From contig CAIKYB010000002.1 in NCBI GenBank assembly GCA_903831575.1, positions 1 to 64,000 on the forward strand: DNA of 64,000 nucleotides. Reading direction: 5' to 3'. How positions within the stretch are numbered: the stretch's first letter is position 1; every line of letters begins with the position of its first letter. The notes beneath the pieces were generated by a model. It had not been told where the DNA came from. It ran no database searches and saw only the letters and a list, made by a program, of their open reading frames with translations. Below, piece after piece: positions 1-64,000 of the stretch. This DNA comes from an uncultured Bacteroidota bacterium (lineage in GTDB: Bacteria > Bacteroidota > Bacteroidia > Chitinophagales > Chitinophagaceae). A program made the translations under genes and the position numbers.

Positions 1-1205
1 CACAAACAGTACACTTAACCAATGCAGCTGGATGTGATAGTTCCGCTACATTAAACTTAACGGTAAGTTCAACTTCAACAAGTTTCAATACTGCGAGTAT
101 TTGTTCGATACAATTACCATATGTATGGAATGGTCAGAATTTAAATATATCAGGAGATTATTCTATAACATTACCAAATGCAAATTCACAGGGCTGTGAT
201 TCTATAGTAAGATTACATTTAATAGTGAATCAATCACCACTAAATCCTTCAACGACATTACTCATTACCTATTGTCAATTTGATTTATCATCGCAATTAT
301 CTGCATCTGGCAACTATCCGCCAATGTTATGGTACAACTCCCCAACAGGATTAAATAATACAACTAATGCACCATATCCTTCAACAAACTTACCTGGAAC
401 TTACCAATATTATGTTAGTCAAAATAATGGCAATTGCGAAAGTCCAAGAACTAATATAAAAGTAGTAGTTAATAGCAAGCCTGAACTTCAAAAGGATACA
501 ACTTTAAGAATATGCTACGGCACAACGGCGAATCTTCAAATACTATTTAATACTACGGGATTAAATTTTTCATGGACAACAAATAATACCCCTGTTTATA
601 ATCCATATAATATAGCTATTGGCGGAATCTATCAATTGATAGCAACAAATAGTGCTAGCTGTATAGATACTGCGGTAGTTAATTTAATTATTCAGCCGAA
701 AGTTATTGCAAATGCAGGTAATGATGACAATGCATCTATTAATACGCCTTATCAATTAAGCGGAAGCGGTGGAGGTACCTATTTATGGTCACCAAGTTTT
801 GTATTAGATAATCCTACATTGGCAAATCCAACGGCTATATTAAATAGCGACACAAGATTTTATTTGACAGTAAAAGATAATTGGGGATGCACAGATCTTG
901 ATTCTGTATTGATTAAAGTTTATAATGGACAGTCTTTTTATGTTCCAAATGCATTTACACCAGATGGTGATGGATTAAATGATTTGTTTAGACCAACTTA
1001 TGTAGGCATTAAAAAACTGGATTATTTTAGAGTCTACAATCGTTATGGTGTACTAATTTTTGAGACAAATGATATTGGTAGAGGTTGGGACGGTAGATAT
1101 AAAGGCGTTAGACAAAATTTAGATAATTACATTTTTATTGTAAAGGCCATAGATAAATTCGGCTATGACAAAGTCATGAAAGGCAATATTTTACTTCTTA
1201 GATAA
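1..1205 (+). CDS. T9SS type B sorting domain surface protein, 3' part
   Basis: This is the 3' end of a large secreted protein. The reading frame is open from base 3, so the start lies outside the window. The visible 400 residues begin with repeats of the form YVWNG ... SGDYS ... GCDS ... L.L.VN, ending near base 230, the same repeat type as in the hydrolase gene at 37.1-39.7 kb. Beta-sandwich-like segments follow (WYNSPTG, NAGNDDNAS). The last ~90 residues (VPNAFTPDGDGLNDLF, then FRVYNRYG, GWDGRYKG and KGNILLLR) match the gliding-motility-associated C-terminal domain, the type B signal for the type IX secretion system. The protein is therefore expected on the cell surface or released. Its actual role, adhesin or otherwise, cannot be told from this fragment. 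The sorting-domain call is firm. Confidence 0.9.
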   Translation, partial: QTVHLTNAAGCDSSATLNLTVSSTSTSFNTASICSIQLPYVWNGQNLNISGDYSITLPNANSQGCDSIVRLHLIVNQSPLNPSTTLLITYCQFDLSSQLSASGNYPPMLWYNSPTGLNNTTNAPYPSTNLPGTYQYYVSQNNGNCESPRTNIKVVVNSKPELQKDTTLRICYGTTANLQILFNTTGLNFSWTTNNTPVYNPYNIAIGGIYQLIATNSASCIDTAVVNLIIQPKVIANAGNDDNASINTPYQLSGSGGGTYLWSPSFVLDNPTLANPTAILNSDTRFYLTVKDNWGCTDLDSVLIKVYNGQSFYVPNAFTPDGDGLNDLFRPTYVGIKKLDYFRVYNRYGVLIFETNDIGRGWDGRYKGVRQNLDNYIFIVKAIDKFGYDKVMKGNILLLR

Positions 1206-1277
1206 TTACTTTACAAAATTTAGAAAATAGAGTTATTAATTCACTTATTTATTAATGCCTTCCCTAGACTCTAAGTA

Positions 1278-1295
1278 AGTATAAATACGTATACT
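1278..1295. promoter_or_regulatory. Inverted repeat upstream of the FIST operon
   Basis: The arms agtata and tatact are separated by six bases, with an atacgtat palindrome inside. It lies about 145 bp before the FIST gene and 70 bp after the surface-protein stop. It may be an operator or part of a weak terminator; there is no clear T tract. Confidence 0.25.
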
Positions 1296-1363
1296 AAATA
1301 CGTAGTGGGTACTAAATATATTATTGATATTCAACTAGTAATAACTACAACGAAATAGAAGTA

Positions 1364-1371
1364 TAGATTTG
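1364..1371 (+). promoter_or_regulatory. Candidate -7 element (TAgaTTTG) for the FIST-kinase-regulator operon
   Basis: It matches the Bacteroidota -7 consensus TAnnTTTG, 70 bp before the FIST start codon. No convincing -33 TTTG is visible at the usual distance. Confidence 0.4.
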
Positions 1372-1440
1372 CCGTTTCTATAACTTGAATCTTTTTATTA
1401 AAAATAGCTTACTAGGAAGTGGTTATTCAAATTAAATATT

Positions 1441-2586
1441 ATGCAAAGTGAGGTTTTAAACTATAAAAATGAACAATGGGACGGATTGGTTAATTTTCCA
1501 TTTTCTAAGCAAGAAGTTCAATTAATAATATGTTTTGCTGATCGGGCCTTATTAGAGAAGGGCACTTTGTTTACTACTTTAAAAAAGGAATTTGTAAATG
1601 CTCGTATTATAACTTGTTCTACCGCAGGGGAAATCAGCGGTCGTAATGTAGAAAATAATTCTGCTGTAATTATGGCCATTAAATTCGACAAAACAATCTT
1701 TAATATTTCAAAAGGAAATATTAAAGATGAAAAAAATAGTTTTGATCTTGGTAAAAATACAGCAAACCTTCTATCGAAAGAAGAACTTAAATATGTCTTG
1801 ATACTTTCTGATGGAAATTTGGTAAATGGAGATGAGCTAATTGAAGGGATACAATCCGCTCTTGATCCTGCTGTTATTGTATCAGGTGGTATTGCTGGAG
1901 ATGGTGATAGGTTTCAAAAAACATTTGTAGGATTGGATTCAGATATTTCAGAGGGGAATGTTGTTTTGTTAGGACTCTATGGAACTCATATTCGTGTTGG
2001 GACTAACTATCAGGGTGGTTGGGATGTATTTGGCCCTGAAAAAATAATAACTAGATCTAATGGCAATATTTTATATGAAATTGATAATGAAAACGCCCTC
2101 GATTTATATAAAAAGTATCTTGGAAAATATGCCAGTGAATTACCATCCTCGGCATTATTGTTTCCCCTTTCTATAAAATCAGAAAACAGCAATAATTTTA
2201 TAGTCCGAACGATATTATCAATAGACGAAACAAATAAATCTATGAAGTTTGCAGGAAATCTTCCTCAAGGTTCAATAGTTAGATTTATGAAATCAAATTT
2301 TGACCGGCTAGTGCTCGCAGCTTCAGAGGCAGGAATAAAAGCAACCGCTAATTTAGAGAATGATGTAAAGGCAAATTTGGCAATAGTCGTAAGCTGTGTC
2401 GGAAGAAAAATAGTTTTATCTGATAGGATTGGAGAAGAAGTGGAAGCGGCAATTGACAATATTTCTGAAGGAGCTAAAATAGCCGGATTTTTCTCTTATG
2501 GAGAAATTGCACCTCAAGATAAAGCACATAGAAGCTATTTGCATAATCAAACAATAACGATAACGACTCTTGCAGAATTACCGTAA
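1441..2586 (+). CDS. FIST domain sensory protein
   Basis: This 381-residue protein has the FIST N plus FIST C architecture, a predicted small-ligand-binding sensory module. The N half contains ADRALLEKGTLF, CSTAGEISG and the VIVSGGIAGDGDRF segment, all typical of FIST_N. The C half (ALDLYKKYLGK, then CVGRKIVLSDR and GFFSYGEIAP) matches FIST_C. There is no signal peptide or membrane segment, so it should act in the cytoplasm. The gene is first in a plus-strand operon and sits 5 bp before the multi-PAS kinase gene. This suggests that it presents a ligand state to, or is read out by, that kinase. The ligand is unknown; amino acids were proposed for the family from genome context. The family call is firm and the partnership is inferred. 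Confidence 0.88.
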   Translation: MQSEVLNYKNEQWDGLVNFPFSKQEVQLIICFADRALLEKGTLFTTLKKEFVNARIITCSTAGEISGRNVENNSAVIMAIKFDKTIFNISKGNIKDEKNSFDLGKNTANLLSKEELKYVLILSDGNLVNGDELIEGIQSALDPAVIVSGGIAGDGDRFQKTFVGLDSDISEGNVVLLGLYGTHIRVGTNYQGGWDVFGPEKIITRSNGNILYEIDNENALDLYKKYLGKYASELPSSALLFPLSIKSENSNNFIVRTILSIDETNKSMKFAGNLPQGSIVRFMKSNFDRLVLAASEAGIKATANLENDVKANLAIVVSCVGRKIVLSDRIGEEVEAAIDNISEGAKIAGFFSYGEIAPQDKAHRSYLHNQTITITTLAELP

Positions 2587-2591
2587 CCCTT

Positions 2592-5363
2592 ATGTACCAT
2601 CAATATTTAGAGAGGCAAATAAAAAAGTATTTGGGTGACACCAATATCACAGATGATCGGATTAATCAACTCCTTCATACTATTAGTAATACTTATGCCG
2701 GTTATGAAAGAGACAGAGAATTGAATGAACATGTTTTCGCCATAAATGAGCAAGAATACCAAGTCATCAATAATCGTTTACAACAGTTTAATCTTCAGCT
2801 TGAATCTAAAGTTCAAGAAAGAACTAAAGAATTAGAGGACATCGCCCAGTTCCCAATCGAAAACCCCAACCCGATTTTTCGAGTGTCTATGAATGGCAAC
2901 ATTTTATTTTTTAATCCAGCTGCAAAAGAAATAAAACATATTCAATTTCAAGGGAGGGCCTATACTATAAATAAATTCTTTTCCGAGCAAGTAAAAAAAA
3001 TAAAAGATAGTGGAACTTTTGATTTAAATTTTAAAGACATTCAGTATTTATTTTATTATAAAAAAATAGATGGGAAAAATTACATCAACTTTTATGGTGC
3101 TGATATAACTGAAAAAAACAAATTGAGAGATGAGGCGCAGGAGAATTTTAAAAAACTTAATAATTTCCTAGAGTCAACAGCTGATGTGTATTACATTATT
3201 CATCAAAAAAATCACAAAAAAAATCTCCTAACCAATCAATGGAAACAAATATTTGGATTTGATGGAAAGGGGATGAAGGATATTTTTATTGAAAAAAGTA
3301 CTTGTGTAATTAGCGAAAGTCCAAAATTACATTATAGCAGAATAAAAAAATTAAAAGCAGGAGAAAGTATAAATATATTATATCAGGCCAAAAATAAAGA
3401 AACAGGAATTAGTTTTTGGTTGTCTGAATCCATAATCAAACAATATGATGAACAGATAAATGATATCGTTATCAGTGGCCGTATCACGGATGTAACAAGT
3501 GAGCAACTCCATGCAATGAAAATAGCGGAAAGCGAGGGAAGGTTTAGAAATTTCATGGATTCTGTTCCAGTTATGGTTTGGGTTTCTAATGAAAATAATA
3601 TTGTAACCTATAGCAATAAAGCATCTAAATCCTTTTTAGGATATGCGTTAGAAAAATTAAAAGACTATCGGGAGTATAAATTATTCATTCATCCAGAGGA
3701 TAGAAAAACTGCTATTGATCAATGGCGGAAATGCATAAAAACAAAAAAAGAAATTATTTCTCAATACCGTTTAAAAAATGCGAAAGGCATTTATCATAAT
3801 ATATTAGAGAAAGCTGTCCCTAGATTTTATGAAGATGGACAATTTGCTGGCTATATAGGGGCGTATTTTGATTTAACTAAAGAGAAAGAATCACAGCAAA
3901 ACCTGCTTCTAGAAAAGCAAAAACATGAGTTACTTACTCAAAACTCTCCCGATATTATTTTCTTAACGAATCAAGATGGCATCATTGAGTTTGTTTCACC
4001 AACAGCTCAACGAATATTAGGTTATCGCGCTGATGAAATGATAAAAAAGCATATCAACAAATTTATTTGTAAAGAATGCCTCACTCAATTAAATACTCTT
4101 TCCTGGTTAAAAAAACTTCCTAAAAATCCCAGAAAATTGGAGTATAGAATGAAAAAGAAAAATGGGGAATTATTGTGGATAGAATCGGCAATGACAACTA
4201 TTAAAAACGGAACGGTAGCTGGACAAAAAATCTTAATGCACAATAGAGATATTGATTCTATAAAACACGCAGAAGAAATATTAATTCAAAATGAACAAAA
4301 GTATAGAGGGCTTTTTGAAAATATGCATCTTGGTGTTATGGAAGTTGATTTAAACGATAAAATACAATGGGTAAATAGATCTTTTGAAAGACTCACAGGA
4401 TATAAATTAACCTTTCTGAAAGGCAAAAATGCGTATGACTTATTTTTAAATTCTAGTGTCTCCAAACAAATCATGAAAAATGTGGCTAATGTCAGAAAGG
4501 AAAAAGCAGATTCTATTTATGAGGTTAAGATGAAAAAAAATGATGGAGTTTTAATTGATGTTGTAATTAGCGGATCACCAATTATTGACATTCAGGGTAA
4601 TGTACGCGGTTCTATAGGCATACATTGGGATGTGACAGATATCAGAAAGATGGAGAAAATGATTGAAGAGGAAAAAATATTAAGACAGAAGGAAGTAATG
4701 CAGGCAACGTTAAATGTGGAAGAACAACAACGAGAAATATTAGGTAACGAATTACATGATGGTGTTGGCCATATCCTTACTTATACTAGTTTGTTTTTGC
4801 AAATGGCATCAGACTCGGATAAGGGGACTTCGGAATTATTTAACAAAGCACATACAAAAGTTGAGCAAGCGCTAAATGAAGTACGAAGAATTTCAAGAAG
4901 TTTAATTCCGCCCGCTCTGATAGATTTAGGATTGAAAGAAGCTATTATAGAATTATTCAACCAATATATAGAAATAGATAAATTGAAATTTAAAATCGAA
5001 TGTAATGATTCCGACATTCGTGATATTGATTTTAATGTTCAAAGAAATATTTACAGAATAATTCAAGAACTTCTTAATAATACTGTCAAGCATGCAAATG
5101 CCTCAACAGTAAATTTGATTTTTAGAAGAACATCTTCTAAGCTTTATCTTGAATATTTTGATAATGGTATTGGTTTTGATATTAATAAAGTTAAAAAAGG
5201 AGTAGGGCTTAGAAGTATTGAAAATAGAGCGTATTTTTATGGAGGAACTACACAAATCAAATCTGGAAAATACAAAGGAACACATTATATTTTTGAATTG
5301 CCTTTGAAAAACATTATAAATAATCGTAAAAAACGTATCCATTCTAAAAAAGTAAAATTATAA
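2592..5363 (+). CDS. Multi-PAS cytoplasmic sensor histidine kinase (HisKA_3 type)
   Basis: This 923-residue sensor kinase has no signal peptide or membrane span. A coiled segment (about 20-85, ending KVQERTKELEDIA) is followed by a run of PAS or PAS-like domains at roughly 85-180, 185-305, 316-435, 446-560 and 571-690. The kinase core follows. The HisKA_3 dimerisation box reads ELHDGVGH with phospho-acceptor His722, and the HATPase_c domain has an N box around Asn829-Asn830 and G boxes DNGIGF and GVGLRSIENR. This NarL-type kinase class pairs with LuxR-family regulators, and one starts one base after this stop codon. The upstream FIST gene is 5 bp away. The input signal is probably cytoplasmic, with several PAS domains possibly binding different ligands. 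Family and pairing are well supported; the stimulus is unknown. Confidence 0.92.
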   Translation: MYHQYLERQIKKYLGDTNITDDRINQLLHTISNTYAGYERDRELNEHVFAINEQEYQVINNRLQQFNLQLESKVQERTKELEDIAQFPIENPNPIFRVSMNGNILFFNPAAKEIKHIQFQGRAYTINKFFSEQVKKIKDSGTFDLNFKDIQYLFYYKKIDGKNYINFYGADITEKNKLRDEAQENFKKLNNFLESTADVYYIIHQKNHKKNLLTNQWKQIFGFDGKGMKDIFIEKSTCVISESPKLHYSRIKKLKAGESINILYQAKNKETGISFWLSESIIKQYDEQINDIVISGRITDVTSEQLHAMKIAESEGRFRNFMDSVPVMVWVSNENNIVTYSNKASKSFLGYALEKLKDYREYKLFIHPEDRKTAIDQWRKCIKTKKEIISQYRLKNAKGIYHNILEKAVPRFYEDGQFAGYIGAYFDLTKEKESQQNLLLEKQKHELLTQNSPDIIFLTNQDGIIEFVSPTAQRILGYRADEMIKKHINKFICKECLTQLNTLSWLKKLPKNPRKLEYRMKKKNGELLWIESAMTTIKNGTVAGQKILMHNRDIDSIKHAEEILIQNEQKYRGLFENMHLGVMEVDLNDKIQWVNRSFERLTGYKLTFLKGKNAYDLFLNSSVSKQIMKNVANVRKEKADSIYEVKMKKNDGVLIDVVISGSPIIDIQGNVRGSIGIHWDVTDIRKMEKMIEEEKILRQKEVMQATLNVEEQQREILGNELHDGVGHILTYTSLFLQMASDSDKGTSELFNKAHTKVEQALNEVRRISRSLIPPALIDLGLKEAIIELFNQYIEIDKLKFKIECNDSDIRDIDFNVQRNIYRIIQELLNNTVKHANASTVNLIFRRTSSKLYLEYFDNGIGFDINKVKKGVGLRSIENRAYFYGGTTQIKSGKYKGTHYIFELPLKNIINNRKKRIHSKKVKL

Positions 5364-5364
5364 T

Positions 5365-6009
5365 ATGAACAAACAAATTTCAATAATAATATTTGATGAT
5401 CACAATCTCGTTGCTGAAATGTGGTCTGAATTAATAAACTCAGATGAAAGATTTCTGGTACAAGGTATTTGTAATGATACTTCAGATAAATCAATTGAAT
5501 TGGTAAGGATAAAGCGTCCGGATATCGTAATCATGGATATTAATATTCAGCCTATTTCAGGAATAGATGCTACTAAGCTAGTTAAGAAAGCCTCTCCTGG
5601 AACTAAAGTAATTGGTGTATCAATGCATAACCAACCTTCTTTTGCTAAAAGGATGCTTAAAAATGGTGCAATGGGTTATGTAACAAAAAGTAGTAACCGA
5701 AATGAAATGTTTGAAGCAATTCTTTCTGTTTCTGCAGGAAATATATTTATATGTAAAGAAATTCAGGAGAACTTATCCAAACAGGTTTTCGTTGATGACG
5801 ATACTCCCGATATTAGCAAATTATCTGAAAGAGAAATTGATGTATTGAAACATATTAAAGACGGACTGTCTTCTAAAGAAATTGCAGTTAAATTATTTTT
5901 ATCAGCCCGAACAGTAGAAGTTCATCGTTCCAATATCCTGAAAAAATTAAACTTGAAAAACACAGCTTCGTTATTAAAGTTCATCCACAATTCTTCTTTA
6001 GATATTTAA
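5365..6009 (+). CDS. LuxR/NarL-family response regulator
   Basis: This 214-residue regulator has two domains. The receiver spans about 1-125, with acidic residues Asp11-Asp12, the predicted phospho-acceptor Asp58 in VIMDI, and the conserved Lys108 in YVTKSS. The C-terminal helix-turn-helix spans about 150-212 (LSEREIDVL, LSSKEIA, ARTVEVHRSNILKKL) and is of the GerE/LuxR type. It starts one base after the HisKA_3 kinase stop, so the two are almost certainly co-transcribed and form a cognate pair. Targets are not evident from the sequence; nearby genes on the plus strand do not continue the operon. The C-terminus converges with the enoyl-CoA hydratase gene. Confidence 0.93.
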   Translation: MNKQISIIIFDDHNLVAEMWSELINSDERFLVQGICNDTSDKSIELVRIKRPDIVIMDINIQPISGIDATKLVKKASPGTKVIGVSMHNQPSFAKRMLKNGAMGYVTKSSNRNEMFEAILSVSAGNIFICKEIQENLSKQVFVDDDTPDISKLSEREIDVLKHIKDGLSSKEIAVKLFLSARTVEVHRSNILKKLNLKNTASLLKFIHNSSLDI

Positions 6010-6021
6010 ATTCATCTAATT

Positions 6022-6792
6022 TTATTTTTTCTTAAACTTCTCTATTGCAGTTCTGGAAAAATCACTAAGTATTAATCTACCACTTATAGATGCTCTTTCT
6101 TTAAGCAATTGATTCCAATGTTCAGTTCCTTCCCAGCATATTTTTTTCAGCGCTGCCATTGCATCAGGACTTGATTGAGAAAGTGTTGTTACAATTTTAT
6201 GTACAGCTTCGTCTACCTGTTCCAGTGAATTATGTAATTCTGCAAACAATCCATTTGAAAAGGCCCATTGACTGTCCCTCCAATTTGAAGCATCAATGGA
6301 TAAAGTTGTAAAGGCACTCGTACCTATTTTTCTTTCAACAGCAGGACCAACAACAAAAGGACCAATACCAACAGCAAGCTCACTTAATTTTACATCCGCA
6401 GTTTCTAGTGCAATTGCATAATCTGATGCAGCTGCGATTCCAACACCACCGCCAACACATTTGCCTTGTATTCTTGCTATAATAAATTTTGGACAATCTT
6501 TCATAGCATTGATGACATTAGCAAATCCACTAAAAAAAACCAACCCTTCAGCTTCAGTTTTAATTTGAAGCAACTCGTCAAAAGATGCCCCTGCACAAAA
6601 AGTTTTTAAACCAGCACTTTGAAGAACAATAACGGAAGAATCTTTTATTAATCCAGCGTTTTTTATTTCTTCAGCTAATAGACTCAAAATTTTACCAGGC
6701 AGCGAATTGCTTTGAGGATGATAAAATTCTATTCTGGTTATACCATTTGATGTCACACTTTTTACATAACCATCAGGATGTTGATCTATCAT
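6022..6792 (-). CDS. Enoyl-CoA hydratase/isomerase family protein
   Basis: This 256-residue crotonase-fold enzyme hydrates or isomerises acyl-CoA double bonds. Visible family features are HPQSNSLPG near the N-terminus, the CoA/oxyanion segment FCAGASFDEL, and GKCVGGGVGIAAASDYAIA followed by KLSELAVGIGPF. In the last segment the residues that carry the two catalytic glutamates in canonical hydratases should be compared before assigning chemistry. The gene lies 16 bp downstream of paaZ on the same strand, so it is probably one operon working on phenylacetate-type or similar acyl-CoA intermediates, as PaaF/PaaG-like enzymes do. The exact reaction cannot be told from the sequence. The C-terminus RTAIEKFKKK is typical of the family length. 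Confidence 0.85.
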   Translation of the reverse strand: MIDQHPDGYVKSVTSNGITRIEFYHPQSNSLPGKILSLLAEEIKNAGLIKDSSVIVLQSAGLKTFCAGASFDELLQIKTEAEGLVFFSGFANVINAMKDCPKFIIARIQGKCVGGGVGIAAASDYAIALETADVKLSELAVGIGPFVVGPAVERKIGTSAFTTLSIDASNWRDSQWAFSNGLFAELHNSLEQVDEAVHKIVTTLSQSSPDAMAALKKICWEGTEHWNQLLKERASISGRLILSDFSRTAIEKFKKK

Positions 6793-6808
6793 ACGTTATC
6801 GGTTTTGT

Positions 6809-8887
6809 TTATAATTTATGTTTCATTTGAACCATTGTTAAAATAGTGGCGATGCCCACCATCTCATCTGTATCGTCAAACATTTCTACGAGCCATTTCA
6901 CAATACCTTTTGGAATATCTGATCCTTTCGGCATGCTCATTTCCGGATTGATTTCTTTAAGTTCCTGCGCGATTTTTTCTTTACAGGTAAATCTGATATA
7001 TAAAGAAGCTCCAGCATAAACAGGTTTTGTAAATCGAAGTTCATCAATACCATAATTCAATAACACCGGATTTTTATCATAACTGTCTACAAACAAACCT
7101 GCTGCAGCACTCATAATAAAATAACCATGTGCCACTTGTTCCTCAAACATGGTTTCATTAAAATCCGTATTAATCATATGCGCATAAAAATGATCTCCAC
7201 TTAAATCTGCAAAACGACTGATATCTTCTGACGTAATTAATCTTTTTTCGGTAACAAGTTGATCACCAATATTTAATTCTTCAAAATATTTTTTGAAGGG
7301 ATGAATATCTCCGACATTCCCTTTTGCATAAGGTTGATAAACATTGCTTATGGCTGTTATCATTGATGGAGACCCTTGTATAGCTGTGCGTTGTAAGTAA
7401 TGCTTAATACCCCTCAATCCTCCCATCTCTTCACCGCCACCCGCTCTTCCCGGTCCGCCATGTACCAATAACGGTAATGGAGAGCCGTGACCAGTACTTT
7501 CTTTTGCACACTCATTATTAAGCACTAATATTCTTCCATGGTGACTAGCCGCGCCTAAAACATATTCTCTTGCAATGGAAGGATTATTGGTCACAATAGA
7601 AGAGCATAAACTCCCCTTCCCTTTTTTACTTAATTCAATGGCCTCGGCTGTATTTTTATATGGCATGATTGTGCTTACCGGACCAAATGCTTCTATGTTA
7701 TGCGATACCTCACATTCAAATGGCTTTTTATTTAGTAATAATAAAGGGCTTAAAAAAGCGCCGATGTTGGCATCTGCATCTACTACGTTCACGCTATCTA
7801 GTGATCCATAAATGAGTTCCGATCCTGCCAATAATTTTTGCACTTGATTCCTTACTTCATTACGCTGATCATTACCCGCTAAAGATCCCATCCGTACTTT
7901 TTCATTGCTTGGATTTCCAATAACAGTTTTGTCTAACTCCGAAGCAATCGATTTCCATAAATCCTCTATTTTATTTTCCGGAACAAAAACTCTTCTAACG
8001 GCTGTACATTTTTGACCCGCTTTTACTGTCATTTCCTTTTTGACTTCTTTAATAAAAATATCCCATTCTGCATCACCCGGATTAACATCATCGCCTAATA
8101 CTATACAATTAAGCGAATCCGCTTCCATATTAAAGGGTACATTTTCTTTTAAGATGTTTGGGTGTGACTTTAATTTCAAACCTGTTTCAGCTGATCCCGT
8201 GAAGGTTATGACATCCTGTGATGAAACATAATTGAGTATATCTCCCGCACTACCACAAATCAATTGTAATGCTCCGTCGGGCAATATCCCCGAGGCAATA
8301 ATTTCTTTCACTACAGCTTCGGTAAGATAAGAGGTTACGGTAGCAGGTTTTACTATAGCGGGTACTCCTGACAGTAAGTTTACTGCAATTTTTTCCAGCA
8401 TACCCCAAACTGGAAAATTGTAAGCGTTGATATGAACCGCAACACCTTCCTTTGGAACCAAAATATGATGACCCATAAAAGTGTTCTGTTTGCTTAATGC
8501 AATGGGATCACCATCTAATACAAAAGGCTCGTCAGGTAATTTTCTTCGTAACGATGCGTTAGAAAATAAATTTCCAATTCCGCCTTCAATATCAATCCAG
8601 CTATCTATTCTTGTTGCGCCTGATTGTGCACTTATGGCATAAAACTTTTCTTTTCTTTCCAACAGATATAGGGCCAAAGCTCTCAACATTCTGCCTCTTT
8701 CCTGAAAAGTCATTTTTCTCAGCAAAGGATTTCCAACGTTTCTTGCATATTTTAAAATAGAATCGAAGTCTAAACCTTTTGTTGTAGCAGCTGCAATTGG
8801 ATCGCCATTTATAGCATTATACAACAGCTGCCCTTCTCCATCACCCTCTACCCATTTTCCCTGAATAAAATTTCCCAGTTTTAACAT
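6809..8887 (-). CDS. paaZ: PaaZ-type bifunctional oxepin-CoA hydrolase / aldehyde dehydrogenase
   Basis: This 692-residue fusion has two parts. The aldehyde dehydrogenase domain (about 1-520) has Glu255 in NMEADSLN and catalytic Cys294 in KAGQKCTA, almost the same positions as Glu256 and Cys295 known for E. coli PaaZ. The C-terminal MaoC-like hot-dog hydratase domain (about 540-690) contains FADLSGDHFYAH and the EEQVAHGYF segment. In the phenylacetate pathway PaaZ opens the oxepin-CoA ring and oxidises the resulting semialdehyde. It is co-transcribed with the enoyl-CoA hydratase gene 16 bp downstream. No paaABCDE oxygenase, paaK or paaJ gene is in the window, so its substrate could also come from elsewhere in the genome. 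The domain fusion is clear; the pathway assignment is by family. Confidence 0.92.
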   Translation of the reverse strand: MLKLGNFIQGKWVEGDGEGQLLYNAINGDPIAAATTKGLDFDSILKYARNVGNPLLRKMTFQERGRMLRALALYLLERKEKFYAISAQSGATRIDSWIDIEGGIGNLFSNASLRRKLPDEPFVLDGDPIALSKQNTFMGHHILVPKEGVAVHINAYNFPVWGMLEKIAVNLLSGVPAIVKPATVTSYLTEAVVKEIIASGILPDGALQLICGSAGDILNYVSSQDVITFTGSAETGLKLKSHPNILKENVPFNMEADSLNCIVLGDDVNPGDAEWDIFIKEVKKEMTVKAGQKCTAVRRVFVPENKIEDLWKSIASELDKTVIGNPSNEKVRMGSLAGNDQRNEVRNQVQKLLAGSELIYGSLDSVNVVDADANIGAFLSPLLLLNKKPFECEVSHNIEAFGPVSTIMPYKNTAEAIELSKKGKGSLCSSIVTNNPSIAREYVLGAASHHGRILVLNNECAKESTGHGSPLPLLVHGGPGRAGGGEEMGGLRGIKHYLQRTAIQGSPSMITAISNVYQPYAKGNVGDIHPFKKYFEELNIGDQLVTEKRLITSEDISRFADLSGDHFYAHMINTDFNETMFEEQVAHGYFIMSAAAGLFVDSYDKNPVLLNYGIDELRFTKPVYAGASLYIRFTCKEKIAQELKEINPEMSMPKGSDIPKGIVKWLVEMFDDTDEMVGIATILTMVQMKHKL

Positions 8888-9088
8888 ATTATCAATTTGA
8901 TGTAAAAGTGATTCCTGAGTTATTACAATTGTAACAACTACTTCGTATGGTTTACGGTTGGCAAGATAAAACTATTATCTAAAAAATAGGAGGAGTAACC
9001 TTTTGCTGTAAAATGGAATTATGGGATAAATAGGAATAATCGGAATTTGAGCGGCATTTTATTTTTATTGTCTATGAAGAGGGTAAAC

Positions 9089-9122
9089 GATTATACGATA
9101 TTGCAATATTACGAATACGCAT
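9089..9122. repeat. Dispersed intergenic repeat, copy 1
   Basis: A 33-bp stretch reading gattatacgatattgcaat and onward to acgaatacgca matches 30 of 33 bases of a second copy at 48416-48448. The core gatattgcaatat is nearly self-complementary. It lies in the 255-bp gap between adk and paaZ, just after the adk stop codon. The rest of that gap shows no gene. Confidence 0.6.
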
Positions 9123-9142
9123 GTCTGTACAAATGGGCTAGA

Positions 9143-9724
9143 CTATTCGGCTATTCTTTCATCAATTTCTTTACAAAGACTGTTAAAGATGTCTTCAATT
9201 GAACCTTCGCCTTTTATCAAAGTGACTTTATCAAATTGTCTGTAATAATCAGCCACTGCGGTAGTTTTTTTATGGTATTCTGCGATGCGCGCTCTTATAA
9301 TACTTTCATTGGTGTCATCGCTTCTTCCACTGGTTTCGCCACGTTTCACCAATCTTGTCACTAATTCTTCTTCACTCACTTCAAGTGCAAGCATAACGGC
9401 TATCGGTGAATTTTTTAGGTCTAATAATTTATCCAAAGCTTCAGCTTGTGCTGCTGTTCGTGGAAAGCCATCAAACAAAAACCCTTTAGACATTTCGTTC
9501 TGATCGATAGAAGAACTAATCATTCCTATTACTACTTCATCCGGAACGAGTTCCCCTTTATCCATTACTTTTCTTGCTTCCATGCCTAATGCCGTCTGAC
9601 GAGAAATTTCGGAACGAAGTAAATCGCCTGTACTAAGATGCTTCAAGCCATATTTAGCAATAAGCTTCTCACTTTGAGTACCTTTTCCACTGCCTGGAGG
9701 ACCAAAAAGAATTAAATTAAACAT
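9143..9724 (-). CDS. adk: Adenylate kinase
   Basis: This 193-residue enzyme interconverts ATP + AMP and two ADP in the cytoplasm. The P-loop GPPGSGKGT is at residues 8-16. The AMP-binding segment reads STGDLLRSEI, FDGFPRTAAQAEAL carries the conserved DGFPRT motif, and VKRGETSGRSDDT contains the LID arginines. The length and lack of four LID cysteines mark the short, zinc-free form common in Bacteroidota. It is encoded upstream of paaZ on the same strand but 255 bp away and separated by a repeat, so it is probably its own transcript. A TAtcTTTG promoter element lies about 80 bp upstream. Confidence 0.96.
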   Translation of the reverse strand: MFNLILFGPPGSGKGTQSEKLIAKYGLKHLSTGDLLRSEISRQTALGMEARKVMDKGELVPDEVVIGMISSSIDQNEMSKGFLFDGFPRTAAQAEALDKLLDLKNSPIAVMLALEVSEEELVTRLVKRGETSGRSDDTNESIIRARIAEYHKKTTAVADYYRQFDKVTLIKGEGSIEDIFNSLCKEIDERIAE

Positions 9725-9803
9725 GTTGCCTAAAAATATTATGATTCAAAATATCGAGCTAAGAAAAAATCCAGTTGTCTGTTAAGACATTAACAAAGTC
9801 TAG

Positions 9804-9811
9804 CAAAGATA
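9804..9811 (-). promoter_or_regulatory. Candidate -7 element for adk
   Basis: On the minus strand this reads TATCTTTG, an exact TAnnTTTG match, and gives a leader of roughly 75-80 nt before the adk start. No good -33 element is visible. The 313-bp interval between adk and the aminotransferase holds divergent promoters and no gene. Confidence 0.5.
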
Positions 9812-9983
9812 GGACTCACATCCTAATCTTGTATGATTTGCACGATTTTTTATAAAATTCAATAAATAATCCATCAAATACCCCTTTTAATTAGAATTAT
9901 ATCATCAAACCACCTTCTTACATGAAGGGAATAGAGCATGCTATTGAATAAAAATAATCTTTAATCGAATGTGCCGTCTAATT

Positions 9984-10014
9984 TTTGTTTTGCGCACACG
10001 ATACAATACTTTTG
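9984..10014 (+). promoter_or_regulatory. Promoter of the aminotransferase gene
   Basis: A -33 TTTG at 9984-9987 and a -7 TActTTTG at 10007-10014 are separated by 19 bp, the usual Bacteroidota sigma spacing. The predicted leader before the ATG at 10038 is about 20 nt. Confidence 0.6.
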
Positions 10015-10037
10015 CATTTACAGCATAGTTTATAAAA

Positions 10038-11309
10038 ATGATGTCGGGAAATCACAGATTTAGTCAACTTGCCGAAACCTTAATTGGATCGGAAATTGTA
10101 AAACTTGGCGGATTGATTAAAGAAAAAATCAAGGCCGGAGAAAAGATATACAACTATACCATCGGGGATTTTGATTCCTCTCAATTTCCTATTCCTGTTG
10201 AGTTGAAAAATGATATCATCGCTGCTTATAATGAAGGGTACACCACTTATCCATCTGCGGAGGGCGAATTAGAATTAAGAAATGCCATTGCGGCATTTAT
10301 TGAAAAGAACGAGGGTCTTAAATATTCACCTGCTGAGATCTTAGTTTCAAATGGAGGTCGCCCAATCATTTATGCCATCTTTAGAAGCATAGTAGATAAA
10401 GGAGATAAAGTTATTTATCCGGTACCAAGTTGGAACAACAACCATTACACACATTTTAATGAAGCCGTTCACATTCAGGTTGAGGCATCAAGAGAGAAAA
10501 ACTTTATGCCAACGGCTGATCAGATTCGACCTCATGTAAAAGGCGCTACATTATTAGCCTTATGTTCTCCTTTAAATCCAACGGGAACGGTATTTGCTAA
10601 AGAAGAATTAGAAGCGATTTGTGATTTGGTCATTGCTGAAAATGAAAGCAGACCAGTCGGAGCAAAAAAACTATTTGTCATGTATGACCAAATTTATTGG
10701 ACGCTGACTTTTGGTGATACTGTTCATTATAACCCTGTTTCCCTAAGACCAAAGATGAAAGACTATACTGTTTTTGTTGATGGTATTAGTAAAGCATTTG
10801 CTGCAACAGGCGTAAGGGTGGGTTGGTCAATGGGGCCGGAAAGTCTAATTGCAAAAATGAAAGCCATCAATAGCCATGTTGGTTCATGGGCTCCAATGGC
10901 CGAACAGAAAGCTGTTGCAAGATTTTTAGTCAATGAATCTGCTGTACAGCAGTATTTTAATCATTTTAAAAACGAGGTTCATTTTCGACTTATTCATTTG
11001 TATAATGGTTTTATAAAACTAAGAGCCGAAGGATTTCTAGTGGATGCAATTGCACCTCAAGCAGCTATTTATCTTACTGTACAACTTAATCTTGTGGGTA
11101 AAAAAACAGCTGATGGAAATAGTATATCCAAACAGGAAGAAGTAACAGATTATATTCTTAATAAAGCAAAGTTAGCCTTAGTGCCGTTTAGTTTTTTTGG
11201 AGCTGATAAAGAAAATAGTTGGTATAGAATTAGCGTTGGTTGTTGCAAAAAAGAAGAAATTGAAGATGTAATTAACAGTCTGAGAATGGCATTGCAAGCC
11301 TTGAATTGA
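10038..11309 (+). CDS. PLP-dependent class I/II aminotransferase
   Basis: This 423-residue fold-type I aminotransferase is close in form to aspartate/alanine-type enzymes of Bacteroidota. The Schiff-base lysine is Lys252 in VDGISKAFAATG, followed by RVGWSMGP, which carries the phosphate-binding arginine. Upstream are SPLNPTG and YDQIYWTLTFG, which contain the residues that contact the cofactor ring. The N-terminus (SGNHRFSQLAETLIGSEI) and the mention-worthy insertion around SRPVGAKKLFV suggest a specific subfamily rather than canonical aspC. The amino-group donor and acceptor cannot be told from the sequence. The gene stands alone with its own promoter and converges with a small unknown gene. 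Confidence 0.9.
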   Translation: MMSGNHRFSQLAETLIGSEIVKLGGLIKEKIKAGEKIYNYTIGDFDSSQFPIPVELKNDIIAAYNEGYTTYPSAEGELELRNAIAAFIEKNEGLKYSPAEILVSNGGRPIIYAIFRSIVDKGDKVIYPVPSWNNNHYTHFNEAVHIQVEASREKNFMPTADQIRPHVKGATLLALCSPLNPTGTVFAKEELEAICDLVIAENESRPVGAKKLFVMYDQIYWTLTFGDTVHYNPVSLRPKMKDYTVFVDGISKAFAATGVRVGWSMGPESLIAKMKAINSHVGSWAPMAEQKAVARFLVNESAVQQYFNHFKNEVHFRLIHLYNGFIKLRAEGFLVDAIAPQAAIYLTVQLNLVGKKTADGNSISKQEEVTDYILNKAKLALVPFSFFGADKENSWYRISVGCCKKEEIEDVINSLRMALQALN

Positions 11310-11311
11310 TG

Positions 11312-11560
11312 TTAATTTTTATTACTTAAAAACATAAAAGACTCCCTTTTTTTACTGCTAATTATTTTTTTGATTTCAACTGCAGAACTCGTTATTTTGT
11401 AATCGTTCAAATCAATTAATTCGTGTGCGCCAACAAAATTGTCAATTTGTTCCACCTTGTATAAAAATTCATTCAAACAATTCATTTCCTCTTCAATAGA
11501 TTGTGGAGTCATGAGTTCCTGATTAAATAAAACAAGCAAATCTCTCTTTGATGTTTTCAT
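11312..11560 (-). CDS. Hypothetical protein, 82 residues
   Basis: This small acidic-to-basic protein has no signal peptide, membrane segment or recognised motif. It is rich in Glu, Asn and Ile and predicted mainly helical (SIEEEMNCLNEFLYKVEQ). It ends 3 bp from the convergent aminotransferase stop. Upstream, 12 bp away on the same strand, is a 42-residue lipoprotein gene, so the two may be co-transcribed. The coding call rests on a clean ORF, an ATG start and tight packing; it remains uncertain. Confidence 0.5.
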   Translation of the reverse strand: MKTSKRDLLVLFNQELMTPQSIEEEMNCLNEFLYKVEQIDNFVGAHELIDLNDYKITSSAVEIKKIISSKKRESFMFLSNKN

Positions 11561-11572
11561 AAATAGTTTCGC

Positions 11573-11701
11573 TTATTTGTATCCTACCATTCCATGTTCA
11601 TTTGGGCAACCACAGAATATTTTTTTGGATGAAGAACAACCAAGAATAAACAAACAAAGGGCTACGGCAAGGATTGATATTATTTTTATTACGTGTTTCA
11701 T
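11573..11701 (-). CDS. Small lipoprotein, 42 residues
   Basis: I translated this short ORF by hand. It starts MKHVIKIIS, has a hydrophobic stretch ILAVALCLFILGC ending in a lipobox with Cys22 as the lipidated residue, then SSSKKIFCGCPNEHGMVGYK. The mature peptide would be only about 21 residues with a second CGC pair, so it is a tiny surface or periplasmic lipopeptide. It is followed at 12 bp by the 82-residue gene on the same strand. Function unknown. The signal peptide and lipobox make it much more likely to be real than a chance ORF of this size. Confidence 0.6.
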   Translation of the reverse strand: MKHVIKIISILAVALCLFILGCSSSKKIFCGCPNEHGMVGYK

Positions 11702-11754
11702 AAGCTTCAAGTTACAATTTAAACTAATTTTACTCTAAATTATCGTGTTTTTTC

Positions 11755-12784
11755 TTGAAAATCTCCAAAAATATTATAAATCATTTTTCATTTAAAAGAA
11801 TCCTGATTGCCCCACTTGACTGGGGGCTAGGACATGCAACGCGCTGCATTCCAATAATTAAGGAACTCCAACAGCGTCAAATAGAAGTGATCATTGCTGC
11901 AGATGGGGCTATCGCAACTTTATTGCAAAGGGAGTTTCCGGAAATTAAAATCATATGTTTAAAAGGATATAACATCAGCTATGGCAAATGGAAAAACTTG
12001 TTCTTACTAAAAATCATCTCTCAACTTCCTAAAATGTGGAAGGTGATACAATACGAAAGAAACTGGCTGAACGACATGATTGCCTTGCATAAAATTGAAG
12101 CCGTAATCAGTGATAACAGATTTGGTTTTTGTTCAAAGAAAGTTCCCTCCTTTTTTATTACACATCAATTGCAAATTAAATCCGGCTCCTTTTTTTTAGA
12201 TAAAATTATCAGAAAAATTAATTATTATTTTATCAATCAATTTGATGAATGCTGGATTCCTGATATAGAATCAGCTGATAATTATGCTGGCACATTATCT
12301 CATCCTACAGTATTTCCAAAAATCCCAGTGAAATACATTGGGCTGTTATCCCGGTTTAAAAAATCAACACAGGAAAAAAAATATAAAATCGCTATTGTTC
12401 TTTCTGGTCCTGAACCCCAAAGAACCATTTTTGAAAAAAAAAATCATTGCACAACTTGATGATATAAAAGTCCCCGCTGTTTTGGTTCTTGGATTGCCTA
12501 ATGAAATTCAAGAACTTTCCTTAACCAATCAACAGGTCACCCTCCATAATTATTTGGATGCTGCTGCACTTTCGAATCTGATGCAACAATCAGAAATAGT
12601 AATTGCCCGTTCAGGATATTCCACCATTATGGATTTGGTGTCGATTGGTCAACGGGCAGTCTTGGTTCCTACACCCGGACAAACGGAACAAGAATATTTA
12701 GCAAAATATTTGTCAGAAAAGGGATTGTTCAAAACAATGAAACAGTCTGACTTTGAGTTAAAAAATGTCATCAAGGAGTTGTAA
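11755..12784 (+). pseudogene. MurG-like glycosyltransferase split by a frameshift
   Basis: Two overlapping frames together make one GT-B glycosyltransferase of about 343 residues. The first frame (11755-12459, TTG start) carries the N domain: ILIAPLDWGLGHATRC, VISDNRFGFCS and FFITHQLQIK. The second frame (from about 12434) carries the C domain: LVLGLPNE, EIVIARSGYSTIMDL, and RAVLVPTPGQTEQEYLA, the nucleotide-sugar site. The break is exactly at a run of ten A at 12434-12443; one A fewer would restore the frame. It could be a sequencing or assembly error, a true inactivating mutation, or transcriptional slippage. The family resembles undecaprenyl or lipid-linked GlcNAc transferases of the MurG/GT28 group. 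It converges with a GT2 gene 3 bp away. Confidence 0.8.
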
Positions 12785-12787
12785 AAT

Positions 12788-13642
12788 TCAGATAGACAAA
12801 ACGCGCTTCAAATTACTTAATGCTTTTTTGAAATCAATACCTAAACAAATAAAGTGCATGGTAATTTTGTTATCTGCATAATATTTTCTTACAAATATTT
12901 TCATTGACCCATAAAAATGCTTGCTATATTCCGCACTTTTCTTTTCTGTGCTTTCTCCTTTAAAATGTGTAATAGTAGTATCTGCGAAATAATAATTTTT
13001 AAAACCTGCTTTTGTGATGTTGCAACTCAAGTCAATATCTTCTCCATACATAAAATAACTCTCATCAAATCCCTTTACTTTATTTAATGTAGCTTTTGAC
13101 AATAGCATAAAAGCGCCAGAGAGGACAGCAACAGGATTATTTTCCTTTTCAGATAAATGCCCTTCATAATATTTGGCAAACTTTCTTGATCTTGGAAATA
13201 ACTTATGCAACCCAATCATTTTATAAAGAGAAGTCATCGGATGAGGAAAACCTCTTTTACTTTCTTTTAAAAAATTTCCTTGTCCATCAACCATTCGAAC
13301 ACCTAGAGCACCGCAATCATGTTGAGTAGAAAAAAAGGCCATACATTTTTCAAAACAATCAGGTGGAACAATCGTATCCGGATTTAAAAATAAAATATAA
13401 TCACCTGAAACTTCTGGTAAAACACTATTGTTGGCTTTTGCGAAACCAACATTTATTTTATTCCATTTAAAATGTACAGAAGAGAATTTGTTTTTAAAAA
13501 ATGCTTGACTTCCATCTGTAGAAGCATTATCAATCACAAAGATTTCCGCATCAATATTTTTACATGCTTGCACTACAGATTGCAAACAGTTTTCCAGCAG
13601 CTGCTTAACATTAAAATTGACAATGACGATGGAAAGTTTCAA
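12788..13642 (-). CDS. Glycosyltransferase family 2 (rhamnosyltransferase-like)
   Basis: This 284-residue GT-A enzyme begins with SIVIVNFNVKQLLENCLQS. It has VIDNASTDGS for nucleotide binding, the DxD-bearing segment ILFLNPDTIVPP, an acceptor-side region AVLSGAFMLLSK, and GEDIDLSCNITKAG near the catalytic base. The layout is that of WbbL-type rhamnosyl or related transferases that build cell-surface glycans. Donor and acceptor are not determinable here. There is no membrane anchor except a weakly hydrophobic C-terminus. The gene stands alone on the minus strand, with an AT-rich 250-bp region upstream. Confidence 0.88.
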   Translation of the reverse strand: MKLSIVIVNFNVKQLLENCLQSVVQACKNIDAEIFVIDNASTDGSQAFFKNKFSSVHFKWNKINVGFAKANNSVLPEVSGDYILFLNPDTIVPPDCFEKCMAFFSTQHDCGALGVRMVDGQGNFLKESKRGFPHPMTSLYKMIGLHKLFPRSRKFAKYYEGHLSEKENNPVAVLSGAFMLLSKATLNKVKGFDESYFMYGEDIDLSCNITKAGFKNYYFADTTITHFKGESTEKKSAEYSKHFYGSMKIFVRKYYADNKITMHFICLGIDFKKALSNLKRVLSI

Positions 13643-13817
13643 AATGGGTTATTAATTAAGTGTAAATGTAAATAATCCGTAATCAAATATTATTTTTTAA
13701 CGAAAAGCTTGCTAGGATGAAAATTAAAAATTTAAAAGTCAAAATTAAAAAAATCAAGAGAAACAAATAAAACCCAAATTAACCATAAAACTTTTTTGCC
13801 ACAAATGCACGAATGCA

Positions 13818-13876
13818 CAAAGGGAAATCAACCAATCAACCAGTTAACCAATCAACTAATCAACCAACCAAACCCA
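13818..13876. repeat. Low-complexity AACCAATC-type repeat
   Basis: Units such as caaccaatc, aaccagtt, aaccaatc and aactaatc follow each other between the GT2 gene and the inositol phosphatase gene. Immediately upstream is the motif gccacaaatgcacgaatgca. The rest of 13643-13894 is A-rich with no gene. Although the frame is open through this stretch, it is non-coding because the promoter lies downstream of it. Confidence 0.5.
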
Positions 13877-13882
13877 AATCAT

Positions 13883-13890
13883 TATCTTTG
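13883..13890 (+). promoter_or_regulatory. -7 element (TAtcTTTG) that fixes the inositol phosphatase start
   Basis: This is an exact TAnnTTTG match ending 4 bp before ATG 13895. It shows that the upstream in-frame ATG at 13796 cannot be the main start and that the transcript has almost no leader. Confidence 0.55.
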
Positions 13891-13894
13891 CGTC

Positions 13895-14668
13895 ATGTAT
13901 AAAAGTACATTGTTTAATGCCATACAAGCTGCTGCTGTTCAATTGCGGCATTATTTTAATGGTGATTTTGAGATTACCAACAAAGAAGGGATTAATAATT
14001 TAGTGACAGAAGCTGACCATGCCTCTGAAAAGGCCATTATTGAAGTGATTCAACTGGCTCATCCCGATCATTTTATTTTAAGTGAAGAAACAGGAGAAAT
14101 AAAATCAAATAGCGAATTCAAATGGATTATTGACCCCATTGATGGAACCGTTAATTTCGCCAATGGCATTCCGCTTTGTTGTATTTCTATAGGGTTAGAA
14201 AAAGAAGGTCAGATGATTTTAGGCGCCGTTTATAATCCTTTTATGAATGAATTATTTTTTGCACAAAAAGGTTATGGCGCTTATTTGAACGAAAAGAAAA
14301 TTCAGGTAAGTGATAAAACTGAAGTGATAAAAAGTTGTTTGGTAACTGGTTTTCCTTACACTTATTTGGATACACCGAATGGTCCATTACAAGTTTTTGA
14401 GAAATTAATACGCCAGGGGATTCCCGTTAGAAGATTAGGAAGTGCTGCTATAGATTTGTGTTGGGTTGCAGCAGGTCGCTTCGATGGTTTTTATGAACAT
14501 AAATTGCAAGCATGGGATAGTGCTGCAGGATTTCTGATGGTGGAAGAGGCAGGAGGAAAAATAACTGATTTTGAAGGAAATTATTATTCGCCTTATCAAC
14601 CGCATATTTTAGCTACAAATGGAAAAATCCATAATGAGTTATTGGAATACGTCAGAGGAGAAAAATAA
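13895..14668 (+). CDS. Inositol monophosphatase family protein
   Basis: This 257-residue magnesium-dependent phosphatase has the family motifs EADHASE, LSEETGE (metal-binding Glu64/Glu65), DPIDGTVNFANG (Asp80 and Asp83) and the C-terminal signature AWDSAAGFLMVEEAGG. It hydrolyses inositol-1-phosphate or related sugar phosphates; some relatives act on NADP or 3'-phosphoadenosine compounds. I chose the start at 13895 (MYKSTLFNAI). A longer in-frame ORF beginning 99 bp upstream would translate the low-complexity repeat and contain the promoter element. The gene precedes thiL with a 31-bp gap on the same strand, so it is probably co-transcribed. Confidence 0.93.
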   Translation: MYKSTLFNAIQAAAVQLRHYFNGDFEITNKEGINNLVTEADHASEKAIIEVIQLAHPDHFILSEETGEIKSNSEFKWIIDPIDGTVNFANGIPLCCISIGLEKEGQMILGAVYNPFMNELFFAQKGYGAYLNEKKIQVSDKTEVIKSCLVTGFPYTYLDTPNGPLQVFEKLIRQGIPVRRLGSAAIDLCWVAAGRFDGFYEHKLQAWDSAAGFLMVEEAGGKITDFEGNYYSPYQPHILATNGKIHNELLEYVRGEK

Positions 14669-14699
14669 AAAACACATCTATAAATTTTAAAATAGCAAA

Positions 14700-15728
14700 A
14701 TGGATCAAAGAACAGAAATCGCATCGCTGGGAGAATTTGGATTGATAGAACATTTAACCAAAAATATTGAAATCAATAATGCATCAACGTTGCTGGGTGT
14801 TGGTGATGACGCAGCGGTAATAGATCACTTTGGCAGACAAACCGTTTTATCTACCGATTTGTTGATAGAAGGGATTCACTTCGATTTGAGCTATACACCC
14901 TTAAAGCATTTAGGCTACAAATCGGTTGTTGTGAACCTGAGTGATATCTATGCGATGAATGCTGTTCCCACACAAATTTTATTGAGCATAGGTTTTAGCA
15001 ATAGGTATAGTTTGGAAGCTCTCGATGAATTTTACGCAGGTGTGTATGCTGCTTGCGAAACGTATAAAGTTGATTTGATTGGCGGTGACACCAGCTCTTC
15101 TCAAAAGGGATTCATCATTAGTGTAACAGCCATTGGAGAAGTGGCCCCGGATAGTTTTGTAAAAAGAAGCGGCGCTCAGGAAAATGATTTGATATGTGTG
15201 AGTGGGGAATTAGGAAGCGCATTTTTGGGATTGACCTTATTGGAAAGAGAGAAAAAAATATTCGAAGAAACTGGCTCACAGCCCGACTTAGAAGGACAGG
15301 CACATATCGTTAGAAGGTTATTAAAACCGGAAGCAAGAAAAGATATTATTGAATATTTTACAGAAGCTGAAATTTTACCATCAAGCATGATAGATTTGAG
15401 TGATGGATTAAGCAGTGATCTTCTGCATATTTGCAACCAAAGTAAAATGGGTTGTGTTTTGTATGAAGATAAAATTCCGTTCAATGAAGAGGCCAAAGAA
15501 TTTGCCTACAAACTTCAATTAGATCCAACAGCCTGCGCCTTGAGTGGCGGAGAAGATTATGAATTATTATTTACCGTTGCACAAGCTGATTATGATAAAA
15601 TAAAAGTAAATCCTTCGATTTCAATTATTGGTTATATCGCACCTGAATCTGAAGGAAAACATCTTATTACAAGAGGTGGAAATAAGCATAAACTTATTGC
15701 TCAAGGCTGGAATCACCTTAATAAATAA
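14700..15728 (+). CDS. thiL: Thiamine-monophosphate kinase
   Basis: This 342-residue enzyme phosphorylates thiamine monophosphate to the active cofactor thiamine diphosphate. It has the conserved N-terminal GEFGLIEHL, VGDDAAVI, the substrate-binding stretch STDLLIEGIHFDL, YKSVVVNLSDIYAM, IGGDTSSS for nucleotide binding, and the C-domain IDLSDGLSSDLLHI and SGGEDYELLFTV. Length and motif order are normal for ThiL. It lies 31 bp after the inositol phosphatase gene and ends directly against the convergent 144-residue gene. No other thiamine genes are in the window, and no THI-element riboswitch was seen upstream. Confidence 0.95.
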   Translation: MDQRTEIASLGEFGLIEHLTKNIEINNASTLLGVGDDAAVIDHFGRQTVLSTDLLIEGIHFDLSYTPLKHLGYKSVVVNLSDIYAMNAVPTQILLSIGFSNRYSLEALDEFYAGVYAACETYKVDLIGGDTSSSQKGFIISVTAIGEVAPDSFVKRSGAQENDLICVSGELGSAFLGLTLLEREKKIFEETGSQPDLEGQAHIVRRLLKPEARKDIIEYFTEAEILPSSMIDLSDGLSSDLLHICNQSKMGCVLYEDKIPFNEEAKEFAYKLQLDPTACALSGGEDYELLFTVAQADYDKIKVNPSISIIGYIAPESEGKHLITRGGNKHKLIAQGWNHLNK

Positions 15729-16163
15729 TTACTTTTCTGAAGTACAATGATTTAATCTTTCCAAAATACAGTTTATGACATTGTCGATTACTTCCATGGA
15801 AAAATTGTTACTACTCTTTTTGTGATTGCAAGCATAAAATGAAAGTAATCCAATTTTGTTGCAATTGAAAATCCCCCAAAGATCATTACTCAATGAGATA
15901 AAATTTATTGTTCCAAAAAAATCTGTTTGGTATAAAACGTGATAAACAATATTGTTTTCATCAGTTATTTTTTGAATAAAAGTATAGCTGTTTTTTAAAT
16001 CAAAATCCTGTAAATACTTTTCATTGATTAATGAAATGGCAGTATAGTTATTTATGATGATTGCTGTTGGGTCCGTTACAAGTTGATTTGTTTTGATGAA
16101 ATGCTGCGCAATTGAAAATTGTAATTGTAAGCTAGCTGTCAAAGTAAAAAGTAGTTTCTTCAT
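15729..16163 (-). CDS. Secreted hypothetical protein, 144 residues
   Basis: The N-terminus MKKLLFTLTASLQLQFSIAQ looks like a Sec signal peptide cleaved after the AQ end common in this phylum. The mature part is rich in Ile, Asn and Tyr with several cysteines (FNCNKIG, FYACNHKK, NCILERLNHC) that could form disulfides in the periplasm. No family is recognised. It is the last gene of a minus-strand set with the lipoprotein gene 4 bp upstream, so the two are probably one transcript. It abuts the convergent thiL stop with no spacing. Confidence 0.6.
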   Translation of the reverse strand: MKKLLFTLTASLQLQFSIAQHFIKTNQLVTDPTAIIINNYTAISLINEKYLQDFDLKNSYTFIQKITDENNIVYHVLYQTDFFGTINFISLSNDLWGIFNCNKIGLLSFYACNHKKSSNNFSMEVIDNVINCILERLNHCTSEK

Positions 16164-16167
16164 TACA

Positions 16168-16764
16168 TTATTTCAAGGAATACAATGGATCAATACAAAT
16201 AATATACATACTGATATCGGTTTCGTTTTGTTTCACTATTTCATTTAAGTTCTTTATTAATTTGTCATAGTATGTGCCATAGGAATATGAATACAACAGA
16301 AAAAGTTTAATTCTCTTTTCGTCATGATTTATACTAAAAACCTCGTTGTTTATTAGGGGGTGCATTTTGTAAGTAGATAATTTTTGTACTTTTTTAAAAT
16401 GTAATGGATCCTTTTCTTTGTAAGCCAAATTCGATAAGACTTCATTTTCAATTCTTCCGGAACAAGATATGTTTTTATTAAAAAAATTACTTTTTAAGAA
16501 ACAAGTACTGTCATTCAAATAACAACCGAGATATAGAACAGTGGTATCTTTCTGAATTTTATCCATCAAGAATCTTTCGTAAGAAGCGCTATCCAGATAA
16601 AGAAAATGATTTTGTTCTCCTATATTTCTTTTCATTATAAAATCTAAATAAGATGACTTATGTATAAAGCTAAAAGGCTTGTTGAGTTGGTATTTTTTTA
16701 TAGCATAAAATTTACAGGAAAACAATCCTGTCAGCAACACAAAAAACAAGCATACTGTTTTCAT
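16168..16764 (-). CDS. Lipoprotein of unknown function, 198 residues
   Basis: MKTVCLFFVLLTGLFSC forms a signal peptide with a lipobox ending in Cys17. The mature protein has paired segments such as VLYLGCYLNDSTCFL and is followed by a lysine-rich middle and ISMYIICIDPLYSLK at the end. No domain is recognised. The downstream 144-residue secreted gene starts 4 bp after its stop. The 163-residue secreted gene lies 54 bp upstream, across a hairpin. Three consecutive small exported proteins suggest a shared envelope role, which is an inference from context only. Confidence 0.62.
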   Translation of the reverse strand: MKTVCLFFVLLTGLFSCKFYAIKKYQLNKPFSFIHKSSYLDFIMKRNIGEQNHFLYLDSASYERFLMDKIQKDTTVLYLGCYLNDSTCFLKSNFFNKNISCSGRIENEVLSNLAYKEKDPLHFKKVQKLSTYKMHPLINNEVFSINHDEKRIKLFLLYSYSYGTYYDKLIKNLNEIVKQNETDISMYIICIDPLYSLK

Positions 16765-16780
16765 CTTTCATTTTTTTAAT

Positions 16781-16809
16781 AAAGGCAATGCGTTTTAGAC
16801 ATTGCCTTT
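16781..16809 (-). other. Intergenic hairpin between two exported-protein genes
   Basis: The arms aaaggcaatg and cattgccttt form a perfect 10-bp stem around a 9-nt loop. On the transcribed minus strand the stem is followed by attaaaaaaa rather than a T tract. An RNA-stability or attenuation element is therefore as likely as a terminator. Confidence 0.45.
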
Positions 16810-16818
16810 ATGGTGTTA

Positions 16819-17310
16819 TTAATATAAGTTTAGTGTTACTACAAATTCATCTCCAATTACTGATACAGGATAGATGCCACCCTTTACTAATTTCTCCATT
16901 CCTTTCGCTGATTTAAAAATGAGCGATTTATCTTCAATTTCAAAAGTTGATAAATCAGTTTTTTCAAAACCCTTTTCATATTTCAAGGCTATAGGAAAAT
17001 GTAGTTCTGCAGTTTGGTTTGTCAATTTTGTTGAAACAGAAATTTGATCCCCCTTGATGTAACTTTTTCCTGTTGTATTTGAGCAATAAATACTAACACT
17101 CATTTTAACACACAAACCAAATCCCCCTGTACAACTTGTTCTTGGCTTGTGAAAATTTAAACTGTTGATAAAAATAGACACCGTTGGTGTTGTTCCGTCT
17201 GGACAAAAAATAGAAGCCTCTGTGGTTAAACTTGAAGCACTTGATTTAACAAGTTGAGCATTTACCGAATGCGTGATACAAACCATTGCAAATAATATTA
17301 CTTTTTTCAT
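16819..17310 (-). CDS. Secreted hypothetical protein, 163 residues
   Basis: MKKVILFAMVCITHSVNAQ is a clear Sec signal peptide. The mature protein has four cysteines in the first half (IFCPDGTTP, TSCTGGFGLCVKMS, IYCSNTTG), likely two disulfides, and a beta-rich second half ending GDEFVVTLNLY. No family is recognised. It is first in the minus-strand row of three small exported proteins and is divergent from the XRE regulator gene, with 287 bp of shared upstream DNA containing an inverted repeat. Whether the regulator controls it is untested. Confidence 0.6.
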   Translation of the reverse strand: MKKVILFAMVCITHSVNAQLVKSSASSLTTEASIFCPDGTTPTVSIFINSLNFHKPRTSCTGGFGLCVKMSVSIYCSNTTGKSYIKGDQISVSTKLTNQTAELHFPIALKYEKGFEKTDLSTFEIEDKSLIFKSAKGMEKLVKGGIYPVSVIGDEFVVTLNLY

Positions 17311-17470
17311 TTTTCATTTTTTTGATTGCGCCTACTAATTATACGGCTTTCAGCATTTCCGTTTCAATGGCCATTGATGTTGTAAAATTGGAACTTCCAT
17401 TTCATGTATCAAGAAATAATCACTTAAGAACTTTTAGTAAGAGACTAATTTTATTAAGCAGTTAAACGTT

Positions 17471-17493
17471 GTTATAATCCTCAGTTTTATAAC
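17471..17493. promoter_or_regulatory. Inverted repeat in the divergent XRE promoter region
   Basis: The arms gttataa and ttataac are separated by 9 bp, between the divergent 163-residue exported-protein gene and the XRE gene. A second imperfect pair (tttca ... tgaaa, 17539-17553) lies closer to the XRE start. Both are candidate operators. Confidence 0.3.
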
Positions 17494-17597
17494 GTCTTTT
17501 TCTTCTTTTAATAACGAGTATAAACCGTTGTAATTTTTTTTCAATAAGTGAAATTTGTTCTTAAATATTTTTTCATTTATTTTTAAAAACAATTTAT

Positions 17598-18011
17598 ATG
17601 AAGCAAAAAAACAATGCTGGAGGCTACGAAAGAATGAGAATCGGTAGCACCATACGAAAATGGAGAAACATTAAAGAAGTAAAACAAAAAGATCTTGCAG
17701 CATCTTTAAGAATGTCCGAAGCTGCAATTAGCAATATTGAAAATGATTTGACAGATGTTACCTTGAGTCAGATAGAAGATATTGCTTTGACGCTTGACAT
17801 CACCATTGAGCAGTTGTTCTCTGACCCTCAGGATGCTTTATCTACAAACACCTATTCCAACAATGACCCCAAGAATCAAATGGTTATGGAAAGAGAATTG
17901 ATTTATGCATTGATTGGCAGCATTGAAAAAAAGGATGAACAATTGAAAGAGGTTTTTAATAATGTAATGTATACTATGAAAAAACCGCCTAAGCCTGATA
18001 AGTCAATTTGA
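17598..18011 (+). CDS. XRE-family helix-turn-helix regulator
   Basis: This 137-residue protein has a Cro/cI-type helix-turn-helix at about 14-72 (IRKWRNIKEVKQKDLAASL, SEAAISNIEND, TLSQIEDIALTLDI). It is followed by a linker and a helical C-terminus (LIYALIGSIEKKDEQLKEVF) that may mediate dimerisation. No sensor or protease domain is present. It lies upstream of a lipoprotein S41 peptidase gene in the same direction. The gap holds a perfect palindrome TTGAAATG-gt-CATTTCAA, a plausible binding site. Autoregulation through the upstream inverted repeats is possible. Family call firm, targets inferred. Confidence 0.85.
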   Translation: MKQKNNAGGYERMRIGSTIRKWRNIKEVKQKDLAASLRMSEAAISNIENDLTDVTLSQIEDIALTLDITIEQLFSDPQDALSTNTYSNNDPKNQMVMERELIYALIGSIEKKDEQLKEVFNNVMYTMKKPPKPDKSI

Positions 18012-18066
18012 AAATCTTAACGCTTTCTTTTTTAAATAAACGTAATTTTAAGCAGTATTGTTTTAA

Positions 18067-18100
18067 TTGAAATGGTCATTTCAACATGCTTTCATTTCAA
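18067..18100. promoter_or_regulatory. Palindromic operator candidate with a third half-site
   Basis: TTGAAATG (18067-18074) and CATTTCAA (18077-18084) form a perfect palindrome with a 2-bp spacer. A further CATTTCAA is at 18093-18100. The site lies 24-57 bp before the S41 peptidase start and just after the XRE gene, fitting repression or activation by that regulator. Confidence 0.4.
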
Positions 18101-18123
18101 TACAAAAACCGCCAGTTAATTTT

Positions 18124-19602
18124 ATGAGTGTAAATAAATTCCTTATTATTATTTGCTTTCTTTTTTTAGGTAGCAGCTGTAGTATCAAAAATTATTCACC
18201 TACAAAAAAGCTTTCAAAAGAGAATTTGCAGAACGACTTCTCACTATTGATAAAAATACTTGAAGAAAAACACCCCTCATTATATTGGTATACTTCAAAA
18301 GATAGTATGGATTTATATTTTAATCGCTATTTCAATGAAATAAAGGACAGTATGACAGATCAAGATTTCGCATGGAAAATCATTTCACCACTTTTAAACA
18401 AAATTAAATGTGGACACACAAGCGTTAGTATGACTAAAAAATATTACAAGTGGGAAAAACAACAAAAATTTAAATCGTTTCCTTACCATTTAAAAATATG
18501 GGCTGATTCGATGGCTGTTTCCAGACAGCAGTCTTTACGTGATACATTTTTTAAAAGAGGAACCATCATCAAAAGTATCAATGGTTTAAATGTTGATATG
18601 CTCAAGAATAGAGTCTTCGATTGTTTTCCACAAGATGGTAATTCTACTAATGTTAGTTACGTAAGATTGAGCTCTAATTTCCCTTATTATTTCCGGAATG
18701 TATTCGGCAACTTCAATAATTACGAAGTCAATTATATTGATAGTTCAGGAAAAAATAGTGTAGTCGTTATTCCTGAATACAATCCTGCATCCGACACTTT
18801 AAAGAAAGTATCAGCAATAAAAATAAAGCAAGTCCCTGTTTCAAAATTTCAAAAATTAGAAGAATCCCGTTCCTTCGAAATAGATAGTACAGGCGCGTTT
18901 GCCATCATGAGATTAAATACCTTTTCAAAAGGAAGATTGCGAGCTTTCTTCAGAGAATCTTTTAAACAGTTGCGCCAAAATTATATTCCTAATTTGATTC
19001 TTGACATTCGCATCAATGGTGGTGGAAGAGTAAGTACCTCAACTTTACTTACAAAATACCTCTCGAATACTTCTTTTAAAGTTGCTGATAGTGTTTATTC
19101 CAAAACGAATACGCTTTCTCCGTACACAAAATATTTTAAAAATAAATTCATTAACAATCTTCAATTTCTTTTTATTGTACGTAAACATAAGGACTCTTTA
19201 TTTCACCTCAATCGGTATGAATCTAAATATTACAACATTAAGAAGAGAAACCATTTCAATGGGAAAACTTACGTCTTAATTAATGGCCCTACCTTTTCAG
19301 CATCATGTTTGTTTGCTAACGCTATAAAAGGTCAAAAGGGAATTACATTAGTTGGAGAAGAGACTGGCGGTGGTGTATACGGAAATAATGGAATGATGAT
19401 TCCTGATCTTAAATTACCATATTCAAAACTTAGGGTTAGAATTCCACTATTTAGAATTGTACAGTTCCATCATGTAAAAGAAAAGGGTAGCGGCATTATG
19501 CCAGATATTTATGTCCCAACAAATTATGAGGCCTTAGTAAAGGGCTATGATAAAAAAATGACCTTGGTTAAACAGCTCATCTTTCAATCGGTAAAAAAAT
19601 AA
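18124..19602 (+). CDS. Lipoprotein S41-family peptidase
   Basis: This is a 492-residue C-terminal-processing-type serine peptidase. I placed the start at 18124, where MSVNKFLIIICFLFLGSSC forms a lipoprotein signal with the lipidated Cys at 19. The longer ORF from 18067 would put 19 extra residues before the signal and translate the palindrome. The middle (LLNKIKCGHTSVS, then GTIIKSINGLNV) resembles the pre-core and a degenerate PDZ. The catalytic core has LILDIRINGGGRVST and the nucleophile region GPTFSASCLFANAIKG, with the active Ser in the SAS motif. It is followed by LVGEETGGGVYGNNG. It should act in the periplasm or on the cell surface. It follows the XRE gene; substrate unknown. Confidence 0.85.
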   Translation: MSVNKFLIIICFLFLGSSCSIKNYSPTKKLSKENLQNDFSLLIKILEEKHPSLYWYTSKDSMDLYFNRYFNEIKDSMTDQDFAWKIISPLLNKIKCGHTSVSMTKKYYKWEKQQKFKSFPYHLKIWADSMAVSRQQSLRDTFFKRGTIIKSINGLNVDMLKNRVFDCFPQDGNSTNVSYVRLSSNFPYYFRNVFGNFNNYEVNYIDSSGKNSVVVIPEYNPASDTLKKVSAIKIKQVPVSKFQKLEESRSFEIDSTGAFAIMRLNTFSKGRLRAFFRESFKQLRQNYIPNLILDIRINGGGRVSTSTLLTKYLSNTSFKVADSVYSKTNTLSPYTKYFKNKFINNLQFLFIVRKHKDSLFHLNRYESKYYNIKKRNHFNGKTYVLINGPTFSASCLFANAIKGQKGITLVGEETGGGVYGNNGMMIPDLKLPYSKLRVRIPLFRIVQFHHVKEKGSGIMPDIYVPTNYEALVKGYDKKMTLVKQLIFQSVKK

Positions 19603-19611
19603 AATCCAGTT

Positions 19612-20421
19612 TTAAGAGTCTGATTTAATTTGAAAGGAATCACCATCTTTTAAAAACGGCAATTTCGTTCTGATTTCATTTAAATTTTCTTTTTCAAGTG
19701 TCATTGTAAAAATATCTTCTTCATCTGGCATATGATAAAGCACTTCACCTAAAGGATTAATGATAATACTATCTCCACTGTGGTTGATGTTTTTTCCATC
19801 CTTTCCAATCCTATTTACGCCAACAACAAAACATTGATTTTCAATTGCCCTTGCACAGAGTAAGGTTTTCCAGGCATGGTTGCGGCGTTCGGGCCAATTT
19901 GCTACATAAATCAATACATCATATTCTGGAGTGAAAGTTTCATCTTTGAATTCACTTTGTTGTCTTGCCCAAACAGGGAAGCGTAAATCATAACAAACCT
20001 GAAGATTAATTTTCCAGCCATTTACAGAAGCAATTAATCGTTTCTTCCCTGCAGTAAAATATTTATCCTCTTCACCATAAGCAAACAAATGTCTTTTGTC
20101 GTAATATCCGAAAGTTTCATTGGGCATCATCCAGATTAAGCGGTTGTAATAATGATCATTTTCTTTAATAATTATACTTCCTGTGAGAATGATGCTATTT
20201 TCTCTACTGATTCTTTTCATCCAGCCTATTGTATAGCCATCCATTGTTTCCGCTAAATTTTCTGTATTCATACTAAATCCGGTACTAAACATTTCAGGCA
20301 GGATAACTATTGAAGTTTTATTTTCAATCGATTTAATTTTGTCTTCAAACATTGCCAGATTGGAAGACTTATCTTCCCAGAATAAATTTGATTGTATGGT
20401 TGTGATGGTGAGTGTTGACAT
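19612..20421 (-). CDS. Nitrilase-superfamily omega-amidase (YafV-like)
   Basis: This 269-residue C-N hydrolase has the catalytic triad Glu43 (ILPEMFSTGF), Lys109 (YYDKRHLF) and Cys143 (QVCYDLRFPVW). The FSTGFS and CYDLRFP signatures fit the YafV/omega-amidase subfamily. These enzymes hydrolyse alpha-ketoglutaramate or alpha-keto-succinamate made by glutamine transaminases, in the cytoplasm. There is no signal peptide. The gene converges with the S41 peptidase 9 bp away and is divergent from the DUF2911 gene. Subfamily call by motif, substrate by analogy. Confidence 0.88.
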   Translation of the reverse strand: MSTLTITTIQSNLFWEDKSSNLAMFEDKIKSIENKTSIVILPEMFSTGFSMNTENLAETMDGYTIGWMKRISRENSIILTGSIIIKENDHYYNRLIWMMPNETFGYYDKRHLFAYGEEDKYFTAGKKRLIASVNGWKINLQVCYDLRFPVWARQQSEFKDETFTPEYDVLIYVANWPERRNHAWKTLLCARAIENQCFVVGVNRIGKDGKNINHSGDSIIINPLGEVLYHMPDEEDIFTMTLEKENLNEIRTKLPFLKDGDSFQIKSDS

Positions 20422-20427
20422 GTGGTA

Positions 20428-20461
20428 TTTGTTTTTTAAAAAAAACTTATCGATACTTTTG
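20428..20461 (+). promoter_or_regulatory. Promoter of the DUF2911 gene
   Basis: TTTG at 20428-20431 and TActTTTG at 20454-20461 are spaced by 22 bp. The predicted leader before ATG 20533 is about 65 nt and very A/T-rich. Confidence 0.45.
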
Positions 20462-20532
20462 TAAAAATTTAGAATTGAAAAGTACTCAACTTTTATTTAA
20501 AATTTATTAATATTTTTTAACCAAGCTATTTT

Positions 20533-21102
20533 ATGAAATCATTGTGTTTAAGTCTTATCATTGTTGTTCTCCATTCCACATTCATACAAGCACAAGATAA
20601 AATTCCTACATTAGACAAATCGCCAATGGATATGTCTTACTGTCCGGACAACTATCCGATGTTGAAAGTGCAATCAAATAATACCGAACCTTTAATTGCT
20701 AGGATCATATACAGCAGACCAAGTAAAAATGGCCGTAAAATTTTCGGCGAATTATTAGAGTATGGTAAAGTTTGGCGAGTTGGAGCCAACGAATCCACAG
20801 AAATAGAGTTTTTTAAAGATGTTTATGTAAATAAAACAAAGATTAAAAAGGGCAGATATACTTTGTACGCACTTCCTTATGAAGATAAATGGACTATGAT
20901 TATCAATAAAGAAATTGATACCTGGGGCGCATTTATTTATGATCAGAAAAAAGATGTCGTGAGAGTAGATGTTCCTGTTCAACTATTACAGGATAGCATT
21001 GAAGCATGTTCTATTTATTTTGTAAAAAACAATAATAATATCAGCATGTTTATCATGTGGGATAATATCAAAGTGGTTTTTCCCATTTCCTTAACGAAAT
21101 AG
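20533..21102 (+). CDS. Secreted DUF2911 family protein
   Basis: This 189-residue protein has a signal peptide (MKSLCLSLIIVVLHSTFIQAQ). Its body is characteristic of DUF2911: IIYSRPSKNGRKIFGELLEYGKVWRVGANE, then the FFKDVYVNKTKIKKGRYTLYA block and WGAFIYDQKKDVVRVDV. The family is common and often multi-copy in Bacteroidota, and its biochemical role is unknown. It probably resides in the periplasm. It has its own promoter and is followed by a possible terminator before asnB. Confidence 0.85.
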   Translation: MKSLCLSLIIVVLHSTFIQAQDKIPTLDKSPMDMSYCPDNYPMLKVQSNNTEPLIARIIYSRPSKNGRKIFGELLEYGKVWRVGANESTEIEFFKDVYVNKTKIKKGRYTLYALPYEDKWTMIINKEIDTWGAFIYDQKKDVVRVDVPVQLLQDSIEACSIYFVKNNNNISMFIMWDNIKVVFPISLTK

Positions 21103-21135
21103 TGGCAAATGCGTTTCCACTTGCTTAATTTTTTT
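21102..21135 (+). terminator. Possible rho-independent terminator after the DUF2911 gene
   Basis: GTGG-c-AAA pairs with TTT-CCAC around a TGCG loop (one bulged C), followed after nine bases by seven T. It overlaps the stop codon. It is a modest stem, so confidence is limited. Confidence 0.35.
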
Positions 21136-21168
21136 GGTGGAAGCATTCATTAATAGGATATTTACAAG

Positions 21169-23019
21169 ATGTGTGGTATCGCCGGAATCATTTCTTCTTA
21201 CGAATCAGATATTAATATTCCTCTGTTAAAACGGATGTCAAATACCCTTGAGCATAGAGGTCCAGATGGTGGCGGCATGTGGATTAATCCCAAAAAAACT
21301 GCAGGGCTGGCTCATCGCCGATTAGCTATTTTAGATCTTTCTTTTGAAGCAGTTCAACCTATGCATTATAGAGATCGGTATAGTATTGTTCACAATGGGG
21401 AAATTTATAATTATTTGGAGTTAAAACAAGACTTGCAAAAATTCGGATATCATTTTAAAAGTAATACCGATACAGAAGTTATTTTAGCGGCATACGATTA
21501 CTACAAAGAAAGGTGCGTACATTATTTTGACGGTATGTTTTCATTTGCCATTTGGGATGAAGCGGATCAGTGTCTTTTTGCGGCAAGAGATCGTTTTGGT
21601 GAGAAACCTTTTTATTATTATAAAGACAAAACGAGATTTATTTTTGCGAGTGAGATGAAAGCTATTTGGACCGCAGGTGTTGAGAAATCTGTTGAAGAAA
21701 AAATGGTACTCAATTATCTCACTTTAGGCATTGTACAAAACCCATCTGATAAATCTCAAACCTTTTACAATAAAATACTTTCTTTGCCACCAGCTCATTT
21801 TCTAACCTTACATAAGAACGAGCTGACGACTGAAAAATATTGGGATATCGACAAGAATTACTGTAGAACTATTTCTGAATCAGAAGCCATAGAAAAATTG
21901 GATTATTTATTATCAATATCTGTAAGCAGAAGATTGCGATGTGATGTGCCATTTGGGACCAGCTTAAGTGGAGGATTAGACAGCTCTACTCTTTTGCATT
22001 TTATTAAAAAAAACAGTGCCGTTTCCTTCGAAACATTTTCTGCAACATTTCCCGGGTTTGAAAAAGATGAAAAAATTCATATTGATAAAATGGCTAAACA
22101 TTTTCAATTGGATAATTTTAAAGTTACCCCAAATGAAATAGACTTGATTACTGATTTCGATAAGCTTATCTACCATCAAGAAGAACCTTTTACTTCTTCC
22201 AGTGTTTACGCCCAATACCGCGTTTTCAAACTAGCGAGCGAACAAAATGTGAAAGTTTTGCTGGATGGCCAAGGTGCTGATGAAGTGTTTGGTGGGTATC
22301 ATAAATATCTGCATTGGTTTTTGCAGGAAAAAATAAACAAATGGCAGTTTAAGGATTTTATACAGGAAAGGAAAAACTTTAAAAAGAATAATATTCCAGT
22401 AAAGTGGGGCATGAAAAATATTGTAGCAACTTATCTTCCACCGCACGTTTCTATTGGATTAGAGAAAAGAGCGTATAATCAAATTTTGAGCCATCCGGAT
22501 TTAAGCAATAACATGATTTCCACTATGCAAGGTAGAGAATGGGAGGGCATTCATAAACCCATTGTTACCAAATTAAATGACATTTTGTATTTTGATGTAA
22601 TGGAAATGGGGCTGGAAGAATTACTTCGATACAGCGATCGAAATGCTATGGCAAATGGGTGCGAGGTAAGATTGCCTTTTTTAAATGCCGATTTAGTAAG
22701 TTTTGTTTTTTCACTTCCATCATCATTTAAAATTAAAAACGGCTTTACAAAATCTATATTACGCAAATTGATGAATAATCGGTTGCCTCATGAAATTGTT
22801 TGGCGGAAAGATAAAATAGGATATGAGCCTCCACAAAAAAAGTGGATGGAAAGCGATATCATGAAAGACTATCTTTTTGAAGCAAAACGCAGTTTGGTTG
22901 ATCGTGATATTTTAAAACCACAAGTGTTAGAAAAAAAACCCCACCCACTTGATGCACATGATGCCAATAATTTTGATTGGAGGTATTTGTGTGTAGCGGG
23001 AATGATAAAAAAGGCTTGA
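21169..23019 (+). CDS. asnB: Asparagine synthase (glutamine-hydrolysing)
   Basis: This 616-residue enzyme transfers glutamine-derived ammonia to aspartate. The N-terminal class II glutaminase domain starts MCGIAGII, so the catalytic Cys is exposed after Met removal, with HRGPDGGG, HNGEIYNY and ARDRFGEKPF downstream. The synthetase domain has the pyrophosphate loop SLSGGLDSST, and LLDGQGADEVFGGYHKY follows. Length is normal for AsnB. Paralogs with the same fold take part in surface-polysaccharide modification. No glycan genes adjoin this copy, so the asparagine role is preferred. It is followed 76 bp later by a transsulfuration-enzyme gene with its own promoter. Confidence 0.93.
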   Translation: MCGIAGIISSYESDINIPLLKRMSNTLEHRGPDGGGMWINPKKTAGLAHRRLAILDLSFEAVQPMHYRDRYSIVHNGEIYNYLELKQDLQKFGYHFKSNTDTEVILAAYDYYKERCVHYFDGMFSFAIWDEADQCLFAARDRFGEKPFYYYKDKTRFIFASEMKAIWTAGVEKSVEEKMVLNYLTLGIVQNPSDKSQTFYNKILSLPPAHFLTLHKNELTTEKYWDIDKNYCRTISESEAIEKLDYLLSISVSRRLRCDVPFGTSLSGGLDSSTLLHFIKKNSAVSFETFSATFPGFEKDEKIHIDKMAKHFQLDNFKVTPNEIDLITDFDKLIYHQEEPFTSSSVYAQYRVFKLASEQNVKVLLDGQGADEVFGGYHKYLHWFLQEKINKWQFKDFIQERKNFKKNNIPVKWGMKNIVATYLPPHVSIGLEKRAYNQILSHPDLSNNMISTMQGREWEGIHKPIVTKLNDILYFDVMEMGLEELLRYSDRNAMANGCEVRLPFLNADLVSFVFSLPSSFKIKNGFTKSILRKLMNNRLPHEIVWRKDKIGYEPPQKKWMESDIMKDYLFEAKRSLVDRDILKPQVLEKKPHPLDAHDANNFDWRYLCVAGMIKKA

Positions 23020-23047
23020 TGTGTTCAATCTTAAAATTAATCAGTAA

Positions 23048-23079
23048 TTGAACCAAAAAATTTAATATCATTATCTTTG
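23048..23079 (+). promoter_or_regulatory. Promoter of the transsulfuration enzyme gene
   Basis: TTG at 23048-23050 and the exact -7 match TAtcTTTG at 23072-23079 have a 21-bp spacer, giving a leader of about 15 nt before ATG 23096. Confidence 0.55.
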
Positions 23080-23095
23080 AAACAAATAAAAAAAC

Positions 23096-24259
23096 ATGAG
23101 TACTTATTCTTTAGATAAAATGAAACTAGCAACAAGATTAATACATGCAGGAGCGGAGCCAGATCCGTCTACAGGTGCAATCATGACCCCAATATACCAA
23201 ACCTCAACTTATGTTCAATCGGCACCTGGTCAACATAAAGGGTATGAGTATGCGCGCTCGCAAAATCCCACAAGAGCAGCATTAGAATCAGCATTGGCGA
23301 TTATTGAAAATGGAAAATTTGGCCTTGCTTTCAGCAGCGGTGTTGCAGCTACGGATGCTGTAATCAAATTATTATCTCCAGGAGACGAAGTAATTGCTGC
23401 TAGTGATATGTATGGCGGTACTTATAGATTATTTACCAAAGTATTTGAAAAATTTGGTATCAAGTTTAAATATGTGGACACAACAAATCCTGAAAATATC
23501 ACGGCTGTTCTAACTGAAAAATCTAAATTAATTTGGATTGAAACACCCACCAATCCTTTGATGAATATCACTGATATAGAAGCGGTGTCTAAAATTTCAA
23601 AAAAAGCCGGAACAATACTGTGTGTCGACAATACCTTTGCTTCACCCTATTTACAAAACCCATTAGATTTGGGTGCAGATATTGTGATGCATTCCTCTAC
23701 TAAATATTTAGGTGGTCATAGTGATGTCATTCAGGGCGCTTTAATAATGAACGATCAATCACTTAAAGACCAGTTGTATTTTATACAAAAAAGTTGTGGT
23801 GCTGTTCCAGGTCCATTTGATTGTTTTTTAGTACTGCGTGGAATAAAAACATTGCATGTAAGAATGAAACAACATTGTGAAAACGGCATCATTGTTGCGA
23901 ATTATTTACGTAGTCATCCAAAAGTGCAGCAAGTATTCTGGTGTGGATTTTTAGATCACCCTAATTATGATATTGCTAAAAAACAAATGCGCGGATTTGG
24001 TGGTATGTTGAGCTTTACTTTAAAGGATGAAAGCATAGAAGCTGCAACCAAAGTTTTATCAAGCACACAAATATTTTCCTTAGCAGAAAGTCTTGGTGGA
24101 GTAGAATCCTTAATCAATCATCCAGCAAGTATGACGCACGCGAGTATTCCTAGAGAAGAGCGCATGAAAAACGGATTGACAGATGGCTTGATTAGATTGA
24201 GTATCGGGATAGAAGATGCTGCTGATTTAGTGGAGGATTTAAAACAAGCGATTGATTAA
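23096..24259 (+). CDS. Cystathionine gamma-synthase / transsulfuration PLP enzyme
   Basis: This 387-residue Cys/Met metabolism PLP enzyme has the Schiff-base Lys203 in MHSSTKYLGGHSDV. The N-terminus (LATRLIHAGAEPDPSTGAI), PIYQTSTYVQ, YARSQNPTR and FSSGVAATDAV are family signatures. The C-terminal segment has SLGGVESLINHPASMTH and RLSIGIED. Sequence alone does not separate cystathionine gamma-synthase from gamma-lyase or a related sulfhydrylase. The EYARSQNPTR and SLGGVESL forms occur in both synthase and lyase types. Its stop codon overlaps the start of the next gene (TAATG), so the two are translationally coupled. Confidence 0.92.
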   Translation: MSTYSLDKMKLATRLIHAGAEPDPSTGAIMTPIYQTSTYVQSAPGQHKGYEYARSQNPTRAALESALAIIENGKFGLAFSSGVAATDAVIKLLSPGDEVIAASDMYGGTYRLFTKVFEKFGIKFKYVDTTNPENITAVLTEKSKLIWIETPTNPLMNITDIEAVSKISKKAGTILCVDNTFASPYLQNPLDLGADIVMHSSTKYLGGHSDVIQGALIMNDQSLKDQLYFIQKSCGAVPGPFDCFLVLRGIKTLHVRMKQHCENGIIVANYLRSHPKVQQVFWCGFLDHPNYDIAKKQMRGFGGMLSFTLKDESIEAATKVLSSTQIFSLAESLGGVESLINHPASMTHASIPREERMKNGLTDGLIRLSIGIEDAADLVEDLKQAID

Positions 24260-25029
24260 TGCAGGAAGAGTTAAAAATATTTTTAGATAAAAAGGTTGAT
24301 GCGTATAATCAGCCTTTTTTTATTGCGTCAGATCCAATTTGTGTTCCGCATTCATTTTCAAAAAAACAAGACATAGAAATTGCAGGATTTTTTGCTTCCA
24401 TTTTTGCATGGGGTAATCGAACCACCATAATCAACAAGTCGAAGGAATTGATGCAATTAATGCACAATGCACCTCACGACTACTGCTTGCACCATACTTC
24501 AAAAGATTTAAAACAACTATTGTCATTTAAACATCGAACCTTCAACACAACAGATTTATTGTACTTTGTCGAATTTTTAAAATACCATTATAAAAGCCAT
24601 GATACATTAGAAACGGCATTTGTACAATCGATGAAAAAGAAGGATGAAAATATAGAGAATGGACTTAATGGTTTCTATGATTATTTTTTCTCTTTACCGG
24701 ATGTACCTAAAAGGACAAGAAAACATATTGCGTCCCCAAATAAAAAATCATCTTGTAAGAAGTTAAATATGTATTTGAGGTGGATGGTTCGCAATGATAA
24801 AAAAGGAGTGGACTTTGGTCTTTGGAAAAACATTAAACCTTCACAATTAATTATCCCACTTGATTTACATGTTTTCCGCGTTGCAAAAAAATTTAATCTT
24901 ATTACCAGAAATCAATCGGACTGGCTTTCTGCCATAGAGCTCACAGAAATATTGAAGCACTTAGATCAAAAAGATCCAGTCAAATATGATTTTGCTTTAT
25001 TTTCTTTAGGTGTATTGGAAAAGTTTTAA
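24259..25029 (+). CDS. TIGR02757 (DUF2400) family protein
   Basis: This 256-residue protein of the TIGR02757 family is widespread in Bacteroidota but biochemically uncharacterised. Family features are the early SDPICVPHSF, EIAGFFASIFAWGNR, RTFNTTDLLYF, KKLNMYLRWMVR and the late LDLHVFRVAKKFNL. It has some resemblance to helix-hairpin-helix DNA glycosylases (RWMVR ... DLHV), a relation that would need structural comparison. The ATG overlaps the upstream stop by one base. Downstream lies the dead 5' end of a small gene, and a decayed copy of this gene's own 3' end lies at 39.7-39.86 kb. Confidence 0.88.
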   Translation: MQEELKIFLDKKVDAYNQPFFIASDPICVPHSFSKKQDIEIAGFFASIFAWGNRTTIINKSKELMQLMHNAPHDYCLHHTSKDLKQLLSFKHRTFNTTDLLYFVEFLKYHYKSHDTLETAFVQSMKKKDENIENGLNGFYDYFFSLPDVPKRTRKHIASPNKKSSCKKLNMYLRWMVRNDKKGVDFGLWKNIKPSQLIIPLDLHVFRVAKKFNLITRNQSDWLSAIELTEILKHLDQKDPVKYDFALFSLGVLEKF

Positions 25030-25034
25030 ATGGT

Positions 25035-25094
25035 ATGATGGACTCCACAGCAAACAACAATACAACATCATTAGAAAATCTTTTGTTTTATTAA
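25035..25094 (+). pseudogene. Truncated 5' relic of the 112-residue small gene
   Basis: This 19-codon relic begins MMDSTANNNTTSLENLLFY and then stops. It matches the start of the intact gene at 39863 (MMHSTENNNEKTSLEKVF) in protein and DNA, including the bases before the ATG. It directly follows the intact TIGR02757 gene, as the intact copy follows a dead TIGR02757 tail. It marks one edge of the 25.1-39.7 kb block. Confidence 0.75.
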
Positions 25095-25109
25095 AATCAT
25101 TATTTTTCA

Positions 25110-25271
25110 AATAACGCGGCTTCAATTGAATCTTTACAGATATATAACACCACAGGGAATCTTGTAAAATCAGTATTTAACAATAAGCGTTTTGGAATGG
25201 GTAAACACGTTGAAACAATAAACGCTGCTGAACTTTCAAATGGAAAATCACAAAAAAATAATCATCAGTAG
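25110..25271 (+). pseudogene. Relic of a T9SS type A C-terminal sorting domain
   Basis: This open stretch has no usable start of its own. It reads NNAASIESLQIYNTTGNLV, then KSVFNNKRFGMGKH and INAAELSNGK. This is the characteristic end of a type A sorting domain (IYNxxGxLV ... LSxGxY), but the final strand is replaced by SQKNNHQ and a stop. It is likely the 3' remnant of a secreted protein gene lost by deletion. It overlaps the convergent 410-residue gene by seven bases. Confidence 0.6.
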
Positions 25272-26497
25272 AAAGTAGTATCCTTTGATAATAAAATTCC
25301 TTCCTGAGGTCTTCCTAAAAGAATACTTCTCTCATCAATTAACGAACTTAATTCCGGTGAATTTAAACTATCAAGAATTTGATTTTTGAGATAGAAAGAA
25401 CGTAGCGTATTATCAGGTTTATGCCATTTAATTATTTTACATGCGCAACTTGCATTCTCTATATCATTAATTACTTCTTCAATTTCTCCGCCTTTTCCAA
25501 GCTTCGTATATACTTCCCTGATACCTATTATTTTATTTTTTTTGCCAATATCAAAATTCCAGGATGTTGATATTGCGGTAAGATTAGCATTGTTGTAATT
25601 TAAGTCTAATAAAGAATGTCTGGGAGATTCAGTAACGTTGTCTTTTTTTCTTATTTTAGAAAAAATAGATACAATGCCGGGAGATTCAAACTGCATATAA
25701 CCAACGTGGTCAAAACTTGCGCCATAACGGTTAAATGTAAAGTAACCATCTTTGTATTTTATACTTACAACATTTGATACCACTTTATGGAACCTGTTGG
25801 GATCAGAAATTCTTGCTTGCGGAGATCCTGTATAACATAACCAAACACCTTCCAAACTATCAATTTCCATTTGTGTGGGTTGATAAGGAAGAATATTCAT
25901 GTCGTTTTTCACCTCCGCCCAATTTTGTTTAGCTTCCTTGTAATTTACTAAAGTCCCAAGCCATAGTAAAAGCAACGCAACTAAAACCATCTTTAATAAA
26001 CTAGCTTTTTTAGTGAATTGTTTATTTATTACAGAAAGCTGTTTTTTTAATTCAATATTTTCCTCTTCAATAATAAAAATTTCATCATTTTTTTCTTGAC
26101 CAGATTGCTCAACCAAATTGATATCTGTAGGATTAATAGCAAATCGTTTGCGTCCTATCCCAAATAAATAAATATAACAGGCATCAACAAGAAATGGACG
26201 AGGATGTGAAACGATTCCATTTAATGCATCTTTAATTTGCCCGCCTGTAATGTCATATTTTCTATATGGATATTCTTTAGGATTCGGATTCGTGTCACCT
26301 GGATAGGCGCCTGTTCCTAATTCTTCAAAGCTATTAGGGAGCTCTTTGGTAATCTCACTTAACACTATGGCAAGAGATTCGTAATTTTTTCTATTGGTAT
26401 TTTGAATGATTTCTATACCAGTTTCTGATTTATACTTCTCCACTACTTGTTTTAGCAAGTAGACGATCTCTTCTTTACCTTTTTTTATTTTTTCCAT
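25265..26497 (-). CDS. Single-span membrane protein of unknown function, 410 residues
   Basis: The N-terminal ~130 residues are soluble and contain a conserved-looking block YDITGGQIKDALNGIV, then PRPFLVDACYIYLFGIGRKRF. A short coiled coil (about 138-162) precedes one membrane span at about 167-184 (LLKMVLVALLLLWLGTLV). The remaining ~225 residues have beta-rich segments (WLCYTGSPQARI, YFTFNRYGASFDHVGYM). With no signal peptide, the likely topology is N-terminus inside and C-terminal domain in the periplasm, which would suit a transmembrane signalling or stress device. I do not recognise the family. A 9-bp inverted repeat lies 29 bp upstream of the start. It is the only minus-strand gene in the accessory block. 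Confidence 0.7.
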   Translation of the reverse strand: MEKIKKGKEEIVYLLKQVVEKYKSETGIEIIQNTNRKNYESLAIVLSEITKELPNSFEELGTGAYPGDTNPNPKEYPYRKYDITGGQIKDALNGIVSHPRPFLVDACYIYLFGIGRKRFAINPTDINLVEQSGQEKNDEIFIIEEENIELKKQLSVINKQFTKKASLLKMVLVALLLLWLGTLVNYKEAKQNWAEVKNDMNILPYQPTQMEIDSLEGVWLCYTGSPQARISDPNRFHKVVSNVVSIKYKDGYFTFNRYGASFDHVGYMQFESPGIVSIFSKIRKKDNVTESPRHSLLDLNYNNANLTAISTSWNFDIGKKNKIIGIREVYTKLGKGGEIEEVINDIENASCACKIIKWHKPDNTLRSFYLKNQILDSLNSPELSSLIDERSILLGRPQEGILLSKDTTFY

Positions 26498-26525
26498 AAA
26501 AATAAGAATATCAATGCTTTATGAC

Positions 26526-26555
26526 GTTTCGGAAACTTTTTTATTCTTCCGAAAC
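26526..26555. promoter_or_regulatory. Inverted repeat upstream of the 410-residue membrane protein
   Basis: The arms gtttcggaa and ttccgaaac form a perfect 9-bp inverted repeat with a 12-bp spacer, 29 bp upstream of the minus-strand start. It could be an operator or a leader hairpin. The rest of the 375-bp divergent interval (26498-26872) is AT-rich, with repeated tttagta motifs and no gene. Confidence 0.4.
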
Positions 26556-26843
26556 CAGATAAATCATTTAGTAAAAATTTAGTACCCCCTAAATTCTTAT
26601 TTACAGTTCAATTAAATGAAATTTTGCTTAATACTTAAAAACTAGCCTTTCTATTAATTGCTTATATTACTACAAACTTATAAAATTTAACTTATAAAAC
26701 GATTGCTAAATAATCACTCTTTAAATACAAAAAACAGCTAATTTTTTTATTTATAACGCATGATTTATTTTTATGATCTTAAAAATAAATCTGCCTCCTC
26801 ATGTATCTAAATCGTCATGTTATAAATGGTGAGTGTTTAGTAT

Positions 26844-26851
26844 TAGTTTTG
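26844..26851 (+). promoter_or_regulatory. Candidate -7 element (TAgtTTTG) of the eight-gene operon
   Basis: An exact TAnnTTTG match lies 21 bp before the first start codon of the hydrolase / transporter / porin operon. No obvious -33 element is visible. Confidence 0.4.
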
Positions 26852-26872
26852 AAATAGTTTAATTAACATAAA

Positions 26873-27775
26873 ATGTTATATATGATGGGGTTATTTCAAA
26901 AAATAACAATGCTGTTGTCATCGATACTAATTTTTAATATCGGTTCTGCACAAATTAAGAGTGCAAGTTCAGGCAAACAACAATTTTATTTTGACAATGG
27001 AGGAAAATTAAAAAATCCGATGAAGGTTTTTTATTTCTGCCCCGCTGTAAATTCAGATAGCATGCCCATCATTATGATGCTTCATGGTGCTCATAGAGAT
27101 GCTTCTGCGTATATGGATGACGTCATTAATGCTGCAATTGTATTTGGCTGTAAAGTAATTGCACCTGAATTTGATAAAGAAGATTTTCCAGGATTAGAAA
27201 GTTACAATCTTGGAAATGTCTATGATAATAACAACAACGCATATAATAGTCCGGAAAAATGGAGCTTTTCAATTATTGAGCCGCTATTTGATTATGTAGT
27301 TAAAGAGACCAAAGCCAGTAATAAAGGATATTATTTGTATGGCCATTCAGGTGGTGCGCAGTTTGTTCACCGATTTTTAATGTTTGTAAATCAGCATAGA
27401 GTAATTAAAGCAGCCATTGCTAATTCGGGCTGGTATACGGCTACTGATAATAATATTGACTTCCCTTTTGGTTTAAAAAAATCTCCGATTTCAACTTCCA
27501 ATTTAGCATCCTTTTTTTCTACTAAACTTTTTGTATTGTTGGGAATGGATGATAACAAGCGGGAATCAAAAGATTTTAATGCAACTGCAGAAGCAGATAT
27601 GCAAGGAAGAAATAGATTTGAACGCGGAAAATATTTTTATAATCAGGCAAAAAATAAATCTGAGGAATTAAAAACACCATTTAATTGGACAGAAATATTT
27701 GTTCCCAATGTTGGTCATAGCAATGCAGGAATGTCAAAATTTGCATTTGCTTCTTTTTTTATGAACAGACAATAA
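26873..27775 (+). CDS. Secreted alpha/beta hydrolase (PHB depolymerase / LpqC-like)
   Basis: This 300-residue protein has a signal peptide ending NIGSAQ near residue 27. Alternative starts at 26882 and 26885 would shorten it slightly. The fold is alpha/beta hydrolase: [11 protein letters not shown] (oxyanion region), nucleophile Ser159 in YGHSGGAQ, probable acid Asp226/Asp227 in LLGMDDNK, and His282 in [10 protein letters not shown]. Proteins of this shape cleave ester bonds in extracellular polymers or small esters. It lies 9 bp before the dicarboxylate symporter gene and heads the operon, so it probably releases the substrate that the porins and symporter import. No T9SS tail is seen, so it is probably periplasmic. 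Substrate unknown. Confidence 0.82.
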
Positions 27776-27784
27776 ATTATTAAG

Positions 27785-29086
27785 ATGAAATATTTACGTC
27801 AATTATATATTCAAGTTATCTTAGGTGTTGTTCTTGGTATTGTGGTTGGATACTTTTTTCCTTCATTGAGCGGAATGGGTAAAATGATTGGAGAATGTTA
27901 TATCAATTTGATCAAAATGCTCATCGCACCTTTGATTTTCTTTACCATAACTGCAGGTATTGCAGGAACGGGAAATCTTAAAAAAGCGGGTAGAATTGGC
28001 GGTAAGGCACTTATTTATTTCGAAATCATTTCAACGATTGCTTTATTGTTAGGTATTGTAGTTGCTAATTTCGTAAAGCCAGGAATGGGGGTTCCACAGG
28101 ATGCAGCAGATGCAGCAAACGCCATTCAAAAAGTGTCTAAAGAAATTAACTGGGGCGATTTTTTCCTACACATGATTCCTTCTAATGTGGTGGACTCTTT
28201 TGCTAAGGGCGATATTTTACAAGTGCTTGTGTTTTCTGTTTTATTCGGAATAGCATTAAGCAAACTTGGTCCAACAGGAAAATCGATTACTCATAATTTT
28301 GAAAAGATTAATAAAGTATTGTTTTCAATTCTTGGTATGATAACCGTATTAAGTCCTATTGCTGCATTTGGCGGCATGTTGTCTACCGTAGGAGGTAAAA
28401 ATGGATTTGCAATGTTGTATGTGTTGGGTAAATTTATGATGACCTTTTATTTAACTGCGGCATTTTTCATTTTTGTTGTCTTAGGACTCGTGATGAGTTA
28501 TTACAGATTAAATCTTTTCAAATTATTAAGATACATTAAAGAAGAAATTTTAATTGTTTTTGGTTCAAGTAGTAGTGAGTCGGTATTGCCAAATATCATG
28601 AGCAAACTTGAGCATGCGGGTTGTTCACCTACAGTTGTAGGTTTAGTAATTCCTACAGGATATAGTTTTAATTTGGACGGAACAACCATCTATCTTGGTA
28701 TGTCGGTGTTGTTTATTTCTCAGGCAATGGGACTAGATCTAAGTATTATGCAGCAACTTACTGTCGTTGGAATATTATTATTAACAAGTAAAGGAGCTGG
28801 CGGGATTACTGGAAGCGGTTTGATTATTTTAAAGTCTAGTTTAGATTCCATGAAATTCATTCCAGAAGCGGCACAAGCACAATATTTACCATTACTAATT
28901 GGCATCGATCGTTTAATGAGCTTAGGAAGAGCATTAACTAATGTTATTGGCAACACTGTAGCTTGTGTAGTCATTGCAAAAAATGAAAACTTAATTGATT
29001 CAAAAAAGTATAAAGAAGTGGTAGAAAACAATAAAATTGTGGTGTTGGCTAATCCACCATCTAGCTTCGAATTTGAACAAGAATAA
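27785..29086 (+). CDS. Dicarboxylate/amino acid:cation symporter (DAACS family)
   Basis: This 433-residue inner-membrane symporter is of the DctA/GltP fold. The N-terminus has FPSLSGMGKMIGECYINLIKMLIAPLIFFTI. Helical hairpin 1 reads FGSSSSESVLPNIM, the serine-rich re-entrant loop. TM7 has LNLDGTTIYLG, corresponding to the NMDGT sodium-site motif. Helical hairpin 2 reads TSKGAGGITGSGLIIL. The TSKGA form is typical of C4-dicarboxylate carriers, although glutamate/aspartate carriers are not excluded. Transport is driven by sodium or protons. Its position between the secreted hydrolase and two porins suggests uptake of an anionic product. Confidence 0.93.
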   Translation: MKYLRQLYIQVILGVVLGIVVGYFFPSLSGMGKMIGECYINLIKMLIAPLIFFTITAGIAGTGNLKKAGRIGGKALIYFEIISTIALLLGIVVANFVKPGMGVPQDAADAANAIQKVSKEINWGDFFLHMIPSNVVDSFAKGDILQVLVFSVLFGIALSKLGPTGKSITHNFEKINKVLFSILGMITVLSPIAAFGGMLSTVGGKNGFAMLYVLGKFMMTFYLTAAFFIFVVLGLVMSYYRLNLFKLLRYIKEEILIVFGSSSSESVLPNIMSKLEHAGCSPTVVGLVIPTGYSFNLDGTTIYLGMSVLFISQAMGLDLSIMQQLTVVGILLLTSKGAGGITGSGLIILKSSLDSMKFIPEAAQAQYLPLLIGIDRLMSLGRALTNVIGNTVACVVIAKNENLIDSKKYKEVVENNKIVVLANPPSSFEFEQE

Positions 29087-29113
29087 TTTTTATTATCTAC
29101 TTAATATAGAAAT

Positions 29114-30469
29114 ATGCAAATGAAAAAAATCACGCTTTTACTTTTAGTGTTTGTATTATTATTTAATACTGTAAAAGCGCAGCTTGATGAACGTTACGAA
29201 GAAACATCTTCAGAAGAATCAGTTGCACCGGCAGGGGCTGTAAGTGTGTTGAAACTAAAAAAGAGCTATATTTTAGGAGACGGAATAACACTAAAATCTT
29301 CTATTGGAAGAATTAACCTAACCCAAAGTTTACAAACATCATTTTTATTAAATACTCCCAATTCGAATCTTACAAAAATGAGTGCTGCGTTTGATATAAA
29401 CAGAGCTCGTTTAAGCTTTGCTGCAAATCTGTTTGATAAAAGATTCAACATTTATGGAAGATTGAATTTTCCTGCAAATTATCAAAGTGCAACTACTGGA
29501 ATAAGATCTTTTAATACGGTACTACAAGAAGCGTTTGTTGAATATAAACCAAATATTACACATGCCATTAATTTTGGACTGAGAGCAGATTATATTGATT
29601 CGAGAGAAACACGAATAGAAGGCGAAAACTTAGGATTCATCAACAGAAGTGCCGTATCTGGTGCTTTTGATGCCATTTTTGATTTTGGTTTGAGGTATAA
29701 AGGAAATTACAAGTTGGGCGGAAAACATTTATTGAAACCCTATTTATCTATTACCACGGGAGACAGCAGATCTGCGTTGCAAAAAAATTACGGCGGATTT
29801 AAATATGGTATTCGTTTAGATTATTTACCGTTTGATAAATTCTCAAAAGGTGGCGAAGGCTATATGGATGATTTGGCAAGAGAACAAAAACCCAAGTTGG
29901 TAATAGGGTTCATTTATAGTTATAATAATGGAATATCCTCTGCCATTGGAACTAACGGTGGAAGATACCTGTATAGAGACAGCTCAGAAAAAATACTGTT
30001 ACCAGATTATTCAAAAGCTGGCGCTGATTTCTTATTTAAATACAAAGGGTTTTATGCAATGGGAAGTTATTTTTTAACAACTGTTAAAGTTCCAGATGGA
30101 GTTACAGAAAGGTTTTCATTGACTCAAGACAAATATATTAAATACGCCTCATCATTGACTTCATCACAAATACAAGATTCTATAAAATCTAAGCTTAACA
30201 TAGGTAATGGTTTCAGTATTCAGGGCGGTTATACCTTCCCTTCAAACTGGTCTGTAGCATGTCGTTATGCATCTTTAAATGAAAATGGCATTTCTAATAA
30301 TTTTGCAGACTATAACAAAAGTTACACACTGGTATTTACGAAATATTTATCTGGGAATAATCTTAAAATACAAACAGAGTTTGGTTTTGATGAATTTAAA
30401 TCAAGTTTGAAGACAGCCACACAAAAAGGTAATTATTATTCCCAAATAATGGTAACAGTTCAATTATAA
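29114..30469 (+). CDS. Outer-membrane porin, OprO/OprP-like (paralog 1)
   Basis: This 451-residue outer-membrane beta-barrel has a signal peptide ending TVKAQ (a start at codon 3 is also possible). The LKKSYILGDGITLKSSIGRI opening, RARLSFAANLFDKRFNIYGRL, and FGLRADYIDSRETR are typical of phosphate-selective porin O/P-type proteins of Bacteroidota. The C-terminus QIMVTVQL ends in a beta strand suited to the BAM machinery. It shares PDYSKAGADFLFKYKGF and the preceding RLDYLPF block with the next gene, so the two are tandem paralogs. OprO/P relatives favour anions, in line with a dicarboxylate symporter next door. Anion preference here is inferred. Confidence 0.85.
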   Translation: MQMKKITLLLLVFVLLFNTVKAQLDERYEETSSEESVAPAGAVSVLKLKKSYILGDGITLKSSIGRINLTQSLQTSFLLNTPNSNLTKMSAAFDINRARLSFAANLFDKRFNIYGRLNFPANYQSATTGIRSFNTVLQEAFVEYKPNITHAINFGLRADYIDSRETRIEGENLGFINRSAVSGAFDAIFDFGLRYKGNYKLGGKHLLKPYLSITTGDSRSALQKNYGGFKYGIRLDYLPFDKFSKGGEGYMDDLAREQKPKLVIGFIYSYNNGISSAIGTNGGRYLYRDSSEKILLPDYSKAGADFLFKYKGFYAMGSYFLTTVKVPDGVTERFSLTQDKYIKYASSLTSSQIQDSIKSKLNIGNGFSIQGGYTFPSNWSVACRYASLNENGISNNFADYNKSYTLVFTKYLSGNNLKIQTEFGFDEFKSSLKTATQKGNYYSQIMVTVQL

Positions 30470-30483
30470 ATTCTAAAATTATC

Positions 30484-31770
30484 ATGATGACAAGAAAAGT
30501 AGTTTTTTATTGTTGTGTTTTATTGATGTCTCTGACAAACGCAACTGCACAAACTGAAAAAAGTAAACTCATGCAAACGGATTCTTCATTAATCTATATT
30601 AATGGGGAAGGAACATTTTTGCATTTAGGCAAAGCTGAAGGAACAAAAATGAATTTGTTAACCACTGTTCAATCGGGGTTTCAATTTTCACAATTTGATT
30701 CTGTTTCCAAAACGAACACAAACAGGTTGTCTTTGAATATGGTAAGGATTGCATTTACGGCATCCGGATTTAAAGATAAAATGTCGATGGGTATTCTTAC
30801 AGACCTCACTGGCGTTTCTCCAATCTTGGAAGGATGGGTTGGATTCTCTGTTTATAAAAAATCAGCGAAAATAATTTTAGGACAAAAGCAAACGAATACC
30901 AACAACCGTTTGGCATTAGCAGACGAACGTTATGCTCAATACATGGGACAAACACTTGCAGGAAAATCAAATGATGGCGTTGTTTATGGTGGATTGATGC
31001 AAAACTTTGTTGGTGCTACCAGAGAAGGTGGATTGTTTATAGAATCAAACTTCAGTGTAAAAAAGTGCAGAATATATCCTTCAGTTTCTATTACTACAGG
31101 AGAAGGTCAAAACTTTTTTTCTTCACAACCTAATTTAGGATTTAAATATGGCGGACGACTTGACATTATGCCTTTAGGGGACTTTATAAAAAATAATGCT
31201 TTCATTGCGCAAGATATTTACAGAGAAGCAAAACCAAAATTTGCGTTGGGTGTTGCTGCCAGCATCAATAAAAAAGCATCTAGTGTAATTGGAACTGATC
31301 ATCAAACGATAACAGGTATTTATAACAAAGATGGAGCAGAAGATTATCCAGACTACAGAAAATTAGCAGCTGACTTCATTTTCAAATACAAAGGATTTGC
31401 CTTAGTAGGAGAATATATGAGCGGAACAGTTTCAGGTAAAGAATTATATGCAACTGTTGTTTCGTATAACAAACTCACAGAAGAAGTGGCAAGCCAATAC
31501 TACAATTTAGGCAAAGCATTTAATTTGCAAACATCCTACGTGTTTAAGAATGGATGGGCAATAGATGGAAGATACAGTGCTGTTACTCCAGAGTTTGATA
31601 TAGCATCTTCATTGGTTCAACAACAGACCTGGATATCTGGAGGCGTCAATAAATTTATAAAAAATAATGCTGTAAAAATCGGACTAAATTTTACTCAGAT
31701 TAAAACGACATCCAGTATCATCACCACAACCAATAAAATCGGAAATTTAGCCATTCAAATATTAATGTAA
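30484..31770 (+). CDS. Outer-membrane porin, OprO/OprP-like (paralog 2)
   Basis: This 428-residue porin-like barrel has a signal peptide ending NATAQ. It matches paralog 1 in the region GGRLDIMPLGDF, EAKPKFALGVAASINKKAS and DYRKLAADFIFKYKGF, followed by alternating strands to the end LAIQILM. It differs from paralog 1 in the early half (VGFSVYKKSAKIILGQKQTNTNNRL), which suggests different pore properties or binding partners. It lies 14 bp after paralog 1 and 14 bp before the lamin-tail lipoprotein gene, so all are co-transcribed. Ion specificity is not determinable. Confidence 0.82.
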   Translation: MMTRKVVFYCCVLLMSLTNATAQTEKSKLMQTDSSLIYINGEGTFLHLGKAEGTKMNLLTTVQSGFQFSQFDSVSKTNTNRLSLNMVRIAFTASGFKDKMSMGILTDLTGVSPILEGWVGFSVYKKSAKIILGQKQTNTNNRLALADERYAQYMGQTLAGKSNDGVVYGGLMQNFVGATREGGLFIESNFSVKKCRIYPSVSITTGEGQNFFSSQPNLGFKYGGRLDIMPLGDFIKNNAFIAQDIYREAKPKFALGVAASINKKASSVIGTDHQTITGIYNKDGAEDYPDYRKLAADFIFKYKGFALVGEYMSGTVSGKELYATVVSYNKLTEEVASQYYNLGKAFNLQTSYVFKNGWAIDGRYSAVTPEFDIASSLVQQQTWISGGVNKFIKNNAVKIGLNFTQIKTTSSIITTTNKIGNLAIQILM

Positions 31771-31784
31771 AAAATATAGTCATT

Positions 31785-33530
31785 ATGAAATCAAGATTTA
31801 TTTATTCAATAAGCTTAATACTTTTAATAGTTAGCTGTACATCTAAAATAGATTTTATACCTGTTTCTTCTCAGTCTTCAGATTTATTAATATCGGAAGT
31901 ATCAACAGCTATAAACACAGATGTAAATGCTGGGTCAAAAAGGAATCATTACATAGAGCTATATAATGGAACGGGCGCAAGCATAGATTTGTCTGATTAT
32001 GCTATCGGTTATCAAGCTGTTTCAGATAGCATAACAGTATCACCCTGGAACTTTACAGACCCTGCCAACTATTTTATATTAACTACAACAATTCAAACTG
32101 GTAAATGCTATGTAATTGCTTCTCCAACAGCAGACAATAGCATTATCAGTAAAAGTGATATTACATGGGGAACAACAAGCACAAGTGCTTCGGATGCATC
32201 CAAACCTTTACAGTTAAGTGGAAACAGTGCAATAGCGTTATTAAAAAAAGATCCTAACGGAAGTCATGTATTGAATGGTTCAAATTATAAAATTATTGAT
32301 GTTTTTGGAAGTCCTCAAGTAATCAGAGAATCTTTTTATGGTAGCAGCTCAAGAAATAATTATGCATGGGGTATTGCAGGAGAGTTGGATACACGCAACA
32401 GAACTTTTAAAAGAAAAGGCACAATCACCTCTCCAAATATAGATTGGAATTCAAGCAGAGGGACAACATCAACAAATTCAGAATGGTTGGTTTCAGCAGA
32501 TAGAGGTTGGGATTACGGTAACCTTTCATTTCCAACAATAATACCTCCAACCATACCAACAATTACAACAGGCGTATTAACACAAATTACCGATACTTCA
32601 GCAACCGGTGGAGGAAATGTTATTAATGATGGCGGACAAGCAGTAACGGAAAGGGGTATATGCTGGAGCACTTCTCCGAATCCAGATATTACAAGTCCAA
32701 CAAAAACTTCTGATGGAGCTGGAACAGGGACTTTTATTAGTAATATTTCTGGACTCTTATCAAACACGACCTATTATGTAAGAGCATATGCCACCAATAT
32801 AATTGGTACCGCTTATGGAACAGAAGTACAGTTTTCAACCTCAATTGTAAATGCTGACTTATTAATTTCAGAAATTTCTACAGCAATTAATACAGATTCT
32901 ATACTTGTAGCAGGAGCTGTTAGAGCAAGAAATCATTATGTCGAATTATATAATGGAACAAACTCAAGTATTAATTTATCTGATTATGCTATTGGCTATC
33001 AGGCGGTTAGTGATACTACAACATTATCAGCTTGGGACTTTACCAATGCTGCCAACTATTTAATTCTTAGTGGGAATATCAATACAAGATCTTGTTATGT
33101 GATATTATCAAATGGCGCAGACCAAGTGAATATACCACATCAAACTACATGGGGGACGTCGAGTATTTTAACAGCCAATGCTTCCAAACCCTTACAATTA
33201 AGTGGAAATAGTGCTATTGCTTTATTGAAAAAAAGTACCGCGGGAACGCATACTTTAGGCGGGAATACTTATGCTATAATTGATGTTTTTGGAAGTCCAC
33301 TTGTTCCAAGATCAACTGCCACTGGCGCTTCTAGTGTACGTAATAATTTTATTTGGACAACAGGCGGTGTTACTGATACCAGAAATAATACGTTTAAAAG
33401 AAAGTCGACAGTTATTAATCCAACTACCGACTGGAATTTAAGTAAAGGGACAGATTCAAATAATTCGCAATGGTTAATAAGTAGCTACAGACTTTGGGAT
33501 TATTCTAATGTAGGACTTCCAACTCCGTAA
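31785..33530 (+). CDS. Lipoprotein with two lamin-tail domains
   Basis: This 581-residue lipoprotein has a lipobox ending LLIVSC (lipidated Cys near 18). Lamin-tail domain 1 is at about 31-245 (DLLISEVSTAINTD, HYIELYNGTGASIDLSDYAI, DVFGSPQ). A fibronectin-like segment is at about 255-350 (RGICWSTSPNPDI, YYVRAYATN). Domain 2 is at about 356-581 and ends VGLPTP. Domains 1 and 2 are clearly duplicated, also in DNA (the cttaccaaa-type tracts around LQLSGNSAIALLKK). A third copy is in the gene at 36.1 kb. Such domains occur in secreted nucleases and surface proteins and are thought to be ligand- or protein-binding. It may hold a hydrolase or porin at the outer membrane; that is inference. Confidence 0.8.
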   Translation: MKSRFIYSISLILLIVSCTSKIDFIPVSSQSSDLLISEVSTAINTDVNAGSKRNHYIELYNGTGASIDLSDYAIGYQAVSDSITVSPWNFTDPANYFILTTTIQTGKCYVIASPTADNSIISKSDITWGTTSTSASDASKPLQLSGNSAIALLKKDPNGSHVLNGSNYKIIDVFGSPQVIRESFYGSSSRNNYAWGIAGELDTRNRTFKRKGTITSPNIDWNSSRGTTSTNSEWLVSADRGWDYGNLSFPTIIPPTIPTITTGVLTQITDTSATGGGNVINDGGQAVTERGICWSTSPNPDITSPTKTSDGAGTGTFISNISGLLSNTTYYVRAYATNIIGTAYGTEVQFSTSIVNADLLISEISTAINTDSILVAGAVRARNHYVELYNGTNSSINLSDYAIGYQAVSDTTTLSAWDFTNAANYLILSGNINTRSCYVILSNGADQVNIPHQTTWGTSSILTANASKPLQLSGNSAIALLKKSTAGTHTLGGNTYAIIDVFGSPLVPRSTATGASSVRNNFIWTTGGVTDTRNNTFKRKSTVINPTTDWNLSKGTDSNNSQWLISSYRLWDYSNVGLPTP

Positions 33531-33645
33531 TTAGAAATTTTAAAATTAAGTGCTATCTTTCATAGGTTTTCTGCATATTGATTCATACAAAATCATGTGT
33601 TAAATTAATAAGGAAATTGAAAGACTAGAAAAGTAAACAGGATTA

Positions 33646-36099
33646 ATGGATTTTAAGAATAATTTATATCGAAGTAAAATACTTGTATTGACTTTTTTAA
33701 CTCTCACCACATCTGTAGTGAAAGCGCAGCTATATATCAACAATTCAAAATTATTCATTGATTCCACCTCCATATTATTTGTAAAGCAACAAGATGTTGT
33801 GAGTAATTATAGTGTAGTAGGAAAAGGAACTTTATATCTTAATGGATCGGCATCACAGAACATTAATATGAATGGTAATACTATTCCTAATTTAAAAGTC
33901 GCTAATCCAGCAAATGGCAATATCGTATCTACTTGTCAGGTTGGAAATATAACGCTTGAACCCTCTACATTAGTCAATGTTAACAACCAGCTTTTAAAAA
34001 TCAGCAATTCAATTATAAATAATAGCGGTGCTATAGATGTGACTAATGGATCGCTTGAATTAAATGGAACATCAGCACAATCGATAGCGGGCAGCTTTTT
34101 TTTAAATAAATCTGTAAAGAACTTAAAATTGAGTAATAGTGATGGCATTTCTTTATCAGGAACAAATGATACTTTAAAAATCTCAGGAGTATTGGATTTT
34201 GGTGCAAGTAATGTAACACTTAGCACTAATGGCAATTTAACCATTGCTTCTACTGCTTCAAATACTGCTTGTGTCGCAGACATGACTTCGAATGGTTCTT
34301 ATAGTGGGAATAAAATTCTAGGAAACACAACTATTGAAAGATATATACCTAATCATACCAAGGCCTGGCAATTACTAGCTGTTCCTACATCCGGACAAAC
34401 AATTCGTCAGGCTTGGCAGGAGAATGCATCTACTCCAAATGAAAATTTACATGCTGGTTATGGAACACAACTTACTAGTAATATTTCTGGTGCTACAAGT
34501 TTAGGATTTGATGCTTACACTTCTGGAGGTCCAAGCATCAAATCATACAATGCTACAAATTCGACATGGGATGGCATAGCAAGCACTAACAATAATATAG
34601 CTAACGTAAAAGGATACATGGTTTTTGTAAGAGGAGATAGAAGTATTACGGGAATAGGCCAGAGTGCAACTGCAACAATTATGAGATCAACAGGTTCTTT
34701 GTATCAACAAGTAGGAAATGCACCAGCAATAATTAATGTAGTGAGTAACAAATTTGAATGTGTGTCCAATCCATACGCCTCTGCAATTGATTTTTCAAAA
34801 ATAACGAGAGCTGGAGGTGTGCAAAATTTATTTTATGTCTGGGATCCTAAATTAACAACAGGACCAAATTCGGCATATGGATATGGAGGATACCAGACAT
34901 TTACTGCAAATGGCAATGGCACTTATCACATCACTCCTGCAGGAGGAAGTTTTCTAACAAATGATATTGTTGGAAATATTCAATCAGGTTCAGCTTTTTT
35001 TATAAGTGCAAGCGGAAGTAATGGAACTCTTGAATTTGCCGAAAATAATAAAGTTGTATCAAGCGCTTTGGTAACCAGACCTCCAATTGGGATGTCAGAA
35101 AGATTGGAAATAAAACTATCATCATTTGATACTACTTCATCTGTATTGTTAGATGGTATTATGTTTGATTTTGATTCCACGTACTCCAACAACATAGATA
35201 TGTTAGATGCAGTAAAAATTTATTCATCCGAAGAAAATATAGCCATTCAAACAGGAAATAAAACATTGGTTGTTGAAAGAAGAAACGAACTTAAAGCTGG
35301 CGATACCTTATTCTTTAATCTTAATCGATTGAAACAAAAAAGCTACCAGTTTGATATTTTTCCTTCCTATATTAATAGTATAGGTTTGGAAGGAATTTTA
35401 GTTGATAAATATTTACATGCCAATACGATTGTGGATTTAATTACTCCTTCAACTATTATTTTCTCAGTTACAACAGATACCCAATCTTTTGCATCAGATC
35501 GGTTTTATATGATTTTTAAACAATCAATGGTCGTGCCTGTAAAAATTATTAATATTGATGCCTTAAGAAATGAAGATAAAACAGCAACCGTAAATTGGGA
35601 AACAGCTAATGAAATCAATCTTAATCATTATGTGGTTGAACGTAGCGAGGATGCTGTAGCTTTCATTGAAGTAGGACAGCAGCAACCAATAAGTAATAAT
35701 GGGTTAGGTTTTCAATATTATTTTAATGATTTAAATGCAAAGACATCTGTAAATTATTACCGCATAAAGGCCCTCAGTAATGATGGACAAATACAATATA
35801 GCAAGATTGTAAAAGTTGATCCTATAAACAGCGGAGGTTATTATTTAATCTATCCAAATCCAATAGCGGATCATTCAATTAATATCAATTTTAATAATAG
35901 TTTATTAGGATCATATGAAATTACTGTATGGAATACATTGGGTAAATTATTGCTTCAAAAAAAATATATTTTATCATTATCAAATGAAACAATAAAAATC
36001 GGTTTGCCGGCGAGCGTTACTTCGGGCAACTATTTATTAAAAATCATACAACCTGATGGGAGAATTTCATCAGAAAAAATTCTAGTCATTAAAAAATAA
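33646..36099 (+). CDS. T9SS type A sorting domain surface protein
   Basis: This 817-residue exported protein starts with a signal peptide (about 1-28, ending SVVKAQ). Beta-helix-like sequence follows, with repeating NGSLELNG, LNLS-type and NGNLTIAS units up to about 210. A globular middle (YIPNHTKAWQLLAVPTSGQ, GYMVFVRGDRSI, FECVSNPYASAIDF) and a late domain (ATVNWETANEINLNHYVVERSED, YYRIKAL) come next. The last ~80 residues form the type A C-terminal sorting domain with YPNP at 736-739, and then YEITVWNTLGKLL and GNYLLKI. It is exported to the cell surface by T9SS. The 115-bp gap before it is the largest in the operon. Binding role and ligand unknown. Confidence 0.88.
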   Translation: MDFKNNLYRSKILVLTFLTLTTSVVKAQLYINNSKLFIDSTSILFVKQQDVVSNYSVVGKGTLYLNGSASQNINMNGNTIPNLKVANPANGNIVSTCQVGNITLEPSTLVNVNNQLLKISNSIINNSGAIDVTNGSLELNGTSAQSIAGSFFLNKSVKNLKLSNSDGISLSGTNDTLKISGVLDFGASNVTLSTNGNLTIASTASNTACVADMTSNGSYSGNKILGNTTIERYIPNHTKAWQLLAVPTSGQTIRQAWQENASTPNENLHAGYGTQLTSNISGATSLGFDAYTSGGPSIKSYNATNSTWDGIASTNNNIANVKGYMVFVRGDRSITGIGQSATATIMRSTGSLYQQVGNAPAIINVVSNKFECVSNPYASAIDFSKITRAGGVQNLFYVWDPKLTTGPNSAYGYGGYQTFTANGNGTYHITPAGGSFLTNDIVGNIQSGSAFFISASGSNGTLEFAENNKVVSSALVTRPPIGMSERLEIKLSSFDTTSSVLLDGIMFDFDSTYSNNIDMLDAVKIYSSEENIAIQTGNKTLVVERRNELKAGDTLFFNLNRLKQKSYQFDIFPSYINSIGLEGILVDKYLHANTIVDLITPSTIIFSVTTDTQSFASDRFYMIFKQSMVVPVKIINIDALRNEDKTATVNWETANEINLNHYVVERSEDAVAFIEVGQQQPISNNGLGFQYYFNDLNAKTSVNYYRIKALSNDGQIQYSKIVKVDPINSGGYYLIYPNPIADHSININFNNSLLGSYEITVWNTLGKLLLQKKYILSLSNETIKIGLPASVTSGNYLLKIIQPDGRISSEKILVIKK

Positions 36100-36121
36100 A
36101 GTATCATCATAATCTGAATTA

Positions 36122-37093
36122 ATGAATAACATCAATGCTAATAAAATGAAAGTTCAACTGTTACTTATTTTGTTTGTTTTTGCTACAAGCATTTCATACG
36201 CACAAAATATTGGAATTGGGACAATTACTCCAGATGCAAGCGCCGCCTTGGAAGTAAAAGATAGCGCAAAAGGATTTCTTCCACCTCGTATGACTTATGC
36301 ACAAAGAAATGCCATTTCAAATCCTGCAGCTGGATTAATGATTTATTGCACTAACTGTGGCAATAAAGGCGAGTGGCAGGGATACAATGGTTCTAGTTGG
36401 ATGAGTTTAACTAGCACATCTGCCACCGACACGTCTTCAAACTTATTGATTTCTGAAATCAGTACGGCAACCTTCACGGATTCAATACCTAATGGTACAA
36501 GAGTCCGAAATCACTATGTTGAATTATATAATCCTACCGGATCGAATATTAACTTAAGCGATTATGCAATCGGCTATCAGGCAGTTGCTGATTCTGGGAC
36601 CTTAGCTTCTTGGAGCTTTTTAGATCCTGCAAATTATTTAATCTTAAGTGGGAATGTAGTTGCAAAATATTGTTACATCATTTTATCTAATGGTGCTGAT
36701 AAAAGCAAATTACCCTATAATGTAATTTGGGGAACAGCTAGTACTTTAAATGCAAATGCATCTATTCCTTTACAATTAAGTGGAAACAGTGCTATAGCAC
36801 TACTTAAAAAAGATGCAGCCGGCACTCATGTATTAAGTGGAAATAGTTATAAAATTATTGATGTATTTGGAAGTCCACTCGTCTCAAGAGTAAACGCTAC
36901 TTATTATGGCGGAGTCTCAAGCGCAAGAAATAATATAAATTGGACAATAGCAGGGCAAAATGATACGCGAAACAGAACAATTAAAAGAAAATCATCTATC
37001 TCAACCCCAACATCAACTTGGGATCCAGAACAATGGAGTTTGTCACTTGATAGAGTGTGGGATTATACTAATATTGGTCAACCGACACCTTAA
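36122..37093 (+). CDS. Secreted lamin-tail protein with adhesin-like N-terminus
   Basis: This 323-residue exported protein has a signal peptide ending SISYAQ (a start at codon 9 would also fit). It is followed by NIGIGTITPDASAALEVKDS, GFLPPRMTYAQRNAI and LMIYCTNCGNKGEWQGYNG, a module frequent at the start of Bacteroidota surface and tail-fibre-like proteins. A single lamin-tail domain (about 107-323) closely follows the two copies in the lipoprotein gene. It contains LLISEISTATFTDS, HYVELYNPTGSNINLSDYAI, LQLSGNSAIALLKKD and DVFGSPL and ends IGQPTP. No T9SS tail is visible, so how it reaches the surface is unclear. Confidence 0.8.
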   Translation: MNNINANKMKVQLLLILFVFATSISYAQNIGIGTITPDASAALEVKDSAKGFLPPRMTYAQRNAISNPAAGLMIYCTNCGNKGEWQGYNGSSWMSLTSTSATDTSSNLLISEISTATFTDSIPNGTRVRNHYVELYNPTGSNINLSDYAIGYQAVADSGTLASWSFLDPANYLILSGNVVAKYCYIILSNGADKSKLPYNVIWGTASTLNANASIPLQLSGNSAIALLKKDAAGTHVLSGNSYKIIDVFGSPLVSRVNATYYGGVSSARNNINWTIAGQNDTRNRTIKRKSSISTPTSTWDPEQWSLSLDRVWDYTNIGQPTP

Positions 37094-37102
37094 TTTATAA
37101 GT

Positions 37103-39673
37103 ATAAAAAATACAAAAACATATCAACATCTTCTACTAATAATCATTTGCATTTTTTTTGCTGCTGTAAAATCCTTTGCCCAAACAACCTATACCGTTAC
37201 TGTAAATCAGGGTTATTCTAATGCAACAAGTTTTCATCAAGGCGATTCTGTTTTTATCTGGAGCAGAGCTTCATCAACAAATGAAACATTCGATTATTGG
37301 TCTGGAGATTCTACTTTAATATGTGGCAATAATGAATGGCGTTCTTACTTTGTAATGCCTGCCAGTAATCTACAGTTTACAGCAAATTTTAAAACGGTTA
37401 ATTCCACCTTAGTATTTGAGAAGATAAGGGGAAAAATTAATTTAAAAGATGTGTATTATGTCTTTCCTGCAAATCACAAGGGTATTGTTTATCTCTTTCA
37501 TGGTTCTAACGGATCTACTTCTTCCTGGACAGGCAACCAGGAAAATAAAAACCTTATTAAAGATTTAATAGCAGAAGGTTTTGCTGTAATCATTACTGAA
37601 TCTGAAGAGGAAACTTTAAATACTGATACTAACGGTGATGGTTCATTGAGATGGGATGCCAGTACATTAGACAGTAATCTTAATGTTGATTTCGCAAATC
37701 TAAAAGCAATTACCGATACTTTTTATAATCGTGGCTATACAAACAGAGGAATGAATAGATACACATTAGGACAAAGTAATGGAGGAAGTTTTTCAATTTC
37801 TTTCGGGTACTATTTTAACCTAAAAGCTTCAATTGCTTTTTGTTCATCTGGCGGAGCAACAGGGGGTGCTGTAAATATTACCACCACACCAACCATGTTT
37901 TGCTTAGCAGGTGCCGATAATAACAGTACAATGGGTTTATCAGGGAATGCTAATGCAATAACCAATTCTCAATCTATCAGTTCAAGAGGGGTGTGTAGTA
38001 AATATCATACTAACAACCCTTCTCCATTATATGATCAAAGGTTCTCGCGCAATTCAATTATCAGTGCCATAGTATCAACTCAAATTTTTAATGAGATAAA
38101 GAATAATAATTTTTTAAATACTAAAAATTATTTCATTGGGTATATTCAAGCATTATGGAATGCGGTAGCGGCAACACCACAAAACTTCCCAGTGATATCG
38201 GCTTTATCAACTTCACAAAAAAATGTTGTTGAAGAACAAATCAGATGTGTTACCGCAGATCACCAGTTTTATAGTGAATATAATAAATCCGCCATTCGAT
38301 TTTTTAATTATCAATGTCAATCTCAAATACATTCAACAACCCTAACACAGTGCGATAGCTACAACTGGCCGTTAAATGGAATTTCCTATACATCAAGTGG
38401 AACCTATACTTCAATAACTGGTTGTAATATAGAAGTATTAAATCTCAGTATAAATTCGAGTACCCACAACAAAACAACTGCTACTGCTTGCGATAGTTAT
38501 ACTTGGTCCCGAAACGGGTCAACCTATTCAACAAGCGGTACTTATGTATATACCTATACAAATGGTTCAGGGTGTGCTTCAGCTGATAGCTTAAAACTAA
38601 CGATTAAACAAAAATCATCTAGCACAACAACTATATCAAATTGTGTGTCATACACTTGGAACGGCGTAACGTATTCGGCTAGTGGCTCTTATACAAAGAC
38701 GGGCTTAACGAATGTAGCCGGATGTGATTCAATAGCGTATTTGTCATTAACCATTAAACAAAAATCAACAAGCACCACCAATAAATCCAATTGTGTATCA
38801 TACACTTGGAATGGCGTAACGTATACTGCCAGTGGCTCATATACAAAGACGGGCTTGACAAATGCGGTTGGATGCGATTCAACAGCGTATCTATCCTTAA
38901 CGATTAAGCAAGCTACCACATCTACAAGTCCAGCAACAGTTGACGCTGTTAATTTGCCCTATATTTGGAATGGCGTAACCTATACATCAACCGGTGTTTA
39001 TACTGTTAAATTAGTTAATGCGGTTGGATGTGATAGCACAGCAATATTAAATTTAACTGTAAATCCCTATAATCAAAATACGATTTTAATTTTGAAACTT
39101 TTTCTTGAGGGGGTTTATATTAGCAATGGATTCATGAGAACTACTTTATATGATTTAGGGTTAAGCACTGTAAATGATGCTACTGATACCATATCGATTA
39201 ATCTATGGAAATCAAATCATTTGAGTAATAATTATCCCGACTATACTGTAAAAGCATTACTTCATAGTAATGGATCTGTATCATCAAGTTTTCCTCCTGC
39301 CACCTATGGCAATTCCTATTACATTGCAATAAAACATAAAAATTTTTTGGAAACTTGGACTGCATTACCTGTTACAATTGGCGCAACAAATAGGTATGAT
39401 TTTACCACTAATATAAATAAAGCGTTTTCTAATGGCATTAATTTACCCATGAAAAATATGGGGAATAATAAATTTGCTTTTTTAACCGGAGATTTAAATT
39501 TAGACGGAGGGGTAGATATTTTCGATATGCAGCCAATAGAAAATGATGCTTCTCAGTTTTATTTTGGCTATTATATTACTGATTGTACCGGCGATGGGGC
39601 AGTCGATATTTCCGATATGCAAATAGTTGAAAATAATTCTACTCAATTCTTGTTTTTTGCACGCCCGTATTAA
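37103..39673 (+). CDS. Secreted alpha/beta hydrolase with beta repeats and dockerin-like tail; ATA start
   Basis: The open frame starts right after the previous stop and encodes a full signal peptide (KNTKTYQHLLLIIICIFFAA then VKSFAQ) before any ATG. There is no ATG, GTG or TTG until 37355. The only sensible initiator is ATA at 37103, either a mutated start or a rare non-standard one. It gives 856 residues. An alpha/beta hydrolase domain follows: VYLFHGSNGSTSSW, nucleophile Ser225 in LGQSNGGS, the acid region CLAGADNN and His in VTADHQFYSE. Then come five WNG...SGxY...GCDS repeats (38335-39065). The end is a dockerin/EF-hand-like pair (GDLNLDGGVDIFDMQ and CTGDGAVDISDMQ). It closes the operon and looks like a surface esterase or depolymerase. 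Confidence 0.75.
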   Translation: MKNTKTYQHLLLIIICIFFAAVKSFAQTTYTVTVNQGYSNATSFHQGDSVFIWSRASSTNETFDYWSGDSTLICGNNEWRSYFVMPASNLQFTANFKTVNSTLVFEKIRGKINLKDVYYVFPANHKGIVYLFHGSNGSTSSWTGNQENKNLIKDLIAEGFAVIITESEEETLNTDTNGDGSLRWDASTLDSNLNVDFANLKAITDTFYNRGYTNRGMNRYTLGQSNGGSFSISFGYYFNLKASIAFCSSGGATGGAVNITTTPTMFCLAGADNNSTMGLSGNANAITNSQSISSRGVCSKYHTNNPSPLYDQRFSRNSIISAIVSTQIFNEIKNNNFLNTKNYFIGYIQALWNAVAATPQNFPVISALSTSQKNVVEEQIRCVTADHQFYSEYNKSAIRFFNYQCQSQIHSTTLTQCDSYNWPLNGISYTSSGTYTSITGCNIEVLNLSINSSTHNKTTATACDSYTWSRNGSTYSTSGTYVYTYTNGSGCASADSLKLTIKQKSSSTTTISNCVSYTWNGVTYSASGSYTKTGLTNVAGCDSIAYLSLTIKQKSTSTTNKSNCVSYTWNGVTYTASGSYTKTGLTNAVGCDSTAYLSLTIKQATTSTSPATVDAVNLPYIWNGVTYTSTGVYTVKLVNAVGCDSTAILNLTVNPYNQNTILILKLFLEGVYISNGFMRTTLYDLGLSTVNDATDTISINLWKSNHLSNNYPDYTVKALLHSNGSVSSSFPPATYGNSYYIAIKHKNFLETWTALPVTIGATNRYDFTTNINKAFSNGINLPMKNMGNNKFAFLTGDLNLDGGVDIFDMQPIENDASQFYFGYYITDCTGDGAVDISDMQIVENNSTQFLFFARPY
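38335..39065 (+). repeat. Five tandem beta repeats inside the hydrolase gene
   Basis: Five units of about 45-50 residues share the pattern CxSYxWNGxxYxxSGxY ... GCDSxxxLxLTI. Units 3 and 4 are nearly identical in DNA (38635-38760 and 38785-38905), indicating recent duplication. The truncated protein at the window start has the same repeat type. Confidence 0.8.
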
Positions 39674-39701
39674 TTTATGAATAAAGCTTACCATATCGAT
39701 T

Positions 39702-39857
39702 AGTAAAATTATTCCACAAATAAAATCTGTTAAGCGTTTTAATAGAATGCTTTATACTAATCCCCACCTTGCTGTATTTACCAAAAACATAAAGAACCTT
39801 GAATTAGAAGCTTCAACTAAATATAATTTTGTTTTACGTCTGTTGGAAAAGCCTTAA
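39702..39857 (+). pseudogene. 3' relic of a second TIGR02757 gene
   Basis: The open stretch translates to SKIIPQIKSVKRFNRMLYTN and onward to KNIKNLELEASTKYNFVLRL then LEKP-stop. This aligns with the C-terminus of the intact TIGR02757 protein (IIPLDLHVFRVAKKFNL ... ILKHLDQKDPVKYDFALFSL-GVLEKF-stop). DNA identity continues across the stop codon into the next gene's start. It lacks the front three quarters of the gene. Together with the relics at 25.0-25.3 kb it delimits the accessory block. Confidence 0.7.
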
Positions 39858-39862
39858 ATTGT

Positions 39863-40201
39863 ATGATGCATTCCACGGAAAACAATAATGAAAAAACATC
39901 TCTTGAAAAAGTTTTTTCAATAACCCATTTGGATCTTCTTTCTGATGCAAAATTGATAAGTGAATTGGCCGCGGAAATCAATAATCTTATTCTGATTAAT
40001 TTTGAAAGACTGGTTCAATTGCTTTACAGAATAGATGTAAGCGAGGTCAAACTAAAAACCTTATTGAAGGAAAATCCTAACGAAGATGCTGGTAGAATAA
40101 TCGCTTCCTTGATTATTGAAAGACAATTTCAAAAATTGAAATTAAAATCAGAAATGAAAAATACAGATGAAAAATCAGCATGTGATGAAGAAAAGTGGTA
40201 A
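39863..40201 (+). CDS. Small hypothetical protein, 112 residues
   Basis: This small, probably helical cytoplasmic protein has the central segment LILINFERLVQLLYRIDVSE and the acidic/basic run KLKTLLKENPNEDAGRIIA. No signal peptide or catalytic motif is visible. The length and form resemble a conserved but uncharacterised small protein of Chitinophagaceae that I cannot name. It directly follows the TIGR02757 relic, and a truncated copy of its 5' end follows the intact TIGR02757 gene at 25.0 kb, so the two genes were once neighbours. It ends 10 bp from the convergent hydroxylase gene. Confidence 0.68.
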   Translation: MMHSTENNNEKTSLEKVFSITHLDLLSDAKLISELAAEINNLILINFERLVQLLYRIDVSEVKLKTLLKENPNEDAGRIIASLIIERQFQKLKLKSEMKNTDEKSACDEEKW

Positions 40202-40211
40202 AAAATAAATA

Positions 40212-40868
40212 CTAATATAGTAGCTTATTCACTTCCACTTTATCTTCTTTTTCTTTTTTTAAATCGTACATCGTTCCAAAAACAAGATCCCATAAAGTAC
40301 TGCTTACGCCAAATCCTTTGTCAGCATGTTTGTAATGATGAAGATGATGGTTTCTCCATAATGGTTTCATCCATTTAAATGGTGGATTCCAGGCATGGAT
40401 GGCATAATGTATAGATCCATAAAGCAAGTATCCTAACATAAATCCAGGAAAAAAGACAAACGCATTTTTTTCAATAATAAAATAAAATAAAAACAAAAAA
40501 AATGACGCTAGAATTAAACTTGGTAATGCTGGCATAAACAAACGTTCTTTATCTCTTGGGTATTCATGATGGTTTCCGTGTAACAGATAAATTAATTTCT
40601 TTGTTCTTTCAGAACTCGATTCATAATGAAAGGCAAATCGATGTAAAATATATTCTGTAAAACTCCAGAATAGTATTCCACTTATAAACAAGATCAATGT
40701 CCTTGTTGCGCCAAATCCTTCTACTTTTACTGTATAGTAGGAGAATAGTATTATTATTGGTAAATATAAGCTCCAAATTACAAGAGGATGAGTTTTGGTG
40801 AGATATTCGAGATATTGGTTTCTAAAAAGTTGTGCCTGACCTTTGTTGTAAATTTTTTCAAAATACAT
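40212..40868 (-). CDS. Fatty acid hydroxylase / sterol desaturase family membrane protein
   Basis: This 218-residue integral membrane di-iron enzyme has about four membrane segments. The histidine boxes are visible: HRFAFH (76-81), HGNHH (97-101), His154/His158 in SIHYAIHAW, and HHLHH (174-178). This set matches the fatty acid hydroxylase superfamily. Relatives 2-hydroxylate fatty acids of sphingolipids or modify carotenoids. Sphingolipids occur in Bacteroidota, so lipid hydroxylation is plausible but not proven. The gene stands alone on the minus strand and is divergent from the FAH-family gene, with about 80 bp between. Confidence 0.9.
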   Translation of the reverse strand: MYFEKIYNKGQAQLFRNQYLEYLTKTHPLVIWSLYLPIIILFSYYTVKVEGFGATRTLILFISGILFWSFTEYILHRFAFHYESSSERTKKLIYLLHGNHHEYPRDKERLFMPALPSLILASFFLFLFYFIIEKNAFVFFPGFMLGYLLYGSIHYAIHAWNPPFKWMKPLWRNHHLHHYKHADKGFGVSSTLWDLVFGTMYDLKKEKEDKVEVNKLLY

Positions 40869-40924
40869 AGTTTTCTCTCAGTTTTTAAATTTAATAATTC
40901 CTTTTTTACTTGTAAGGAGAATGT

Positions 40925-40932
40925 TACTTTTG
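40925..40932 (+). promoter_or_regulatory. Candidate -7 element (TActTTTG) for the FAH-family gene
   Basis: An exact TAnnTTTG match ends 16 bp before the ATG at 40949, implying a short leader. Confidence 0.45.
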
Positions 40933-40948
40933 TTCCTCAAACAATAGT

Positions 40949-41959
40949 ATGAAACTTGTTACTTATTTAAAAGAAGATTACGCCCAATTGGCGATGATTG
41001 TTGATGGAAAATTATATGACACAGATTCGCTGCATGCTGATTTGCCCGTAAGCATGGCCATGTTTTTAAATTATTGGGATGATGTATACCCACTTGCCTT
41101 AGCTGCGGAGACGCAAATCAAAAATGGCATGACTCCTTCTGTTTTTGGCACTGCTTTAGTCGAAGTAGATTTACTAGCTCCTGTGCCACATCCTACAAGT
41201 TGCAGAGATGGTTATGCATTCAGGCAGCATGTTGCTGCGGCCAGACGAAACCGTAAGGTAGATATGATTCCAGAATTTGATCAGTATCCCATATTTTATT
41301 TTACCAACCACAATAGTATTCAAGGGCCGGGTGATATTCTTTGTATGCCCGATCATTTTGAAAAATTAGATTTTGAATTAGAGGCTGCTATTGTGATCAA
41401 TCGTTCAGGAAGAAACATTAGAGCAGCTGATGCAGATGATTATATTGCTGGATTGATGATTATGAATGATATGAGTGCAAGGCGTTTGCAAATGGAAGAA
41501 ATGTTATTAAACCTTGGTCCTGCAAAAGGAAAAGACTTTGCAACAGTTATTGGCCCTATGTTGGTTACCTTGGATGAATTGCAAGAATATGAAATTCCTT
41601 GCAAAGAAGGTCATTTAGGAAAGAGTTGGAATTTAAATATGAAGTGTATGGTAAATGGCATTCAAGTAAGTCAGGGAAATCTTGGCGATATGGATTGGAC
41701 ATTTGCAGAGATTATAGAAAGATGTAGTTATGGTGTTAATTTATACGCTGGTGATGTGATAGGAAGTGGCACTGTTGGAACGGGTTGTTTTTTAGAATTG
41801 AATGGAACGGGTAAATTAAATAATCCTAACTATCAGGAGCAGTGGTTACAAGCTGGAGATGTGGTTGAAATGGAAATTGATGGATTAGGAAAACTTTCCA
41901 ATACTATTGTAAAAGAAGAAAGCGATTTTTCGATTTTGAAGTTGAAGAAGCTTATTTAA
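40949..41959 (+). CDS. Fumarylacetoacetate hydrolase family protein
   Basis: This 336-residue FAH-fold protein has the metal-site region FELEAAIVINRSGRNI, the DYIAGLMIMNDMSARRLQ block, GPAKGKDFATVIGPMLV and IGSGTVGTGCFLELNG with the conserved closing segment. It probably cleaves a C-C bond in a beta-diketo acid, as in tyrosine/homogentisate breakdown, or acts on a related oxo-acid. It is followed by a flavin reductase family gene at 55 bp in the same direction. That pairing occurs in aromatic catabolism in Bacteroidota, although the oxygenase genes are not in the window. Family certain, substrate inferred. Confidence 0.9.
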   Translation: MKLVTYLKEDYAQLAMIVDGKLYDTDSLHADLPVSMAMFLNYWDDVYPLALAAETQIKNGMTPSVFGTALVEVDLLAPVPHPTSCRDGYAFRQHVAAARRNRKVDMIPEFDQYPIFYFTNHNSIQGPGDILCMPDHFEKLDFELEAAIVINRSGRNIRAADADDYIAGLMIMNDMSARRLQMEEMLLNLGPAKGKDFATVIGPMLVTLDELQEYEIPCKEGHLGKSWNLNMKCMVNGIQVSQGNLGDMDWTFAEIIERCSYGVNLYAGDVIGSGTVGTGCFLELNGTGKLNNPNYQEQWLQAGDVVEMEIDGLGKLSNTIVKEESDFSILKLKKLI

Positions 41960-42014
41960 TGATGTAGTTTTTGGTTATATATTCCAACTTTTCAAAAAAT
42001 TAATTATACAATCC

Positions 42015-42899
42015 ATGCTATCACTAAAACTATCAGATTTAAAAACTGTAGATATTCAAAATTATTTGCAACATGCCATTGCGCCACGTCCTATCTGCTT
42101 TGCTTCCACAATTGACAAAGAAGGACATGTAAATTTGAGTCCATTTAGTTTTTTTAATTTATTCTCTTCCAATCCTCCTATTGTTGTTTTTTCGCCAGCA
42201 AGAAGAGGAAGAGACAACTCTACAAAACATACTTTAGAAAATGTAATTGACATTCCTGAAGTTGTTATCAATATAGTGGACTTTGATATGCTGCATCAAA
42301 TGTCTCTTGCCAGTTGTGAATATCCAAAAAGCACCAACGAATTTGAAAAAGCTGGGTTTACCCAAGAAAAAGCTACATTAGTAACCCCGCCAATGGTCAT
42401 GGAAAGCAAGATAAAATTAGAATGTAAAGTGAACCAGATTATTCCATTAGGAACTGAAGGTGGGGCTGGAAATCTTGTTATTGCTGAAGTATTGATGATG
42501 CATATTGACGAATCCATTTTAAATGACGAGAATAAAATTGATCAAAGAAAGTTGGATTTGGTGGGAAGATTAGGAGGTAACTGGTATTCAAGAGCAAATG
42601 CGTCAACAATCTTCGAAGTTGAAAAACCAAATATGAATTTAGGAATCGGTTTTGATGCTTTGCCTTTATCCATAAGAAAAAGTACTATATTAAATGGCAA
42701 TGAATTGGGTCAATTAGCAAACGTAAATGAATTGCCTTTTGTAGATGCAACATTTAATGACGATAACTTAAAACAAATTATTCAATATTTTTCTTTAAAT
42801 CCAGATGAGATGGAGAGAGAATTGCACACTTATGCAAAAGCATTACTCCATGAAGGGAAAGTCTATGAAGCCTGGCAAATTCTACTAGCCATAGCATAA
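42015..42899 (+). CDS. Flavin reductase family protein (FMN-binding split barrel)
   Basis: This 294-residue protein has an N-terminal flavin reductase-like domain (about 15-210): HAIAPRPICFASTIDKEGHVN, NLSPFSFFNLFSSNPPIVVF, and GRDNSTKHT with FMN-binding character. The C-terminal ~80 residues are extra (GIGFDALPLSIRKS, FSLNPDEMERELHTYAKALL), helical and of unknown role. The enzyme may supply reduced flavin or hold FMN for an oxygenase. It follows the FAH-family gene by 55 bp and ends 77 bp before lysS, which has its own promoter. Confidence 0.88.
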   Translation: MLSLKLSDLKTVDIQNYLQHAIAPRPICFASTIDKEGHVNLSPFSFFNLFSSNPPIVVFSPARRGRDNSTKHTLENVIDIPEVVINIVDFDMLHQMSLASCEYPKSTNEFEKAGFTQEKATLVTPPMVMESKIKLECKVNQIIPLGTEGGAGNLVIAEVLMMHIDESILNDENKIDQRKLDLVGRLGGNWYSRANASTIFEVEKPNMNLGIGFDALPLSIRKSTILNGNELGQLANVNELPFVDATFNDDNLKQIIQYFSLNPDEMERELHTYAKALLHEGKVYEAWQILLAIA

Positions 42900-42939
42900 A
42901 TTTATTTTAGTAAATATTAAATAGCTGCGGCAGTTCAAT

Positions 42940-42947
42940 TAACTTTG
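42940..42947 (+). promoter_or_regulatory. Candidate -7 element (TAacTTTG) for lysS
   Basis: An exact TAnnTTTG match lies 29 bp before the lysS start codon; no clear -33 motif is seen. Confidence 0.45.
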
Positions 42948-42976
42948 TGCTTCAAAATTTAACTATATAATAGGTT

Positions 42977-44497
42977 ATGAGCACACCGCATTTATCTGAA
43001 CAAGAAATCATTCGCAGAGAAAAAAGAACAGAACTGGAAAAGTTAGGAATTGATCCTTATCCTGCAGCATTGTATCCAGTCAATATTTCAGCGGAATATA
43101 TCAAAGCAAATTATAAAGGCGAAGAGAATAAGGCAGACTTTGCTGATGTATGCATTGCTGGTCGCATCATGAGTGTTCGCGATATGGGAAAAGCCAATTT
43201 TGCTGTGTTACAGGACGGCACCGGAAAAATTCAATTTTATATTAAGCAAGATGATATTTGTCCTGATGAAGACAAATCATTGTTTCAAAATGTTTGGAAA
43301 AAATTAATAGATATCGGCGATTTTGTAGGTATTAAGGGATATGTCTTTACAACCAAGACAGGAGAAACATCGATTCATGTCACAGAATTTACCATTCTTA
43401 CTAAATCATTGCGCCCTTTGCCTATTGTGAAAGAAAAAGATGGAGAAGCGTTTGACGAAGTAACAGATCCGGAATTCAGATACAGACAACGTTATGCAGA
43501 TTTGATTGTGAATCCTGCGGTGAAAGAAGTTTTTGTAAAAAGAACAAAACTTGTCAATGCCATTCGTGAATTTTTAAATGAAAGAGGTGCGCTTGAAGTT
43601 GACACCCCTGTTTTACAAAGTATTCCCGGAGGAGCAGCAGCAAGACCATTCACTACACATCATAATGCTTTAGATGTACCGATGTACATGCGTATTGCCA
43701 ATGAATTATATCTCAAAAGATTGATTGTAGGAGGCTTTGAATGGGTGTATGAGTTCAGTAGAAATTTTAGAAATGAAGGAATGGACAGAACGCATAATCC
43801 CGAATTTACGGTGTTAGAATTTTATGTTGCGTATAAGGATTATGAGTGGATGATGGATACAACAGAGCAAATGCTGGAGAAAGCGGCTGTTGCAGTAAAT
43901 GGAACCTCAACCTGTACTGTTGGAGATAAAGAAATTAGTTTCAAAGCACCATTCAAAAGAGTGACGATGTTTGATGCGATTAAGGAACATACAGGTTTTG
44001 ATATCAGCGAAATGAATGAAGATGAAATCAGAAATGTATGCCAACAATTAGGAATACATGCAGATATAAAATGGGGTAAAGGAAAATTGATAGATGAAAT
44101 TTTCGGATCTAAATGTGAAGGCAATTATATTCAACCAACATTTATTACAGATTACCCAGTAGAGATGAGCCCGCTAACAAAAAAGCATCGCAGCAAACCA
44201 GGATTGGTAGAGCGTTTTGAATTGATGGTTAATGGTAAAGAGATAGCCAACGCCTATACTGAGTTGAATGATCCGATTGAACAACGGGAGCGTTTTGAAG
44301 AACAAGTAAAGCTGATGGAAAGAGGAGATGACGAAGCTATGTTTATTGATCATGATTTCTTAAGAGCATTGGAATATGGGATGCCACCAACAAGCGGAAT
44401 CGGTTTTGGTATCGACAGAATATGTATGCTTATGACGAACCAGCATAGTATTCAGGATGTGTTGTTCTTTCCAATGATGAGGCCGGAGAATATCTAA
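42977..44497 (+). CDS. lysS: Lysyl-tRNA synthetase, class II
   Basis: This 506-residue enzyme charges tRNA-Lys. The N-terminal OB fold (about 55-160) contains IMSVRDMGKANFAVLQDGTG. The class II catalytic core has motif 1 around RTKLVNAIREFLNERGALEVDTP, motif 2 in FRNEGMDRTHNPEFT, and motif 3 in SGIGFGIDRICML. VNGKEIANAYTELNDP and the HRSKPGLVERFE block are typical of bacterial LysS. Normal length. It has its own promoter, and downstream is a 304-bp region with a repeat. Essential housekeeping gene. Confidence 0.97.
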   Translation: MSTPHLSEQEIIRREKRTELEKLGIDPYPAALYPVNISAEYIKANYKGEENKADFADVCIAGRIMSVRDMGKANFAVLQDGTGKIQFYIKQDDICPDEDKSLFQNVWKKLIDIGDFVGIKGYVFTTKTGETSIHVTEFTILTKSLRPLPIVKEKDGEAFDEVTDPEFRYRQRYADLIVNPAVKEVFVKRTKLVNAIREFLNERGALEVDTPVLQSIPGGAAARPFTTHHNALDVPMYMRIANELYLKRLIVGGFEWVYEFSRNFRNEGMDRTHNPEFTVLEFYVAYKDYEWMMDTTEQMLEKAAVAVNGTSTCTVGDKEISFKAPFKRVTMFDAIKEHTGFDISEMNEDEIRNVCQQLGIHADIKWGKGKLIDEIFGSKCEGNYIQPTFITDYPVEMSPLTKKHRSKPGLVERFELMVNGKEIANAYTELNDPIEQRERFEEQVKLMERGDDEAMFIDHDFLRALEYGMPPTSGIGFGIDRICMLMTNQHSIQDVLFFPMMRPENI

Positions 44498-44580
44498 AGT
44501 TGTTTAATGTTTCTTGTTTCAAAGGTTTAATTGACTCAACTTGTTTTTAGATGATTAAATTCAATCAGCCTTTACAAATG

Positions 44581-44652
44581 ACAACTCCGTAGGGGTGAAA
44601 TATTTTTAACTGGAAAAAATAAGTCAAGTAAAACCCTAGAAGGGTGACATAA
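44581..44652. repeat. Paired small palindromic intergenic repeat
   Basis: Two related units, ctccgtaggggtgaaatat (from 44585) and accctagaagggtgacata (from 44633), lie 30 bp apart in the same orientation. Each has a short internal palindrome (ccctagaaggg). They resemble a repeat I recall from intergenic DNA of other Bacteroidota, but this needs a genome search. The rest of 44498-44801 is AT-rich with no gene. Confidence 0.5.
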
Positions 44653-44801
44653 AGAATAGAAATTCAATAAAATCATCGTTCGTTTCTTTTATTAATATTT
44701 AGTCTAGAAAAAAAATTGCTGTTGGTCAAAAGTCAAATTATGATATGCAATTCCTAATCCCCAAAAAAACAAAATACTAAATCTTACCATTCATTTTAAT
44801 C

Positions 44802-46946
44802 ATGAATTATATGCAAAAACAGTTACTTACTGCAATCTTTGTAATCATTACAATTACAGCTTTTTCACAGAAGAAACCATTGACCAACACCCAGTATTTC
44901 AAAAATGATTTCTCAGGAATCATAGTCAATATGCCACAGTCGCCAATTTGGTTGGATGACCATCGTTTTGTGATGACAAAAAAAGGAAATAAAATTATTG
45001 TTGATGCAACAACAGGTAAGGAAGAAAATGTACCAAAAGGGCAAATGATGCCTAAAATAACTCCAGCTTTCAATGTCTATCTGAGAGGAAATGATCTGTA
45101 TATCAAAGAAACAGATGTTGACATTCAACTCACCAACGATTCGGCTAAAGAGATTAATCCTACGATGAGTCCCGACAATAAGTATGTAGCATATACCAAA
45201 AAAAATAATCTTTATACTTTAGAAATTGCCACAAAAAAAGAAACGCAGTTAACTAATGATGGCACCGATTTAATATTGAATGGTTATGCGAGCTGGGTTT
45301 ACATGGAAGAGATATTAGGTCGTGGTTCTCAGTATCGTGCATTCTGGTGGAGTCCCGATAGTAAGAACATCGCTTTCTTTAGATCAGATGATTCGAAAGT
45401 GCCTACTTATACCATCACAGATGCGCCTGGACAACATGGATATGTGGATGTAATCAGGTATCCGAAAGTGGGTGATCCTAATCCAGAAGTGAAAGTTGGC
45501 ATTGTTGCAGTAACGGGGGGTAATATTGTTTGGGCCAATTTTAATGAGCATGATGATCAGTATTTTGGATTGCCTTACTGGAAACCTGATGGGAAAACGT
45601 TGTTGGTGCAATGGATGAACCGGAAACAAAATCAATTGAAAATATGGGAGGTTAATCCTGCAACAGGATCAAAAAATATTTTCCTTACTGAAGAACAAAA
45701 AACCTGGGTGAGTTTGGATGATGAAGGAAAGAGAATCACTTTTTTAAATAATGGGAAAGGATTTATTTACAGAAGTGATGCTAGCGGATATGATCAATTA
45801 TATTTTTATAATATGAATGGAAAGCTAGTTAATCCAATCAATACAGGAAATTATACGGTTACAGATTTGAACTACATTGACGAAAAAAACAATGTCGTTT
45901 ATTTTACTGCGAGAAAAGAAAATACTGCGAGAAAAGATTTTTACAGGATTAATTTGGATGGCAAAAAATTACAAAGATTAACTTTCGGAGATTTTAATCA
46001 TACATCGATAAGTCTGTCAACAGAGGCTTCTTATCTTGTAACTGCTTATAGTAATGCAGCAACACCAACCAAAATGACATTGGTTAACAACAAAGGAAAA
46101 ATAATTAAAGAACTTGTTGATTCAAAAGATACTCTTTTTGAACAGACGCAACTTGCAAAGGCTGAAATGATTAGAGTAATGAGTGATGATAGTTTGTTCA
46201 GCCTCCCAATGAAAGTTATCTGGCCTTTTAATATGCAACCAGGAAAAAAATATCCTGTACTCATTTCAATTTATGGTGGTCCTAATGCAGGTACAGTTTG
46301 GGACAGCTGGAGTTTAACCGGTACACAACAATGGTATGCAAAAGAAGGGTTGATTCAAGTTGCGATGGATCACAGAGCCAGCGGACATTTTGGTAAAGCA
46401 GGAGTGAATTATATGTATCACAATCTGGGTTACTGGGAAATGAAAGATTATTCAACTATGGTAAAATGGCTTATTGCTAACGGTCAGGCAGACTCGAATA
46501 AAATATGCATCACCGGATTTAGTTATGGTGGCTATATGAGCTGTTATGCCTTGACTTATGGATCAGATGTCTTTACTTATGGTATGGCTGGCGGTAGTGT
46601 AATCGACTGGACATTGTACGATTCGCATTATACAGAAAGATTAATGGGAACTCCAAAAGATAATCCGGATGGGTATAAAACATGCAATGTGTTGAACTAT
46701 GTTGATAAATACAAAGGTATGTTGCAAATTGTACATGGCATTGTAGATGAGAATGTACATCTGCAAAACAGTATTCAATTAACTAGCAAGCTACAGGATC
46801 TAAAGAAAGACTTTGAGTTTATGACTTATAGCGGCGGTCGTCATGGATGGCCCGGTAATAAAAATCTGCACTTTCAAAATTTAAAGACAAGATTTATTTA
46901 TAAATATCTATTGGAAAAATCTGTTCCGGAAGGATTGTTGAAATAA
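44802..46946 (+). CDS. Dipeptidyl peptidase IV-type S9B serine peptidase
   Basis: This 714-residue exported enzyme has a signal peptide ending ITAFSQ. The beta-propeller half contains WVYMEE, in which the double Glu (169-170) binds the substrate N-terminus in DPP IV enzymes. The C-terminal alpha/beta hydrolase has the triad Ser574 in GFSYGGYMS, Asp649 in GIVDENVH and His681 in SGGRHGW. These features support a dipeptidyl aminopeptidase that releases X-Pro or X-Ala dipeptides in the periplasm. The gene stands alone after the lysS region and abuts a convergent ArsC-family gene by 2 bp. Confidence 0.93.
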   Translation: MNYMQKQLLTAIFVIITITAFSQKKPLTNTQYFKNDFSGIIVNMPQSPIWLDDHRFVMTKKGNKIIVDATTGKEENVPKGQMMPKITPAFNVYLRGNDLYIKETDVDIQLTNDSAKEINPTMSPDNKYVAYTKKNNLYTLEIATKKETQLTNDGTDLILNGYASWVYMEEILGRGSQYRAFWWSPDSKNIAFFRSDDSKVPTYTITDAPGQHGYVDVIRYPKVGDPNPEVKVGIVAVTGGNIVWANFNEHDDQYFGLPYWKPDGKTLLVQWMNRKQNQLKIWEVNPATGSKNIFLTEEQKTWVSLDDEGKRITFLNNGKGFIYRSDASGYDQLYFYNMNGKLVNPINTGNYTVTDLNYIDEKNNVVYFTARKENTARKDFYRINLDGKKLQRLTFGDFNHTSISLSTEASYLVTAYSNAATPTKMTLVNNKGKIIKELVDSKDTLFEQTQLAKAEMIRVMSDDSLFSLPMKVIWPFNMQPGKKYPVLISIYGGPNAGTVWDSWSLTGTQQWYAKEGLIQVAMDHRASGHFGKAGVNYMYHNLGYWEMKDYSTMVKWLIANGQADSNKICITGFSYGGYMSCYALTYGSDVFTYGMAGGSVIDWTLYDSHYTERLMGTPKDNPDGYKTCNVLNYVDKYKGMLQIVHGIVDENVHLQNSIQLTSKLQDLKKDFEFMTYSGGRHGWPGNKNLHFQNLKTRFIYKYLLEKSVPEGLLK

Positions 46947-46948
46947 AA

Positions 46949-47299
46949 TTATTGTTGGAGTAAATTAGCTAAAGCAACTTCATCGTATCCAACAAGTAGT
47001 TTTTTACCCAATTCAATAATTGGTCTTTTGATGATGCTGTTATGGGTAAGCATAATATCTATTGCAACTTTTTCATTCAAATTTTTATACTGATCTGCAA
47101 TCAATTTCCAGGTACTGCCTTTTTTATTGAAGATGATTTCCCAACCCACTTGTACTGCCCAGGATTTTAATTTATCGATATCAATGCCTTCCTTTTTGTA
47201 ATTATGAAAAACAAAATCAACCTTATGGTTATTTAACCAATCCATTGCCTTTTTTACAGAATTGCAATTAGGTATGCCGTATAAAATAACTTTGCTCAT
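46949..47299 (-). CDS. ArsC/Spx-family protein (YffB-like)
   Basis: This 116-residue thioredoxin-fold protein of the ArsC family starts ILYGIPNCNSVKKAMDWL. A single Cys12 is in a CxS motif in place of CxxC, followed by FVFHNYKKEGID, FNKKGSTWK, and SIIKRPII. This pattern matches YffB-type proteins rather than confirmed arsenate reductases, whose arsenate-binding residues differ. A glutathione-linked or thiol-transfer role is suspected and not proven. It is encoded one base after the aldo-keto reductase stop on the same strand. Confidence 0.85.
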   Translation of the reverse strand: MSKVILYGIPNCNSVKKAMDWLNNHKVDFVFHNYKKEGIDIDKLKSWAVQVGWEIIFNKKGSTWKLIADQYKNLNEKVAIDIMLTHNSIIKRPIIELGKKLLVGYDEVALANLLQQ

Positions 47300-47300
47300 C

Positions 47301-48290
47301 TTAAAAATCAGGTAGCTTAGGTTTGTTTTTTAATATCGCGTCAATCTTTTCCATTACTTCCGGTGTAAGCATCGGAACAATGTCTAGGGATTTTAAATTT
47401 TCTAAGAGTTGTTGTTTTTTAGTGGCACCCAATATGGCTGTAGTTACATTTGGGTTTTTAATACACCATGCAATACTTAATGCTGCGGTTGATACACCAA
47501 GTTTATTGGCCAACTCTGAAATCTTTTTTACTTTTTTTAGATTGTCTTCAACCATCCAACGATCTTTTAACCAATCAAAACCTTGCAATGCAAAGCGACT
47601 GTTTTTAGGAATGCCATCATTATATTTTCCGCTTAATAATCCGGATGCAAGTGGACTCCAGATAGTTGTGCCCATGCCAACCGTTCTATAAATATCTAAA
47701 TATTCTTTTTCTATTTTTTCGCGTTCAAACATATTATATTGAGGCTGTTCCATTGTAGGTCCAATCAATCTGAATTTTTCTGCAACACGATGCGCTTCCA
47801 TAATTTCAACGCCACTCCATTCACTTGTTCCCCAATACAACACTTTACCCTGCAGTATGAGATGATTCATGGCTAATACCGTTTCCTGTATTGGAACATT
47901 TTTATCAGGCCGATGACAATAATATAAATCCAAGTAATCAACTTGCAATCTTTTCAGTGCTTCATCACATGCTTCAATTACATGCTTTCTGCTTAATCCT
48001 GTTTGGTTTGGTTTGTTTTCTTTTCCTCTCCATCCCCAAAATACTTTTGATGAAACGACAAAAGATGTTCTGTCCCACTTCTTTTTTTTGATTACACGCC
48101 CCATCATTTTTTCACTTTCCCCTAGCGCATAAATTTCAGCATTATCGAAAAAATTTACGCCATTGTCATACGCAATGCTCATCAGCTCTTCAGCCGTTTT
48201 ATCATTAATTTGTTTACTAAAGCTTACCCAGCTTCCAAAAGAAAGGGCACTGATTTGCAGACCAGATTTTCCTAAACGACGATATTCCAT
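47301..48290 (-). CDS. Aldo-keto reductase (Kv-beta / YghZ-like subfamily)
   Basis: This 329-residue NADPH-dependent reductase has the catalytic tetrad Asp49 (FFDNAEIY), Tyr54, Lys82 (SSKVFWGW) and His126 (LYYCHRPD). MEYRRLGKSGLQISALSFG is the typical start, and TTIWSPLASGLLSGKY and TTAILGATKKQQL are further family signatures. The group resembles voltage-gated potassium channel beta-subunit-like reductases that act on carbonyls such as methylglyoxal. Cytoplasmic. It is probably co-transcribed with the YffB-like gene, which begins one base downstream. A dispersed repeat lies upstream. Confidence 0.92.
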   Translation of the reverse strand: MEYRRLGKSGLQISALSFGSWVSFSKQINDKTAEELMSIAYDNGVNFFDNAEIYALGESEKMMGRVIKKKKWDRTSFVVSSKVFWGWRGKENKPNQTGLSRKHVIEACDEALKRLQVDYLDLYYCHRPDKNVPIQETVLAMNHLILQGKVLYWGTSEWSGVEIMEAHRVAEKFRLIGPTMEQPQYNMFEREKIEKEYLDIYRTVGMGTTIWSPLASGLLSGKYNDGIPKNSRFALQGFDWLKDRWMVEDNLKKVKKISELANKLGVSTAALSIAWCIKNPNVTTAILGATKKQQLLENLKSLDIVPMLTPEVMEKIDAILKNKPKLPDF

Positions 48291-48415
48291 TTTTAATTTT
48301 AATTTAGAGCGCTAAGTTAAATGAAGAAAACTAAAGAAAGTTAGATTATCTCTGGTTAGAGGAAATATGGAGTTTTTAATAGCGAAACTTAAAAAACAGT
48401 AACAATCTCTTTTTT

Positions 48416-48448
48416 GATTATGCGATATTGCAATATTGCGAATATGCA
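48416..48448. repeat. Dispersed intergenic repeat, copy 2
   Basis: This second copy of the 33-bp element, gattatgcgatattgcaat to gcgaatatgca, has three differences from the copy at 9089. It lies in the 234-bp gap between the aldo-keto reductase and lptC genes, which otherwise contains no gene. Confidence 0.6.
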
Positions 48449-48524
48449 AAATCACGAAAAAAGTTAAATAACTAAACATTCTTTAGTTATAACATAATTT
48501 TCTTTAGCAGATTTTCTTGAATTT

Positions 48525-49100
48525 CTAATTCGGAAACTTTGAAGCGGGAACACTAATCGTTCCTACGGAATGCAGAATACGCCAATTTTTGAAATCCTGA
48601 CTTGATTCCATCCCTTTTCCATTTATAATTTCAGTTTTTGTTCTGATACGAACAGGCTTATCGGTATAAAATTCACTTCCTATTCGATTACGATCCCAGT
48701 ACAATTCATCACAGTATAGTGTATCACCTTTCCCCATGTTGATTACCATTACACTATCTCTTAAATACACTTTGCTTTGGTATTGTTTGTATTTACCATA
48801 GTGAGCGCTCATTTTACTTTCTATTTGCTCAGCCTCATTGTAAAAATTTGCACGAAGGGTATTCGGAAACTCCACATAAGGAATAGAGTCTTGAACATTC
48901 AGCATCAGCGGAGCTGTAAGTATCGCTTTGGCTTTCCCTCCAATAGTGTAATTGAGAATAATGTTTTTGGCTTCTTCAATTCCAATTTGTTTTTTATTTA
49001 GGCTCTTAACTTTTGTTGCATCATTCTCACAACTGTATAAAAAAATACAGCCCATAACTAGAGCTGTAATAATTTTATTATTTATAGTAAAAAACGTCAT
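48525..49100 (-). CDS. lptC: LPS export periplasmic protein LptC
   Basis: This 191-residue protein carries lipopolysaccharide across the periplasm as part of the Lpt bridge. The start is placed at 49100 (MTFFTINNKIITALVMG), leaving a 13-bp gap after the outer-membrane gene. The longer ORF would overlap that gene. The N-terminal stretch ends LYSC, which looks like a lipobox, so it may be lipid-anchored rather than membrane-spanning. The body has YTIGGKAKAILTAPLML, SKVYLRDSVMVINMGKGDTLYCDELYWDRN and KPVRIRTKTEIINGKGMES, the repeated beta-jellyroll form of LptC. Gene order with the outer-membrane protein and coaX is usual for this phylum. Confidence 0.88.
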   Translation of the reverse strand: MTFFTINNKIITALVMGCIFLYSCENDATKVKSLNKKQIGIEEAKNIILNYTIGGKAKAILTAPLMLNVQDSIPYVEFPNTLRANFYNEAEQIESKMSAHYGKYKQYQSKVYLRDSVMVINMGKGDTLYCDELYWDRNRIGSEFYTDKPVRIRTKTEIINGKGMESSQDFKNWRILHSVGTISVPASKFPN

Positions 49101-49113
49101 TTTAAAATCAGGA

Positions 49114-50523
49114 TTAATCGTAAATTCTTTTTTGGAACCAACGAGCATTCATAGAAATGCCAAAGTTGAATCTTACAAAATTTTCATGGAAGCTGGCAGA
49201 GGATTTATTTCCACGTGCTCCAATCTCGAATGAGGTATTAAGGGTAACATATTCACCTCTTGTTTGAATATATCTTGGGGTCGATAAAGGAAAACTAGCC
49301 CCTGCAGTTACGGCATAATTATTTCTTTTTTCGTCAAGGTTGATATAATCAGGGCCAAAATAAAAACCGGCGCGATATTTTAAATAACTGAAATAATTAT
49401 TTTTTGCAGCATTGAATTTTGCAGGATAATATTCTGCACCAACACGCATGGTCCAGTTATTTATCACCTTGTCTGTTTTGTCATAAAAACGATAAGAAGA
49501 TCCCCAATTAGAACATTCGAAATCTGCACCAACTAACCATTTATTATTTTTCGAATGGTAAGTTAAGCCGATACCTAAAGTTGAAGGAATAACAATTTTT
49601 CCAACGCTATCCTTAACTCCGGCTACACTATCAATCGTTGCGATATCTCCCGTATAATCATAACCATACGATTCAAAAATAACATCTTGTTTTGCATTCA
49701 GTTTTTGTTGAAGATTTGCAAAAGCTCCAAAACGCCAGGTTCCACTATTTTGGGTATTGAGTTGGTATTGAATTCCGGTATTGATAAATAATCCTCCAAA
49801 TCTACTGCTCACTTCGTAATTAGATTTGGCATAATTCACGGTATCGTTAACTAATGTTCTTTTTGTGCTATAATCTTTTGATCCAAAAGAGTAACCAACA
49901 CTAACTCCAACACTAAATTCATTGTGAGAAGCTCCTTTTCCAATTTTCCTTATCCCTGTGCTCAAATTGACTTGATTCAAACCTCCAGAGCCTTCATAGA
50001 GGGTATTAATACTATCAACCCCTGTCAATCTTCCATTTGTTTCAATCTTATAATTAATCTTACTGACAGGACGGAGGCCCAAGGCTAATCCCCAGGTAGT
50101 TCCTTTCTTTTCCATTTTCTTTGTAGATATGGGAAAAGCAATTTGTAGATAGGAAATTGTGGTGTTGTTTGATTTGTATTTTTCGGTATTAGTGGTACTT
50201 TTCAATGTTCTTGAATCCACTTCAGCCCCTATATCAAATATCACATTAGAAAAGCTTTTTGTGTTTGACAAATTCCCAAGCGACGCAGGATTAACAAAGT
50301 TGATATGAAGAGGTGATCCCAATAATCCAAAATCAGCATATGCGGCAGATACGCCACCCATGGCTCTGTTTATAATATTTTGGGTAGGGGATAAGTCTCC
50401 AATTCCATATCTAGAAAGCGGTGAATTGTCTTGAGCCATTACATTGCTAAATACGATTAAGGACAATGTTAATAGGAATAAACATTTCTTAAATGTGTCA
50501 GTTATTAAGTTCACTAAGTGCAT
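49114..50523 (-). CDS. Outer-membrane beta-barrel protein upstream of lptC
   Basis: The protein is about 469 residues and barrel-like. I chose the start at 50523 (MHLVNLITDTFKKCLFLL), where a signal peptide ending FSNVMAQ follows. The ORF extends 24 codons further back inside coaX but without a signal. The mature protein begins DNSPLSRYGIGDLSPTQNI, then AMGGVSAAYADFGLLGS and LHINFVNPASLG, a pattern seen in FadL-like and other transport barrels. Many strand-like repeats follow to GISMNARWFQKRIYD. It overlaps coaX by 26 bp and precedes lptC by 13 bp. Cargo unknown; a role in envelope transport is inferred from the neighbours. Confidence 0.75.
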   Translation of the reverse strand: MHLVNLITDTFKKCLFLLTLSLIVFSNVMAQDNSPLSRYGIGDLSPTQNIINRAMGGVSAAYADFGLLGSPLHINFVNPASLGNLSNTKSFSNVIFDIGAEVDSRTLKSTTNTEKYKSNNTTISYLQIAFPISTKKMEKKGTTWGLALGLRPVSKINYKIETNGRLTGVDSINTLYEGSGGLNQVNLSTGIRKIGKGASHNEFSVGVSVGYSFGSKDYSTKRTLVNDTVNYAKSNYEVSSRFGGLFINTGIQYQLNTQNSGTWRFGAFANLQQKLNAKQDVIFESYGYDYTGDIATIDSVAGVKDSVGKIVIPSTLGIGLTYHSKNNKWLVGADFECSNWGSSYRFYDKTDKVINNWTMRVGAEYYPAKFNAAKNNYFSYLKYRAGFYFGPDYINLDEKRNNYAVTAGASFPLSTPRYIQTRGEYVTLNTSFEIGARGNKSSASFHENFVRFNFGISMNARWFQKRIYD

Positions 50524-51220
50524 ACAATCCTTTAAATAAAAAATACTTGTCGGCAAATATCTTGCATTTAAGTTGACTGGCAAAATAGTCGGCATTACCC
50601 CCGGTTAATACAGCGTTAAAGTTGCCATATTTTTGACTGTATTTATCAACAAAACCCTCTATTTCATTGATGATTCCGTAAACAACCCCAGATTGTAAAT
50701 TTGTTTTGGTATCATAGCCAATAAATGGAAAATTCGATTCATTTTGTACTAAGGGCAATTTTGACGTGTAATCGTGCATGGCTTTAAAGCGCATGTCCAT
50801 TCCAGGTGAAATGCTTCCGCCCATAAACTGCTGCCCTTGATTAATAAAATTATACGTGATACAACTTCCTAATCCGATAATAAGATTATTTTGTTTGGGA
50901 AAGAGATTTACAGCTGCTGCAATAAGACAAAGCCGGTCAGCTCCAATAGTTTCTGGTTTGGAAATGGACGTTGTAAAATTGAAGGCACTTGTATGGGAAA
51001 TCTTGTGAAATCTTGTATTACTTGCCAAAAGAGATTCCATTTTTACATCATGGTTGATAACCGAAGCTAGAATGGATTTTGATGGATTGTACTTTTGTAA
51101 AAGCAATTCAATGGTTGAAAGGCTATCATCAAGTAGGGTGATTTCCTCTGCAAAAGTACCATTACTAAAAACAGCAGCTTTTAATCGAGTATTACCGAAA
51201 TCGAAGCAGAGGGTTGTCAT
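50498..51220 (-). CDS. coaX: Type III pantothenate kinase
   Basis: This 240-residue enzyme phosphorylates pantothenate in coenzyme A synthesis. The family motifs are present: CFDFGNTRLK with catalytic Asp7 at the start, ETIGADRLCL in the pantothenate-binding region, and MGGSISPGMDMRFKAMH. Residues LGSCITYNFI replace the usual DxGTAxT motif, a variant worth noting. It heads a tight minus-strand operon with the outer-membrane and lptC genes and overlaps the former by 26 bp. This order is common in Bacteroidota genomes. Confidence 0.92.
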   Translation of the reverse strand: MTTLCFDFGNTRLKAAVFSNGTFAEEITLLDDSLSTIELLLQKYNPSKSILASVINHDVKMESLLASNTRFHKISHTSAFNFTTSISKPETIGADRLCLIAAAVNLFPKQNNLIIGLGSCITYNFINQGQQFMGGSISPGMDMRFKAMHDYTSKLPLVQNESNFPFIGYDTKTNLQSGVVYGIINEIEGFVDKYSQKYGNFNAVLTGGNADYFASQLKCKIFADKYFLFKGLYALSELNN

Positions 51221-51283
51221 TGATTAATTATTTTTGTGTTTTAAATCAAATAAAAACTGCAACAGGAACATTTTTTTGCTTAT

Positions 51284-52054
51284 TTATGAATGTCCTTTTA
51301 ATTTATTTTTAAACAATTTTAGTTGATATCTTAAAAAAACGAGGTACCCAAGATATTTTTTAATCATGGAATCCCTGTCTGCTTCTAAAGCTACATCTAT
51401 TTGTAAACTAGAAATCCCTTTCGAAGAAAAATCAGTAATAATAACAGGATAGTATTGAAATTTAATATCATTATCTGCCCAACATTGCATATTTAAAAGA
51501 TGATCAGCACTTATTCGATATTTTTCATCAAATCTGTATTTACTAAATACTATACTTGGATACAATACGTTTTGCTGACAAAAATTTGCCTTTGCTAATC
51601 TGTATGAATTAAATTTACCTCCATAACGTTTAGTATCTGAAATATAATCCCCGTAGTAAACAGTATTTTTTTCTTTTAAGAATGTTGTCATTTCCGCAAA
51701 TCCATTCAACAAAGTATCATCAGCTCCTAAAAATATAATCCACTCTCCATGAGCATAGTTAATAGCTTTATTCATAGCATTATATATGCCGGTGTCTTTT
51801 TCTGAAATCCAGAATTCAATTTTGTCTTTAAATTCCGAAAGAATGGCGATGGTTTTATCTGAGCTGTTACCATCAATGACGATGTGTTCAATGTTTCTGA
51901 AGGGTTGTTCTAAAATACTATTCAAACAATTACGAATATCTTTTTCTGCATTATAACAAACGGTAATTACACTTACAAGAGGATTTGTATTCTTGATATT
52001 GCTGACTGTTCTTCTGCCTCCTGTAAGGATATTGCTAGAGTTTTTGGTATCCAT
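51284..52054 (-). CDS. Glycosyltransferase family 2 (1)
   Basis: This GT-A transferase of about 256 residues begins near MDTKNSSNILTGG. An alternative start at 52087 adds 11 residues and increases the overlap with the upstream GT2 gene from 20 to 53 bp. It has PLVSVITVCYNAEKDIRN, HIVIDGNSSDKT, KDTGIYNAMNKAI, and FLGADDTLLNG, in which DD is the metal-binding DxD. The pattern matches WcaA-like transferases acting on glycolipid or polysaccharide acceptors. It is second of two adjacent GT2 genes on the minus strand, next to the amino-sugar cluster. Donor and acceptor unknown. Confidence 0.88.
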   Translation of the reverse strand: MDTKNSSNILTGGRRTVSNIKNTNPLVSVITVCYNAEKDIRNCLNSILEQPFRNIEHIVIDGNSSDKTIAILSEFKDKIEFWISEKDTGIYNAMNKAINYAHGEWIIFLGADDTLLNGFAEMTTFLKEKNTVYYGDYISDTKRYGGKFNSYRLAKANFCQQNVLYPSIVFSKYRFDEKYRISADHLLNMQCWADNDIKFQYYPVIITDFSSKGISSLQIDVALEADRDSMIKKYLGYLVFLRYQLKLFKNKLKGHS

Positions 52055-52829
52055 TTCTACAGGCGCTAATTTTTTGTTTAACTGCATTTAAATATATTGT
52101 AAGATTGTTGCTTTCATTATGACGAGAGTACTCGTTATGGTAAATATGAAAACAAACGGCTACAAGCTTTAATTGCTTTTTCTTCAAACCACTATTTATT
52201 AATCGCTCTCCCAATTCAATATCTTCATGACCCCATCCAATTAAATCATTGTTGTAACCATTGACTGCAATAAAATCTTTTTTCCAAACAGCAAAATTAC
52301 AACCCTTTATATTTCTTGAATTATTAGGGCTACCCCAAAACAAGAAACTTAAAAAAGGTAAACGACTTGCATTTATTCTCGATTTTAATCCTTTTGAAAG
52401 AAAATTCAAGTTTATGTTTTTTGTTTGAAACAATAGTTCAGTTCTTTCTTTTGTAAGTCGACCACGGCTACCCTTTATGAAATAGCCAATCTTTGCATTA
52501 TTAATATGGTCCTCAATAAAATGTTTATTAAGGATAATGTCTCCATCTATTTGAACAATATAATTCCCCAATGCATTTCTATATGTTTCATTGAGGATGA
52601 TTGTTTTTCTAAAGCCATCATCTTCATGCCAGAAATGTTTTAATGGTATACTAAATATGGATTGGTATTTTTTTATAAGAGTGGCTGTTTCCTCTTTAGA
52701 TCCATCATCAGCTATTAACACTTCAAGTGGAAGCACAGATTGTTTTAATATACTTTGAAGAACAAGCTCTAATGCCTCAGGCCAATTATATGTAGCAATT
52801 ACAAGAGAGCAACTAATATCAGATTGCAT
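52035..52829 (-). CDS. Glycosyltransferase family 2 (2), with galactosyltransferase-type C-domain
   Basis: This 264-residue GT-A enzyme begins SCSLVIATYNWPEALELVL. LIADDGSKEETATL, QIDGDIILNKHF (DxD) and GWGHEDIELGERLINSG follow. The last matches the C-terminal domain of galactosyltransferase-like GT2/GT7 proteins that recognise the acceptor. It overlaps the next GT2 gene at its 3' end. It is divergent from meaB, with 81 bp between the two starts. It probably adds one residue of a surface glycan. Confidence 0.88.
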   Translation of the reverse strand: MQSDISCSLVIATYNWPEALELVLQSILKQSVLPLEVLIADDGSKEETATLIKKYQSIFSIPLKHFWHEDDGFRKTIILNETYRNALGNYIVQIDGDIILNKHFIEDHINNAKIGYFIKGSRGRLTKERTELLFQTKNINLNFLSKGLKSRINASRLPFLSFLFWGSPNNSRNIKGCNFAVWKKDFIAVNGYNNDLIGWGHEDIELGERLINSGLKKKQLKLVAVCFHIYHNEYSRHNESNNLTIYLNAVKQKISACRNGYQKL

Positions 52830-52910
52830 TTGTTTAATCTTTTATGATTGCAAATTTAATCTAAAATCAAGCATAATATGATCTAATAATTTTCATTACT
52901 TTGTGTAACG

Positions 52911-53801
52911 ATGCAAAAAAGCCACTTCCTGCAATTTGATTATAGAGATATTAAATCTTTAGCACGTTGTATTTCATTGGTTGAAAATGAAGTAGAAGGG
53001 TATGAAGCATTTATGCAGTCCTTGCCTCAAGATAATAAGAGTAAAGTTATTGGTATAACAGGCCCCCCTGGTGCTGGGAAAAGTACACTTACAGATGCTT
53101 TGATCGGTTCGTTTGTTGCTGATGGTAAAAAAGTTGCTGTACTTTGTGTAGATCCCTCATCTCCCTTTAATCTTGGTGCATTGCTTGGCGACAGAATTAG
53201 AATGAGTGAGTGGTTTGACAATCCAAATGTTTTTATTCGTTCTTTAGCTTCCCGCGGTTCAATGGGCGGACTCCATCCTAAAATTATTGAGATTACAGAT
53301 ATTTTAAAAGCTGCAGCATTTGATTATATCATTATTGAAACGGTAGGTGTAGGACAAAGCGAAATTGAAATTGCTGGTTTGGCGGATACTACAATTGTTG
53401 TTCTTGTTCCTGAATCCGGGGATGAAATTCAAACTATGAAGGCAGGATTAATGGAGATTGCTGACATTTTTGTGGTGAATAAAGCAGATAGACCAGGGGC
53501 AGATATTTTTATTAGAAATCTTCGACAAATGCTTGCGCCGGCTTTTAGGAATAACAGTAGTGAGATCCCAATTATTCCAACTATTGCATCGGAAAAATCG
53601 GGAATAGAAGAATTGAAAAGTAATATTATATTGAGAAACAGTAATAAAAATGAAGAAAAAAAATCATGTTTACTTGCTGAAAAAGCGTATCAATTAATAA
53701 AATCCAAACGGATGTATGATATAGACAAAAATGAACTTGTTATAAAAATAAAAGAAGTTGGTACCCCTATAAATTTGTATAAATTCATAAAAGAATATTA
53801 A
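52911..53801 (+). CDS. meaB: Methylmalonyl-CoA mutase-associated GTPase MeaB
   Basis: This 296-residue P-loop GTPase is a chaperone that guards and reloads adenosylcobalamin-dependent methylmalonyl-CoA mutase. Walker A is GPPGAGKST, with CVDPSSPFNLGALLGDRIRM, RSLASRGSMGGLHPK, and IIETVGVGQSEIEI as further G3-family signatures. VNKADRPGAD gives guanine specificity. It is slightly shorter than many MeaB proteins at the C-terminus (IKFIKEY). No mutase gene is in the window. It stands alone on the plus strand between two minus-strand sets of glycan genes, converging with the aminotransferase gene. Confidence 0.93.
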   Translation: MQKSHFLQFDYRDIKSLARCISLVENEVEGYEAFMQSLPQDNKSKVIGITGPPGAGKSTLTDALIGSFVADGKKVAVLCVDPSSPFNLGALLGDRIRMSEWFDNPNVFIRSLASRGSMGGLHPKIIEITDILKAAAFDYIIIETVGVGQSEIEIAGLADTTIVVLVPESGDEIQTMKAGLMEIADIFVVNKADRPGADIFIRNLRQMLAPAFRNNSSEIPIIPTIASEKSGIEELKSNIILRNSNKNEEKKSCLLAEKAYQLIKSKRMYDIDKNELVIKIKEVGTPINLYKFIKEY

Positions 53802-53815
53802 AAGGCTACTTTAAT

Positions 53816-54916
53816 TTAAAAGTTATTAATAACCTCACATACTTTTTTTATCTGTTCCTCTGTATGAAAAAATGAAATAGGCAGACTTAAAGTTGTATTG
53901 TGAATCTCTTCTGAAATAGCAAAATTTTCGACCCACATATTTTTATATCCTTCTTGTAAATGAGGAGCAAGCGGATAATGAATTTCTGTTTTTATTCCGA
54001 AGTTTTCTAAATGCTGCTTTAATTCATCTCTTCTATTAGACCTTATGTTAAAAATGTGGAACACATCTTCATATCCACTTTGTTTTATCGGTTTAATGAA
54101 ATCATTGGAGAGGTGACTCATGTATATGCTTGCCAAATGTTGCTTATGAGAAGTTATTTTGTCAAGTGATCTTAATTTAATTCTTAAAAATAATGCCTGT
54201 ATCTCATCAAGCCGAGAATTTATTCCTATATATTTATTGTAATATTTTCTATCTGAACCGTAATTTCTTAATGCCCTTAACTTTTCTGCCAACTCGTCAT
54301 CATTTGTTGTAATAGCACCAGCATCTCCAAGTGCCCCTAAATTTTTGGTTGGGTAAAAACTGAATGCATTTAAATCTCCAAAAGTGCCAACTTGTTTTTT
54401 ATTAATACTTGCAGAATGGGCTTGAGCACAATCTTCAATTATTTTGAGGTTATATTTTTTCGCGATTATATTTATTGAATCCATTTCACATGTTTTCCCA
54501 TATAAATGAACAGGGATAATGGCAACTGTTTTTCCAGTGATTTTTTTTTCTATCAAGTCGGGATTGATATTGTATGTTTCAATTCGTGGCTCAACAAGAA
54601 CAGGTTTTAATCCTGCCAACACAATACTCAATATTGTTGCAATGTAAGTGTTGGATGGCACAATTACTTCGCTATCTTTTTTAAATTCAAATGCTTTCAA
54701 ACAAAGGATAAGTGCGTCTAATCCATTAGCTACTCCGATACAATGTTTGACTCCAATGTTTTGAGCAAATTCATTCTCAAAATATTTCACTTCATTACCA
54801 AGAATATACCAACCCCTCTCATAAAAGGTTACAGATTTATCTTTAAACTCTTCAATGAAAGGCGCATTTAATTTCTGAAGATTTTCATATTCAATCAAGT
54901 TATCAATAGGGCTCAT
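53816..54916 (-). CDS. DegT/DnrJ-family sugar aminotransferase (FdtB-like)
   Basis: This is a PLP-dependent aminotransferase of about 366 residues that adds an amino group to a nucleotide-activated keto-sugar. Start chosen at 54916 ([17 protein letters not shown]); a start at 54937 would overlap the FdtA-like gene more. Features are [37 protein letters not shown], and the Schiff-base Lys in [16 protein letters not shown]. The resemblance to FdtB, with an FdtA-like isomerase directly upstream, supports synthesis of dTDP-3-amino-3,6-dideoxyhexose (Fuc3N or Qui3N). C-4 aminating relatives look similar, so the C-3 assignment rests on the neighbour. Confidence 0.88.
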
Positions 54917-55265
54917 AGATATAGTCTTTGGAGTCAAAATGTTCAGATGCTAAAACCAATAATATGGCATCGCTTGTAAAATTATGCATACTATGGTAAT
55001 CTTCAGGATTAAGTATTAGGCATTTAGTAGGAGTATCTAAAAGAAAAGCCTCTTTATTAATTCCGTTATCATTACTTATGATACAACTTCCTTTTATACA
55101 GATAGCAGCTTGTATTGTTTTGTGATGCCTATGGTTACCTCGAATGGATTCGTCCACATCATAAATATAAAATACCCGCTTTATTTCAAACGGCAATATT
55201 TTTTCAATTACCGACAAAGAACCTCTGTGGTCTTTATATTCATTTAATGCTAATAACTTAGGCAT
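54903..55265 (-). CDS. FdtA/QdtA-type cupin sugar 3,4-ketoisomerase
   Basis: This 120-residue single-domain cupin opens [39 protein letters not shown] carries the conserved histidines, and [29 protein letters not shown] follows. It matches FdtA/QdtA (WxcM-like) proteins that convert dTDP-4-keto-6-deoxyglucose to the 3-keto isomer, either galacto- or gluco-configured. It overlaps the GT upstream by 8 bp and the aminotransferase downstream by 14-35 bp, so all three are translationally linked. Stereochemistry of the product cannot be told from the sequence. Confidence 0.88.
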
Positions 55266-56289
55266 ATATTTTTTTAATTAGACTCCTGATAAATTTAGGA
55301 ATCAATTTAGCATTGAAGATAAATAATCTATTAAAATATTTTACAAATACTTTCCGGTCTTCAATTATAGTTAAAATAATCTTTTTCTTGAGGTCCAGCC
55401 TTAATGTTTCATCCTGAATCAAAAACAACTCGGTGTTTATTTTTCTAATTTCATTCCAATAGTTAAAATAGAGTTTCTTTAAAGAATTGGTACTTTTTAC
55501 ATCATAAAGCCAAAATCCATTAGTTGCATAATTTTGGTTTAGAATTTTGAAATGTTGAAAATGATAATACACCAAGGGTGTTCCATCAATTACTAATTGG
55601 CCACGCCCATTATTTATTAAATTATATTTATTAATATTCCATGGCGCAATACCACTATAATTATCATCAAGAATCTTTACTTTATTGTTAAAATCATTTG
55701 GCCAAGAATCAAGGTATAGCTGATCGGCAAATCTTTTATTTTCTATATCTAATTTATCCTCACACCAAGACAAGCACTCTTTTCTCCATTTATTCAAACA
55801 AATAAAACCAATCTCATCATTTTTAAAAATCTGAAAGCTTACATTGAATTTACCATACTTCTCTAAATTAACTAACTCTGGAGAGAATTTGTGAGGAGTA
55901 ATAATGATTGAATATTCATTAAGGTAATCAAATATATTTTTTGGTGAACTGTAAAAAAAAATATCTGCGTCTAGTGTACAAATATGTGGGAGGTTAAATT
56001 TCGTTAATAAATATAAAGGCCAGCAAGGACTCATGGTAAAATAATACTCAACAGGCTTTCTGGAACTCTTAACTCCCAACAATTCAGTATCATACCTTTC
56101 AAGTTCTTCAATTAAGGTTAATTCTAAATTTTGATACTGATTTTTTCTTTCAGTAAAATAATTGTAAGTATAATCGTCTAAACAAAGTATATGCATTTTG
56201 AAATCAATTTCGGTTGACTTCAAAGAATTGTAAAGAACTATTCCTCTTGACAAATAGTTTTTATCAAATAATGTAGCAAAGTATTTCAT
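55258..56289 (-). CDS. GT-A-type glycosyltransferase in the amino-sugar cluster
   Basis: This 343-residue protein begins MKYFATLFDKNYLSRGIVLY. It has a DxD-like ICTLDADIFFY, followed by LNKWRKECLSWCEDK, FADQLYLDSWP and GIAPWNINKYN with a late VYYHFQHFK. The layout is that of nucleotide-diphospho-sugar transferases related to GT8. It lies between the GNT-I-like gene and the FdtA-like gene in one compact minus-strand operon. It probably adds a sugar to the same surface glycan. Donor unknown. Confidence 0.8.
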   Translation of the reverse strand: MKYFATLFDKNYLSRGIVLYNSLKSTEIDFKMHILCLDDYTYNYFTERKNQYQNLELTLIEELERYDTELLGVKSSRKPVEYYFTMSPCWPLYLLTKFNLPHICTLDADIFFYSSPKNIFDYLNEYSIIITPHKFSPELVNLEKYGKFNVSFQIFKNDEIGFICLNKWRKECLSWCEDKLDIENKRFADQLYLDSWPNDFNNKVKILDDNYSGIAPWNINKYNLINNGRGQLVIDGTPLVYYHFQHFKILNQNYATNGFWLYDVKSTNSLKKLYFNYWNEIRKINTELFLIQDETLRLDLKKKIILTIIEDRKVFVKYFNRLFIFNAKLIPKFIRSLIKKIYA

Positions 56290-56296
56290 AGAAAAC

Positions 56297-57238
56297 TTAA
56301 AATCTTTCTTTCTTTTTTTTAAAAAACAACTTAATTTTTTTTAATAGTTTTAATTTCTTTTTGACAGGATTGCCATAATAATCTCCACTATTGCTGTATC
56401 CTTTTTTCATTGCTTCAACCACATTATTATCTTCAACTATATTAGTATCTTCAAAATTCGGAGAAACTTCAAAAAGCGGCGGTGCTATGTTCAGTTTTGC
56501 ATGTGTAGCTTCGTTGGAATCAATGTGTTGAGATAATGATGGATTAGGATATAACGTCAACCAGTTATTTAAAACACAAACCGCTTGCCATCTAATGGCC
56601 CAAGAGTTAACTTTTCCTGAAATTTGATCTTCAAGCATCCCTATCATATTATATGATCCATATGCGTTAAACCTGACTTCAAGTTTTTTTTCCTTTAACT
56701 GCTCAAGTAAATCTATTGCATTTGGATTAAAATGAGACCACTTATTTTTCCAAGTAGCCCACCCCCAGCATTCTGACATTGCGAGAAAAAAAAAGTTGGG
56801 ATATTTTTCACCGCATGCAAAAAAGTTGCAAGCACCAATTTGAGCAATACTATCGTTATTTTCATATCTAGTCAAACTATCATTCATATACGCCAAGAAA
56901 AATTTGGACAAAATCAAATCATCTTCCAAAACAATAACTTTATTATGTTTGTTTACTACATATGTTACTCCTTCTATAATTGAAGCAGCTAATCCTTTAT
57001 TAGCACTTTGTTTAATTATAATAATCTCTTTAAAACGATTTTCTTTTTCAATAATAGTAGCAACATTATTTATTTTATTTAAGGTGTCTTGCTCTGCTTC
57101 AAATTTCGGACCGTCAATATAAACATATAAAGAACTGTTTTGTGATTCAGGATTGCTTGCAAGCGAATCAAGAAGATTTTGAGTATGAATTGGTCTATTG
57201 TAGGTAAATAAAACAATAGGAGCTAAATCATTTTGCAT
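56297..57238 (-). CDS. Glycosyltransferase, GNT-I/GT-A-like
   Basis: This 313-residue protein opens APIVLFTYNRPIHTQNLLDS. It has LYVYIDGPKFEAEQD, QSANKGLAASIIEGVTYVV and the metal site VIVLEDDLILSKFFLAYMN, with CWGWATWKNKW and SWAIRWQAVCVLNNWLT later. This arrangement is shared by GNT-I-type (GT13-like) and related bacterial transferases. The C-terminal lysine-rich tail (KKKLKLLKKIKLFFKKKKE) may bind membrane phospholipid. It overlaps the WecF-like gene by 11 bp and is followed 7 bp later by the GT8-like gene. Confidence 0.82.
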   Translation of the reverse strand: MQNDLAPIVLFTYNRPIHTQNLLDSLASNPESQNSSLYVYIDGPKFEAEQDTLNKINNVATIIEKENRFKEIIIIKQSANKGLAASIIEGVTYVVNKHNKVIVLEDDLILSKFFLAYMNDSLTRYENNDSIAQIGACNFFACGEKYPNFFFLAMSECWGWATWKNKWSHFNPNAIDLLEQLKEKKLEVRFNAYGSYNMIGMLEDQISGKVNSWAIRWQAVCVLNNWLTLYPNPSLSQHIDSNEATHAKLNIAPPLFEVSPNFEDTNIVEDNNVVEAMKKGYSNSGDYYGNPVKKKLKLLKKIKLFFKKKKERF

Positions 57239-58400
57239 AATTTGTCATCAAATTTTTTAAATTAGAAAGTCTGACATCTCTGGATAATTTGGAATTCAAA
57301 ATCTCAATGTTTGTTGTTTTGTTATTTTCGGAAATTAAAATAGCTTCTTTAATTGACTCAATGCTTATTTTATCTGACGAAAAAGTGGTAACTCCAATTT
57401 TATTGAAGTAAGTTTTTAAAACGTTGTTGTCTTTTATAAATACCGGTTTGCCTAATCCCATTCCTATAATCATGTTACCCAGTGCTTGTTGCCTATTATG
57501 AAACATTACCAAAACATCCATTTTATTCAGCAGCTTTACATAATCTTCTTTTGATTGAAAATCTATAATTGGAAAAAAATTTTTTCTGAAAAATTTATAT
57601 CCCTCTTTTATGATGTACTTTTTATATTTATCACTTCCGTAAGATAATGGGCAGTAAATATTTACATTATTCATTTTTTGCAGAATGGTAAAAGCGTCTA
57701 AATGATTATTGGATTCTGTCGCTGAATTTCCAAAGAGAATATTGACACTACCTAATGCCGTCCTAGTATCCTTTTTATTTTTAACGGATAAATTGAGGTT
57801 TTGATCATAAAATCCAAAAACGTGTTTGGCCTTAAATTTTGGGAAAAGAGAGTTTATCTTTTTTATTTCTTCATTATCATCCTCCATACAAACTAAATAA
57901 TCAATCCTGCCTATTTGGTTATTTCTTTTTTCATACTCTTCGGGTAGATTCTTTTTTAATTTCTTTTTCCAATTTAATCTTTTCAAGATCTTTATTGGGT
58001 TTAATGATTTTTGTTTTTGAGGGTGTTCTGGATACTTGAATTTTTTGTAAGTTAAATTGTCTAATACCCATTTGGAGTGATATAATTCTGGCAATTCATA
58101 AAACTCTCCTCCCCACATCATGACAAATAATCGATTCTCAATATTCATTAAGATATCTGCAATAAATGAATCATACCAATGAACAAACACACAATCATTT
58201 TTATCGATGCATTTTAATCTGTCGAGGATTTCTGTTTTGTTATTGCCAATGTATTCAATGGTTTTGGTTGTATTCAAATATTTTGAATCACCTTTATTTC
58301 CTCTTATCCAAAAAAAATTATTTTTTTCTTCGTTGATATCATATATGTCTTCAATATAGGAGTCAATGAATTTATCCTGTATCATTATATGGTAGTTCAT
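57228..58400 (-). CDS. WecF/RffT-like 4-acetamido-fucosyl transferase (GT56)
   Basis: This 390-residue protein resembles Fuc4NAc transferases that extend lipid II of enterobacterial common antigen. The key features are VFVHWYDSFIADIL near the start, VMMWGGEFYELPE, and ILFGNSATESNNHLDAF, the donor-binding GNSATxxNNHLE-type motif of the family. CPLSYGSDKYKKYI and VLVMFHNRQQALGNMI follow. The presence of FdtA/FdtB-like genes in the same operon suggests that the transferred sugar is a 3-amino-dideoxyhexose instead of Fuc4NAc. It is the first gene of the minus-strand operon. Confidence 0.85.
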   Translation of the reverse strand: MNYHIMIQDKFIDSYIEDIYDINEEKNNFFWIRGNKGDSKYLNTTKTIEYIGNNKTEILDRLKCIDKNDCVFVHWYDSFIADILMNIENRLFVMMWGGEFYELPELYHSKWVLDNLTYKKFKYPEHPQKQKSLNPIKILKRLNWKKKLKKNLPEEYEKRNNQIGRIDYLVCMEDDNEEIKKINSLFPKFKAKHVFGFYDQNLNLSVKNKKDTRTALGSVNILFGNSATESNNHLDAFTILQKMNNVNIYCPLSYGSDKYKKYIIKEGYKFFRKNFFPIIDFQSKEDYVKLLNKMDVLVMFHNRQQALGNMIIGMGLGKPVFIKDNNVLKTYFNKIGVTTFSSDKISIESIKEAILISENNKTTNIEILNSKLSRDVRLSNLKNLMTNYAK

Positions 58401-58522
58401 ACAAAAACTAACTAATTTGATGGTTAATAATCTTGACTATATAAAGTATCGTACCCTCGAGTTAACCCTTGTTTAAATAAAAAATTTTCTATCAAAAAAA
58501 CTATATAAACTCTGATAGAAAT

Positions 58523-58747
58523 TCATTTATCCCGTTCTCTTTCCCCCTTCCACCATCTCCACCCAATCACTGCAATAATTGCGAAAGGTGCCAGCATCAA
58601 ATATAATATCCCATTATTCAATCCCAAGGCTGGTTTTTCACCTAATTGAGAAGCTGTTTTTGTGCACATGGAGCATTGCGCTTCCGAAGACATTGGAAGC
58701 ACAAAAATCAGTACAAGAATTAATAAAAGGAGATGCTTTTTTTTCAC
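58523..58747 (-). CDS. Small membrane protein with CxxC motif
   Basis: This protein of about 74 residues starts at GTG 58747 (KKKHLLLLILVLIFVLPMSS), with the signal-like segment ending SSEAQ. QCSMCTKTASQLGE and LGLNNGILYLMLAPFAIIAVIGWRWWK follow, a single membrane span near the C-terminus. The ATG-start ORF extends 36 bp further back, across part of the terminator palindrome after typA, so I prefer GTG. A degenerate -7 (TAccTTTA) lies just before it. Small proteins of this form are frequent in Bacteroidota, but I know of no proven role; CxxC could bind a metal or heme. Confidence 0.7.
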   Translation of the reverse strand: MKKKHLLLLILVLIFVLPMSSEAQCSMCTKTASQLGEKPALGLNNGILYLMLAPFAIIAVIGWRWWKGERERDK

Positions 58748-58775
58748 GCTGTAAAGGTAATTACAAATTACAAAA

Positions 58776-58803
58776 CAGCCCACAGTTTTAAAACCGTGGG
58801 CTG
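58776..58803 (-). terminator. Terminator after typA
   Basis: The arms cagcccac.gttttaaaac.gtgggctg form a 28-nt inverted repeat with one imperfect position. It is a G-U pair on the minus-strand RNA but an A-C mismatch on the plus strand, and it is followed by ttttgtaattt on the minus strand. This fits a typA terminator 33 bp after its stop. The sequence is closely related to the uvrB terminator. Confidence 0.65.
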
Positions 58804-58836
58804 ATGAATTAAAATTATTTTAACCAGATGAATGTC

Positions 58837-60645
58837 TTATGCCTCTTGTGACATTGATTTAGAAACACGCTTGCGATCATCTTCATTTAAGATAGTTTTT
58901 CTCAAACGAACACTTTTTGGCGTTACTTCAATACACTCATCTTGTTGTATATACTCCATACATTCTTCTAAAGACATCAAAATCTTTGGTGCTGCTTTTG
59001 ACGCATCATCAGATCCACTCGCACGGTGATTCGTTAATTTTTTTGGCTCAGTAGCATTTACTACTAAGTCTCCTGGTTTGATATGCTCTGCAATAATCTG
59101 ACCTGCATATACATCTTCTCCTGGATCAACAAAGAATCTTCCTCTTTCCTGTAATTTATCTATAGAATAACCTGTTGTTCTTTCAGTTGATTTTGATAGC
59201 AATACGCCATTATTTCTGCCTGGAATATTTCCTTTCCATGGTTTGTATTCCAGAAAACGATGTGCCATTACCGCTTCTCCTGCTGTATTGGTTAACATGT
59301 TACTTCTCAATCCTATTAAGCCTCTTGAAGGAATTTCAAATTCTAAATGCTGCATTTCTCCTTTGGTTTCCATTACGAGCATTTCTCCTTTACGTTGTGT
59401 AACCAAGTCAATTACTTTACCACTAAACTCTGCAGGAACATCAACTACCAATACCTCAAAAGGTTCACTTTTAACACCATCAATTTGTTTTACAATAACT
59501 TGAGGCTGTCCAATGGTTAATTCAAATCCTTCTCTTCTCATGGTTTCAATTAAGATTCCCAAATGAAGAATACCACGACCGAATACCAAGAAGCTATCCG
59601 CACTATCACTGTCCTCAACTCTTAAGGCTAAGTTTTTTTCTGTTTCTTTAAACAAACGATCACGAAGATGACGACTGGTTACAAACTTTCCTTCTTTACC
59701 GAAAAAAGGAGAGTTGTTGATTCCAAACAACATGCTCATTGTTGGTTCATCTACACTGATTACTGGAAGCGCTTCCGGATTTTCAATGTCTGCAATGGTA
59801 TCTCCGATATTAAAGTCATCCAATCCAACGACAGCACAAATATCACCTGCAACAACCTCTTCTGCTTTCTTTTTCCCCATTCCCTCAAATACATATAATT
59901 CTTTAATCCTCATTTTTTTAATAGATCCATCAGCTTGCATTAATGCGATTTGCTGATTTTCTTTAATGCTTCCACGTGCAACTTTTCCTACTGCAATTCT
60001 TCCTAAGAAAGAAGAATAATCCAATGAAGTAATTTGCATTTGTGAAGGTCCTTCATTTACTTTTGGCTCTGGTACAAACTCTAAAATCGCATCCAGTAAA
60101 GGAAGAATATTATCTGTTTCTGTTAAGGAAGTATTCATCCAGCCATTTTTGCTGCTTCCGTAAATGGTAGGGAAATTCAATTGCTCTTCTGTAGCATCCA
60201 AGTTGAAAAATAATTCAAATACAGCATCATGCACTTCGTCAGGACGACAGTTTGGCTTATCAACTTTATTGATAACTACAATTGGGCGCAAACCCAATGC
60301 CAGTGCTTTTTGAAGTACGAAACGTGTTTGAGGCATAGGGCCTTCAAAAGCATCTACCAGTAATAAAACACCATCAGCCATTTTCAATACTCTTTCTACT
60401 TCACCTCCGAAATCCGAGTGACCAGGAGTATCGATAACGTTAATCTTAACGTCTTTATAGGTTACAGAAACGTTTTTACTAAAAATGGTAATGCCTCTTT
60501 CTCTTTCAAGATCATTACTATCCATAATCAACTCTCCAGTTTCCTGATTATCTCTGAAAACTTTAGTTGCGTGTAAAATCTTGTCCACCAAAGTTGTTTT
60601 ACCATGATCTACGTGGGCAATAATTGCGATGTTGCGAATGTTCAT
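58837..60645 (-). CDS. typA: Translational GTPase TypA/BipA
   Basis: This 602-residue ribosome-associated GTPase helps ribosome assembly and stress adaptation. The G domain has the P-loop AHVDHGKTTLVD, switch II DTPGHSDFGGEVERV and VINKVDKPNCRPDE for guanine specificity. EF-G-like domains follow (about 205-480), with SRGLIGLRSNMLTNTAGEAVM typical of the TypA C-terminal region and SIDKLQERGRFFVDPGEDVY. Full length. A promoter with a TAccTTTG -7 lies about 93 bp upstream. A palindromic terminator follows the gene. Confidence 0.97.
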   Translation of the reverse strand: MNIRNIAIIAHVDHGKTTLVDKILHATKVFRDNQETGELIMDSNDLERERGITIFSKNVSVTYKDVKINVIDTPGHSDFGGEVERVLKMADGVLLLVDAFEGPMPQTRFVLQKALALGLRPIVVINKVDKPNCRPDEVHDAVFELFFNLDATEEQLNFPTIYGSSKNGWMNTSLTETDNILPLLDAILEFVPEPKVNEGPSQMQITSLDYSSFLGRIAVGKVARGSIKENQQIALMQADGSIKKMRIKELYVFEGMGKKKAEEVVAGDICAVVGLDDFNIGDTIADIENPEALPVISVDEPTMSMLFGINNSPFFGKEGKFVTSRHLRDRLFKETEKNLALRVEDSDSADSFLVFGRGILHLGILIETMRREGFELTIGQPQVIVKQIDGVKSEPFEVLVVDVPAEFSGKVIDLVTQRKGEMLVMETKGEMQHLEFEIPSRGLIGLRSNMLTNTAGEAVMAHRFLEYKPWKGNIPGRNNGVLLSKSTERTTGYSIDKLQERGRFFVDPGEDVYAGQIIAEHIKPGDLVVNATEPKKLTNHRASGSDDASKAAPKILMSLEECMEYIQQDECIEVTPKSVRLRKTILNEDDRKRVSKSMSQEA

Positions 60646-60738
60646 ATAAGTTTTTTTTGGATTTTGCTTCTAGCTGAAAGTGAGCGAATACGGCTTACAT
60701 TATAAAGCTAACAGCAAAATCTGCTGTTTTTTGACGCG

Positions 60739-60768
60739 CAAAGGTAACATTATTAAGCGGCTTGGCAA
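60739..60768 (-). promoter_or_regulatory. Promoter of typA
   Basis: On the minus strand a TTG at 60768-60766 is followed after 19 bp by the -7 TACCTTTG at 60746-60739, giving a leader of about 93 nt before the typA start. The spacing fits the Bacteroidota consensus. Confidence 0.55.
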
Positions 60769-60828
60769 GGGTTTAATGTAATTAGTTTGTGAAATCTGTA
60801 GAGGGGTGATACATTATTTCACTTTTAT

Positions 60829-60912
60829 TTCACCGCAGACAACAGGAGTAAAAGAGATAAGGCAGAAGTTTTAAGTTGAAATAACCCTCAGCGCTCTTCT
60901 TTCTCTTTGCAA
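60829..60912. repeat. Degenerate intergenic element between typA and uvrB
   Basis: The stretch ttcaccgcagacaacaggag and, 35 bp later, cctcagcgctcttctttctc have partly complementary ends. They resemble the CACCGCAG...CTCTGCG-type elements I recall from several bacterial phyla, here eroded. The 317-bp interval 60646-60962 holds this, the typA promoter and no gene. Confidence 0.3.
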
Positions 60913-60962
60913 TTAAAAAACAATAAATATTTGTCTAATTTTATCAATCATTAATACAAACC

Positions 60963-63002
60963 ATGAATTTCAAGCTCTTTTCAGAATATAATCCAGCCGG
61001 AGACCAGCCCGAAGCAATTAGGCAATTAACCCAAGGCATCCTTGATGGAGAGAAATATCAAACCCTTTTGGGTGTTACAGGAAGTGGTAAAACCTTTACC
61101 ATGGCTAATGTTATTCAAAATCTGCAACGCCCCACACTTGTTCTTACACATAACAAAACCCTTGTGGCACAGCTCTATGGAGAATTCAAACAATTTTTCC
61201 CTGAGAATGCCGTAGGCTATTTCGTGTCTTATTACGATTACTACCAGCCAGAGGCCTATATGCCTGTAACGAATACTTATATAGAAAAGGATTTAAGTAT
61301 TAATGAAGAGTTAGACAAATTGAGATTACAAGCCACGGCACAGTTGTTAAGCGGAAGAAGAGATATTATAGTTGTGGCAAGTGTGAGTTGTATTTATGGC
61401 ATGGGTAATCCTACGGAATATGAAAATGGCATTATTCGAATCCACGAAAAACAAATTATTTCAAGGCAAGGGTTTCTTCATGCATTAATTAATTCGCTTT
61501 ATCATCGGAGCCAGGGCGATTTTGAAAGAGGGTCGTTTAGGGTTAAGGGTGATACTATCGACATTAACTTACCCTATGTAGATTTTGGTTATCGCATTTC
61601 TTTTTTTGGTGATGAAATTGAAAGTATTGAGACCTTAGAATTGACAACAGGGAAGAGAATTGGCAATGTTGAAAATGCCGCAATTTTCCCCGCTAATTTA
61701 TATCTCGCGCCAAAGAACATGATGGCTGAAGTAATCAGCGACATACAAGATGAATGCGCAGCTCAGGTAACTTATTTTAAAAATGTCGGGAAGTACACGG
61801 AAGCACAAAGAATTTCTGAGCGCGTGAATTACGACTTGGAAATGATTCGCGAACTCGGTTATTGTACAGGAATTGAAAACTACTCTCGTTTTTTTGACAG
61901 AAGAAAACCAGGCACAAGACCTTTCTGTCTGCTTGATTATTTTCCAAAAGATTTTTTAACGATTATAGATGAAAGTCACCAGACGATTCCTCAAATAAGC
62001 GGGATGTATGGCGGTGACAGAAGTCGAAAATTAGTACTGGTTGATTACGGGTTTAGATTACCATCGGCAATGGATAATCGCCCGCAGAATTTCAATGAAT
62101 TTGAAAGCATCACCGATCAGACCGTCTTTGTATCTGCTACTCCTGGCGAGTATGAATTACAAAAATGTGGTGGCGTTGTGGTGGAGCAGGTAGTAAGACC
62201 AACAGGATTATTAGATCCCCCAATAGAAGTAAGGCCAACGCTGAACCAGATTGATGATTTACTCGAGGAGATTGACAATAGGATTATCAAAGGCGATCGT
62301 GTTTTAGTAACTACTCTAACTAAGCGAATGGCTGAAGAGCTGCATAAATATTTTGAACGCATCAATGTAAAATCAAAATACATTCATAGTGATGTGGATA
62401 CTTTAGAACGAGTAGAAATTCTCAGAGAATTACGTTTGGGTGTTATTGATGTATTGGTTGGTGTAAATCTGTTAAGAGAAGGACTGGATTTGCCGGAAGT
62501 GTCTTTAGTTGCCATTATGGATGCAGACAAAGAAGGCTTTTTAAGAAACGAAAGAAGTCTAACGCAAACGGCTGGACGTGCAGCAAGAAACGCAGACGGG
62601 CTGGTGATTTTTTACGGAGATAAAATTACCGCAAGTATGCAAAAGACTATTGATGAAACGCAACGCAGAAGAGAGAAGCAAATTGCTCACAATACCTTGC
62701 ATGGAATTATTCCTACAACTATTCAAAAAACCAAAGATCAGATTATCGCTCAGGGTAGTGTTTTGGACGTAAAAGGATACGACCCATCAAACCCTTATGC
62801 TTTACAAAATGAGGATGTACAAATATCTTTAGCTGCTGAAGAACAAATGGAATACAATACCATTCCTCAGTTGGAGAAAGCCATAGCCCAAACAAAAAAG
62901 CAAATGGAAAAAGCTGCAAAAGGACTTGATTTTATGGAAGCCGCAAGGCTGAGAGACCAAATGTTTGCAATGAAGAAAAAGCTGGAAGATATGAATGCAT
63001 AA
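60963..63002 (+). CDS. uvrB: Excinuclease ABC subunit B
   Basis: This 679-residue DNA-repair helicase verifies UvrA-found damage and loads UvrC. It has Walker A in GVTGSGKTFT, ANVIQNLQRPTLVLTHNKT, the beta-hairpin region YYDYYQPEAYMP, DESHQTIPQISGMYGGDRSRK, FVSATPGEYE, and the helicase VI-type QTAGRAARN. The C-terminal UVR motif (LEKAIAQTKKQMEKAAKGL, then MEAARLRDQMFAMKKKL) that contacts UvrA and UvrC is complete. Typical length. It is divergent from typA and ends at a strong palindromic terminator. The other uvr genes are not in the window. Confidence 0.98.
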   Translation: MNFKLFSEYNPAGDQPEAIRQLTQGILDGEKYQTLLGVTGSGKTFTMANVIQNLQRPTLVLTHNKTLVAQLYGEFKQFFPENAVGYFVSYYDYYQPEAYMPVTNTYIEKDLSINEELDKLRLQATAQLLSGRRDIIVVASVSCIYGMGNPTEYENGIIRIHEKQIISRQGFLHALINSLYHRSQGDFERGSFRVKGDTIDINLPYVDFGYRISFFGDEIESIETLELTTGKRIGNVENAAIFPANLYLAPKNMMAEVISDIQDECAAQVTYFKNVGKYTEAQRISERVNYDLEMIRELGYCTGIENYSRFFDRRKPGTRPFCLLDYFPKDFLTIIDESHQTIPQISGMYGGDRSRKLVLVDYGFRLPSAMDNRPQNFNEFESITDQTVFVSATPGEYELQKCGGVVVEQVVRPTGLLDPPIEVRPTLNQIDDLLEEIDNRIIKGDRVLVTTLTKRMAEELHKYFERINVKSKYIHSDVDTLERVEILRELRLGVIDVLVGVNLLREGLDLPEVSLVAIMDADKEGFLRNERSLTQTAGRAARNADGLVIFYGDKITASMQKTIDETQRRREKQIAHNTLHGIIPTTIQKTKDQIIAQGSVLDVKGYDPSNPYALQNEDVQISLAAEEQMEYNTIPQLEKAIAQTKKQMEKAAKGLDFMEAARLRDQMFAMKKKLEDMNA

Positions 63003-63004
63003 AA

Positions 63005-63032
63005 ATAGCCCACGGTTTAAACCGTGGGCTAT
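63005..63032. terminator. Bidirectional terminator between uvrB and the fibronectin-III gene
   Basis: The arms atagcccacggttt and aaaccgtgggctat form a perfect 28-bp palindrome 3 bp after the uvrB stop. On the minus strand it is followed by tttttatgc, a T run typical of a terminator for the convergent gene. On the plus strand the tail tgagatgaattttta is weaker. It shares its core with the palindrome after typA. Confidence 0.7.
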
Positions 63033-63043
63033 GAGATGAATTT

Positions 63044-64000
63044 TTATGGAATATGATAACTTTGAAGAACACGATGTGTTACAGAAGGAGCACTTCCTGG
63101 GAAAGTTGAATTGGTTAAGCTTTCAATTAAACCAACCGCGCTTGCATAATAATAATCTACTTGTGAAACCTGTGTAGCAGGGAAGCCAGGAATTATGGTT
63201 GCAGAAATCGTCTGACGAACCTTAATAACGTCATTAAATGTATTAGCTGGAACAGTTCTACTAATTGCTTTTGCTAAGATGGAATAATTGATTGAAATAT
63301 TAAGACCAGAGACTGTTGCTGTTTCTGTCCATGTTCCTCCAACGGGAAGATTTGATTTGATTAAAACACTTTTGACTTGAGTTGAAACGCCACCTTGATT
63401 AATCTTCAAAATCAGCGTACTTATTTGATTTATACTATCACAATTGTGATACACCGTATCTCCCGCATTTGTAAGTGTTAAGTCGTAATGCATTATGGAA
63501 CCACCACTGCCAATCATAGTGTCTCCCAAAATTGTAATCGTTTCTGCAACAGGCCCAGGAACCCCATCGGTTGTATCAATATAATTATAAGAACTTCCAT
63601 CGCACCAAGGCTGGTAAGAACAAGCTTTACATACAGAAGGCAAGACTATTGTTGTAGTAGTGAATGTAAAGGATGCGCTATAGGAACTTCCACCACTTGA
63701 ACAAACTGTTTGCACTTGGAATTCGTATGCGGTACTTGCTGTTAGCCCATTAATTGTTGCGGAAGTTGTACTGCTAGATGTACTTATCCAGCTCGATGCT
63801 GAAACTTCTTTATACTGTACATTGTAAGAAGATGCACCTGTTACAGCTGTCCAATTTAAGGTCGCGCCAGTTGATGTAATCGTACTTGCTGTTAATCCAG
63901 ATGGAACATCACAACTTGTTGCATTTCCTGAAGGGATTAAAGATGTTGAGTAAGAAAAAGCGCTAGCACCACTTCCGCATATTGATTGCACCTGAAATTC
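63044..64000 (-). CDS. Fibronectin type III surface protein, 3' part
   Basis: This is the C-terminal part of a large exported protein. The frame is open to the window edge, where EFQVQ precedes SICGSGASAFSYS, the end of a further fibronectin-III repeat. One complete fibronectin domain (about residues 25-110) follows: CDVPSGLTASTITSTGATLN, WTAVTGASSYNVQYKE, GLTASTAYEFQVQTVCSSGG. A cysteine-containing segment (CKACSYQPWCDGSSYNYID) and a beta-rich C-terminal domain (MHYDLTLTNAGDTVYHNCD, TWTETATVSGLNISINYS, VDYYYASAVGL) follow. The ending HRVLQSYHIP does not look like a standard T9SS tail. Function unknown; adhesin or enzyme accessory are possible. Confidence 0.85.
   Translation of the reverse strand, partial: EFQVQSICGSGASAFSYSTSLIPSGNATSCDVPSGLTASTITSTGATLNWTAVTGASSYNVQYKEVSASSWISTSSSTTSATINGLTASTAYEFQVQTVCSSGGSSYSASFTFTTTTIVLPSVCKACSYQPWCDGSSYNYIDTTDGVPGPVAETITILGDTMIGSGGSIMHYDLTLTNAGDTVYHNCDSINQISTLILKINQGGVSTQVKSVLIKSNLPVGGTWTETATVSGLNISINYSILAKAISRTVPANTFNDVIKVRQTISATIIPGFPATQVSQVDYYYASAVGLIESLTNSTFPGSAPSVTHRVLQSYHIP

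Follow-up and report, generated by a model that had tools for sequence, protein, structure and literature searches.

A 14.6-kb cassette of accessory genes (25.1–39.7 kb) appears to have been inserted into the junction between a TIGR02757 gene and the small gene downstream of it, with duplication of about 110–147 bp of that junction, after the lineage of this genome had split from that of its relative G056. We give this reading, which is based on comparison of sequences, a probability of roughly 0.6. The junction is duplicated at the ends of the block and is empty in relatives, and relatives carry the cassette at other places. Features at the block ends are listed below, with positions counted in the window (the whole 64-kb stretch of DNA that was analysed).

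24259–25029, forward strand: intact TIGR02757 (DUF2400) gene (Pfam DUF2400, 2.5e-86; NCBIfam TIGR02757, 8.9e-69)
24941–25087, forward strand: left copy of the duplicated junction (strict alignment with 39778–39918)
~25035–25094, forward strand: relic of the small-gene start, 19 codons and then a stop (sequence and translation)
25088–25260, forward strand: relic of a T9SS sorting tail or decayed remainder of the small gene (sub-threshold Pfam match; DNA match)
39774–39857, forward strand: relic of the TIGR02757 3' end (C-terminal HMM and DNA match)
39778–39918, forward strand: right copy of the duplicated junction (strict alignment with 24941–25087)
39863–40201, forward strand: intact small gene, 112 amino acids, with no named Pfam or NCBIfam family and with relatives in 78 of 98 genomes

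The initial annotation described an intact TIGR02757 gene followed by a 19-codon relic of the small gene on the left, and a decayed TIGR02757 3' end (39702–39857) followed by an intact small gene on the right. Both intact genes and the 19-codon relic were recovered as described, and the decayed 3' end holds from position 39774 onwards, the remaining part (39702–39770) being no better than chance. A C-terminal HMM made from 58 TIGR02757 proteins of the same genus matches the right end at 39774–39836 only, with 7.0 bits, which places this segment second in the region behind the real gene and third among 1953 scored sequences including shuffles. The score of the whole right-hand relic peptide is equalled in 36 of 2000 shuffles, while the peptide upstream of 39774 is random-like (1280 of 2000). 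Promoter-like and terminator-like sites around the small gene are not above shuffles, and a limited literature search found no paper with TIGR02757.

Alignment under strict gap costs reveals a direct repeat that joins both block ends (24941–25087 and 39778–39918) with a score of 244, compared with a maximum of 116 among 500 shuffles. Its ungapped core (25000–25071 and 39828–39899) spans 72 nucleotides with 76% identity, and at either end the repeat coincides exactly with the stop of TIGR02757 and the start of the small gene, as the initial annotation had proposed. When the 500-bp ends are aligned with each other, the score is 538, against a maximum of 433 and a mean of 327 for 1000 dinucleotide shuffles; the best of 1960 random pairs of 500-bp segments from the window reaches 527 and lies inside a repeated region of lamin-tail genes. 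A BLAST search of this genome with the junction gave no second match, although the same search also missed the known right copy.

The earlier estimate of an imperfect direct repeat of about 200–240 bp is thus correct as to the repeat but too long. The data support a duplicated stretch of 110–147 bp, because the match on the TIGR02757 side beyond the core is weak (equalled in 29 of 1000 shuffles at the DNA level) and the relic peptide upstream is random-like.

That the ends are unrelated by duplication, and resemble each other by chance or through an assembly artefact, is barely credible. A short, imperfect repeat whose outer parts do not exceed shuffles speaks for it, as do 2 of 2895 random pairs of stretches from the window that exceed 244 at strict gap costs, both of them within the repeated lamin-tail genes. 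However, the observed scores were reached by none of the 1000 and none of the 500 shuffles, the match sits exactly on the same stop and start at both ends, an assembler cannot confuse copies that are 76% alike, and the pair adjoins in relatives. For the repeat core, chance resemblance is refuted.

The stretch immediately downstream of the left copy can be read in two ways. One frame of 25095–25260 matches Por_Secre_tail with a library-wide E-value of 0.0036, which does not reach the gathering score. The DNA of 25088–25257 also matches the rest of the small gene with a score of 185, reached by none of 2000 shuffles, and at soft and middle gap costs this match tops 1565 forward and 1577 reverse windows; at strict gap costs it is equalled by 22 of the 1565 forward windows. 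None of the best-listed matches of an HMM of the small gene lies in 25088–25260, and the small genes of five relatives gave no convincing match there, the best being reached by 50 of 500 shuffles. We tentatively favour a T9SS tail over a decayed small gene, even though the T9SS relic of the initial annotation, with its sub-threshold domain match and a rival DNA match, is not well supported. The gene beside the cassette edge in G056 was considered as the source of such a relic and found no support (score reached by 269 of 2000 shuffles).

The identity of this stretch bears on an alternative that the initial annotation had itself offered, in which the gene pair was duplicated in tandem, the block arrived between the copies and the surplus parts were lost. 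The same gene remnants would be expected, and a true match of 25088–25257 to the small gene would mean that more of this gene had once been duplicated. This course of events needs more steps, at least three in all; no relic of TIGR02757 is detectable upstream of 39774, and no tandem pair came to notice in relatives examined for other purposes. We regard it as distinctly improbable.

The state of the junction in relatives supports insertion. The gene pair was examined in 92 other genomes of the same genus (58 + 34), of which 81 have a usable TIGR02757 locus and 77 a measurable gap between TIGR02757 and the small gene. This gap has a median of 15 bp and is at most 100 bp in 57 of the 77 genomes and at most 300 bp in 71; the six larger gaps reach no more than 2562 bp, so that none of the 77 holds a gap comparable to the block. 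Several genomes have a zero or negative gap, and the pair is therefore normally tightly spaced. The initial annotation had named relatives in which TIGR02757 is directly followed by the small gene as support for insertion, and this is the order observed; the outcomes that it had set against a duplication, an alignment no better than shuffled sequence or the same whole arrangement in relatives, did not appear.

Close relatives conform to this pattern, with gaps of 27 bp in G056, -1 bp in G026 and 2 bp in G127. G056 is the sister of this genome in the TIGR02757 tree (support 97/92), and named relatives have TIGR02757 identities of at most 68%. Sixteen genes of the window lying between 16.8 and 48.3 kb are collinear in G026, with the block missing between them. 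In G056, gene order is kept from 20.5 to 43.6 kb, where the contig ends, minus a fatty-acid-hydroxylase gene at 40212. The empty junction in G056, G026 and G127 leads us to reject simple vertical descent of the block at its site.

Some other junctions in the genus deserve mention in their own right. The larger gaps are filled by unrelated sequences, among them small foreign-looking genes in G037 (L093 8288–8689), a 133-amino-acid ORF that we take to encode a GxxExxY-like protein, and in G031 (L095 9201–9662), an IS200-type transposase (Y1_Tnp, 1.8e-24). In G016, G051 and G045 (L083–L086), a TIGR02757 about 50% like that of the window lies beside a small gene 57–59% like that of the window. These three are candidates for an exchange in which a foreign relative has taken the place of one gene of the pair; by eye, no hidden relic of the native TIGR02757 was seen beside the divergent one. 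In G023 (L090, L091), TIGR02757 is split over two contig ends at about codon 170, and these ends carry repeated motifs resembling those at the ends of insertion elements.

We infer the direction of the event (a gain at this site, not a loss in relatives) from comparison of genomes, and infer its timing and route as well. Among 14 sequences compared, the left copy is the nearest to the right copy, which is decayed: it scores 301, and none of the 13 relatives exceeds 190. For the left copy, which still codes, the scores with G056 (283) and G026 (279) are higher than that with the right copy (244). By eye, both junction copies have a small-gene start in common that is absent from G056. Because the right copy is nearest to the left and shares with it a start that G056 lacks, the duplication would be later than the split from G056.

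In the reading that we prefer, the cassette would have entered the junction in the lineage of this genome, duplicating some 110–147 bp of the target. The left copy would have retained the whole TIGR02757 gene and the right copy the whole small gene with its start, and the surplus halves of both copies would have decayed afterwards. A target duplication of this length would thus leave neither gene broken. Without the block and one of the copies, the gene order would be the common one. Counting against this reading, the two copies have lost their ends and reach only about 76% identity in the core, the duplication length and route are not directly readable, and the arrangement occurs in one genome, with no second genome showing it.

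The block itself contains the following genes.

25265–26497, reverse strand: left-edge cassette gene, 410 amino acids, without family (no Pfam or NCBIfam match; orthologs in G056, 80%, and G127, 64%)
26873–27775, forward strand: secreted-type hydrolase, poly(aspartic acid) hydrolase-1-like (PDB 9o7u, 1.4e-57; 6ve6, 3.9e-52)
27785–29086, forward strand: dicarboxylate/aspartate symporter of the SDF family (Pfam SDF, 2.7e-104; PDB aspartate transporter, 8.9e-74)
29114–30469, forward strand: first paralog of a porin-like pair (sub-threshold DUF6705 only; about 31% like the gene at 30484)
30484–31770, forward strand: second paralog of the porin-like pair, used as cassette marker (present in 4 of 93 genomes of the genus)
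31785–33530, forward strand: protein with two lamin-tail (LTD) domains (Pfam LTD, 4.2e-17, two stretches)
33646–36099, forward strand: surface protein with a T9SS tail (Por_Secre_tail, 3.3e-8)
36122–37093, forward strand: LTD-like protein (LTD, 1.4e-7, just under the cut-off)
37355–39673, forward strand: right-edge gene (sub-threshold Dockerin_1; G127 ortholog 70% identical over 539 amino acids)

By their look, we take the paralogs at 29114 and 30484 to be outer-membrane porins. The right-edge gene may encode a hydrolase-like N-terminus, repeats and a dockerin-like C-terminus, and no relative was found among solved structures. Its frame is open from about 37109 and includes a signal-peptide-like stretch without ATG, GTG or TTG; the frame of the G127 ortholog is likewise open upstream. 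The three lamin-tail units in the genes at 31785–33530 and 36122–37093 are mutual DNA repeats, and the gene at 36122 is 70% like the second half of that at 31785 over 300 nucleotides. A foreign base composition of the block was considered and rejected, as its GC content (33.5%) is that of the window (33.6%).

Searches with the second porin-like gene and with the hydrolase, each across 93 genomes of the genus, found both in the same four. Contig C21 of G056 carries orthologs of eight block genes, their order and orientation preserved, with a T9SS-tail protein gene on one side and a DUF47/phosphate-transporter pair on the other. Contig C9 of G127 has seven orthologs, including that of the right-edge gene; their neighbours there are a small cytochrome-like ORF and the gene for a seryl-tRNA synthetase. 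In G026, parts of the cassette lie at the ends of contigs C40 and C163; the genes before the C40 piece presumably form a pyrimidine-catabolism operon, and the C163 piece adjoins a tRNA-Gln gene (L128 377–448). The neighbours of the cassette therefore differ in all four carriers, and in G056 the junction is empty while the cassette lies on another contig. The cassette is rare and is kept together, at a different place each time. A search for the gene at 25265 in 59 genomes, a sample that leaves out G056 and G127, found it in this genome (G000) only.

In the TIGR02757 tree the carriers are not one clade, and G127 groups with five genomes that lack the block (support 99/95), two of which are less than 80% complete. 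The cassette may spread between species, or it may be inherited, moved and often lost. Protein identity to G056 is 66–94% for seven block genes and 82–94% for five flanking genes, and two further flanking genes have 53–56%. Fourfold sites are more often alike in the block (438 of 913) than in the flanks (170 of 441; p 0.001). The excess is due to the symporter and the first porin-like gene (173 of 300; p 3e-7), whereas the remaining block (265 of 613) does not differ from the flanks (p 0.13). Some of the block may accordingly have been exchanged once the lineage had parted from G056. We also looked in this genome for a former donor site like that of G056 and rejected it: a DUF47/phosphate-transporter pair occurs on C26 without the other G056 neighbours. 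As a separate observation, G028 and G058 (L132, L133) have a symporter about 60% like that of the cassette a few kb upstream of TIGR02757 on the other strand, at a locus without the rest of the cassette.

The cassettes of the other carriers also inform on the route of insertion. No flanking repeat surrounds the G056 cassette (score 84, reached by 251 of 500 shuffles), so movement of the cassette does not generally leave a long target duplication. Junction copies were sought beside the cassette in G056, G026 and G127, and the stretches L127–L130 and L192 scored like shuffles (60 each), although the left copy used as a DNA query found the true junctions of relatives at once. The incoming DNA therefore need not have carried a junction.

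The lack of junction copies there weighs against a single-crossover (Campbell-type) integration, in which a circle holding the cassette and a short junction piece from a near relative would recombine at the junction. Such an event gives the same order of full gene, truncated copy, block, truncated copy and full gene, and it requires only housekeeping recombination. Yet neither tblastn nor DNA comparison placed a junction piece beside the cassette in the stretches of the three other carriers, and homology of about 150 bp is short for integration by single crossover. We consider this route unlikely, if less so than a tandem duplication.

A decayed integrative element that used the TIGR02757 3' end as attachment site and has lost its site-specific recombinase is a highly improbable source. 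Integration at gene 3' ends with the gene kept whole is common for integrative elements, and one piece of the G026 cassette lies beside a tRNA-Gln gene. Against this, no integrase, transposase or IS family was found among the block proteins scanned, which agrees with the initial annotation; no tRNA was found in the window or in L127, L129, L130 and L192, and the G056 cassette has no repeat around it. Of the features by which integrative elements are recognised, a recombinase gene is absent among the block proteins scanned, and a common attachment site or flanking repeat is not seen, given the different neighbours in all four carriers and the lack of a repeat in G056.

We next turn to the putative role of the cassette. 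Among solved structures, two poly(aspartic acid) hydrolase-1 entries (1.4e-57 and 3.9e-52) rank ahead of a putative PHB depolymerase (7.9e-32) as relatives of the hydrolase at 26873. Residues 34–288 of this protein (about 255) align with PDB 9o7u and 6ve6, and the serine-hydrolase motif is aligned (GHSGG versus GHSAGG), its serine presumably being the nucleophile. In NCBIfam, the hydrolase matches only a PHA-depolymerase model, far under the cut-off (32.3 of 150 bits). The closest solved structure to the symporter at 27785 is an aspartate transporter (8.9e-74), and its first NCBIfam models are those of DctA, just under the cut-off (500 of 513 bits). The likeness of the hydrolase and the symporter, together with two porin-like genes and several secreted proteins, suggests a role in cutting a polyaspartate-like polymer outside the cell and taking up what is released, as judged from predicted proteins. 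We tentatively propose, as a possible reading with less than even odds, a polyaspartate-utilisation cassette that has come to lie at a different place in each of four species, moving without a recombinase of its own and, on one occasion or more, by insertion with long target duplication outside restriction-modification genes.

PahZ1 of Pedobacter sp. KP-2 acts on thermally made polyaspartate by cleaving the bonds that link beta-Asp units, according to the relevant passages of PMC4456602, the only paper in which a limited literature search found PahZ1. The hydrolase at 26873 resembles PahZ1 in that about 255 of its residues align with two PDB entries so named, a likeness known here from sequence. 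It differs in its setting, since the predicted hydrolase has a symporter gene, a porin-like pair and genes for surface proteins as neighbours.

The manner of insertion also has precedents. 'Insertion with long target duplication' was described in Helicobacter pylori by Nobusato et al. 2000, and the passages of PMC1643837 and PMC3031569 that cite this work tie it to restriction-modification genes. The block shares with that class, as outlined there, a long repeat of the host target around the insert, a single-copy empty site in relatives and the lack of a recombinase (among the block proteins scanned), and its repeat is long compared with IS target duplications. Unlike the H. pylori case as given in those passages, the insert is a catabolic-type cassette of 14.6 kb in a member of the Bacteroidota, with copies old enough to have decayed. 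A limited literature search found no paper joining 'long target duplication' with Bacteroidetes.

Oliveira et al. 2017 (PMC5635113) link integrase-free hotspots to recombination at flanking core genes, and our case is like these hotspots, in the passages that describe them, in that accessory genes lie between core genes and no mobile-element genes can be recognised. It is unlike them in that the double-recombination model set out there predicts no duplicated junction and in that the present cassette has moved between several places. Moved genes in Arabidopsis have flanking direct repeats, for which the pertinent part of PMC2869330 gives a circle-reinsertion model; there as here, the flanking repeats match the target site of a relative, although the Arabidopsis case is eukaryotic.

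This would be a known kind of insertion with an unusual cargo. It gives a legible example of how a multi-gene catabolic cassette can enter a tight gene pair with neither gene broken and without mobile-element genes. As the duplicated junction, an empty site and cassettes at other sites are all available, this route of integrase-free gene gain becomes testable. In addition, the cassette hints at a gene set for a polyaspartate-like polymer in nature; how such a polymer is degraded has mostly been learnt from a synthetic substrate.
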